Shown here one piece after another: positions 1-41,159 of a DNA stretch of 41,159 nucleotides. A program made the position numbers and the translations under genes. This DNA comes from a virus. A model generated the notes under the pieces. The model searched no databases. It saw nothing but the letters and a program-made list of their open reading frames with translations, and had not been told where the DNA came from. The DNA lies in IMG/VR virus record IMGVR_UViG_3300012920_000092, positions 1 through 41,159 of that record. One strand, written 5' to 3'. Position 1 is the first letter of the stretch, and each line of letters begins with the position of its first letter.

Positions 1-4
1 AAAT

Positions 5-3000
5 ATGAGTATTAATAGGCAACAAAAAAATATAGTCAATCCATATGCCAATGAGGACATTGAGTACGACTATACTACAGATAAACGAAATATTTTTGTA
101 ATAAGCGCTATTCATGAGTGTTATCTGTTTTCTCTTAATTTCCCAACCCAAAACCAGACGCTGAAATTATCGGTAGCAGAACTTCAGGCTCTTGGAGTTG
201 AAAAAAATACTCCAAATCTTACAATAAATGACTTAGATCTCCGGGCATATGCGACGCTCTACCCTCAGAACTGTCGTGCGGTGACTAATGGGGATACGAC
301 AAAACTGGAATCAATAGGGGATCAGTCGGCTAATAATGCTTTGACGGCTCTCGTTGAAAAACTTGAACAAAGAGATCAACTGCATCTTTATACTACTAAT
401 TCATCACCTACCGCAATATTGCCGGAAAATGTTAACGACCTCTCGCCGTCTGGTGCAGCATCCAGACTTATCGCAATTAATAATTTTCATTCTGCAAATT
501 ACAAAAGATTGATTTACAAATCTTTGGAACTAGAGGCTGAGTCATCACTTGATGATTATCAAAGTGTAGAAAATTTATCACTATCTGTTATTCAGAGTTC
601 TTATGTGAACTCAAACAACAGTGTTGACATATATGACTGGAGAGAGAATTGCAAACCAGGACAAGAAACAAATCAGATATATTACAACACGGTTGATGAT
701 AAATTTTATTATACAACAAGAACAGATCAGTTCGCTAGTAAGTTGTATGATTCATCTTTCTGGGGAGAAAATCAAGAAAACATGGGAGATGAAGTTGTAA
801 CAGCTATACAGACTGGTGTCAAACAAATACTAAAGTATACAGGCAGATATTCTCAAGAAAATTTAAACTTTGTCTTATCGCTTGGCTTAGGCGAGTCCAA
901 CGACCTTAACAAAATAAACTTCCTCTCTCATCTTGATATACGCCCAGGGTCTAGGTGGCTTCATGCGGTAAGAATAAGTAGAAAAATTATTGAATCACTT
1001 GAGCAGAATAATGACGCTTATGTTTCTTATGATGATTTTGAATTTGTTCCTTTGCAAAAGGCGCAGATACTTCTTGACCCAGAGAAAAATAAGGCAGCAA
1101 ATAGAAATGTTATAAAAGCATCTAATTTGATCATCAATTTACCAAGCGCAACAAGGGCTCTAAGATACTATCACCAACAAGTCGCAGAAGAAGGTATTCA
1201 TCCAGAAGATATATCTGGAATAAATTTGAGAAGAGTAGCTGCAACAATAGATGGATTTATTGACGACATATCGCTTGTATGTGTCTATAATAAATTTGCA
1301 CTTGACGATGATGACATTATAGAATTCTTTTATACGGAAGAATTTCAACTAGAGTATATCACTCTAAATGGATATCTGATGTCAAGGGGCATTGGTAACA
1401 AAGATTTTTATAACGATGTTGATGATGAAAAGCCAGCAAAAATATTGAACGCCTTTTCAGACTCGACTCCTACTACATTTAGTGTTGTGTATAATAATGA
1501 GTTGATTTATAACGATGCTAGGAATGCTAGCTTGGTTGATTCCAAGCCCTGGCTTGTGTTTTTTCAAGATTATCTTTATCCTACGGTATCATTGTCTGCT
1601 GAAAAAATAAGAAAAAAAGCCGATCAATCAAAAGCTGCGGAAAGAAGAAAAAGAAGAAACAGTCTCTATACCCGTATTACAGAGATTGCGAGAGAAGGAG
1701 AAGATTTCAAAAATTCAGAGGCTGCAAGAAGAAGAGCCATACCTTCTGAAATTGAGAGTTTCTATACTGTGTCTGCTAATCTGGTAGCTACGGGAATTGA
1801 TTGTGATACGGCACAAGCAAAATTACTCAAGGATGCTTTGGGTACTTATATCCAATTTACTAAAAAGAAAGATTTTCGAAACCTTGTTAGACAATTGATA
1901 ATGTCGCTGAGGGATGAAATTGTAAAAGACACAGCCGCACGGAATTATTTAACTACAGCTATTCGCTTTGAAGAAAACCCACAGCAATCACTTAGAGAAA
2001 TTGAGCGCCAAGTAAACCAAGAAATCTTTTGTGGTTTAGATGTCTTAGGGAATGTCATTGAAACAACATTTTTGGATGAAAATGATATGAATCCAAAAAA
2101 TACTGCTGGACCAAGCTTCCCGCTTATAAAAAACTTCAAGGTTGACTTATCAGTACCAAAAGGATATAAAGGAACTTATAAGACTTTATTCGAAACTGAA
2201 AGTGATGTTTTTCAAGCTATAGTCGAAAAAGCGGTTTTAGGATTTATTGAATCACTAATAGCCGGCATAGTGAAGGACGTAATAAACGCCTTTCTCGGAT
2301 GTGGACCAGAAGATGAAACCGCAGAAACTCTAAACGATGCTCTTAGAGATTTGAAATTTGGAGTTCTAGATCTCAACTCTTATCTTGAGGGTATAGACCT
2401 TATTGAAGTAGCAAAAAGCGTAGATCTCGTCAATGTAACGAGAACTAACGTAGATGGAGAAGAACAAGTAACCAAAGAAGATCCAACAAATGTTCAGTTG
2501 ATGACGTTGATATCAGATGTATCCAAAATGTGTACACCCAGAGAGATCGACTTACTTATATTTGGTGCAGCAAACAATGATTTATATCAACTGATCTTAG
2601 AAACCGTTTCGGATGGAGAAGTAAGATTCCCAGTGAATGTGAATGTTGATCCCAACGGAGAAGAACAAACAGAAATAAGAATCATAAATCCAGAAGTCTA
2701 TGACAAGTTTGAATTTACAGCAAATAAAATAAGAGACTTTTTTGCTGCCCTTGGCGATACAATGAGAGAAGAGGGTGTTGAAGAGATTGCTTTACTAAAT
2801 ATATCTCCTACAGATGCTTATTGCACAACAAGAGACCCAGACCTTGGTCTTGATAATATTGGGATTAACCTAAGCGTTGACCAACTTGAGCAACAGTACA
2901 TAAGTATTATCAATTCAAAAAAAGAAAAGATCAGTGCTATGTGTGATCTTTTACAAGATTTGGAAAATATAAAACTAAAAATAGAAGAGTTTATAAACAG

Positions 3001-5548
3001 TATAGGGCTCCCAGAGTGGTACGATAAGATGTTGTCTGCTATACAAACTGTTGGGGATACATTGTTTACAGCCTTTTTTGAATGGATTAATAGTCTTTTT
3101 GGCGAAGAAACAACAAATAATTCATCTGAAATGTTTAATATATACATGACTCGATTTGGTCAAGAGTTGTTCCTTAGTGTAAGGGATATGATATCAAAAA
3201 GGATGATGATTCCAACAATACCACTCTTTTCTGATTATAATAGGTTTGTTTATTATGCACCTTCGATGTCAAGAAACCGTGCTAAAAAACAATCTACACT
3301 GATTCTCCCATACCCTCCTCCCGAAGTAATAGATGATAATTCTTCTTGGTGGTGGGCTGGTTCCTTAGATGATATCCGAGCACGCAAAAAAGATTTTGAA
3401 TCAACATATGCTCTTCGTACAGCACCAGAGACACTGAGGACTAGGCTTCTTAATGTGCCTCGTGATGGAGAGGATGGGTATGATAACTTATATAAGATAC
3501 TAAAAAATTATAAACAAGTATATCATGAAGTATCTTCACCTGATCAATGGATCACTAATAACGCATCAACACAAAGTGCTATCTGCACAATGACGGTTGA
3601 AAGTATTAATCATGATCCAAGAGGTGTTCAAATTGTACGAACTAGAAAAAATCCTAAAACTTTTGAAACAGAAACAAAGATTATCGCAGAATTTGTTCCA
3701 TCGGAAGGAGATCAAGAGCCAGAAGAGCCCTCTGTAGATTATTACAAAATGTTGTCTAATATGAGCAGTCCCGAATCAGGCGGAATATTAGGAGAGGGAC
3801 CAAGAAGAAGAATTATCATGCCCTCTAGACACTCAGAAATAATAACAGCTATAATTAATCTTTCTTTCCACGGTCTGACTTCATATGAAGCCGCCCTCGC
3901 AGTTCCTAATCCGCTTGATACGTTTGGATCGGAAGATGTTACTATATCAAGTGATAATCTCTCTGTATCTAATCCTTCTAATTTTATTGATGAACAATTG
4001 AATTTTATTTTCACCAAAGATGAGGGAAAGATGAGATTCAGAGGTTACATGAAAGGGGTTATTAGTAACTTATATCAAATCAGCGACGAAGAATGTGTTA
4101 ATAATAAAGAAGCAGCAATAGCAACATCCATGGTACTTATGGTTCAAGCTAGACTACAGAGGTTTTTTACAAATGTTGTTTCTTTGGCTTCCCCTTATCC
4201 TAATTGGAATAGCTTTGGAACCAGAAAACTAGTGACAGATTATTTATTTCGAAAGATATATGAGGAATTTGAAATTCGTGGACTGTCTAATTTGATTTTC
4301 GAATACGCAGATGTTTTCAAGAAAGCCTTTGCTGATGAGCCAGATAATAACATAACTCTAGGTGAGTATGATACGCCCCGTGAATTTATAAAACAACTTG
4401 TTGAGCAAGTCTATTTGTCGATGCTTAAGAAGGCTTCTGACAGTGTTTATTCTAGTATAATCCATAGCCCTTATTCTAGATCAAAGCAAATGCCCAGATA
4501 TGAAAGACTGTTGAAAAAGTTTTATGCCCAACTTCTTGAAGCGATAGACGACGGAGAAACATTTGGACTGCAAAATATACAAGAAACAGCAGAATTTATC
4601 AGAAATGAAATACTTGACGAGAACGGAAACCCTACAGAGACCGGGTTTTATTATGGCAACTACTATTACCCTATGGGATTGTTTATTGGACTATATTTGA
4701 TAACTCAGGATAGTTTAGTAAATGTTTCTAGAAACTTTGGAAGAACCCACTATACCGGATTATCTCAGGAAGCATCTTATGATGATGCCTTTTTATCAGC
4801 AGTTTCAGAACAGGATGTTACTAAATTCACATCACAACTAGTAGGCTTGCCGGTAAATCTTATTCGACGAGGTTCTGGCGTTGGTATGCCAGATGTAGCT
4901 TACACTTACTATTCAAGGGCAGGCATAGCTAATAGGCTCAAGGAACTTTCGGTACTAACTGGAATAGAAAGAGAGAGTTTTATACCACACTTGCAATACT
5001 TCCTAGACAAGAGGCAGGCAGAATTATTGGTACTTGAGCAAACTATTAAAGATCAAACTAAAGAATTCGCTCTTATAGTAGCAAGAGATCAACAGGACAA
5101 CTCCCTACCTGGCGATCAATTCTTTTTCTTGGCTTACCAAGAATCTATTCCTAAAGTTGCAGATAATATACAATCAAATAGAATTGTAATAGATTTTATA
5201 TCAAAAGTTTTAGATGGCTCTTTGTTGCCTATTGAGCAAGTTCTATTATCATCGTTATCTTGGTTTTCTCTGAATGATCAAAGTGTGGCTTTATTACAAA
5301 ATTCATATAACCAGTTTTTTGAAAGCAAAATAATACCAGATGGCACTATTATAGAAATTCATCTTGGGATCAACGATGATCCCGGTTTTCAACAATTTTT
5401 TACAGATAGACCTGAAGAATATGGCTTGAAAGGGTATACTAGTGTCACAGGAGTTATCAATAAGTTCATATCTTATGTAAATAAAGCTTACGAATCAGAT
5501 AATTACGAAGCGCTTTTGAAGGAAAGATCAGAATTGCAACAAATATAG
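5..5548 (+). CDS. Very large virion-region protein of unknown function (start uncertain)
   Basis: The reading frame has 1,847 codons and is open to the left edge. Only four bases precede the ATG and no in-frame stop is visible, so the true start could be upstream. I recognise no domain. Visible features are a lysine/arginine-rich stretch near residues 538-555, a hydrophobic amphipathic segment at about 742-766 (VLGFIESLIAGIVKD) and another at about 1003-1035 (MLSAIQTVGDTLFTAFFEW). There is no signal peptide. It sits 13 bases before the gp25 gene at the head of the structural run, so a tail or baseplate role is the simplest inference. A tape-measure protein is possible but less likely, because long uniform coiled coils are not obvious. 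The existence of the gene is very likely; its function is open. Confidence 0.85.
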   Translation: MSINRQQKNIVNPYANEDIEYDYTTDKRNIFVISAIHECYLFSLNFPTQNQTLKLSVAELQALGVEKNTPNLTINDLDLRAYATLYPQNCRAVTNGDTTKLESIGDQSANNALTALVEKLEQRDQLHLYTTNSSPTAILPENVNDLSPSGAASRLIAINNFHSANYKRLIYKSLELEAESSLDDYQSVENLSLSVIQSSYVNSNNSVDIYDWRENCKPGQETNQIYYNTVDDKFYYTTRTDQFASKLYDSSFWGENQENMGDEVVTAIQTGVKQILKYTGRYSQENLNFVLSLGLGESNDLNKINFLSHLDIRPGSRWLHAVRISRKIIESLEQNNDAYVSYDDFEFVPLQKAQILLDPEKNKAANRNVIKASNLIINLPSATRALRYYHQQVAEEGIHPEDISGINLRRVAATIDGFIDDISLVCVYNKFALDDDDIIEFFYTEEFQLEYITLNGYLMSRGIGNKDFYNDVDDEKPAKILNAFSDSTPTTFSVVYNNELIYNDARNASLVDSKPWLVFFQDYLYPTVSLSAEKIRKKADQSKAAERRKRRNSLYTRITEIAREGEDFKNSEAARRRAIPSEIESFYTVSANLVATGIDCDTAQAKLLKDALGTYIQFTKKKDFRNLVRQLIMSLRDEIVKDTAARNYLTTAIRFEENPQQSLREIERQVNQEIFCGLDVLGNVIETTFLDENDMNPKNTAGPSFPLIKNFKVDLSVPKGYKGTYKTLFETESDVFQAIVEKAVLGFIESLIAGIVKDVINAFLGCGPEDETAETLNDALRDLKFGVLDLNSYLEGIDLIEVAKSVDLVNVTRTNVDGEEQVTKEDPTNVQLMTLISDVSKMCTPREIDLLIFGAANNDLYQLILETVSDGEVRFPVNVNVDPNGEEQTEIRIINPEVYDKFEFTANKIRDFFAALGDTMREEGVEEIALLNISPTDAYCTTRDPDLGLDNIGINLSVDQLEQQYISIINSKKEKISAMCDLLQDLENIKLKIEEFINSIGLPEWYDKMLSAIQTVGDTLFTAFFEWINSLFGEETTNNSSEMFNIYMTRFGQELFLSVRDMISKRMMIPTIPLFSDYNRFVYYAPSMSRNRAKKQSTLILPYPPPEVIDDNSSWWWAGSLDDIRARKKDFESTYALRTAPETLRTRLLNVPRDGEDGYDNLYKILKNYKQVYHEVSSPDQWITNNASTQSAICTMTVESINHDPRGVQIVRTRKNPKTFETETKIIAEFVPSEGDQEPEEPSVDYYKMLSNMSSPESGGILGEGPRRRIIMPSRHSEIITAIINLSFHGLTSYEAALAVPNPLDTFGSEDVTISSDNLSVSNPSNFIDEQLNFIFTKDEGKMRFRGYMKGVISNLYQISDEECVNNKEAAIATSMVLMVQARLQRFFTNVVSLASPYPNWNSFGTRKLVTDYLFRKIYEEFEIRGLSNLIFEYADVFKKAFADEPDNNITLGEYDTPREFIKQLVEQVYLSMLKKASDSVYSSIIHSPYSRSKQMPRYERLLKKFYAQLLEAIDDGETFGLQNIQETAEFIRNEILDENGNPTETGFYYGNYYYPMGLFIGLYLITQDSLVNVSRNFGRTHYTGLSQEASYDDAFLSAVSEQDVTKFTSQLVGLPVNLIRRGSGVGMPDVAYTYYSRAGIANRLKELSVLTGIERESFIPHLQYFLDKRQAELLVLEQTIKDQTKEFALIVARDQQDNSLPGDQFFFLAYQESIPKVADNIQSNRIVIDFISKVLDGSLLPIEQVLLSSLSWFSLNDQSVALLQNSYNQFFESKIIPDGTIIEIHLGINDDPGFQQFFTDRPEEYGLKGYTSVTGVINKFISYVNKAYESDNYEALLKERSELQQI

Positions 5549-5561
5549 GAACATAAACACG

Positions 5562-5966
5562 ATGACAAAAAGACAGGGCATTTCTCCAAAATTACCGCTA
5601 ACTTACGACCCAGTAGATGGACCTTACCGCCTGAATCGAACCCTTGGAGAGACAATAAAACAGAATTATAAGAACTTAGTATTGACAATGCCAGGTGAGA
5701 GAGTCATGATTCCAGACTTTGGCGTTGGGTTGTATGGATTTTTATTCGAAAATGTGAACGACCGAAGAATGGACGAACTCATGGTCAGAATCACCGAACA
5801 AACACAGAGATATATGCCAATGGTGAACCTTATTTCTGTAGACTTTGTAACTTCCGATGAGGATCCAACTCTGGCGTTCAACGAAGTAAGGGTGTCTATT
5901 AGGTATAATATTTTACCTCTTGATGAAGAAGACGAACTAATAATAACATCAACCATGACTACTTAA
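5562..5966 (+). CDS. Baseplate wedge protein, GPW/gp25 family
   Basis: This 134-residue product fits the GPW/gp25 family in size and sequence. These proteins sit at the inner edge of the contractile-tail baseplate wedge and contact the sheath. The family core is visible at about residues 43-68: NLVLTMPGERVMIPDFGVGL followed by a YGFLFEN segment, the usual 'll.T.pGErv..p.fG.gl..flFe' pattern. The C-terminal half (VRVSIRYNI) supplies the expected beta strand. The family was once called lysozyme-like, but no catalytic residues support enzymatic activity here. The gene lies directly before the gp6-like gene, the order expected for a T4-type baseplate operon. This is one of the firmest calls in the window. 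Confidence 0.93.
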   Translation: MTKRQGISPKLPLTYDPVDGPYRLNRTLGETIKQNYKNLVLTMPGERVMIPDFGVGLYGFLFENVNDRRMDELMVRITEQTQRYMPMVNLISVDFVTSDEDPTLAFNEVRVSIRYNILPLDEEDELIITSTMTT

Positions 5967-5983
5967 TGGACGAGGGTTTATAA

Positions 5984-7777
5984 ATGGCAAAAAGACCAAT
6001 CAATTATACTAGTAGAGATTATGAGTCGATTCGAGAAGATCTCGTAAACTACGCAGAAAGATATTACCCAACAACTTTCAAGGATTTTTCAGAGGCTTCC
6101 TTTGGTTCTATGATGCTTGATTTAGTAGCTTATGTTGGAGACCAGCTATCATTTTATGCAGACTTTCAAGCAAACGAAAGTTTTCTTGATAGCGCTATAT
6201 CATACGATAATGTCAATCGATTGTCTAATGCTATGGGATATAAGACACCTGGCGCAGCAAAGTCAACAGGGATGGTTGCATTTTATATTATTGTACCAGC
6301 CAGTCCTAATAGTAGAGGACCAGATCTAAATTATTTCCCAATCCTTCAAAGAGGTAGCTTACTGTCTTCTAAGACAGGTGCTGTCTTTACTCTCATAGAA
6401 AACGTAGATTTTACAGATCCAGATAATGAAGTGACAGTTGCTCGTGTTGATAACGCAACAGGCAACCCCACATTCTTCGCTGTAAAGGCTTATGGACAAG
6501 TGGTGTCTGGACAACGTCGCCAACAAACAGAGGCAGTATCAAGTTACACAAGATTCTTAAGAATACAGGTTGATGACTCGAATATAAGTGAGATTCTTTC
6601 GGTAAAAGATAACCAAGGTAATGAATATTATGAGGTTGATTATCTTACACAAGATGTTATAATAAAGGAATTCCAAAACACCTCAGATAATAGGCAGGTG
6701 GTTCCATTTATAATGAAATTGCAGCCCGTACCAAGAAGATTTATCACAGAGTTTACAGCAGATGGTGATACCTTTATCCAGTTTGGGTATGGATCTGAGA
6801 ATAATCTTACAACAGATGTAGTTGCTGATCCTGCTGATGTAGTGCTGAATGTTAACGGCAGAACTCATGTAACAGATCAGACTTTCGACCCTAGTAATCT
6901 AATACAAACAGATAAGTTTGGCGTTGTGCCTTCCAATACAACCCTGACTATTGAATACACCGCAAACACTGCTGATGAAATCAATTTAGCAGTTGACGGC
7001 ATAAATGAAGTCCTTACGCCTCTGTTCTCTTTCAAAGATCAGGCGTCTTTGAATCAGGAGTCTTTAGTGTCTGTTATTTCTTCTATCGAAGCTGAAAATG
7101 AAGATCCAATCTTGGGAGACACATCGATCCCTACGGCAGAAGAAATAAGAGAAAGAGCCTTCGGGACGTTTGCTGCCCAGAACCGAGCAGTAACACGGGT
7201 TGATTATATAAACCTAATTTACAGAATGCCATCTAAGTTTGGCAAGGTAAAGCGAGCAAATGTTGTTCGTGATGTGGATTCTCTAAAAAGAAATCTAAAT
7301 GTTTATCTTCTATCTGAAAATTCTAATGGTGATCTTATTGAACCAAACACCTCACTGAAGGAGAATTGTGCTGTTTGGTTGAACAAATATAGAATGATCA
7401 ATGACACTATAGATGTTTTGGGTGGAAAAGTAATAAACATAGGAATAAAATTCAAAGTATTACCAGAGTTAGATGTCAACAGGTTTGAACTTTTAGATAC
7501 CTGTATCCAAAAACTAAAAGATGAATTTATCAATATCAAGTTCAACATCGGCGAAGCAATATACATCTCAGAGATATATAAACTATTGAATGAGGTCCCT
7601 GGTGTCGTTGATACTACCGAGGTAGAATTATTTAATAGAGTTGGTGGGGTTTACAGTAACTATGTTTATGATGTAGACTCTAATCTGTCTGATGACGGAA
7701 GATTCCTCCTTCTTCCAGAAGATGCCGCTGCTGAGGTTCTTCTGCCAGACCTTGATATCGTGGGGGCTGTGACATAA
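5984..7777 (+). CDS. Baseplate wedge protein, gp6 / baseplate J-like
   Basis: The product has 597 residues. The N-terminus (INYTSRDYESIREDL, then FKDFSEASFGSMMLDLVAYV and GDQLSFYADFQANESFL) is the hallmark of T4 gp6 and baseplate-J proteins, which form the wedge ring around the central hub and drive the conformational change at sheath contraction. A later segment near residue 390 (EEIRERAFGTFAAQNRAVT, then DYINLIYRMP) is the second conserved block of the family. The C-terminal part (about 480-560) has the short alternating strands typical of baseplate J. It follows gp25 by 17 bases and is followed one base later by the next gene, so it is translated as part of a compact structural operon. Length is close to T4 gp6. 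Confidence 0.92.
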   Translation: MAKRPINYTSRDYESIREDLVNYAERYYPTTFKDFSEASFGSMMLDLVAYVGDQLSFYADFQANESFLDSAISYDNVNRLSNAMGYKTPGAAKSTGMVAFYIIVPASPNSRGPDLNYFPILQRGSLLSSKTGAVFTLIENVDFTDPDNEVTVARVDNATGNPTFFAVKAYGQVVSGQRRQQTEAVSSYTRFLRIQVDDSNISEILSVKDNQGNEYYEVDYLTQDVIIKEFQNTSDNRQVVPFIMKLQPVPRRFITEFTADGDTFIQFGYGSENNLTTDVVADPADVVLNVNGRTHVTDQTFDPSNLIQTDKFGVVPSNTTLTIEYTANTADEINLAVDGINEVLTPLFSFKDQASLNQESLVSVISSIEAENEDPILGDTSIPTAEEIRERAFGTFAAQNRAVTRVDYINLIYRMPSKFGKVKRANVVRDVDSLKRNLNVYLLSENSNGDLIEPNTSLKENCAVWLNKYRMINDTIDVLGGKVINIGIKFKVLPELDVNRFELLDTCIQKLKDEFINIKFNIGEAIYISEIYKLLNEVPGVVDTTEVELFNRVGGVYSNYVYDVDSNLSDDGRFLLLPEDAAAEVLLPDLDIVGAVT

Positions 7778-7778
7778 A

Positions 7779-9290
7779 ATGGGCATAAAAAAATATTACG
7801 CTAGTAAAGATAACACAATCTCAAACGCCTACAAGAATAATCTTATAACAAGAGGCACGGGATCCAACATGGGTGCTTCTGATATTTTGGAAGTTTTCCT
7901 TATTCACGGGCAGACTTCGACATCCCTAACTTTAGCTGCCTCAGAGGCTAATGCCAATGCATCAGAACAGAGTCGTGTTTTGGTACAATTCCCAATAGAT
8001 GATATTATCGCCGATATGGCATCGGGGGAACTTCCTTCAACTGCCGCTGAAATCAAATTTCAACTCAACCTGTATAATGCTCCACACGGAGACACGACAC
8101 CTTTAGATTACACTTTGGACGTTCAGTCTTTGTCTGCTGAATGGAATGAAGGTCGTGGGCTAGATATGGAAAATTATACAGATATGGGCACGTCAAACTG
8201 GCTAAAAAGAAGTTCAGGAAATGACTGGACAAAACCTGGCGGGGATGTTATTGCAGATGCTGCAACGAAGAAAACAAAAGCATTTGACACAGGTTTAGAA
8301 AATCTTTCTCTAGATGTATCCGATAATGTTTCTAGGTGGATTGCCGGGACAGATACAAATTATGGATTCTTGATTAAGAATATTGATGCAGCCATCTCAG
8401 GGTCTCAATCTCTTTACACAAAAAGATTCTTCTCTAGAACAAGTGAGTTTTTTCATTATCGACCAGTACTTGAAGCTCGTTGGGATTCTACAAGAAAAGA
8501 CAACAGAGGTAATTTTTATTTGAGCAGTAGTGTTGCTAGTGCTGCTGATAACTTGAATACACTATTTTTATACAACATAGTCAAAGGGCAACTCAAAGAA
8601 ATACCAGACCTTGACAGTCACAGATTGTCTGTAGAGATATATTCTGGAAGCACTGCCCCTGCTGGAGACGCCTTATCTGTTAAGGATAAGACTGGATCAA
8701 CCGTAACCAGTGTGAAAGCTGGACGATTAGAAGAAAACGGTGCAGTTGTTACCGGCATATACACAGCCTCGTTTGCATCCACCAGTGCTTTAGACACGGT
8801 CTTCGATGTTTGGCACACGGGCTCTGGCGGAACAAGAAAGAACTTTTATACAGGATCTTACACTCCGATCACAGTGGAGACAACAGATAATCTGTATTCA
8901 GAGGAATATATTACATCTATAACAAATCTTGAAGATTCATATACTCAAGGACAAGTTCCAACTCTTAGGGTTTTCGCTAGAAATAAAAATTGGCAACCAA
9001 ACATTTATACAGTTGCCACAGCAGATACAGAACCGGATATCATTGAAGATTCTTACTACCGAATACATCGTGTTGCGGATAATCTTGAGGTCATTCCTTT
9101 CGGCACAGGCAGTGCCAATAATAACTTCAGCAGATTGTCTTATGATGTGAGCGGTAGTTATTTTGATTTGGACACATCTTGCCTAGAGCCAGGATATGCA
9201 TATGGAATTACATTTGCATACTATTTACAGGGTAAGTATGTTGAGCAGCCAGAGGTGTTCAAATTCAAGATAAAAGAAGAAGATAAATGA
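7779..9290 (+). CDS. DNRLRE-domain-like virion protein
   Basis: The product has 503 residues. The N-terminal ~210 residues resemble the DNRLRE / CBM-like beta-sandwich found on secreted and virion surface proteins. Seen are an early DNTISNAY, SRVLVQFPIDDI, a strand-rich segment (EIKFQLNLYNA), a YTLDVQSLSAEWNEG strand with the usual 'W.Eg' turn, and a closing LSLDVSDNVSRWIAGT / YGFLIKN pair. The remaining ~290 residues are strand-rich Ser/Thr/Gly sequence without a recognised family. Such domains usually mediate protein or carbohydrate contacts, so a tail-surface component is likely. The gene starts one base after the gp6 stop, and its stop overlaps the next start (ATGA). Confidence 0.8.
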   Translation: MGIKKYYASKDNTISNAYKNNLITRGTGSNMGASDILEVFLIHGQTSTSLTLAASEANANASEQSRVLVQFPIDDIIADMASGELPSTAAEIKFQLNLYNAPHGDTTPLDYTLDVQSLSAEWNEGRGLDMENYTDMGTSNWLKRSSGNDWTKPGGDVIADAATKKTKAFDTGLENLSLDVSDNVSRWIAGTDTNYGFLIKNIDAAISGSQSLYTKRFFSRTSEFFHYRPVLEARWDSTRKDNRGNFYLSSSVASAADNLNTLFLYNIVKGQLKEIPDLDSHRLSVEIYSGSTAPAGDALSVKDKTGSTVTSVKAGRLEENGAVVTGIYTASFASTSALDTVFDVWHTGSGGTRKNFYTGSYTPITVETTDNLYSEEYITSITNLEDSYTQGQVPTLRVFARNKNWQPNIYTVATADTEPDIIEDSYYRIHRVADNLEVIPFGTGSANNNFSRLSYDVSGSYFDLDTSCLEPGYAYGITFAYYLQGKYVEQPEVFKFKIKEEDK

Positions 9291-12200
9291 GCATAAAAAA
9301 ACTATTTGACAATAACAAACAAGCTGTTACTGTCGGAAAATTCCTAAAGCTTAATTCTCCAGATGCACTTGGTGATGGAATAGAATCCGCTGCTCATCTT
9401 AAGGAAGCAGTAAAAAAGCGAGACTATTTTCTTCCACCCGTAGACTATTCAGATCCTGAAAACTTTGTCAAGTTTGGATCCGCTGAGCAATATTATAAAA
9501 ACGCCTTTGAATACATTTCCAGTTATTATCCATACGATGGATCTAACCTTGAAAGGGTTCAGTTTTATAATAAAATCAACCCGTTAGAAAAGTATATTCT
9601 TGAAGATGTGTATCCAACATCCACTGGGTTTATTACTATAGGTTCAAATTATGGCACCCCAACTGCCAATGCAACAGGGTATTATTCAACGCCAACAGAT
9701 GAATACATCCAAATCAAGGGCGGTCCACATTCGGGCTCAATTTACAATGAGGAAAAAAATAGAACATCAAATTTAGAATTTGGCGGAACCGATGGAACTA
9801 CTGTAGAATTCTTCCTCAAAAAGAACTCCTTAATTAATTCCTCAACTGAGTCTGAAAGACAAGTAGTTTTCGATCTTTGGAACGGCGCTACCACAACAGC
9901 GGCAGATTACGGACGACTAAGAATAGAACTCGTATCGGGATCAGAAGATCGTTTTTATGTAACCATGAGATCAGGTTCAAATGGTTTTACAAATATTCAG
10001 ATACCATCTGCTGGTGGTCAAACTATTTCTGACGGAACATTTAGAAACTTCTCTTTTGTCTTTAATACTTCTGGGTCTTCTCCAACAATCGACTTCTTCG
10101 TCAACGGGACTTGCGTAGAGACGGCTATTGCCGGCGCAGTTGGTGATATAGGACTTGTAACCGGATCGATGATTGGTAACATTGGTGCCTTGAGGACTGA
10201 CATTTCAGGACTCCCCGGTGCGGCTCAAGGGTACGGTAAATTGTCAGCTTCTGTTGATGAATTTAGATTTTGGAAAACAAACAGAAATGACGAACAAATT
10301 GGAAGATACTGGTTTGATAACGTAGGCGGCGGCACCGACAAATACGATGCCAATGTTTCGCTGGGTGTGTACCTCAAATTTAATGAAGGTATAACTCAAA
10401 CAGCCAGCGTTGACCAAGTATGTTTAGATTATTCTGGTAGGCTTTCGAATGGATTATTCGTAGGTTATGACGCAACTAGAAGCAGAAATACAGGATCGGC
10501 TATAAATTTACAACAATTGGAATCAGTTGTCGAAATTGGCGACCCTATTGTCAGAACTGATAATCCTTTATATACAGCCCTGAAAGCAAGATACATTCTT
10601 TCGGGAAGCAATTACGATTATAATAATAATGCCCGCTTGTTGAATCACTTTCCAAATTGGATCGTTGAGACAGAGGAAAATAACTCAAATGAACTTGTGA
10701 ACATTACACAAGTTATTGCAAGCTATTTTGATACCCTTTATAATCAACTGACTGCTCTAAAAGAACTAAGGCATATAAAATACATTAGCGGCAGCTTGGA
10801 TGAATCAATCAATGAATATCCATATAACGATAGACTTGTCGAGTCAATGGGACTTGAAATGCCAGAGTTCTTTGAAAATGCTGGCACTTTACAGCAGTTT
10901 TTGCAAAGAGACGAACAAATAAATTTTGATGATAGATTGGTTGAAATCAAAAACTCTATCTATAAGAACATTTACAATAACCTTGCATTTATTCTAAAAT
11001 CTAAGGGAACCGAAAAATCCATTAGAAACTTCATCAGGTGCTTAGGGGTTAGCGAAGAGATTATAGCCCTCAACACTTATCCTGACAACTCTGATTTTGA
11101 GATTAAGAGTAATTATCTTTCTACAACAAGTACAAAGAAGTTTGCAGATTTTACAGGGCTCCTTGATCAGTCTGATGATGAAGCGACTGTTTACCAGTAT
11201 TATGAATCAGGGAACTCCAACTCTAAGGGATTCATTACTGGTTCATCAACAATTCAAGAGTATGCTTTCGCTTTACAGGGCGAAGTAGTATTCCCAGATA
11301 AAGACAATCAAGATCTTCTTCCTTATAACGTGCCCCGAGTTTTGACAGCTTCGATTATGGGCTTTCATACTCCACTTGATACAGATCAAACTTCTACGGA
11401 CTTAACTTGGGAAACTCCAGCGCAAGATCATGGCTTACAAGTATATCTTGTCAGGTCCCCAGGAGAATATGCCAAAATTTATCAGCCAGACTATCGTGTG
11501 CGAGATGGTTACTTTATGGTCAAGGACCGATCAGGTGCAACTCTTCTTACAAGTTCAATTTTCAATGATGTATATGATAACCAGAAGTGGAATCTAACTT
11601 TATCACTGCGTCCTAAGAAATATCCTTTCACAGATGGCATTGTTGGCGCAAGTGTGGCAACTGATGGATACACGCTTGAACTTTATGGTGTAAATTACGA
11701 CACCGGAATCAAAAGAAATAGCTTTTTAGCTAGCGCTAGTGTTGCTTATGCAGTTGGTTCGGAAATAATAAAATCAAATAAAAGAGTATATGTCGGTGCT
11801 CACAGAACCAACTTCACTGGAAGTGTTATTGAAAACACAGACATCCGTGCATCAAGTATAAGATTCTGGACAGATTACCTGCCAACAGGAACGCTTGATT
11901 TACAAGCTCGTGAAGCGGACTCTTTTGGTCGTCAGAGTCCTTATAATAATGTTTATTCTTTCCAGGCAACAAATCCAAATGTTTATATACCAAAAATTCA
12001 AACACTTGCACTAAATTGGGATTTTGGAAATGTAACTGGTAGTGATTCATCTGGTCGATTTACAGTGGCAGATTTCTCTTCTGGATCTGCTGCTGGTGAT
12101 TATCCTGCCGAATATCAAGGATCAACCTTTAGTAAAATAAATCTTCGCCAGCACACAGGTCGTGGCGACTTCTTCAAGGCTAGCTTCACTCCTGTAAGAA

Positions 12201-15200
12201 AAGAATATATTTACACCGACAAACTCCAGATACCAGAGTATGTTGGTGGCGAGGAGATGGTAAAGGCTCTAAATGTTAATGAAAATACCTTTGGGATCTA
12301 TACACGTCCTGAGACTTTCTATTTCGCAGTAGAAAGAAGTATGTACAGAAGCATCTCTAACAGAATGTTGGAGTTGTTCTCTAGTATTGATGAGTTTAAT
12401 AATCTTATCGGCGAGCCCGTAAATAAATATCGTTTGAATTATAAGCGCATGGAAAAGATCAGAGAGATCTTCTTCAGAAAAGTAAAAAATGACATTCCTG
12501 ATCTTGAGAAGTACATTGATTACTACAAATGGCTAGATGCTTCAATGAATCAAGTCATTGAGGAGTTCTTCCCAGAGTCTGCCCGTCATGCTAGCGATGT
12601 AAGAAAAGTTGTTGAGAATCATGTTCTTGAGCGTCCAAAGATTCGACATAAGATTTCTATTCTAAAGAGTCGCCACCCTGATGACCCTGGTGGCATTTTA
12701 GGTGCGACTAGAGGCACCGTATGTTTAGATGCAGTAGGTTGGGGCAAAAATCATCATCCCATATCTGATAAAGAAAATGAAAACTGTACATGGTGGAGAA
12801 CTAGAGCCGAACGAGATATTTCACCCCTAGTAGCAACAGGCGGTGTATTACTGACACGAAACGCTATACTCAATGCTATTTCACGGGAAGTCGGCAAAAA
12901 CGATGCAGCAAACAAAGAACATAACTTAAATTCAGTTGTTTGTTTATCAGCCAATTTTATTCCTCCTTATTATGGTGGCACAAATCAAGACCTTAGTAAA
13001 AAACGTAGACTAAGAGACTTGACCTTTGATAGGTTTGAGGCATTAGAAGACTGTACAGATGAGTTGGAACCAAATCAGAAAAAGAAAATTGCTTTCCGAG
13101 CAACAAAAGATGGAGTTGAATATAAGGGTAATCTTGTAACTCCATTTACAGCGTTAAGTTCAAGTATCACTACGGGGTACAATGCATCCCTGGTCACAGG
13201 TGGATTGACAGGCATTAGCCTAACAAACCTTCATGAAGATTCTGTACATCCATTCCGACATAGTGTCCCAATGCAGGGACCATTCACCGAGCGATGGGTT
13301 GGTGGTATCCAAGCAAGGCACAATGCGCCATTTAGAACGGCAGATCGTGCCGAAGAATACAATTTAGAGATTGCTAGTGGCACTGGTTCTATAACCACGC
13401 TGACAACAGAAAACAAGCCTAAAGGTCAATACCTAAGAGGTTTGTCTTCTAAATCGCCGGTAAACATTAATAATATCAAAACTGTAATTTCTGGTAACGT
13501 TGTTGCTGACGGTGTTAGAAAAGTTGGAAACTATTCAAAATATTATGAAGTTGTGCAGGGTAATGATAGATCCCAAACAAATATGGATTTTGTTTTCACA
13601 AATGAAAATTATAACCATACCGCCCCAACTGCTTTCTTGACTCCCCCTAACAGAAGAGCCGCCGCTCCAGCTACAGCTACTATCGTAATTTCAGATTCTG
13701 GAGCTATTATCAACGGTGAAACCTTTATCCTCATTGATTCAACGGGTGTTAGTACAACATATACAATCAATGGTGGCGTTTTGCCAGCGGCTGGCGGCGG
13801 CACTGCTCCTACAGCTACAGTTGGTTTTTCTGGAGTAGGTGGTGGTGCTGCCGGTAAGATTGCAGCGGCCGCAGCAATAGCCATAGCCATCAATAACACC
13901 ACGGGAGCCAGTTACTCAGCATCTTCTGATGGTGTCGATACTGTGACAATTACTCAGGGTATTGGTGGTATTGCCGGCAACACATTTACAACCAACTCAA
14001 TGACTGGGACTACACTTAGTGACTTTATTGGTGGCGTTCCATCACTCACGGGCTCGGCAGATTACCCAGCCCCACGACAAATATCATCAAGAAGAATAAA
14101 TGAAACAATTATTGCGGATAGGTTCTCCGCCCCTGGTTCAAAGCAGGATTCCAAGCAACAGTTTAGAGATGTAAACTCAGACCAGTTCTCTCCAAATAAT
14201 GCACTTCCTTTCAGAAATATTGTAGTCAGGTTGCCCCATAGTGAAGACCTAAGAAAACATTCTGAGTTTGGTGGTTACGAGAGTGGAAGCACTACAGTCC
14301 CTTCAATTCACAAAATACAGAGAAATAGAGTCCAACAACCCCAGATAGGTGAAACGTTTCCAGTCACCACAATTATTACAGGAAGCACGTTTGATAATGC
14401 ATATGTGACCCGACCTGTTCCAGCGGCAGATAGATCTCAATGGACTTCTTACATATTAGGAGCAGACAACTCTGCTGTTCGGGATGAATATATTGGGCTT
14501 CGTTCAAAATACCCTCAGAATATTTCTTTTACAACTCAATCTTCTACTGAAATAGCGTCGTTTACTGATTCTGTATTTTCAAACATAAATAACGCTAACC
14601 AGTTTATTTGGGCAAATAACCGTGACTTCGTACCGTGGGTGCAAATAAGAAATTCTGAAAACCCATATGCAAAATATTATACACGCAAAAATACATATGA
14701 AATTCTTCCAGAAGAGGTAGTTTCGCTTCAAGCAGGAACAAACCTCCCAGAGATTTCATTTGCCGATGGCTCAAACGGAACTTTACCAACTCAAGTACGC
14801 CAAGTAACGGACAGAAAGAATAATGCATCCAATTATTATTTCTCTGTAGCTCTGAGGGAACCCCCTGTAACCTCAAGGTATAAACCTTTGGTACACCAAA
14901 TTAGAACTCCTCTTGGCACTCCTGCTAAAACTTCGAATAACAAAACAACAATAAGTTTGAAATATAGTTATGGCAATGACCTCATGGGGTTTGCTAATCG
15001 TGAATTGAACAGAAGGATACAGGGAAGATCCAAGTTTTCTTACGGAACAATAAAAAGACCGTATGAAATTATGAGAGAACAATTTGTTCCAGATGCTCCC
15101 AATTCAATTAGTGGTGTTGACTTAATAAAAGTATTCTCATATTCCGAAACAATATATCCAAAAGAAGTTTACACATATCTTTCTGGATCTCGTGCAAGAT

Positions 15201-18200
15201 TATCTTTTGTTAATGATTTCTGGCTTGATGATTCAAATGTAACAAGCTTCGATGCATCGTCTCTTGTAACTTACTCGGACATCCTGAACCCAACGATCCA
15301 GACAACATTAGTAAGACAACTCCCAAGGATGCTAGCACCGCACACAACTTCTCAAGGGTATGTTGTTCAAGCAAAAGAAAACACACCTTTCAATGCTTTA
15401 GATCCTTCTTATCAAATGGCAACTGGTGCTGGTTCTGCTTCTATTTGGCCTATGGACTCGTTCATGTTTGCAGACTCTACAGGGTCTTTAGCCACCGTTC
15501 TGACGGCTTCGGTTCCTGTTTTGTTGGCTGATGCTGCAACCATGCCATGTGGCGAATTAATGATGACACATTATGGAACAATAGATGATGGGCTTACAAA
15601 TACAACATATACAAATGGAACAGCTTCTTACCAAACGGCAAGCATAAACTCTTCACAATATGTGTATAACATTCCGGTTGCCATAGAGACGAGCACAGCA
15701 GTACCAGCCGTTGCTGCTCGTGCTGCTATTACAGCTAGTTATGATGAGGGGCAACTTCTCGCTGCGGCGAATGCCATTATTACCATAACTTCTTTTTCAA
15801 CGGCTGCCCTTGATCCATCTGGTGGATCATCTCTGACCGGTGGCCGGACCATTATAATTCCTGACAATTCAGGAAACACTGTGACTTTCTATTTCTCATC
15901 GGCGAAACCTCACGGCACTGTTACACGATTAAATCCTATCGAATATGTGGTTGACATAGGTGGTGTTACTAGTATTGTTGATGTGGCGAACTCATTGCAT
16001 AATGGGGTACTCCTTGCACAGTCAAATAGTGATCTTTTGGTAACACCTGACCCCGCAGCGATTACATCGGGCAAGGTATATATTGTCGCTGACGCTCTCG
16101 GTTCTGGAATAAATGGTACAGCAATAACTGGCACAGGAATTGGAACTGTAGCTACTCAATTGCCTTATGCCGGCGGGTCAGAATATACATATAACGCTAA
16201 AACTTTACTCATCGATGATGACTCTCACGGTACCGTAAGTTATAGTTTTGATTCCTCTTTGGCACACGGAAGCTCCAATCTAACCACTATTGGTACTTCA
16301 GGAGCAACAGCCGCACAAGTCGCCGCCGCTATACGCCAGACAATTAATTTGTCTCAAGGTGCTGGAAATATAAACGTAACTGCTGGGACTGTGGTAGGAA
16401 ATACAGTTCCTTTGACTGCGGATAACGCAGGGATTGCGATGAATGGTGAGCCCATAGCTGGATCTGCGGAAGCTGATGGCGGAATTGTGGCAGTGGATTT
16501 CGCCCACGGGGCAGCAGGTTATACCAGTATGGGATCCCGACCTGAACCCCGTTCTCCCGGCTCTGTCTACACAAGACCAGCGTGGACAGCAGGACTTAAC
16601 AGGCGTTTGGTTGATGGTCCAAATAAGGGCAATACGACTACTTCTGTTTATCCATTTTATAATAGTTATGAAGTGTTTGCCCAAGACATAAGGCTCGCAG
16701 CAAAAGATCACACGATTGTTCCAGAATATCGTATCAGTGAACATGTATCAACATTTCAGCAGCAAGGTTCTTTGTTTGCACTTGTGTCTGCCTCCTTAGA
16801 GATCACAGGGGCAGTCAACACAATCAATAATGGAGCATTTCCTCAGTTTTACGACAGATATTGCGAAACAGATGATATAGAATTCTTAGAAGATTTCATG
16901 CCAACTGACGAAGCAGACAGAAACTTTATCTTTAATAAATATCCAAGACACTTTGAGATGAACTCAGAGGCTGTTATCAAGCTTCTCCCTTACAGCGGGT
17001 TTTATCCAGTTGATAGAACTTTAGATATAGCAGCGCTGTTTAGCTCCTCTTATGGGCCAAATGCAATTATAACTGGTGCCGATGCTGCAAAAACCCAAGC
17101 GTGGAGATCTATTCTGAGACCATTTTATGCACCAGGCATTATGTATAATTCAATTAAGTCTGGTATAGCGGTAGATTACCCAATCAGAAGATCTGGAAGA
17201 AATGATACACAATTTGAGCCAGTGGCAATTACAGCCGCCGATCCACTACAAGGTGCATTAAGCGGAGCATTAGACGCCTCAGTGACTTCTACGGGACAAG
17301 TTCCTGGGAACTCAAGAAGAAGTCGCCCCAACTCAGACTGGGGTACTACTGAAGCCAATAAGTTTTTCTGGGCAGACAGGTTGCCATTTGAGACGATCTT
17401 GGACCCTGTTGATGCTCTTCAACAAGGTTTTCAAAATCCAACAGTATTATCTGATATCAATCAGTTGTTGGTTCTTGATGCGAGTGGGTCAATCAATCCC
17501 AAATCTCTTGACGACTCTTTATATAAGAAAGCAGTATCAAACTTTTTGGCGAACGTTCCCAAGTTCTTCTTGCGTAAGAAGACGAACAAGTTCGGATCAG
17601 ATGGACACTTGACAAAGTTTGTATCTCAGTTTGGCAAACCAGCAACGTCAGAAGGTGAAACTTCTGTACCTGTAAGGTCTGTTGAAGTTGATAAGGATGC
17701 TGCATATATGATGGAGATTGGACTTCTCAAAACAGACAACTTCAATTTCTACAGCAATCCATACGCTTTTGGTATACCAACTGCTACAGGTTCTCAAGGT
17801 TGGGATTCTTTAAATACCAATCAAGTTCCTACATCTCCAAACTGGCCTAAGCACCGTGGCGAGTTTGCTCCATTTACTCCTCCACATTATTACGGACCAT
17901 CTCTTGTAAGAATTACGTTTGTTCCGTCTGGAGATAAGGACGCATATACACTAGATGAAATTATCAACAATGATCGTGGCGAGGTATATGTACAGTTCTT
18001 AAATGAGAGTGGAAGTTATTATGATTTTACCTCTGGGTCATTTGTTGATCGAGACGGTAACACTGTCACAACAACAACTTCTCCTGATTATGGCTGGAAC
18101 CGAGCCTGGCAGAATAGAATGGATATTGATGCATCTATTAATATTAATAACGAATTTCCAATCGATAGTGGCGGAACGTATAAATCATCAGATCCTAACA

Positions 18201-19609
18201 AGTGGGTGATTATGCCCAAGTGGGAATGTCCAACCCTTGACTTTCCAGACAGGTCTAAGCCTGCCGACCAATATGCTTTTTCATCTTCTGTGACTCCTAG
18301 TGAATACACTTCATCAGCACAGGGAATGTGGCACCAGTATGGCATCATGCCTAATAATAATGAGGGTTCTTACCTTTATATCAAGGATATTCCTACTGGC
18401 GATAGTGAGGAGTTTGATTATGTTGCTATTGGGACAACCCCTGCATCTGATTCAATCCGGACATATACCTATGTGAGTAAGGTTCCAAAGTTTGTTTCAG
18501 ATGCTGATAAGAGCGTCAAATCATTAGCAGACTTGTGTGGTTTTGATCCTGAAGAAATTATACGCTCAGGTTTTGACTTCTCAAAGGCTAAGCGCCTCGG
18601 CGAACTTGCAGAAGACGATGAAAAGTCAATGTCCGAAGCAATACTTGCTTTACCATTCTATCTCGACAAAGAGCAAAAGCCAAGGCTTATCACACTCCAA
18701 GCACCAGCAGATAAATTGGGACCAAAGATAAAACAGTTTAGAAAACAATTTACTAAATTCTCATTACCTCCCTCTTTGGCTTCTAAACTATTAGGCATGG
18801 TTCCAAGTGGATATCCAAACATTCCTGATGTCATAAATCCATTTGGTGGAGATGATTACGATTCAATCCTTAGTGGAGAGTCTATGGCTGCTACTCCTGT
18901 GGTATACTTGATGGAACACAAAGTAAATCTGACCCGCCAAGACCTGGCTGATATCTGGCAAGGAATTATGCCAGATCTTTCTACCAATTTCAAAACAAGC
19001 CTATCGGCGGTTGATCATTATATGCCTGGTGACAGGGTAGAAGAGGAAACAACAAGATTCCCAGAAGTTCTCAGGGAACAATTGAACCTTGGTGTCAATA
19101 GAGATGGTCACCCAAGATATGATCTTCTTGATATTGCCGATCATCCAGACACCCTTGGACTTTTTCCAGATATCAAGTGGCTTGTCTTCAAAGTAAAAGA
19201 AAGGGGCATTTCAGACTACTCTCAAATGGTAGTAGAGGAAGTTGAGGGTGATAATGCCTTTACGTTTGATAGCATACGACAAACTTTATTGAATGAAGGA
19301 CTTGGGCAAGAGATCGCAGACAGACTGCTTAGTGATCGAGATAAGTTCTCGAAGAGTATTTATATTTATAAGCACAAGTTGCTTGACCCAACTTTCAACT
19401 GGCCTTACGATTTCTGTTCTTTGATTGAACTTGGAAAAATAAATACTAAGATTGGCTTCCGACCCGAGTTGAATAAAGAAGTTCAAGAGTATGAAGCAGA
19501 AGGTCGATTTATTGCAGACCAGCTTGAAGAAGCAGTCGAGCAAAGGCGAACAGGTGCCCTCGGTGCTGATGGTTTACCAGGCTTAGACACTAGAAGGAAC
19601 TTCACATAA
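9287..19609 (+). CDS. Giant virion protein with LamG-like domains (3,440 residues)
   Basis: This gene takes up a quarter of the window. Residues ~150-370 look like a LamG / concanavalin-A-like lectin domain (NLEFGGTDGTTVEFFLKK, then FRNFSFVFNTSG, IDFFVNGTCVE and SASVDEFRFWKTNRND). A second LamG-like unit lies at ~715-865 (WNLTLSLRPKKYPF, YTLELYGVNYDTG, RVYVGAHRTNFTGS, SSIRFWTDYL). Between them, residues ~559-588 (IYKNIYNNLAFILKSKGTEK) form a helical linker of a kind I associate with large tail proteins. Three alanine/glycine-rich modules lie at ~1458-1588, ~2160-2295 and ~2298-2418. The C-terminal ~1,000 residues are mixed and unassigned. Translation starts in an ATGA overlap with the previous gene. 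A peripheral tail or fibre component binding glycans is the best inference. Confidence 0.85.
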   Translation: MSIKKLFDNNKQAVTVGKFLKLNSPDALGDGIESAAHLKEAVKKRDYFLPPVDYSDPENFVKFGSAEQYYKNAFEYISSYYPYDGSNLERVQFYNKINPLEKYILEDVYPTSTGFITIGSNYGTPTANATGYYSTPTDEYIQIKGGPHSGSIYNEEKNRTSNLEFGGTDGTTVEFFLKKNSLINSSTESERQVVFDLWNGATTTAADYGRLRIELVSGSEDRFYVTMRSGSNGFTNIQIPSAGGQTISDGTFRNFSFVFNTSGSSPTIDFFVNGTCVETAIAGAVGDIGLVTGSMIGNIGALRTDISGLPGAAQGYGKLSASVDEFRFWKTNRNDEQIGRYWFDNVGGGTDKYDANVSLGVYLKFNEGITQTASVDQVCLDYSGRLSNGLFVGYDATRSRNTGSAINLQQLESVVEIGDPIVRTDNPLYTALKARYILSGSNYDYNNNARLLNHFPNWIVETEENNSNELVNITQVIASYFDTLYNQLTALKELRHIKYISGSLDESINEYPYNDRLVESMGLEMPEFFENAGTLQQFLQRDEQINFDDRLVEIKNSIYKNIYNNLAFILKSKGTEKSIRNFIRCLGVSEEIIALNTYPDNSDFEIKSNYLSTTSTKKFADFTGLLDQSDDEATVYQYYESGNSNSKGFITGSSTIQEYAFALQGEVVFPDKDNQDLLPYNVPRVLTASIMGFHTPLDTDQTSTDLTWETPAQDHGLQVYLVRSPGEYAKIYQPDYRVRDGYFMVKDRSGATLLTSSIFNDVYDNQKWNLTLSLRPKKYPFTDGIVGASVATDGYTLELYGVNYDTGIKRNSFLASASVAYAVGSEIIKSNKRVYVGAHRTNFTGSVIENTDIRASSIRFWTDYLPTGTLDLQAREADSFGRQSPYNNVYSFQATNPNVYIPKIQTLALNWDFGNVTGSDSSGRFTVADFSSGSAAGDYPAEYQGSTFSKINLRQHTGRGDFFKASFTPVRKEYIYTDKLQIPEYVGGEEMVKALNVNENTFGIYTRPETFYFAVERSMYRSISNRMLELFSSIDEFNNLIGEPVNKYRLNYKRMEKIREIFFRKVKNDIPDLEKYIDYYKWLDASMNQVIEEFFPESARHASDVRKVVENHVLERPKIRHKISILKSRHPDDPGGILGATRGTVCLDAVGWGKNHHPISDKENENCTWWRTRAERDISPLVATGGVLLTRNAILNAISREVGKNDAANKEHNLNSVVCLSANFIPPYYGGTNQDLSKKRRLRDLTFDRFEALEDCTDELEPNQKKKIAFRATKDGVEYKGNLVTPFTALSSSITTGYNASLVTGGLTGISLTNLHEDSVHPFRHSVPMQGPFTERWVGGIQARHNAPFRTADRAEEYNLEIASGTGSITTLTTENKPKGQYLRGLSSKSPVNINNIKTVISGNVVADGVRKVGNYSKYYEVVQGNDRSQTNMDFVFTNENYNHTAPTAFLTPPNRRAAAPATATIVISDSGAIINGETFILIDSTGVSTTYTINGGVLPAAGGGTAPTATVGFSGVGGGAAGKIAAAAAIAIAINNTTGASYSASSDGVDTVTITQGIGGIAGNTFTTNSMTGTTLSDFIGGVPSLTGSADYPAPRQISSRRINETIIADRFSAPGSKQDSKQQFRDVNSDQFSPNNALPFRNIVVRLPHSEDLRKHSEFGGYESGSTTVPSIHKIQRNRVQQPQIGETFPVTTIITGSTFDNAYVTRPVPAADRSQWTSYILGADNSAVRDEYIGLRSKYPQNISFTTQSSTEIASFTDSVFSNINNANQFIWANNRDFVPWVQIRNSENPYAKYYTRKNTYEILPEEVVSLQAGTNLPEISFADGSNGTLPTQVRQVTDRKNNASNYYFSVALREPPVTSRYKPLVHQIRTPLGTPAKTSNNKTTISLKYSYGNDLMGFANRELNRRIQGRSKFSYGTIKRPYEIMREQFVPDAPNSISGVDLIKVFSYSETIYPKEVYTYLSGSRARLSFVNDFWLDDSNVTSFDASSLVTYSDILNPTIQTTLVRQLPRMLAPHTTSQGYVVQAKENTPFNALDPSYQMATGAGSASIWPMDSFMFADSTGSLATVLTASVPVLLADAATMPCGELMMTHYGTIDDGLTNTTYTNGTASYQTASINSSQYVYNIPVAIETSTAVPAVAARAAITASYDEGQLLAAANAIITITSFSTAALDPSGGSSLTGGRTIIIPDNSGNTVTFYFSSAKPHGTVTRLNPIEYVVDIGGVTSIVDVANSLHNGVLLAQSNSDLLVTPDPAAITSGKVYIVADALGSGINGTAITGTGIGTVATQLPYAGGSEYTYNAKTLLIDDDSHGTVSYSFDSSLAHGSSNLTTIGTSGATAAQVAAAIRQTINLSQGAGNINVTAGTVVGNTVPLTADNAGIAMNGEPIAGSAEADGGIVAVDFAHGAAGYTSMGSRPEPRSPGSVYTRPAWTAGLNRRLVDGPNKGNTTTSVYPFYNSYEVFAQDIRLAAKDHTIVPEYRISEHVSTFQQQGSLFALVSASLEITGAVNTINNGAFPQFYDRYCETDDIEFLEDFMPTDEADRNFIFNKYPRHFEMNSEAVIKLLPYSGFYPVDRTLDIAALFSSSYGPNAIITGADAAKTQAWRSILRPFYAPGIMYNSIKSGIAVDYPIRRSGRNDTQFEPVAITAADPLQGALSGALDASVTSTGQVPGNSRRSRPNSDWGTTEANKFFWADRLPFETILDPVDALQQGFQNPTVLSDINQLLVLDASGSINPKSLDDSLYKKAVSNFLANVPKFFLRKKTNKFGSDGHLTKFVSQFGKPATSEGETSVPVRSVEVDKDAAYMMEIGLLKTDNFNFYSNPYAFGIPTATGSQGWDSLNTNQVPTSPNWPKHRGEFAPFTPPHYYGPSLVRITFVPSGDKDAYTLDEIINNDRGEVYVQFLNESGSYYDFTSGSFVDRDGNTVTTTTSPDYGWNRAWQNRMDIDASININNEFPIDSGGTYKSSDPNKWVIMPKWECPTLDFPDRSKPADQYAFSSSVTPSEYTSSAQGMWHQYGIMPNNNEGSYLYIKDIPTGDSEEFDYVAIGTTPASDSIRTYTYVSKVPKFVSDADKSVKSLADLCGFDPEEIIRSGFDFSKAKRLGELAEDDEKSMSEAILALPFYLDKEQKPRLITLQAPADKLGPKIKQFRKQFTKFSLPPSLASKLLGMVPSGYPNIPDVINPFGGDDYDSILSGESMAATPVVYLMEHKVNLTRQDLADIWQGIMPDLSTNFKTSLSAVDHYMPGDRVEEETTRFPEVLREQLNLGVNRDGHPRYDLLDIADHPDTLGLFPDIKWLVFKVKERGISDYSQMVVEEVEGDNAFTFDSIRQTLLNEGLGQEIADRLLSDRDKFSKSIYIYKHKLLDPTFNWPYDFCSLIELGKINTKIGFRPELNKEVQEYEAEGRFIADQLEEAVEQRRTGALGADGLPGLDTRRNFT
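13660..14049 (+). repeat. Ala/Gly-rich repeated module, copy 1, inside the giant LamG protein
   Basis: This segment encodes residues ~1458-1588. It has a strand pair (TIVISDSGAIINGETFIL, then GVSTTYTING), an Ala-rich helix (KIAAAAAIAIAINN) and a second strand pair (DGVDTVTITQGIGGIAGN). This 'set value, alanine helix, evaluate, GN' pattern recurs twice more in the same protein. Local base composition is visibly richer in G+C than the flanks and includes an eight-base GCGGCCGC. Confidence 0.55.
15765..16540 (+). repeat. Ala/Gly-rich repeated modules, copies 2 and 3, inside the giant LamG protein
   Basis: Two adjacent diverged copies encode residues ~2160-2295 and ~2298-2418. Copy 2 shows RTIIIPDNSGNTVTFYFSS, VTSIVDVANSLHNGV and GSGINGTAITG. 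Copy 3 shows KTLLIDDDSHGTVSYSF, ATAAQVAAAIRQTINLS and NAGIAMNGEPIAGS. The shared layout is a strand pair, an 'A..A...I...I' helix, then a strand pair ending in a Gly-Asn turn. Similarity to copy 1 is in layout more than identity. Confidence 0.5.
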
Positions 19610-19634
19610 AATCGGCATAGGTGATATTTAAGAT

Positions 19635-20546
19635 ATGGTTAAGTTTTTTGATCAAAAGCAGGAAGTAATCCAAATTGAACTGACTCCATATGGGAGACAA
19701 CTCCTATCAGAGGGTAAGTTTGCCCCATCTCATTATGCATTTTATGACACAAATATTCTATATGATGGTGCTTTTGGTGGAATAACAGAAACACAAAATA
19801 CCATAGTAGATCGAATTAAGGACAGTACGCCCCGTTCGAGACCAATAACAAAATTTCACACAACTGAAGGGTCACTTGTATCACTGTCTAGTGCAAATTA
19901 TAAAAACTATTTTGATCAACAAAAAGAATACTGTGCCACTTATAATAGATTTCTAGGAAAGAATAGTACTTTTTCTGATTTTGCTCCCTCTTGGGATATT
20001 AATGTTACAGAAACAAGCGATTCAGATTTCGAAGAAGGGGTAGAGTACAAGGCAAATAATACACTGCCAGTTGTTGATTCAATCCTTGATATTACATACG
20101 AACTTGCAACAAGCGGATCCGCTTCATTTTATACCCTGTTGGAAAATCAGAACCTAACCTTAGATGTTTTAGAGTTAAACACATTCTTTAGTGTAAATGG
20201 AAACTTTGACCTTGAGGTTTTTCGTCTCGATCCTAAAGGAGGAGGAGAGATGACAGCCCTTAGTTTTATCAACCCAAACTCAATAAACTCACAAAACTTA
20301 ACAAACCAGACTTCTCCCTTATATTTATCAAGGACTATTGAGGGTACTAATGAAGATATTTTGACTGGCTTTCCTGTGTTGGATAACACTTATGTTGAAT
20401 ATTACTTTCAAGTTTTATTAGACAGAGAGGTCGCAGGGATAGATATGCCAACGAATTCATCAATCTATAAGAGAAACATTACCAGAAACCCAGGAAACAT
20501 TTGTAAAGTTGTCCAATCAAATAGAGAACACTTCCCAATTGTATAG
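19635..20546 (+). CDS. Virion protein with collar-fibre-like N-terminus (303 residues)
   Basis: The N-terminus (FFDQKQEVIQIELTPYGRQL, then LSEGKFAPSHYAFYDTNILY) is a pattern I associate with structural proteins of marine myoviruses. The core 'LT..GR..L..G.F.....A..D....Y' also appears in the 321-residue protein at 27185, which suggests a shared domain. It resembles the 'LT.aGr..la.g' start of phage tail-collar fibre proteins. The rest is strand-rich and unassigned. The start at 19635 has only a weak ribosome binding site (AGGTGA about 12 bases upstream). The next gene follows after 8 bases. A tail or collar structural role is inferred from sequence and position. Confidence 0.75.
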   Translation: MVKFFDQKQEVIQIELTPYGRQLLSEGKFAPSHYAFYDTNILYDGAFGGITETQNTIVDRIKDSTPRSRPITKFHTTEGSLVSLSSANYKNYFDQQKEYCATYNRFLGKNSTFSDFAPSWDINVTETSDSDFEEGVEYKANNTLPVVDSILDITYELATSGSASFYTLLENQNLTLDVLELNTFFSVNGNFDLEVFRLDPKGGGEMTALSFINPNSINSQNLTNQTSPLYLSRTIEGTNEDILTGFPVLDNTYVEYYFQVLLDREVAGIDMPTNSSIYKRNITRNPGNICKVVQSNREHFPIV

Positions 20547-20554
20547 GATAAGAA

Positions 20555-23500
20555 ATGCTACTTAGATCAATAAAGAGTTTAGATTTTGGATCAATCACGC
20601 TTGAGGTAAGTCGCAAGCAAGAGGACCCCTCTGCATTCAAACGAATGGCGGTTGTAAATTCTTCATTTATCCAAGCGGTGTCAAAAGTTTCAGAAATGAA
20701 TCAAGAATTAGAAGGTTTGAGAATTCGAATTGTAGCATCTTATACAAAAAAATCATCACAACTAATTGACTTCACAACCCAAAGATTCAATGAATACCTC
20801 ATATTTGAAGATCAAGATATGATGTTTCGAGCAAATACCCCGGCTAGTGAGTATGTAAGTTTTCTAAGAAATGATCTTGGTGCTGGGGATTCAGTCCTCA
20901 GCGAAACCCAGCCTTTTTCGCCTTATTCAACAAACAAAACAGCTATTCCTGAAATGTTCCGGAACTTGTTTTCTGATCAAGGTACTTTAGAGGGAACTGT
21001 TGTTTATGATGCTGCCCTTACTAGCGCTTTGCCAAGAGACGAAGACGGCAACATACTTCGCAGATCAATAGTTGATACAAATGTAGCCGTCATGGCTCAA
21101 AGACCAGAGGCTCAACTTGCTGACGAAAATAGAGACTGGAGCGAGGTGTTTATTGACTTGGTATCTCAAGCAAGTACTCAAAACACAGAAAGAGTTCACA
21201 TGGACCCTGTAGTTTTTGATATGTCAGGACTAACAGAAGGAGATCTTGACCAGCTTACTTTTTATATGTTTATATATGAGTCTGACTTTGGCGTTGGTGG
21301 TCAAGATTTCACACTACCTCAAATTTCCTTAGTTACTGGAATGACACTAAGTCGAACAGCAAATGTGATCGGCGAAAGAACAGCTTGGCCAAGAATAACG
21401 GCAGCAAACCCGTACAGAGGCATTGGACTACAACAACCAGATGGTCAATACATCGACACAGTAGTTGTTGAGTCACCAGATGCTGAATTTTTTCAGAGAA
21501 TTGATCTCAATCCACAGCAGGCTAACGTACAAAAAATTAGCAATATGTTTGACCAAGTGTATGGAACTCTAGCAAGAACAATTCTAGACGACAAGCCAGA
21601 AATAAAAAAGATAGTCAAGAAGGATAACTTTTTCTCAGACCTTTGGATGACTAAAGATAGCGAAGAAAATAATCGATTTATGTTTGCATTTGACATTGAG
21701 TCGTGCCTAATCGCAAACAGCTATTTCCCGTTCCTATACCGCAGTCCAAATATCTCCAATCAGTTAATAAACAAACAGGGGCTGATGAACAATGAAAACT
21801 CAGAACCGTCCAGAGTCTTGATGATGAATGTCAAGAGGAGATTTGTTGATAAAGATACAGACATTCCTATAAATGAAATTGGCACATCTGGAGGTAGAAA
21901 AGAAAAAGGACCAAACTCTACATTCAAAGAAAAGATTATTGGCGAGGCAACGCCTTCAAGGAACATATACCTCAATCCTGATAATACAAGAAGTGTTGAA
22001 AATAAAACAATTTTTTATGAGGGTAGGGACTCACTCACTGACCCAACAAAATATTTGCCAGGAAAGTATGAAGTAGTCAACAATGATTTGGTTTATGGTA
22101 CAGAATATATTGTATATGATGCCGCACCAATCTTCATGAGAAATATGATAAAGTTCTTGACAGAACAAAAAACAATTGTAAGAGAGATATTTGATACTAT
22201 TGTAAACTCTGTCCCAACTAGTCAAGGATATCGAGGCGGAATAGTAAAAGATGGTAGAGATTTGTATGACCCCGTGACTCGAACTTTGAATGTTTCTCTT
22301 AAGAATATTTCTGGAACATTCGACGGACAAATCCAACTGTTTGAGAACGTTTTGTTAAAAGCAGCAGGAGAGTATCAACAAATATTAGACGACCTTATAC
22401 CGTTTGAATTTGAGGGTGGTTCAATTAATGTTTATCAATTCTTTAGAGATGAATTCCGCCGCAATGGAGGACTAATTGATCCTTTGACAATAAAAGACTT
22501 AGAAAAACTTATGGATGTTGGAATTCAATTGATTTTCCGGAAACTAACAGAGATCTTCCCGAATGACCCCATGGGACGAGGATTAGGAGTTGATATTCAG
22601 TCTAATCTAGAAAGGCGAGGCTTTTGTCAAAGAAAAATGCCACTAGTAAGAGGTGAATATTATTTTGACGCTGATATGCCCAAAGGAGAAGACTTTGGTT
22701 TTGGGTCCGACTTTATATTTGATGCAGAGCCCGACATGGAGGGTCTTGCAAGAATATCACTAGCAGATTATGTGACAAGAATTAATTTAGAGTTTGAGAA
22801 ATATTTCCAATCTGATGATGCTGGGTCGGGACCAGAACCTGTTGCTAGTTTTATAGACCCGTCCCACACATATTTTACGTCTCTTGTGATAAGAACCCCA
22901 GGAAGAAACGAAATTGTTCAAACCCAAGCTGGAGGCAACAGATCACCAGTAGTGAGGTATGATCTAAATCGTTATGGGCAATTGTTTGCTGATATATGCA
23001 ATCTCAAGTATTTTGCGAAAAACAGAAAAACAAACCCAGAAGTGGAAGACAGATCACTAGCCCAGTCACAAAACAACATTTTATATGATTCAATTATCAC
23101 GGCACTAGAGGAACAACACCGTGTGGAAATTACAACAGATATACAGACACAATATAATCCACCAAAAATTATGACTGGTGATGTTTTGCCAACTGTTGGT
23201 GATAACTTTTTTCGTCGTTCAACTTATATTTTCCGCAATGGACCACTGGCTATACCTACTCTTATTGGTGGCGAAAATAACCTAGACCCAAATGTTATTA
23301 CCTTTCTTGATAGTGTGGACAGTACGATATCACAAAATGCACCGCAAAATTCAAAGGGACTTATTGATAAAAACTTTGATAAATTGAGACAGGTAAAAAG
23401 ACCAATAAAATTACCTTTTGCGATTTTAGGAGAACTAACTGTTGACCCAGAGTTGAAATTTGATGTTGATTATGAAGATAAAGCATTCAATTCATTGAAA

Positions 23501-24226
23501 AAATTCTCAAACACAACAATTATAACTCAAGAGAGCCTTAGACCTGTGTTGCAAGACACTTTCGTTTCTGGGTTGCCAAACCAAGTCAAAAGTGCTATAA
23601 TTGTTGCTGTTACAAATCAAAGGCTTGTTTTTGGGAATGACGTCACTACTTTCGACGCTTGTCGCCCAGTGTTGGAGGATAAAGATTCGGGAGAAGAAGA
23701 AAGACTCATAAGCTTCTCAGAAAGCTCAGATTTAGAGCCTCCTTACGCACTAACTTATGATCCTATGAAAACATATGCCAAGTTTTTGACTTTTTGGATG
23801 AATTATAAACAAATAGCCACAGTTGAATATTTGGATAGTTTTGGTGATCTAGAGAAGAACGAAGACTTCTATAAGGATATTCTTCAATTAGACCAAGCAG
23901 ACGAAGTTGTTTTTGACAAGGCAAAACTACCTAGCTGGCGAAGACTGACTCAAGCAAGGCTTGCTGACGCATCAAAGGCACAAAAGAATTTATTATGTAG
24001 AGTAAGATTGATGACTCCAGAAGACTATGTCAGAATCCTTAGTGAATATAAGCCTCCGATCCTAGATATGGTTAGAGAGTTTTTCGAGAGAAAAGAAATG
24101 TTAGAACTTCCAATATACAATAGATATTTCCTGCTAGGAATGGGCGAGACTCCAGAAGAGCAAGAACCTGCTGAACAAGAGTCCTTCATGTCCCTTGTCG
24201 GACCAGGGTACAGGGGACCTCTATAA
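20555..24226 (+). CDS. Large virion-region protein of unknown function (1,223 residues)
   Basis: I recognise no domain. The product is a mixed alpha/beta, acidic sequence without signal peptide or membrane segment. An aromatic-rich segment near residues 355-395 (FFSDLWMTKD, FMFAFDIESCLIANSYF) and another near 945-1020 (RPIKLPFAILGELTV, then LPNQVKSAIIVAVTNQ) look like packed core regions. The C-terminus is Glu/Gln-rich and ends in a glycine/proline tail. It starts after an AGGA-type ribosome binding site, 8 bases after the previous stop. The next start lies one base beyond its stop. Its position between two giants and two collar-like proteins suggests a structural, tail-associated role. No enzymatic motif was seen. 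Confidence 0.8.
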   Translation: MLLRSIKSLDFGSITLEVSRKQEDPSAFKRMAVVNSSFIQAVSKVSEMNQELEGLRIRIVASYTKKSSQLIDFTTQRFNEYLIFEDQDMMFRANTPASEYVSFLRNDLGAGDSVLSETQPFSPYSTNKTAIPEMFRNLFSDQGTLEGTVVYDAALTSALPRDEDGNILRRSIVDTNVAVMAQRPEAQLADENRDWSEVFIDLVSQASTQNTERVHMDPVVFDMSGLTEGDLDQLTFYMFIYESDFGVGGQDFTLPQISLVTGMTLSRTANVIGERTAWPRITAANPYRGIGLQQPDGQYIDTVVVESPDAEFFQRIDLNPQQANVQKISNMFDQVYGTLARTILDDKPEIKKIVKKDNFFSDLWMTKDSEENNRFMFAFDIESCLIANSYFPFLYRSPNISNQLINKQGLMNNENSEPSRVLMMNVKRRFVDKDTDIPINEIGTSGGRKEKGPNSTFKEKIIGEATPSRNIYLNPDNTRSVENKTIFYEGRDSLTDPTKYLPGKYEVVNNDLVYGTEYIVYDAAPIFMRNMIKFLTEQKTIVREIFDTIVNSVPTSQGYRGGIVKDGRDLYDPVTRTLNVSLKNISGTFDGQIQLFENVLLKAAGEYQQILDDLIPFEFEGGSINVYQFFRDEFRRNGGLIDPLTIKDLEKLMDVGIQLIFRKLTEIFPNDPMGRGLGVDIQSNLERRGFCQRKMPLVRGEYYFDADMPKGEDFGFGSDFIFDAEPDMEGLARISLADYVTRINLEFEKYFQSDDAGSGPEPVASFIDPSHTYFTSLVIRTPGRNEIVQTQAGGNRSPVVRYDLNRYGQLFADICNLKYFAKNRKTNPEVEDRSLAQSQNNILYDSIITALEEQHRVEITTDIQTQYNPPKIMTGDVLPTVGDNFFRRSTYIFRNGPLAIPTLIGGENNLDPNVITFLDSVDSTISQNAPQNSKGLIDKNFDKLRQVKRPIKLPFAILGELTVDPELKFDVDYEDKAFNSLKKFSNTTIITQESLRPVLQDTFVSGLPNQVKSAIIVAVTNQRLVFGNDVTTFDACRPVLEDKDSGEEERLISFSESSDLEPPYALTYDPMKTYAKFLTFWMNYKQIATVEYLDSFGDLEKNEDFYKDILQLDQADEVVFDKAKLPSWRRLTQARLADASKAQKNLLCRVRLMTPEDYVRILSEYKPPILDMVREFFERKEMLELPIYNRYFLLGMGETPEEQEPAEQESFMSLVGPGYRGPL

Positions 24227-24227
24227 A

Positions 24228-27116
24228 ATGCCTTTCAAAAGAAAAATAAGATTATCAATACCAGAGACTTCCTCTAAGTACGACCCTTTTCGGCGCTTTT
24301 ATATGGCTGGTGGTTATAAAAAACCATCAAAAGAGGATCCATCTCTTATGTTATCTGAGACCGAACAAGGGTCTAGGATTATATGGTCGCTTGGTGGATA
24401 TATTGAAAAGGATGCCGATAGACCAAAAACACCAACCCAGCAACAGATGGATGATTGGGTATTCGCACTAAAGACTGAGAACCCAAACCGAGATCAAATA
24501 AGTAACAATGATTATATAGAACATGCCGAAAACAGAGATAAACTCCGCCTCCCTCAAATTTTAGAAGATATGAGGATGAGTACTATAAACCAGTTGCTTG
24601 AACAACAAGCTGAATCTGTCAAGATCCGCCTCGATCTTAATGTTTTTTATGACGACGAAGACAATTTGACAACGGAGGGTCAGGCATTCCTTCGGACTAT
24701 GATAACAATGTCCACTCAAGAGATAGCGTATTACCCAATATTATCAACAATGCTTGAGAGGGGCACTCGAATTGGACTGGGGGCTCTATTTTCTTTCGAT
24801 ACGTTCGGTGAAGTATATCAACTTATCATTTCAAATTTATATCCTGGCGATGAATCAACGAACAAGCAAAATAGGATTGCTCTATATACCGCAGTGTTTG
24901 ACCTTCTTGGCAGGCAAGAGATAATAAATATTTTTAGATGGATGCCACAAGACAAAAAAACAACATACAGAGTAACACAGATAGTCGAAGACACTCCATA
25001 TGTTACCAGAGCGGAAACTCATTCCTACTTCGGCTCAAACCCGGCATTGCGATCAGAACTTGGAATATCTCGAACAAACCCAGAATATAACCTGTTCGAT
25101 AAAAAATATGAACTAGCCCTCAGCGGTACAGATGTCAGAGAAACTGTCCAACCAAATATGTATCTTTACGATCTTTACACTTCTGCAAATATAGACGAAC
25201 AAGGTCGTAGAGTTGACAACGCTTGGCAGGGAGATCCGTCCTTGTCAAATATTTTGCAAGAAAAATATGCAACATCGGTCACACAAGCCGGAAACATAAC
25301 TCAAATACAAGATTTGGATGATAGAAGTTTTTCCGATTATCTGGATGCGTTTTCAAAAGCTCTGGAATGTGATCTAACAGAGGAGCAAGAAATAGAGATA
25401 GATGGAGTAGTTTCCAGAACACTGTTCCCTGCAACCGATATGAATATAGTTCAGGATCTAAATGATAAAAAGAGGCATTTCCCAATGTACATTGAAACCT
25501 CTTTTTCCTGCGATAAACAAGGTCCAATTGCAAAAATAATAAATGACAGTAACACAAGTTCAGTATTCTTGGATTATTTATCACGTGCCCAAGGATCTAA
25601 CTCAACTTTTTATGTTCAATCTGACTATCAACTGATGGATGATGGAAGATCCTTAGCACCACTAGGAGATAAGGATCTGCAAGTTGTTAGTTTATTTGAG
25701 GCAGTTGAAGCAGCACTCAAATCAGCAGTTGTATCTTTAACAATCACAGAGAGGGGATTAGAGCCAATAACAGGTGTAATGTTGTCTCCACAACAGATTG
25801 CCGATGTGCAAAATGCCTTCACAAGTGCAGAGTCTACAATTCATGAAAATGCTTTGTCATATGTTGATTATATGACACATCTTGAAGTTAACAATCCTTC
25901 TGAAGCGCTTGGATATAGGCTTTCTAAGTTTGACGTTGAAACTGACCGTTTGGTCCAAGAAATTATATTTGCAAATTCTGGAGAAGTGGAACAAGTAAAT
26001 TATGTTGACACTCAAGTAAAATATGACAAGTTTTACAGATATGAACTCAGTGAATTTCGTTTAGCTACAAGCACAGATTATCAAATGATAGTCCTAGATG
26101 TAACAGAACCATCAGCGCTTGCCATAGACCCGATCCCAGATACGCTTGAGCCATCTATGGTTTTATACGATATGGAGACTATCGAAACTCCTCACGCAGA
26201 AATTATAGAAATACCAATATATGGAAACTTTTATTTGGATGAAGGGTTCCGTAGTATGATAGATACTATGTCATATCCAGATGTCAAGGTTATGGATCGA
26301 CCACCTGCTGCTCCTGATCTTCAAGTGTTGCCATTGTTGGACAACTTTAGAGAAGTTAAACTCGTAGTTCACCCAAATACAGGAGATTACACAGGAGATC
26401 ATGCCCTCCCGCTAATAAATGTCCCAGGACTAGCAAGCAAGTTTGAAGATCTGTACAATTATCAAGTACAGTTTGAAAACTTTGATTTACCCAGAGACTT
26501 TTTGGAATTCCGAAACGAAGGGACAGATGAGATACAGAAAGTTTATCTTTTGAGGTCTGAAGAATTAGACTTCACTGTTGCTGAATATAATGATCTATAT
26601 GCTAGTTTCTTTGTAAGTGAAACTGGTGCTGTTCGTATTTTATCAACAGATCCCGATGCTGGCGAGGAAACAGTAGTATCCTATGATATTTTAGATACTT
26701 TAGAGACTAACAAATATTATTACTACAGTTGTTATGTCGAGGATTTTCATGGTAACCCATCTTTACCATCTCCAATTTATCGTGTAAGATTGGTTTATGA
26801 GAAAGGACTGTTTGTCCCTGAGATAGAACTCTTGAATTATAAACCTGTCTCAAACAAGGTCCCTTCACGTAAGTTTTCCAGATTTATGCAAATTGCGGCA
26901 TCTGGAATACAAACATTCCCATTCAACGAACGAAACGAAGAGAACGTTTTGGTGGGTATAAAAAACCTAGCGTCACAACTAGGAAACACAGCGGTTGGCA
27001 ATAGTTTTGTTTTCCGTCTTACTTCACGTGATACGGGTAGAAAATTTGATATTAAGATTTCGTTTAGTGAAAAAACGATTACACCGGAAGATGAAAATAC
27101 ACTTGGATGTGAATAA
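24228..27116 (+). CDS. Large virion-region protein with a probable Fn3-like C-terminal domain (962 residues)
   Basis: I place the start at the ATG at 24228, one base after the upstream stop. This gives the same 'TAAAATG' join seen at several other genes here; an in-frame TTG at 24195 would add 11 residues and overlap the previous gene. Most of the protein is unassigned. Between about residues 690 and 860 it looks like a fibronectin type III-like sandwich: FREVKLVVHPNTGDYTG, KVYLLRSEELDF, then NKYYYYSCYVEDFHGNPSLP and SPIYRVRLV, the usual 'YyY.v.a.D..Gn.S.pS' Fn3 ending. Fn3-like domains are common on tail surfaces. The protein ends before the largest non-coding gap of the window. Confidence 0.78.
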   Translation: MPFKRKIRLSIPETSSKYDPFRRFYMAGGYKKPSKEDPSLMLSETEQGSRIIWSLGGYIEKDADRPKTPTQQQMDDWVFALKTENPNRDQISNNDYIEHAENRDKLRLPQILEDMRMSTINQLLEQQAESVKIRLDLNVFYDDEDNLTTEGQAFLRTMITMSTQEIAYYPILSTMLERGTRIGLGALFSFDTFGEVYQLIISNLYPGDESTNKQNRIALYTAVFDLLGRQEIINIFRWMPQDKKTTYRVTQIVEDTPYVTRAETHSYFGSNPALRSELGISRTNPEYNLFDKKYELALSGTDVRETVQPNMYLYDLYTSANIDEQGRRVDNAWQGDPSLSNILQEKYATSVTQAGNITQIQDLDDRSFSDYLDAFSKALECDLTEEQEIEIDGVVSRTLFPATDMNIVQDLNDKKRHFPMYIETSFSCDKQGPIAKIINDSNTSSVFLDYLSRAQGSNSTFYVQSDYQLMDDGRSLAPLGDKDLQVVSLFEAVEAALKSAVVSLTITERGLEPITGVMLSPQQIADVQNAFTSAESTIHENALSYVDYMTHLEVNNPSEALGYRLSKFDVETDRLVQEIIFANSGEVEQVNYVDTQVKYDKFYRYELSEFRLATSTDYQMIVLDVTEPSALAIDPIPDTLEPSMVLYDMETIETPHAEIIEIPIYGNFYLDEGFRSMIDTMSYPDVKVMDRPPAAPDLQVLPLLDNFREVKLVVHPNTGDYTGDHALPLINVPGLASKFEDLYNYQVQFENFDLPRDFLEFRNEGTDEIQKVYLLRSEELDFTVAEYNDLYASFFVSETGAVRILSTDPDAGEETVVSYDILDTLETNKYYYYSCYVEDFHGNPSLPSPIYRVRLVYEKGLFVPEIELLNYKPVSNKVPSRKFSRFMQIAASGIQTFPFNERNEENVLVGIKNLASQLGNTAVGNSFVFRLTSRDTGRKFDIKISFSEKTITPEDENTLGCE

Positions 27117-27184
27117 GAAAACTAATTTTGATAAATCGATACTACTTAATAAGAACTGCACGAGCAGTGTAATGAGGAAAAGTT
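27117..27184 (+). other. Largest intergenic gap (68 bases) with a short hairpin
   Basis: The gap holds a perfect 5-bp inverted repeat, ACTGC (27155-27159) and GCAGT (27164-27168) with an ACGA loop, and a GAGG ribosome binding site just before the ATG at 27185. No T-run follows, so it is not a classical terminator. A GATAAATC at 27131 region loosely recalls the T4-type late promoter TATAAATA, with mismatches. Function is unknown; a promoter or a processing hairpin would fit a structural-operon boundary. Confidence 0.3.
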
Positions 27185-28150
27185 ATGGCATTTTTAGACA
27201 ATAGCGGCGACATTATATTAGATGCTGTCCTAACGGATGCGGGAAGAAAAAGACTAGCAGCCGGTGATGGAAGCTTCAGGATAGCTAAGTTCGCCCTTGG
27301 CGACGATGAAGTTGATTACTCGCTTTATAACACAGGAGCAACATCAGGTCAAGAAGATTTGAGAATTTTGCAACTTCCAATATTTGAAGCTTTTACAAAC
27401 AATACAAGCGTATTGAAAAATAAACTATTGACATATGCTGACAATTCCTTGTTATATTTGCCTGTAATTAAATTAAACAACTTGAGCGACTTCGGCGCTC
27501 CCGTCAATTCTGGTAATAGTGGGTATTTTGTTTCTTGCGATTCGACAACATCTGAGCAAGTTCGAGCTATTAATCCAAATCCCTTTACAGTTGATGGGTT
27601 CCGTGCAGCCGATGATGCAAATGCTGACTCCACTATATCACGAATCACATTTGATCAAGGGTTGGACAGTTCAGACTTGTCTTTGGATCTTTTGTCCGAC
27701 ACAGACAGGGCTCTTATGGAGACTCAATACATTATTGAAGTTGATAATAGACTTCTTCAGATAGCTACTCCTGTTGATGGTTCACTTGCTACGCCAACTT
27801 TCATTGACGATGACAGTGTGGCGAGTTATTATTTCTCAATGAACTCAAATCCATCATATTTCATGATGCCACAAATTCAGGGTGAAGGTGTCAACAGAAC
27901 AAGTGCAGGGAAGGTAATCGGACCAACCTCAGCGACTGGACGCCTGGGTCCACGTCTCATGTTCAATCTCAGAGCCTCCAGAGATGTTCAGGTAAGCACA
28001 ACCCTATTCACACAATTAGGGAAAACAGGAGAATCAGTATCAGGTGCTGGCGCAGGTACATTTAGCACAATTGATACAGTTCTTAGAGTAACCGGATTCA
28101 CAACTGGTTATAGAACTGATATTTCTCTAAAATTGTTCAAGAAAGAATAG
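27185..28150 (+). CDS. Virion protein with collar-fibre-like N-terminus (321 residues)
   Basis: The N-terminus (MAFLDNSGDIILDAVLTDAG, then RKRLAAGDGSFRIAKFALGD) matches a type I associate with virion proteins of marine myoviruses. It shares the 'LT..GR..L..G.F....fA..D' core with the 303-residue protein at 19635. The segment 'Fri.kfAlGDde' recalls the N-terminal motif of tail-collar fibre proteins ('ft..alGDg'). The C-terminal half is strand-rich (PRLMFNLRASRDVQVSTTLF) and ends with a short basic strand (DISLKLFKKE). It has a GAGG ribosome binding site. It begins a group of three genes of similar size that probably build a fibre, collar or adaptor. Confidence 0.77.
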   Translation: MAFLDNSGDIILDAVLTDAGRKRLAAGDGSFRIAKFALGDDEVDYSLYNTGATSGQEDLRILQLPIFEAFTNNTSVLKNKLLTYADNSLLYLPVIKLNNLSDFGAPVNSGNSGYFVSCDSTTSEQVRAINPNPFTVDGFRAADDANADSTISRITFDQGLDSSDLSLDLLSDTDRALMETQYIIEVDNRLLQIATPVDGSLATPTFIDDDSVASYYFSMNSNPSYFMMPQIQGEGVNRTSAGKVIGPTSATGRLGPRLMFNLRASRDVQVSTTLFTQLGKTGESVSGAGAGTFSTIDTVLRVTGFTTGYRTDISLKLFKKE

Positions 28151-28162
28151 AAGGAATAACAA

Positions 28163-29233
28163 ATGGCAACCAGCTTTAAAACATTACTAAGTTCAGACGT
28201 ACAACAGAATTTGACAAAGCTTCATGAAGCTATTCCTCTAACTGGTGCAATCCTATCAGGGACATATAGCGATAACAACATTAAGAACTATTCCCATGGA
28301 ATGTTCCAATCTGTTTATGATTATCCTTACTTGAGTTCCTCTGCTAACCATGTTATGGATTTGACTTTGGGTATGGATGCTTCGGGGATGGCAGCCGCAA
28401 GTCTTGACGGTGTTACTCAACAAAACCAAAAGCAAGACATCTATAACGAAATGGCTCAAATGCTTTGTGGATACGATGCAAATGGGAATATCAATAAATT
28501 TGATGCCGCTGGCGCATTTAGTCCTACCCCTGGCACCAAAATGGGACAGGTTTATTTCATCAACTTTGCAAGATTATTGACCAAAGATGAAATTCAAAAA
28601 GTTGCCGGCGGTGGCTTTACCTTGAAACTAAACGTTGATGACGCATATGCCAGCCCGCAAACAACAACAAAGAAGCTAACACTTCAGGATGTTGCGGGAA
28701 CTTCTGCACTAACAAACTCCCCAGTAGGAGAGTATAATATTTTGAGAGGAAGTACAGGTACTCCAGATAGTAGTTCTCCACCACTTGGTTTGGTATTCTA
28801 TCAGGCCGGCATTGCTGTTGTTACAGCCTCTGTATTCACTTCAGCCATTACAGCCGAGGGAGCAGATACTCAGCTAAACAGTGCAGGAAAAACAGCAATT
28901 CAACTGATGGTCTCTGGCGCAATAAGTGCTAGTGCAGATGCTATTCGTCACCGAGTATTTGATATTGACTTCAACAACACTACAGAACTAAACTCTACAA
29001 TTTACTTCTGCCGTGCTGGGTCTAATGAATTCAATTATAGTAGTAATCCAACATACTTATCTTCCAGTCAGATTAGAGTCAAGGATGTAAGCACAGACGA
29101 TCCAATTTCATATATCACGACTGTAGGTCTCTACGGAGCAAACAACGAGTTGTTGGCTGTCGGAAAATTAAGCGAACCGCTAAAGAAGACACCAGCAGAC
29201 GAGTATACTCTTAGGGTTAGACTAGATTACTAA
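28163..29233 (+). CDS. Virion protein with collar-fibre-like C-terminus, paralogue 1 (356 residues)
   Basis: The C-terminal ~150 residues are paralogous to the next gene product. GLVFYQAGIAVVTASVF pairs with GVVLYNEGFILLTSSVT, NEFNYSSNPTYLSSS pairs with GELNNSLNPTWLSSS, and ITTVGLYGANNELLAVGKLS pairs with ITEIGIFDDDKNLIGVAKLA. The 'vGlYd..n.LlAVGKl.eP.Kk' block resembles the phage tail-collar fibre family (DUF3751-like), in which it caps a fibre-attachment domain. The N-terminal half is Ala/Ser/Gly-rich and unassigned. It has an AAGGAA ribosome binding site. A fibre or adaptor role is inferred. Confidence 0.75.
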   Translation: MATSFKTLLSSDVQQNLTKLHEAIPLTGAILSGTYSDNNIKNYSHGMFQSVYDYPYLSSSANHVMDLTLGMDASGMAAASLDGVTQQNQKQDIYNEMAQMLCGYDANGNINKFDAAGAFSPTPGTKMGQVYFINFARLLTKDEIQKVAGGGFTLKLNVDDAYASPQTTTKKLTLQDVAGTSALTNSPVGEYNILRGSTGTPDSSSPPLGLVFYQAGIAVVTASVFTSAITAEGADTQLNSAGKTAIQLMVSGAISASADAIRHRVFDIDFNNTTELNSTIYFCRAGSNEFNYSSNPTYLSSSQIRVKDVSTDDPISYITTVGLYGANNELLAVGKLSEPLKKTPADEYTLRVRLDY

Positions 29234-29244
29234 CGGGAGGTTTC

Positions 29245-30426
29245 ATGTCTTACCTCCACAAGTTCGGACCAGACGATATTTTTATCAACAGGATGGTGGC
29301 TCATCCTGAATACGAATTCCTTATGTATAGCGGGTCAGCCTATTTCAACAATGATAGGCACATGGGTAGGAATATTCCAACAGGTTCACTAAGTCTTTAT
29401 GAGATTAATGTTGATAGGGATGGTACAACCCAAGAACTAATCTATCCTTTTATTACAAAAGATGGCTTTTGGCTATCATTCCCTAATGTAACAGAAGAAG
29501 CTTATAGCGAGCTTGATTATGGCACAATAATAACAGGATCTTATCCTTTGACCGCTTCGATATATCGTCAGTATTTTGGTGCAACGACAAACCCTTTTCC
29601 TGCCGGAACAGAGGTAGATAAAACAACTTACTTTACAAATCGTAAGAAACTAATGTCATTAAAAAACACCATGAATTACTACAGGTACTTGAGCGACAGC
29701 TATGCCTATGATGGAGTATATGATACCTCTGCCGTCAATATGTTTGAGATACCTTCAATATTGTACGATTCAGGAATTGAAAAAGGCTCAGTCAGTTTAA
29801 AGTTTTATTACACAGGATCCCTAATGGATGAGTGTAAAGATCTGAAGCAAAACGGAGAGCTTATCTCCACCATGGGAGCAACTAGCGGTTCAACTGTTGG
29901 TGTTGTTTTATATAATGAAGGGTTTATACTTTTGACTTCTTCTGTGACCATTTCTGATAATCTCGACAATTATGAGGGTACTGGCACTCCTGTCAAAGCT
30001 AGGTGGACGTATTTTGGTGCCTATCGACCAACTGGCAGCGCAAGCACTTATGCTTCAGCTAGTCATGGTACAATAACTTTTAGGGGCACCCAAAGAATAC
30101 CAACCATGACAATGTTTGCCACAGCCCAGCCAGGAGAACTAAATAACTCTTTGAATCCAACATGGTTGAGTTCTTCGAACGGTACTTGGCGTGAACAAAC
30201 AATAACAGGGAGTCAGGGATATACAGAACCTAGACAACTTTCTATCAAAAATACTATTCAAAGTCAATACTGTAATTTTGAAGATGAGTTTGCCAAGCAG
30301 ACATTCATAACAGAGATTGGTATATTTGATGACGATAAAAATCTGATTGGGGTTGCAAAATTGGCGAACCCTGTTATGAAGAAAGAACTAGACGAGTATA
30401 CATTTAAACTAAAGCTCGACCTGTAG
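29245..30426 (+). CDS. Virion protein with collar-fibre-like C-terminus, paralogue 2 (393 residues)
   Basis: It shares its C-terminal ~170 residues with the upstream gene product (ITEIGIFDDDKNLIGVAKLA and a final DEYTFKLKLDL), but the N-terminal half (HPEYEFLMYSGSAYFNN, GNIP-type turns, many Tyr) is different. This pattern, a shared C-terminal anchor with a divergent N-terminal half, suits two fibre-related proteins attached at the same kind of site. Translation is probably strong: GGGAGG lies 4 bases before the ATG. It closes the structural block; the next gene is an enzyme. No collagen-like or pyocin-type fibre repeats were seen. Confidence 0.75.
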   Translation: MSYLHKFGPDDIFINRMVAHPEYEFLMYSGSAYFNNDRHMGRNIPTGSLSLYEINVDRDGTTQELIYPFITKDGFWLSFPNVTEEAYSELDYGTIITGSYPLTASIYRQYFGATTNPFPAGTEVDKTTYFTNRKKLMSLKNTMNYYRYLSDSYAYDGVYDTSAVNMFEIPSILYDSGIEKGSVSLKFYYTGSLMDECKDLKQNGELISTMGATSGSTVGVVLYNEGFILLTSSVTISDNLDNYEGTGTPVKARWTYFGAYRPTGSASTYASASHGTITFRGTQRIPTMTMFATAQPGELNNSLNPTWLSSSNGTWREQTITGSQGYTEPRQLSIKNTIQSQYCNFEDEFAKQTFITEIGIFDDDKNLIGVAKLANPVMKKELDEYTFKLKLDL

Positions 30427-30437
30427 TAAACTAAGGT

Positions 30438-31007
30438 ATGATTTTAGGATTAGATATTTCCACCGCAATAGTTGGTGTTGCTCTTATAGATGACCGTGAA
30501 CTAATACTCAGCGAACACTGGGACATCTCAAAAGCAGACACACTATTTCAAAAAGCAGAACTGATTGGTTCAGAACTTTGGCAACTAAGAGACCACGGCG
30601 TAGAACATGTTTACATTGAGACTGCGCTCAAGAAGTTTATCCCTGGGAGATCCAGAGCCGACACAATTATGAAACTAGCCAAGTTCAACGGCATTGTTTC
30701 GTGGATGTGCTATGATACGTTTGGACTAGAACCAACGTATCTCAACGTGAATAGTGCTCGGTCTTTGTATGGGTTATCATTTCCACGTGGAACAAAGGGA
30801 CCAAAAAGAAAGAAGATGGTCATTGAAGCTGTGATTGAAAAAGAAAAGACAGCTTTCAAGTACGAAATGGCTCGTGGTGGAAGAAACTACAAAAAGGGAA
30901 CTGACGATAGAGCAGACGCCATAGTGATTGCCCGTGCTGGCGAATATCTTTTGAGAAACAAAGACAACAAAGGGTTCCTAACGGAAAAGATAGTTTTAGT
31001 TGATTAA
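30438..31007 (+). CDS. RuvC-like Holliday junction resolvase (RNase H fold)
   Basis: The product has 189 residues. It opens with the RNase H-fold strand ILGLDISTAIVGVALIDD, carrying the first catalytic acid Asp6. The second is Glu61 in HVYIETALKKF. The last two are Asp157 and Asp160 in TDDRADAIVIARAGEYL, the D-x-x-D-A pattern of RuvC. All four metal-binding acids are therefore present. A conserved LNVNSARSLYGL segment (102-113) and a lysine-rich patch (KGPKRKKMVIE) probably contact DNA. Such phage resolvases cut branched recombination intermediates before packaging, the job done by the unrelated gp49 in T4. It starts 11 bases after the last structural gene, perhaps co-transcribed with late genes. 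The family is clear; exact substrate is not. Confidence 0.85.
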   Translation: MILGLDISTAIVGVALIDDRELILSEHWDISKADTLFQKAELIGSELWQLRDHGVEHVYIETALKKFIPGRSRADTIMKLAKFNGIVSWMCYDTFGLEPTYLNVNSARSLYGLSFPRGTKGPKRKKMVIEAVIEKEKTAFKYEMARGGRNYKKGTDDRADAIVIARAGEYLLRNKDNKGFLTEKIVLVD

Positions 31008-31008
31008 C

Positions 31009-31025
31009 AAACTATTTATTTTATG
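31009..31025 (+). repeat. Shared leader element without Shine-Dalgarno, copy 1
   Basis: The 17 bases aaactatttattttATG lead directly into the start of the 65-residue basic protein. They match the 17 bases before and including the start at 34922 at 15 positions (copy 2). Neither copy contains a Shine-Dalgarno sequence. It may be a promoter or a translation element; this is seen only as sequence similarity. Confidence 0.4.
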
Positions 31026-31220
31026 CGTATAACTATGACCCAGATTCGTAATGCGGTTCGAGAATCTTTGGTAGAGGTATACAGTAAACGCCAGCGTCGA
31101 TGGGCATGTGCTCAGGCTGGGAAATCACGTAAGAACTTTAAAGGCAAACCTAGTTTGACTAAAAAACAAGCTAAAGAAATGTGCGCCGATACTAAAATTT
31201 CTAAAAAAAAGAAGAAATAA
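31023..31220 (+). CDS. Small basic cysteine-containing protein with a diverged MKITK-type N-terminus
   Basis: The 65-residue product begins MRITMTQIRNAVRESLVEVY, a diverged relative of the MKITKxQLRxIIxEE peptide that begins seven later proteins. The body (RRWACAQAGKSRKNF, then KPSLTKKQAKEMC) has two Cys and is strongly basic, with a C-terminal KKKKK run. It resembles small 'RWAC...LTkkqAkEMC' proteins of marine phages, whose function I do not know. Nucleic acid binding is a reasonable guess from charge. The start has no Shine-Dalgarno sequence. If the packaging idea holds, an L-V-E site at 16-18 could be where the N-terminus is removed. Confidence 0.7.
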   Translation: MRITMTQIRNAVRESLVEVYSKRQRRWACAQAGKSRKNFKGKPSLTKKQAKEMCADTKISKKKKK

Positions 31221-31225
31221 ACTTC

Positions 31226-31253
31226 TTGACTTATTGACATCAAATGGTATTAT
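31226..31253 (+). promoter_or_regulatory. Sigma-70-like promoter before the deoxyribonucleotidase gene
   Basis: TTGACT (31226-31231) and TATTAT (31248-31253) are separated by 16 bases, close to the bacterial housekeeping consensus. The predicted start near 31260 leaves a short leader that contains GGGAGGTG at 31263-31270, ideally placed for the ATG at 31276. A second TTGACA at 31234 is too close to any -10 to be used. The site marks the switch from structural to nucleic-acid genes. Confidence 0.5.
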
Positions 31254-31275
31254 AGTGTTGAAGGGAGGTGCTCCT

Positions 31276-31881
31276 ATGAAGTACCAAGTCTTTAGCGATA
31301 TGGACGGCGTGCTTGTCAACTTTGAAGGCGGCGTTCTAGAATATATGAACAAACGCTTTCAGGAACTAAAAGATCAACCTGACCATCCTGATTACAAACT
31401 TGCCCGCTCGGCAGCCAAAGAGCTTGGCGGCTGGGACGTGGTAATCAACAAGTGGCATATTGCTCGCTCCGATATGGAAGGTAGTCTAAAAAGAAACTAC
31501 CGGACGAGAGATATGATGTACCGGATGGTTGAGGACAACGTTGAGTTGTGGGCTAACCTCGGCTGGGAGCGTGGCGGTAAAGAACTTTGGGATTACATCA
31601 AAGACATCCCAGGGTTGGAGATTCTGTCTGCCCCGATGGCAGAGGGTTCAAAGATCGGCAAGCGGATGTGGGTTGAACGTGAACTGGGTGTCCCAGTTGA
31701 AAAAGTCAACTTGGCTGACAGCAAGAAACCCTACGGAGTTTGGAACGGAAAACAAGGACTTCTGATTGACGACCGTGATAAGTATATCAACGAGTTCCGT
31801 GAGGGTGGTGGCATTGCTATTAAACATAATCCAGATGACGTGGATAATACGATTAGACAACTAAAAGAATTAGGACTCTGA
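31276..31881 (+). CDS. HAD-family 5'(3')-deoxyribonucleotidase-like phosphatase
   Basis: I choose the ATG at 31276 because a near-perfect ribosome binding site (GGGAGGTG, 31263-31270) lies 5 bases upstream; an in-frame ATG at 31234 lies inside the promoter. The 201-residue product has HAD motif I at the N-terminus (FSDMDGVLVNF; nucleophile Asp8, acid/base Asp10), motif II Ser118 (EILSAP), and motif IV Asp165-Asp166 (LLIDDRDKYINEF). The DxDGVLVxF form and small size fit the NT5C-type deoxynucleotidases, which dephosphorylate deoxynucleoside monophosphates and tune dNTP pools. The primase start follows its stop directly. Base composition is richer in G+C than the structural genes. Substrate is inferred from family only. 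Confidence 0.8.
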   Translation: MKYQVFSDMDGVLVNFEGGVLEYMNKRFQELKDQPDHPDYKLARSAAKELGGWDVVINKWHIARSDMEGSLKRNYRTRDMMYRMVEDNVELWANLGWERGGKELWDYIKDIPGLEILSAPMAEGSKIGKRMWVERELGVPVEKVNLADSKKPYGVWNGKQGLLIDDRDKYINEFREGGGIAIKHNPDDVDNTIRQLKELGL

Positions 31882-32829
31882 TTGTTCAACGATCCCAACT
31901 CAGTAAAGAAAAAGAAAATCCTTGATGAGATCCTTGGCAGACCTCACCGCCAAGGCAAGGAGTTTCTTTATCATTCACGATGTTGCGGGCATCACAAAAA
32001 GAAACTATCAGTTAACTTTGACAAGAATGTAGCCAAGTGCTGGACATGCGACTGGCGTACTAAAAATTTACGACGCCTTGTCAGGCGTTGGGGCGATGTA
32101 AGTCAAATCCATAGATGGAAGGATTTTGACGCCGATATTGAGCTAGGCGACCTAGACAACCTGTTTGCCAAGGAAGAGGATATAAAACAGCGAATCGACC
32201 TTCCAAATGAGTTTCAAACACTTACTGGTCGTTCTCACCCTGCCTCGGCAAGAGTGCCCCTAAACTATTTACGCAAACGTGCCGTTGAACAGAAAGACGT
32301 CCTTTATTGGAAGATTGGCTACTGCGCTTCTGGGGAATACAAAAATAGAATTATTCTCCCATCATTTGACGAAGACGGCTATTGTAACTTTTTCACGTCC
32401 CGCACATATGACCCCAACGTTTGGCCTCCTTATCTCAACGGACCCGGCAACAAAGACATCATCTTCAACGAACTGCTGATTGACTGGGAACGAGAGGTCA
32501 CTCTGGTTGAGGGCGTCTTTGATGCGATCGTTGCTGGCGAGAACAGCATCCCGCTGCTCGGCTCAACCCTGCGAGAGGACAGCAGACTTTTTAGGAAGAT
32601 TGTAAAAAACGACACACCTGTCCTGTTGGGACTGGATGCTGATGCTCACAAAAAAGCCATGAAACTTGTGAAGGCTTTGCTGGCTTATGATGTAGAAGTC
32701 CGACTGATGGACACCTCTGGGTACAAAGACATTGGCGAGATGCCACAAGAGGTTTTTCAGCAACGCAAAGAAGAAGCGCCTTTTATTGATTCTGATACCT
32801 ATTTATTCAAGATTGCTTTAACAGCATGA
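31882..32829 (+). CDS. DnaG-like DNA primase (zinc finger plus TOPRIM)
   Basis: The 315-residue product appears to start at a TTG directly after the preceding stop; no ATG occurs in the first part of the frame and the ribosome binding site is weak. The N-terminus holds a CHC2-type zinc-binding region: Cys34/Cys35 and His37/His38, then Cys53 and Cys56 (KCWTCDWRTKNL). The TOPRIM domain follows with Glu210 in TLVEGVFDAIVAG and Asp252/Asp254 in LLGLDADAHKK. These are the metal-binding residues used to make RNA primers. It is shorter than bacterial DnaG and has no helicase domain, as in T4 gp61. The helicase is not in this window. It probably shares the promoter at 31226. Confidence 0.87.
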   Translation: MFNDPNSVKKKKILDEILGRPHRQGKEFLYHSRCCGHHKKKLSVNFDKNVAKCWTCDWRTKNLRRLVRRWGDVSQIHRWKDFDADIELGDLDNLFAKEEDIKQRIDLPNEFQTLTGRSHPASARVPLNYLRKRAVEQKDVLYWKIGYCASGEYKNRIILPSFDEDGYCNFFTSRTYDPNVWPPYLNGPGNKDIIFNELLIDWEREVTLVEGVFDAIVAGENSIPLLGSTLREDSRLFRKIVKNDTPVLLGLDADAHKKAMKLVKALLAYDVEVRLMDTSGYKDIGEMPQEVFQQRKEEAPFIDSDTYLFKIALTA

Positions 32830-32838
32830 GGGTACAGA

Positions 32839-33366
32839 ATGAAGATAACAAAACAACAAATTCGTCAGATTGTTGAGGAAGAAATAAAAAACATCTTACT
32901 AGAAGATGATGAGCCCAAGAAAGACGCTTGCTACAGAAAGATCAAGGCAGCAGTACTGAAAAAAGGTGGGACTTGGCCTAGTGCTTATGCCTCTGGAAGA
33001 TTAGTGCAGTGCCGAAACAAAGGCGCAGCAAATTGGAAAGAAGGCGAGACAAAGAAAGAAAATATTGTATATAATCGTCTTCGCCAAATGGTTGAGCAAG
33101 AAATTTCCAACCTTAACGAGAAAAAGAAGAAAAAGAACACGCTAGGTGACTGGTTTGATCAGCAGGGTCCCCCTGGACCAGAAGGCGGTTGGGTAGATTG
33201 CAACACCTGTCGCAAAGATAAAAAAACAGGTAGGAAAAAATGTAAAAAATGCGGAAGAGACACGGGTGAAAAAAGAGCAAAGTACCCCAAGTGCCGCCCA
33301 ACTCCGTCAGCTTGTAGTAAGCCAGGTAACTACGGAAAAAAATCAAAGGCAGGCAAAAAAGGATGA
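32839..33366 (+). CDS. Tagged protein: MKITK N-terminus, 'WPSAYASG' module, internal second tag, Cys-rich module
   Basis: The product has 175 residues in two tagged units. Residues 1-16 (MKITKQQIRQIVEEEI) are the recurrent N-terminal peptide. Residues 29-67 form a basic module (CYRKIKAAVLKK, then TWPSAYASGRLVQCRNKGA), a type I associate with marine phage proteins. Residues 77-94 (YNRLRQMVEQEISNL) repeat the tag pattern inside the chain. Residues 117-175 form a Cys/Lys-rich module (WVDCNTC, KKCKKCGRDTGEKRAKYP, KCRPTPSACSKPG) that may bind zinc. The C-terminus is very basic. It looks like a head-to-tail fusion of two cargo genes. Its stop overlaps the next start (ATGA). Function unknown; nucleic acid binding is plausible. 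Confidence 0.78.
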   Translation: MKITKQQIRQIVEEEIKNILLEDDEPKKDACYRKIKAAVLKKGGTWPSAYASGRLVQCRNKGAANWKEGETKKENIVYNRLRQMVEQEISNLNEKKKKKNTLGDWFDQQGPPGPEGGWVDCNTCRKDKKTGRKKCKKCGRDTGEKRAKYPKCRPTPSACSKPGNYGKKSKAGKKG

Positions 33367-33890
33367 AGATCACCAAATCACAACTAAGAAAGATCATTCT
33401 AGAAGAGATCAACAAAGAAATCCAACCCAAGGTAGAGAAAGATATTCTAGACACACTTGAGGTAGAGGGTGGTGCCGCTGGACTAGACCCACTGGTTGCT
33501 GCTGCGAAAAAAATTGCTAATGAAATTACAAAAAAAGATATAATAAATCTTTTACAAAAGATGAAGAAGGTCAAAGAGCATGAGCACGGAGACTACTACA
33601 TCAAAGAAGAAGTTGAAGAACTTGAAGAAGCTAGTAAGTCATTTGACAAAGATAAAATGAAGTGCAATAAAAAGCGATATATTAGAAAAGGCGAGACTGG
33701 GCACGGCAAGAAGCAAAAAGTTGTCAAAGCGTGTGAGAAAGGCAAAGAAAAAATTGTCAAGTTCGGTGATGCTAAAATGAGAAATAACAAGGATAAAAAG
33801 AAAAACAGAAAAAACTTTAGAAGCCGGATGAATTGTGATAAACCAGGCTCTAAACTAAAAGCAAGATATTGGGCTTGCAAGGACTGGTAA
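33363..33890 (+). CDS. Tagged protein: MKITK N-terminus plus basic 'RYWACKDW' module
   Basis: The product has 175 residues. It begins MKITKSQLRKIILEE, the clearest example of the tag, with I12-L13-E14 as a T4 gp21-type cleavage candidate. Residues ~20-90 are helical and acidic and include a HEHGDYYI segment. Residues ~98-175 form a Lys-rich module with four Cys (C101, C124, C158, C172) and conserved-looking text: VVKACEKGKEKIVKFGD, KKNRKNFRSRMNCDKPG and KARYWACKDW. I associate this module with small proteins of marine phages but do not know its function. It overlaps both neighbours (ATGA upstream, TAATG downstream), so expression is tightly coupled. Nucleic acid binding is a guess from charge. 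Confidence 0.78.
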   Translation: MKITKSQLRKIILEEINKEIQPKVEKDILDTLEVEGGAAGLDPLVAAAKKIANEITKKDIINLLQKMKKVKEHEHGDYYIKEEVEELEEASKSFDKDKMKCNKKRYIRKGETGHGKKQKVVKACEKGKEKIVKFGDAKMRNNKDKKKNRKNFRSRMNCDKPGSKLKARYWACKDW

Positions 33891-34330
33891 TGAAAAAGAT
33901 AATTGTAAAATGGAGAAAATTTGTTGATAGTGCTAAAAAGTATGTTTGCCCACCTGCAACACAAGACTTAAAACTAAACACTAAAAACCGTGACTCTGCT
34001 ATCCACGCAGAGCATATCAAGTACGGACCACTAAACGTTGACGAGCCAGGTGATTATTGGGAAAAAATAGCAAAATACTGGAACACATCAGTCAAAGCAG
34101 CTAAAAAATCTTTATGCTCCAACTGTGTAGCATTTGATATATCTCCAAGAATGGACGAATGTATGCCTGGCGTGACCACAGATAAAGACGGTCGCCTGGG
34201 TTACTGTTGGATGCATCATTTCAAGTGCCACTCCGCTCGGGCTTGTTATACTTGGGCAAAAGGTGGACCCATAGATACTGACAAAATATCCCACGAATGG
34301 CAAGATAGGAATAAGTTCCCAGAACAATAA
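33890..34330 (+). CDS. HiPIP-like cysteine-rich protein with a 'WRKF' N-terminus
   Basis: I place the start at the ATG at 33890 (TAATG overlap), giving 146 residues beginning MKKIIVKWRKFVDSA. That N-terminus matches the Nudix protein at 34505. The core is rich in Cys: C76-x2-C79, C91, C106, then C113 and C119, with His109, His110 and His114 close by. CSNCVAFD, then ECMPGV, then LGYCWMHH follows the order of high-potential iron-sulfur proteins ('C.xC', 'C...PG', 'G.wC..w'), although the C79-C91 spacing is shorter than the classical one. A 4Fe-4S or other metal centre is therefore likely but not proven. A further block (FKCHSARACYTWAKGG) ends the core. No signal peptide is present, unlike typical HiPIPs. 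Confidence 0.72.
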   Translation: MKKIIVKWRKFVDSAKKYVCPPATQDLKLNTKNRDSAIHAEHIKYGPLNVDEPGDYWEKIAKYWNTSVKAAKKSLCSNCVAFDISPRMDECMPGVTTDKDGRLGYCWMHHFKCHSARACYTWAKGGPIDTDKISHEWQDRNKFPEQ

Positions 34331-34331
34331 A

Positions 34332-34508
34332 ATGAAAGAACGCCTAACAAAGCATCTTAGAGAGCAGAATATGACATACTTGCAGCATCTTGCACATGCT
34401 CTCAAGTATTCAGTAGTCTTAGCTTCTTGTTCGTTTGTTTTGGTGTTTCATGCTTTCTTGCCTTTTCTTTTCGAAAAGTATGCCTCCGACAGGGTTGACA
34501 TAAAATGA
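34332..34508 (+). CDS. Small membrane protein, DUF6356-like (58 residues)
   Basis: This short gene starts one base after the previous stop (TAAAATG) and its stop overlaps the Nudix start (ATGA), so it fills the space between two real genes exactly. The product begins MKERLTKHLREQNMTYLQHL and continues with one hydrophobic span at about residues 26-47 (YSVVLASCSFVLVFHAFLPF). The 'MTY..HL..A', 'HA..PF.F' and 'tAS/yAS' landmarks match the DUF6356 family of small bacterial and phage membrane proteins. The function of that family is not known to me. The N-terminus is not one of the two tag types. A membrane-acting role during infection is possible. Confidence 0.72.
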   Translation: MKERLTKHLREQNMTYLQHLAHALKYSVVLASCSFVLVFHAFLPFLFEKYASDRVDIK

Positions 34509-34909
34509 GAAAGCTCTTGACGGAGTGGCGCAAATATATTATGGAAGCAAAAGATACAAACCGGGTTGCAAAAGTTATTCTAACAAGAGGCAATCAGGTT
34601 TTGTTGCTCCGTGGCGCATCAGATTTTTATGAGAACACTTGGGACTTGCCTGGCGGGCACATACAGGAAGGTGAGGAAGAAATGACCGCCGCCGCCAGGG
34701 AAACAAAAGAAGAGACAGGGCTAGAAGTAAAAGATCTAGAAGAAGTTCTAGACACCCCACAAATAATTTATTACAAAGCTAGACTCCCAGGGGGAGAAAT
34801 AAAATTAAGCTCGGAACATACAGCACACAAAATGGTCGATCAAAACACTATCGACAACGAAGACATTTCTCAGGAATTCAAGACAGCCGTAAAACAATCC
34901 TTTTCATAA
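34505..34909 (+). CDS. Nudix hydrolase with an N-terminal 'WRKY' peptide
   Basis: The 134-residue product carries a complete Nudix box at residues 51-73: G-x5-E-x7-RE-x-x-EE-x-G-L (GHIQEGE, then RETKEETGL). The catalytic Glu pair is present; position U of the box is Thr, a mild deviation. The substrate (nucleoside diphosphate derivative, damaged dNTP, capped RNA or NAD) cannot be told. In front of the Nudix fold lies MRKLLTEWRKYIMEA, which has no role in the fold, matches the N-terminus at 33890, and ends in a Y-I-M-E-A like the T4 internal-protein signal (F-I-A-E-A). Translation begins in an ATGA overlap. A virion-packaged Nudix enzyme is the inference. Confidence 0.88.
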   Translation: MRKLLTEWRKYIMEAKDTNRVAKVILTRGNQVLLLRGASDFYENTWDLPGGHIQEGEEEMTAAARETKEETGLEVKDLEEVLDTPQIIYYKARLPGGEIKLSSEHTAHKMVDQNTIDNEDISQEFKTAVKQSFS

Positions 34910-34924
34910 ACTAGTTACTTTATG
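34908..34924 (+). repeat. Shared leader element without Shine-Dalgarno, copy 2
   Basis: The 17 bases aaactagttactttATG overlap the Nudix stop and end with the start of the membrane protein at 34922. Fifteen of 17 positions equal copy 1 at 31009-31025. Again there is no Shine-Dalgarno sequence. Its role is unknown. Confidence 0.4.
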
Positions 34925-35404
34925 AGCAAGGAAAGAGATTTCTATAGAAAAATGCAGGAAGACGCTCGCAACTCTATGTTCGAGCCGGAGGTTATTGACG
35001 TAACCCCTCCTTCGACAAAGAAGACTGTAACTGCAAAACCCAACTACCTTTCAGCAGTCGTTTGGACTTCGGTTGTCGCAACTGTGGTCTGTACGATTTT
35101 TATGGGTCTCCTTTTGTATGTTGTGAATGAGAGCCGAATTGAAGAGCGACTTGAACAGGCTGCGAGCCACGCTCTTTACAATTTGGAAAATGTAATCAAG
35201 CAGCAGAGTATAGAGTTACAGCAATTGAAGGCAGAAAATAAAAAGATATATAATCACATAAAATTCTGGACTCCTTTTGAGCACAGACTCCCACCAGGCG
35301 TAAAAGAAAAGTGGGACATCCCAGGGTATGGTCTACCAAGATATGAGTACCAATCCCATTATATTTGTCAGGAGGGCAACTTATGCTTACCTTTCTTGGA
35401 GTAA
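34922..35404 (+). CDS. Single-pass membrane protein with a coiled-coil outer domain
   Basis: The product has 160 residues. The N-terminal ~42 residues are hydrophilic and probably cytoplasmic. One membrane segment follows at about 43-67 (YLSAVVWTSVVATVVCTIF, then MGLLLYVV). The rest lies outside, with a probable coiled coil at about 70-110 (LEQAASHALYNLENVIKQQ, then ELQQLKAENKKI) and a short tail with two Cys. Topology by the positive-inside rule is N-in, C-out, type II. I recognise no family. The gene overlaps the site-2 protease gene by 22 bases, so the two are translationally coupled. The layout (short cytoplasmic end, one span, outer domain) is that of RseA-type site-2 protease substrates, which suggests a partner or substrate. 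This is inference. Confidence 0.75.
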   Translation: MSKERDFYRKMQEDARNSMFEPEVIDVTPPSTKKTVTAKPNYLSAVVWTSVVATVVCTIFMGLLLYVVNESRIEERLEQAASHALYNLENVIKQQSIELQQLKAENKKIYNHIKFWTPFEHRLPPGVKEKWDIPGYGLPRYEYQSHYICQEGNLCLPFLE

Positions 35405-36186
35405 TTGTTTTAGTAATCTTTATTCACGAGTTGGGACACTTTGTTGCTGCTCGTGCTTGCGGTGTGGCAGTTGATAGTTTTTCAATAGGTTTTGGGAAGG
35501 TTCTACTCAAGAAAAAGCTTTGGGGAACTGAGTGGCGTTTGTCTTTGTTACCTTTTGGTGGATATATCAAACCACGTGGCGAGGATGACTATTATAATAA
35601 GAGAAATGATCCCCAATCTTTTTGGGCAGCATCACCACTGGCTAGAATAATAATTGCGGCATATGGACCCTTGTTTAACTTATTGCTCCCTTGGCCCTTA
35701 TACTTTCTTATGCTTGTTGGTCAACCATATCCAGATGTTGTTGTTCCCGAAGGAGCCCAGCCGGCAAGAATTGGTGTTGTGGAAGCAGCAGGTTATGCTC
35801 ACAAAATATCCACAAAGATGTATGCTAACATTTGGCAAGCATTGAAAGCTTCTGGCGAAAAAGAAATGACAATCAAAGATGTGGGTGGTCCTGTTGCCGT
35901 TTACGAATTTACGGAACAAGCAAGAAAAAGAAGTTCAGAAACAGGAGACTGGGGATTCCTTATAGACTGGATAGCCTTCTTCTCGATTAATTTAGGAGTA
36001 ATAAATCTATTACCGATCCCAGTATTAGATGGTGGGCATATTGCTATGTCTGGGGTTGAGATTGTTACCCGTAGAAAGCTGACCATTAAAACACGAAATG
36101 TACTAAATATGATAGGTCTGGTGATGATATTTGGAATCTTTGCTTTAGCAATAACTTCTGACATATTTCGCCTTGCTGGAATTTAG
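35383..36186 (+). CDS. Site-2 protease, M50 family (RseP-like), lacking a PDZ domain
   Basis: I choose the ATG at 35383 because GGAGGG (35371-35376) is ideally placed; a TTG at 35365 would bury that site. The 267-residue product has the zinc motif HELGH at residues 15-19 inside the first membrane span, a GPLFN (95-99, G-x-x-x-N type) motif, and the third zinc ligand Asp216 in NLLPIPVLDGGH. The surrounding blocks are RseP-like (LLPFGGYIKPRGEDD, then VGGPVAVYEF). These enzymes cut membrane-spanning helices. Bacterial RseP is ~450 residues with two periplasmic PDZ domains; here only ~30 residues (PYPDVVVPEGAQPARIGVV) replace them. All catalytic residues are present, so activity is expected. Confidence 0.87.
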   Translation: MLTFLGVIVLVIFIHELGHFVAARACGVAVDSFSIGFGKVLLKKKLWGTEWRLSLLPFGGYIKPRGEDDYYNKRNDPQSFWAASPLARIIIAAYGPLFNLLLPWPLYFLMLVGQPYPDVVVPEGAQPARIGVVEAAGYAHKISTKMYANIWQALKASGEKEMTIKDVGGPVAVYEFTEQARKRSSETGDWGFLIDWIAFFSINLGVINLLPIPVLDGGHIAMSGVEIVTRRKLTIKTRNVLNMIGLVMIFGIFALAITSDIFRLAGI

Positions 36187-36223
36187 GAACTATTTATAAA
36201 GACCTTTGCTTTGAGAGAATAAA

Positions 36224-36541
36224 ATGAAAATCACAAAACAACAACTAAGAAGAATTATTCAAGAAGAGCTACTCAAAGAGTTTGGCTCGGAAGAGTACGG
36301 ACCACAAACCAAAGAGTTTGAGCCAATTCCAGGCGTAGATTTTGATAATCCCAAAGAAGCGCTGCTTCGTCAAATTGTTTCAGACAAACAAAGAGGCGAA
36401 GTAGAAGGCGTAATGGTTGATTTATTTACTGCTTCCGCTATTGTGTCTGTCTTAGATGCTATTAACGATACTAACAAGGAGAAACTCTTGGCGTTGCCTG
36501 TTGACCGAATGGCCGACATCGCATTCAAGATGATGAAATAA
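36224..36541 (+). CDS. Tagged small acidic protein (105 residues)
   Basis: It begins MKITKQQLRRIIQEELLKEF, the recurrent tag with I12-Q13-E14 as cleavage candidate. The body has an acidic, proline-containing linker (residues 21-45) and a compact helical C-terminal part (VDLFTASAIVSVLDAIND, then LLALPVDRMADIAFKMMK). I associate this C-terminal pattern with small marine phage proteins of unknown function. It is the first gene of a run of five tagged genes in a row and is preceded by a 37-base gap with CTATTTAT (36190-36197). The joint to the next gene is one base. Confidence 0.78.
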   Translation: MKITKQQLRRIIQEELLKEFGSEEYGPQTKEFEPIPGVDFDNPKEALLRQIVSDKQRGEVEGVMVDLFTASAIVSVLDAINDTNKEKLLALPVDRMADIAFKMMK

Positions 36542-36542
36542 A

Positions 36543-36764
36543 ATGAAAATCACCAAATCACAACTACAACAAATCATCAAAGAAGAGCTTCAAACAGAGA
36601 TGGACTATTCCCAAGAGGGGAGAGATGAAAGCTTTCAAGATGTTATGACTGATGCAGGATACTCAAGATTGATTCAGTTGGTCGAAGAATTGCTAATGCA
36701 AAATCCTGAAAACCTCATCGCTGTTGAGATGAATAAAATATTGTCTGGAACCTGGGGATACTAA
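36543..36764 (+). CDS. Tagged small protein (73 residues)
   Basis: It begins MKITKSQLQQIIKEELQTEM (I12-K13-E14). The body of about 50 residues is acidic and helical (FQDVMTDAGYSRLIQLVEEL, then LMQNPENLIAVEMNKIL) and ends GTWGY. No family is recognised. It is the shortest of the tagged series, which makes a domain other than a small helical bundle unlikely. The start follows the upstream stop by one base, and the same holds downstream. Its DNA start is nearly identical to those at 36224 and 37154. Confidence 0.75.
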   Translation: MKITKSQLQQIIKEELQTEMDYSQEGRDESFQDVMTDAGYSRLIQLVEELLMQNPENLIAVEMNKILSGTWGY

Positions 36765-36765
36765 A

Positions 36766-37152
36766 ATGAAAATTACAAAACAAGAACTTACACAAATTAT
36801 TAAAGAAGAGCTTGAAGCTGAAATGAACGAGGGACATTACGACGGACCTTATGGCGATGATATTGACACGCCAAGTCTTCAAGCTCAGATGGAAACTGCT
36901 ATTCTTGCTGCGGTTGAGGCATTGGAAGAAGGCGACTTAGAGGCAGCTATGGCAGCTTTCCCAGAAAGACTACTCCAACAACTACGACCTTATGAGGGTC
37001 CAGTCGGCAGCGGACCATCGGCAGACATGGAAGAATACGAAAGTGATTACCGTGACCCGCCCAGCGAGCCACTTGATATGAGTGGGGGACGCAAGGTCAG
37101 CAGAGCACAAAGAAGGCGTGAAGCCGAAATGATGAAAGACTACGATATCTAA
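36766..37152 (+). CDS. Tagged acidic protein (128 residues)
   Basis: It begins MKITKQELTQIIKEELEAEM (I12-K13-E14). Residues ~35-70 form an acidic, alanine-rich amphipathic helix (METAILAAVEALEEGDLEAA). The C-terminal half is low-complexity and probably unstructured (Gly/Pro/Asp/Glu, then a basic SRAQRRREAEMMKD end). No family is recognised. The opposite strand contains a long open frame here, which I treat as a codon-bias shadow. Head or injected proteins are often flexible like this, but that is only consistent, not evidence. Confidence 0.75.
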   Translation: MKITKQELTQIIKEELEAEMNEGHYDGPYGDDIDTPSLQAQMETAILAAVEALEEGDLEAAMAAFPERLLQQLRPYEGPVGSGPSADMEEYESDYRDPPSEPLDMSGGRKVSRAQRRREAEMMKDYDI

Positions 37153-37153
37153 A

Positions 37154-37648
37154 ATGAAAATCACAAAATCATATCTACGGAAACTCATCAAAGAGACAAT
37201 CCAAGAAGGCTGGGAAAACGAGAAAGCCTGGACAGTCACAATGAGAAATTCTGACACTGGAAAAACAGAAGAAGTACATGTATGGACAGGCGCTCCCGAC
37301 GAAGAGGAAGCAAAAGTAGTTGCCAAATCAACATCGAAGTATGCGGGAAAAGAGTGGGTTGCTGACGCCGCAGAGTTGAAGGAATCTACGGCTAATAGCA
37401 TAAAAGAGGAACTTTCTAAATCCGACATGGAGATGCTACAGTCAGCCGTAGAGTCAACTAGGAGAAATTCAAAGAGTGGATTCAAGCTGCGCCCCATCGA
37501 CGTTATACCTGCGCTTGAGTTATCGAAAAGGTCCTTCGAAAAAAACATGAAAGACGAAAAGCTAAAGAGAAAAAAACTAGCACAAGTCGAAAAGTTAATA
37601 AAACACGTAAGCAACAAGGGTATCCCGCTAAGGCTTATGAACTTATGA
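37154..37648 (+). CDS. Tagged protein (164 residues)
   Basis: It begins MKITKSYLRKLIKETIQEGW, with I12-K13-E14. Residues ~24-72 look like a small alpha/beta unit (AWTVTMRNSDTGKTEEVHVW, then EEEAKVVAKSTSKYAGKEW), reminiscent of short beta-hairpin plus helix proteins. Residues ~80-164 are helical and lysine-rich (EKNMKDEKLKRKKLAQVEKL). No family is recognised. Its stop overlaps the next start (ATGA at 37645), so the two tagged genes are coupled. Confidence 0.75.
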   Translation: MKITKSYLRKLIKETIQEGWENEKAWTVTMRNSDTGKTEEVHVWTGAPDEEEAKVVAKSTSKYAGKEWVADAAELKESTANSIKEELSKSDMEMLQSAVESTRRNSKSGFKLRPIDVIPALELSKRSFEKNMKDEKLKRKKLAQVEKLIKHVSNKGIPLRLMNL

Positions 37649-37986
37649 AAATCACCAAAGCCCAACTCCGTGAGATGGTGAAGCAACAACTTGAAGAACG
37701 TTGCCAAAAAGGCTATAAGACCCACCCAACTCGCAAGACCAAAAAGATGTTCGGAAGAACGTATAGAAATTGCGTCAAAGCAGAGTCCGTGATAAATGAA
37801 AAGAAAGACCCTTACGAAGTCATGGGACTTTTACTTAATGCCCGATTGCGTCTTCTAGACATTAAACGGGCAAAAGACCGAGCAAAGCCAGAAGACCTTG
37901 GCGTTACTATTTCGCCCGCACTTGATAAACTTGAAGAAGAACTTCTTGAATTGGTAGATGTTTTACCAAGCATGTTGAAGTTCTAA
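37645..37986 (+). CDS. Tagged protein with a 'CQKGY...NCVK' module (113 residues)
   Basis: It begins MKITKAQLREMVKQQLEER; the I-x-E at 12-14 is lost, but L16-E17-E18 offers an alternative L-x-E. Residues 20-47 (CQKGYKTHPTRKTKKMFG, then RTYRNCVKAE) form a small basic module with two Cys. I associate it with many marine phage proteins, where it is often joined to different partners. The C-terminal ~50 residues form a Leu-rich helical hairpin (EVMGLLLNARLRLLDIKRAK, then LDKLEEELLELVDVLP). Function is unknown. It is the last gene of the tagged run. Confidence 0.76.
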   Translation: MKITKAQLREMVKQQLEERCQKGYKTHPTRKTKKMFGRTYRNCVKAESVINEKKDPYEVMGLLLNARLRLLDIKRAKDRAKPEDLGVTISPALDKLEEELLELVDVLPSMLKF

Positions 37987-38012
37987 ACAATACAAACATT
38001 ACCTGATACAAT
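37984..38012 (+). promoter_or_regulatory. Possible extended -10 promoter before the SbcD-SbcC gene
   Basis: TGATACAAT at 38004-38012 fits an extended -10 element (TGnTATAAT with one change). TAAACA at 37984-37989, 17 bases before the -10 hexamer, is a poor -35 (four of six). It lies in the 54-base gap before a gene whose base composition is visibly richer in G+C than the preceding genes, so a new transcript could start here. Support is moderate at best. Confidence 0.35.
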
Positions 38013-38040
38013 AATACACGCTTTTAGAAGGAGTGCGCTT

Positions 38041-41000
38041 ATGGTGCGGATTGCACATTTCGGGGATACCCACATTAAAAATCTGAAATACCACTATGAA
38101 TATCGAAAGGCATTTGAGGAAATTTATAATACCCTGCGAGAGCAGAATGTAGACTACATCGTCCATACAGGCGATTTGGCTCACACGAAAACACAACTCT
38201 CGCCAGAGTACTTTGAGTTAGCTACCGACTTCTTGAAGAACTTGGCTGACATCGCCGAGACCCACATCATCCTTGGCAACCACGACGGCAACCTGCGGAA
38301 CAGCAGTCGCCAAGACGCCATTACTCCAATTGTGGAAGCGCTTAATCACCCAAGCCTAATCCTACACAAGTATTCAGGAGAGGTTCAGTTGGAAGATAAC
38401 TTGACCCTAAACGTTTTGTCAATCTTTGACGAGACTAACTGGCAAGACCCAACTGACCCCAAAGCAATCAACATCGCTCTTTATCACGGAGCAATTAATA
38501 ATAGTCAAACAGACCTCGGCTGGGTGATGGACCATGGCGACCATGACATCAAAGTGTTTGATAAGTTTGACTACGCCATGTTGGGCGACATCCACAAGAC
38601 CAATCAGGTCCTCAACGAAAGTGGGACTATTCGCTACTGCGGTTCTACTATCCAGCAAAATCACGGCGAGACAAATGATAAAGGATTTTTGATTTGGGAC
38701 ATCCACAGCAAGACTGACTACGATGTCAAGCACCATCTTATCCAGAATGTCCGACCTTTCATGACGATTGAGATGACTGAAAAGGGCAACTTACCTCGTA
38801 GGTTAGAAATTCCAGAAGGTGCCCGCTTGCGTGTGGTCACCCGACACAAGGTTTCTTTAGATAAGATCCGCCGTGTGATGGACATCGTAAAGAGCAAGTA
38901 TAAGCCAGAAAGTTTATCGTTTGTAAATAAAGCTGGACTAAAGCGTGATAGTGTAGACGTTGATGATCTTGGTAGTACAGAAAACTTACGAGATCCATCT
39001 GTCCAAGAGCGACTTATTCGGGAATACTTAAAAGAATATGAACCAGACACCAAGACATTAGAAAAAGTATTTCAACTAAATTCCAAGTATGATGCTATAG
39101 TCAATGGGGAAGATGCCGGACTAAGAAACGTGGAGTGGTCCTTGAAAAAGATGGAGTGGGACAACCTCTTCAACTATGGCGAAGGCAATACCATCAACTT
39201 TGATAAACTGAACGGCGTTGTGGGTGTTTTTGGTAAAAACTATTCAGGCAAAAGTTCTGTTGTTGACAGTATGCTTTATACAGTGTATAACTCAATCAGC
39301 AAGAACAACCGTAAGAACCTAAACATCATCAACCAGAACAAGCCGTCTGGCTGCGGACGTGCGGAGATTGAGATTGCCGGCAAAACCTATATCATCGAGC
39401 GGAAGTCTGAGAAGTACACTCGTAAACTTCACGGCGAAGAAACAGAAGAAGCTAAAACTGATGTAGAATTTACAGTTTATGATCCAGCTACTGACGAAGA
39501 GGTCAGTATGAATTCTTTGGACCGCAACGGCACAGACAAAGCCATCCGTAAAATCTTTGGCAGTATTGATGACTTCCTGCTAACCAGCATGTCCAGCCAG
39601 ATGGGTGCGATGACTTTCATCAATGAGGGTTCAACGAAGCGCAAGGAAATCCTTGCCAAGTTCTTGGATCTTGATCAGTTTGAGAAGAAGTTCCGAGCCT
39701 CCAAAAATGACAGCATCGAAACTCGTGCGTTGTTGAGAAAACTGGAAGATAATACTTTTGATGAAGATGTTACGCAACTCATCGGACAATTGACCGATAA
39801 TGAAAAAGCACGTGAAAAGCAAGAAAGAAAGTGTGCTAAACTAACTACCGAGTTAGAAACTATTTCCGAGAGAGTAAAAGAGATCGATGGACTTTTCGCA
39901 TCTGCCCCTGTTGAACTTATTAATATTGGAAAAGAGACATCAAGACTTGCAGCAGCAGGACAAGAACGATCAAACCTCAGTAGCAAAATCACCCAAGCCA
40001 AAACGCAAAAGAAAGATGTTTTGGCGCAAGCCAAGCAATTAAAAAAGCTATTAGATGCTACTGATGTCGATACTCTTCGAAAGCAAATATCTGCTTGTGA
40101 AGAACTCCAGAAAGAACTAGCAACTGTCGAGAACCAGATTACTCTAGAAGACAATAATCGAGTAATCTATGAAAAGAAGCTTGATGTTCTTGATGAGGTT
40201 CCGTGCGGACCTGATTGTGGTCTCCGCAAATATATTAAAGATGCTTATGAGGCTAAAGAGCTTTTACAGGAAATAAATAGAACCCTTACTCTTTTGAAGC
40301 GCCGTCACACCAAGCTCACCGACAAGTTGGAAGATATGGATGTGGAAACGCTGGAGAAAGAAAAGAAACTTTATAAAGACAGGGATAAGGAATACGCTGA
40401 CCTCTGTACAGAGGCAACCAACCTTGATCTATCTTTGGCGAAAACAAAAAACAAGATTCACTTGCTTACCAGCGAGATGTTGAGTATAAAAGAAAAGATT
40501 GAAATTTATGAACTCAACAAAGAAGCCATCGAGAACCGGGAAGGTCTTATCAAGGAACAGGATGATCTGAAGGAAAGAGCTATCAAGATGGAAAGCGATA
40601 TTGCTATCTGTGAAACCAAGGTGCTTGACCTAGTAAAATCCCACGGTGGCATTGAAACTCAGATTGCGAACATCAAAGAGAAGCAGCAAGAACTAGAAGA
40701 CCTGCGGACAGAATACGCTGCTTATGATTTGTTTATGCGATGTACTCATCCTAATGGTATCAGTTATGATGTTGTGAAGCGGATGCTCCCTCTTATCAAT
40801 GAAGAGATCAGCACAGTGCTAGCCAACGTCACCGACTTTGATATTTTCTTTGAGGCAGAAAAGAATAAGTTAGACATCTTCATCAAGCATCCAAAATACG
40901 AAGCACGACCTTTAGAGATGGCTTCTGGGGCAGAGAAAACGCTAGCAGCAATTGCCATTCGCATTGCCCTAACCAACGTGTCAACCCTGCCAAAATCAGA

Positions 41001-41159
41001 CATTATGATTATGGATGAGCCGGGCACAGCGTTGGACGCTGAAAACCTTGAAGGCTTTATGCGAGTGATGGAAATGATTAAGGGCTACTACAAGACTGTG
41101 CTTTTGATTACTCACTTGGATAGTCTCAAAGATATTGCCGATATGACTATTGACATTGA
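38041..41159 (+). CDS. Fused Mre11/SbcD nuclease and Rad50/SbcC ATPase (T4 gp47-gp46 type), 3' end beyond window
   Basis: The frame runs open from the ATG at 38041 (AAGGAG 7 bases upstream) to the window edge, 1,039 complete codons. The N-terminal ~360 residues are an Mre11-type phosphoesterase: GDTH (Asp9, His11), HTGD (Asp45), GNHD (79-82), YHG and GDIHK. From ~364 a Rad50-type ATPase follows with Walker A GKNYSGKSS (398-406), long coiled coils, hook cysteines C722 and C726, signature ASGAEK (961-966), Walker B IMIMDEP (988-994) and an H-loop LLITHLD. Such complexes resect DNA ends for recombination-dependent replication. In T4 the two parts are separate proteins. The C-terminus should be near. 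Confidence 0.9.
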   Translation, partial: MVRIAHFGDTHIKNLKYHYEYRKAFEEIYNTLREQNVDYIVHTGDLAHTKTQLSPEYFELATDFLKNLADIAETHIILGNHDGNLRNSSRQDAITPIVEALNHPSLILHKYSGEVQLEDNLTLNVLSIFDETNWQDPTDPKAINIALYHGAINNSQTDLGWVMDHGDHDIKVFDKFDYAMLGDIHKTNQVLNESGTIRYCGSTIQQNHGETNDKGFLIWDIHSKTDYDVKHHLIQNVRPFMTIEMTEKGNLPRRLEIPEGARLRVVTRHKVSLDKIRRVMDIVKSKYKPESLSFVNKAGLKRDSVDVDDLGSTENLRDPSVQERLIREYLKEYEPDTKTLEKVFQLNSKYDAIVNGEDAGLRNVEWSLKKMEWDNLFNYGEGNTINFDKLNGVVGVFGKNYSGKSSVVDSMLYTVYNSISKNNRKNLNIINQNKPSGCGRAEIEIAGKTYIIERKSEKYTRKLHGEETEEAKTDVEFTVYDPATDEEVSMNSLDRNGTDKAIRKIFGSIDDFLLTSMSSQMGAMTFINEGSTKRKEILAKFLDLDQFEKKFRASKNDSIETRALLRKLEDNTFDEDVTQLIGQLTDNEKAREKQERKCAKLTTELETISERVKEIDGLFASAPVELINIGKETSRLAAAGQERSNLSSKITQAKTQKKDVLAQAKQLKKLLDATDVDTLRKQISACEELQKELATVENQITLEDNNRVIYEKKLDVLDEVPCGPDCGLRKYIKDAYEAKELLQEINRTLTLLKRRHTKLTDKLEDMDVETLEKEKKLYKDRDKEYADLCTEATNLDLSLAKTKNKIHLLTSEMLSIKEKIEIYELNKEAIENREGLIKEQDDLKERAIKMESDIAICETKVLDLVKSHGGIETQIANIKEKQQELEDLRTEYAAYDLFMRCTHPNGISYDVVKRMLPLINEEISTVLANVTDFDIFFEAEKNKLDIFIKHPKYEARPLEMASGAEKTLAAIAIRIALTNVSTLPKSDIMIMDEPGTALDAENLEGFMRVMEMIKGYYKTVLLITHLDSLKDIADMTIDI

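Follow-up and report, generated by a model that had tools for sequence, protein, structure and literature searches.

High-potential iron-sulfur proteins (HiPIPs) are exported electron carriers of bacteria, and an Fe-S cluster is also known in a phage virion protein, in the lambda gpL-type tail-tip domain. HiPIP-like [4Fe-4S] subunits occur in glycyl radical enzymes as well, namely the beta subunit of benzylsuccinate synthase (BSS-beta), the gamma subunit of 4-hydroxyphenylacetate decarboxylase (HPAD-gamma) and MASS-beta, described in a 2025 paper (PMC12358834). In phage T4, the internal proteins and Alt are packaged via short N-terminal peptides, which gp21 trims (PMC3012670, PMC5694885), and the polyvalent proteins of phages have been surveyed as a class (PMC5512222). 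We compare these systems with a small protein encoded in a 41-kb virus record of IMG/VR (IMGVR_UViG_3300012920_000092), positions 1 to 41,159 of which are called the window below. The window carries T4-like baseplate wedge genes, and at 9287-19609, between the baseplate genes and later structural genes, it holds a single 3440-aa open reading frame (ORF).

The gene and its distribution

The phage protein for which we predict a HiPIP fold is encoded at 33890..34330 on the plus strand (146 aa plus stop), and its ATG overlaps the TAA of an upstream ORF at 33363-33890. The gene is real and not a chance ORF, because comparison with relatives gives pS values of 0.52-0.92 against pN values of 0.03-0.14 (dS far above dN), indicating strong purifying selection, and because at least 597 relatives were found in a first scan of IMG/VR. 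Further IMG/VR scans seeded with divergent members returned several more phage groups. The motifs that the initial annotation had picked out, CSNC (C76 and C79), ECMPGV (C91) and GYCWMHH (C106, H109 and H110), are all in this ORF, together with C113, H114, C119 and an additional C20 close to the N-terminus.

The family is essentially phage-only. A scan of 84,980 species genomes of bacteria and archaea matched no more than seven contigs, each belonging to a metagenome-assembled genome; five of the seven are close relatives of the phage family and hence likely viral, and on these counts we rejected a cellular origin. Seven annotated phage records matched, each labelled 'high potential iron-sulfur protein' by its depositors; this name is thus already present in GenBank entries, where it was assigned automatically, and our literature search found no study of phage HiPIPs. 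A distant member occurs in a cultured phage as gp68 of Roseobacter phage CRP-13, which keeps all five cysteines with the same x6/x5 spacing described below; we considered whether gp69 and gp68 are a split gene and rejected this, because all five cysteines lie in gp68 alone. PHROG 4020 matches the family weakly (best E 0.0019). One related contig (L041) carries two copies of the gene, at 3169-3633 and 6001-6465.

Predicted fold and candidate cluster ligands

Sequence searches reached HiPIPs barely or not at all. Single-sequence Pfam and PDB searches of the window protein gave no matches, the family profile found nothing in the PDB beyond weak matches to 2Fe-2S ferredoxins and coronavirus nsp3, and the Pfam HIPIP model stayed below its cut-off, with no hit in the window protein and E 0.061 in 1 of 14 members. 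When the family profile was aligned with 13 HiPIPs by hhalign, the probability was 10.8%, with 9-10 columns aligned around the CxxC only, and the HiPIP assignment therefore rests on structure. An AlphaFold2 model of the window protein, built without templates from a 91-sequence alignment of phage sequences, had a mean pLDDT of 87, with low confidence in the first 15 residues. Its top PDB match in Foldseek was a HiPIP, at a non-significant E of 0.16, and VIA-align returned 14 entries with Z>=2, of which 13 were HiPIPs (Z 3.9-4.8) and the 14th was the HPAD small subunit. A second model, of a podovirus homologue (L240) that is 24-30% identical and lacks C91, had a pLDDT of 89; HiPIPs filled its Foldseek ranks 1-15, with probabilities up to 0.96 and a best E of 0.011, and VIA listed 14 HiPIPs (Z 4.0-5.7) followed by BSS-beta, HPAD-gamma and MASS-beta. 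For both models the matches are modest in strength (Z under 6, Foldseek E above 0.01) and insufficient if taken alone. Because one small fold class tops both lists, starting from two divergent proteins, we predict a HiPIP fold for the window protein, and the structure prediction called for in the initial annotation thus came out in favour of the HiPIP-type fold suggested there. The lambda gpL-type domain, which belongs to the tail tip and not to the head, was absent from the structure-search matches of both models.

The likeness to HiPIPs (PF01355; e.g. 1hip, 1isu and 1hlq) extends beyond the search ranks, as the predicted fold spans nearly the entire HiPIP chain, the family has the CxxC-C-C order with a C3-x12-C4 spacing (x13-14 in HiPIPs), and CxxW follows the final cysteine. 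Unlike classical HiPIPs, the protein is phage-borne, with a long loop between the second and third ligand cysteines, an extra near-invariant C113 and added N-terminal residues. The HiPIP signature, in the PROSITE-type form C-x(6,9)-[LIVM]-x(3)-G-[YW]-C-x(2)-[FYW], matched three HiPIP controls and 0 of 99 homologues. The N-terminus of the window protein also showed no hydrophobic export signal, the best 12-residue Kyte-Doolittle mean being 0.4 against 1.8-2.0 in HiPIP precursors, as the initial annotation had supposed. As signature, Pfam score and export signal are all lacking, we place these proteins outside the classical HiPIPs, in a phage family of their own for which a HiPIP fold is predicted.

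The earlier contrast with periplasmic electron carriers is incomplete, because glycyl radical enzymes are known to have HiPIP-like [4Fe-4S] subunits (PMC12358834). These subunits (HPAD-gamma, BSS-beta, MASS-beta/gamma) resemble the phage family in having a HiPIP-like fold outside the classical HiPIP role and inter-cysteine loops of varying length (C32/C35/C51/C86 in MASS-beta), and HPAD-gamma has an extra cysteine 5 residues ahead of its last one. They are also the nearest non-HiPIP structural matches, so the phage protein might serve a glycyl radical enzyme, of the phage or of its host, as an accessory subunit in the way that BSS-beta or HPAD-gamma does. We consider this extremely improbable, since no glycyl radical enzyme, NrdD-type or other, was found in 12 related phage contigs, which are possibly incomplete; with PF13597 and PF01228 both absent from them, a phage-encoded partner enzyme was rejected.

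The conservation of the cysteines and the register of the models point to the same four residues. C76, C79, C106 and C119 are present in 137/137 non-redundant homologues, and C113 in 136, the sole exception being L358, in which FIAQAV replaces FICHNL; in a smaller set of 99 non-redundant homologues all five are invariant. The C106-x6-C113-x5-C119 spacing is fixed, and the loop from C79 to C106 is variable, spanning 21 to 57 residues in the family. In the window model, C119 lies as far from the last aligned residue as the fourth HiPIP cysteine does from the partner of that residue in 1isu (126/62, C55), 1hpi (125/71, with C65 counted from an alignment), 1hlq (125/74, C68) and 1hrq (126/84, C77), and the same C-terminal register holds for C121 of the podovirus homologue. 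Residues 1-42 of the HPAD small subunit align with model residues 74-125, placing C79 on C6 and C119 on C36. It follows from these alignment end-points that C119, and not C106, would pair with the fourth HiPIP cysteine. Taken together, register and conservation point to C76 and C79 of CSNC as candidate ligands 1 and 2 (34115..34126, plus strand; supported by the equivalence with the HPAD small subunit), C106 of GYC as ligand 3 (34205..34207, plus) and C119 as ligand 4 (34244..34246, plus), the last followed by W122 in the C-x-x-W of HiPIPs.

The initial annotation had instead proposed a classical HiPIP-type electron carrier with C76, C79, C91 and C106 as ligands, and the window copy does show the order C-x2-C, C, G-Y-C on which such a mapping could be built. 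However, C91 (in ECMPGV; 34160..34162, plus) is dispensable: it occurs in 54/99 homologues and in 54/135 of the larger set, and the model of the podovirus homologue, which lacks it, is HiPIP-like all the same. As the C-terminal register fits C119 and the HiPIP signature is unmatched, this mapping is very unlikely, and C91 is probably not a ligand. Although C79 and C91 are indeed separated by the 11 residues that had been called shorter than in classical HiPIPs and taken as a hint of possible zinc, the argument falls once C91 is not the third ligand; the relevant spacing is 26 residues in the window protein. The best reading is a single [4Fe-4S] site on C76, C79, C106 and C119 with the extra C113 (34226..34228, plus), which would lie with H114 in the C106-C119 hairpin. 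C113 sits where HiPIPs have an aliphatic residue; it may be buried, may serve as an alternative ligand or may be a reactive thiol.

The same residues could bind another metal. If the HiPIP fold held one or two structural zinc ions and no Fe-S cluster, the protein would be packaged as a binding module and carry out no redox chemistry, a reading that we consider unlikely although it has several points in its favour: five nearly invariant cysteines and one histidine also suit zinc, several weak viral model matches are annotated as zinc-finger or zinc-ribbon, and an A-type Fe-S carrier gene (PF01521) is missing in 10 of 12 relatives. Against it, the top solved structures for both models are HiPIPs and HiPIP-like [4Fe-4S] subunits, the CxNCxxF and CxxW motifs agree with HiPIPs, and the A-type carrier gene lies upstream in the other two relatives, adjoining the HiPIP-fold gene in one (L042, 5259-5573) and 4 kb off in the other (L031, 1520-1834). 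With 2/12 contigs only, we rejected the carrier as a constant neighbour. Fe-S is favoured over zinc because of the fold and, weakly, because of these two neighbouring carriers.

N-terminal peptides, fusions and head assembly

The first 19 residues, MKKIIVKWRKFVDSAKKYV (33890..33946, plus strand; mostly low model confidence), resemble a capsid-targeting peptide. Peptides of two related kinds, MKxLLxxWRKFLxE and MKITKxxLRxIIxEE, start 6/26 window genes but 0/221 internal Met, so the head-targeting peptide suspected in the initial annotation corresponds to a statistically real N-terminus. In two relatives the counts were 12/221 gene starts vs 2/1290 internal Met, both of the latter probably being misassigned true starts, and 7/227 vs 0/1192. 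The carriers are otherwise unrelated and include NUDIX and GNAT proteins, a weak ART-PolyVal match and a DUF3293/SAM-lyase-like protein, and in G001 and G004 the HiPIP-fold gene lies within a block of genes sharing this N-terminus. Among the homologues, the N-terminal motif is present in 36/65 from myoviruses, 0/73 from podoviruses and 0/5 of the DSL type.

These peptides resemble those of the T4 internal proteins and Alt in being short, common to unrelated cargo and mostly followed by an [LI]xE site, and a gp21-type protease is likewise encoded in relatives (PF03420 in 10/10 large related contigs tested; the window itself is a fragment). An [LIVMF]xE site lies near residues 12-15 in 10/10 first-type peptides examined in relatives, and most close relatives of the window protein keep the [LI]xE motif, e.g. 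FLQEE or FIKEA. In the window copy no [LI]xE motif follows the peptide, which reads VDS (FVDSA) without Glu. The system differs from that of T4 in this missing Glu and also in the peptide sequence and in its cargo, a metal-binding-type domain whose packaging we infer.

Several neighbours in the window begin similarly. The NUDIX hydrolase at 34505..34909 (plus) has the same peptide type (MRKLLTEWRKYIMEAK, with IME followed by A), the upstream ORF at 33363..33890 (plus), whose stop codon overlaps the HiPIP-fold start, has the N-terminus MKITKSQLRKIILEE, and a Cys-rich ORF with PSAYASG and CNTC modules at 32839..33366 (plus) starts with MKITK. Within 32839-37986, seven small ORFs (starting at 32839, 33363, 36224, 36543, 36766, 37154 and 37645) open with an MKITKxxL-type peptide and then diverge, and this stretch is possibly a cargo island with a common address tag. 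The same N-terminal peptide precedes an ART-like start in two further contigs, at 17254-18363 of L267 (YHYTNG) and at 9957-10307 of L274 (YHGTS), the latter with a weak ART-PolyVal match; these proteins call T4 Alt to mind.

Fusions also link the domain to head proteins. It is fused to S78 or XkdF prohead proteases in seven distinct contigs and five arrangements, and in a viral model library, chains auto-named prohead protease, portal, XkdF and Dps carry it. Two neighbours of the window gene have counterparts fused to the domain elsewhere: the C-terminal phrog_7595 domain of the upstream ORF (33636..33887, plus) directly precedes the HiPIP-fold domain inside one prohead-protease polyprotein (L211), and modules homologous to the Cys-rich ORF at 32839 are fused behind the domain in five contigs (L016, L017, L033, L043 and L046). 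In DSL-LC01, the HiPIP-fold gene is followed by genes with the annotations capsid maturation protease and major capsid protein; the DSL-LC01 paper makes no mention of the protein. In podoviruses the gene is commonly 2-4 kb upstream of the terminase. All contigs are possibly incomplete. The fusions, neighbours and prohead proteases link the domain to head assembly more strongly than could be seen from the sequence of the window alone.

One fusion, a single 653-aa chain (L163, 2788-4746), combines ChaB, the HiPIP-fold domain, the anti-CBASS protein Acb1 (E 1.4e-25) and an XkdF prohead protease; this chain places a counter-defence enzyme within a head-protease polyprotein. The mixing of the HiPIP-fold domain with effector (Acb1) and head-protein domains in multidomain chains is reminiscent of phage polyvalent proteins (PMC5512222), although the window copy stands alone; the survey does not mention the module, as 'iron-sulfur' gives no matches in it.

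Apart from these genes, the window encodes an M50 site-2 protease at 35365-36186 (PF02163, E 1.6e-57), with a predicted membrane protein beside it (34922-35404), and this protease is kept beside the HiPIP-fold region in 3/85 related loci.

The domain might also work inside the prohead only, helping to assemble the core or to regulate or recruit the prohead protease, and have no role after infection. Such a role would fit the fusions, in which the domain stands before or after an S78 or XkdF protease or within a chain auto-named portal protein, and also the gene positions beside capsid genes in DSL-LC01 and ahead of the terminase in podoviruses. Nevertheless, only 16 of 394 fetched ORFs are fusions, several of these being repeats of the same contig, and the remaining 378 are stand-alone; one fusion also bears Acb1, which acts in the host; and the same N-terminus is found on neighbouring NUDIX, GNAT and ART-like enzymes, which are typical of injected cargo as known from polyvalent proteins (PMC5512222). 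A role confined to the prohead is therefore rather improbable in our judgement.

Proposed role during infection

Our preferred explanation, which we hold at slightly better than even confidence, is that the window protein is a non-exported HiPIP-fold domain, likely with a [4Fe-4S] cluster, that is associated with the head, packaged and injected, and acts early as an Fe-S redox or structural effector. The domain would be a mobile module of tailed phages tied to head assembly. In the T4-like marine lineage it stands alone and would be sorted by its N-terminal peptide into the prohead core, along with NUDIX, GNAT and ART-like proteins, and in other phages it is built into prohead-protease polyproteins. 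Once packaged, the product would enter the new host together with the DNA and be active there early on, as a small effector of Fe-S redox or structural type. The likeness to polyvalent proteins and the co-occurrence with Acb1 favour such an early function in infected cells. A wider proposal, that several types of tailed phages (T4-like myoviruses, podoviruses and S78/XkdF phages) deliver a HiPIP-fold [4Fe-4S] module in the capsid as an early redox effector or as a guard of the packaged DNA, is tentative, and we would not yet expect it to hold.

If our preferred explanation is true, a large phage family with a HiPIP fold, five conserved cysteines and repeated head-protease fusion would place Fe-S chemistry in a new setting, and if the wider proposal holds as well, iron-sulfur proteins delivered by virions would form a general class. 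With this family one could also ask directly whether metalloproteins are injected by phages. Shared N-terminal peptides and fusions offer a route to listing the cargo of uncultured marine phages, beside known effectors such as Acb1. This large phage family, often fused to or encoded beside head-building proteins, suggests that some viruses package and inject a HiPIP-fold protein.
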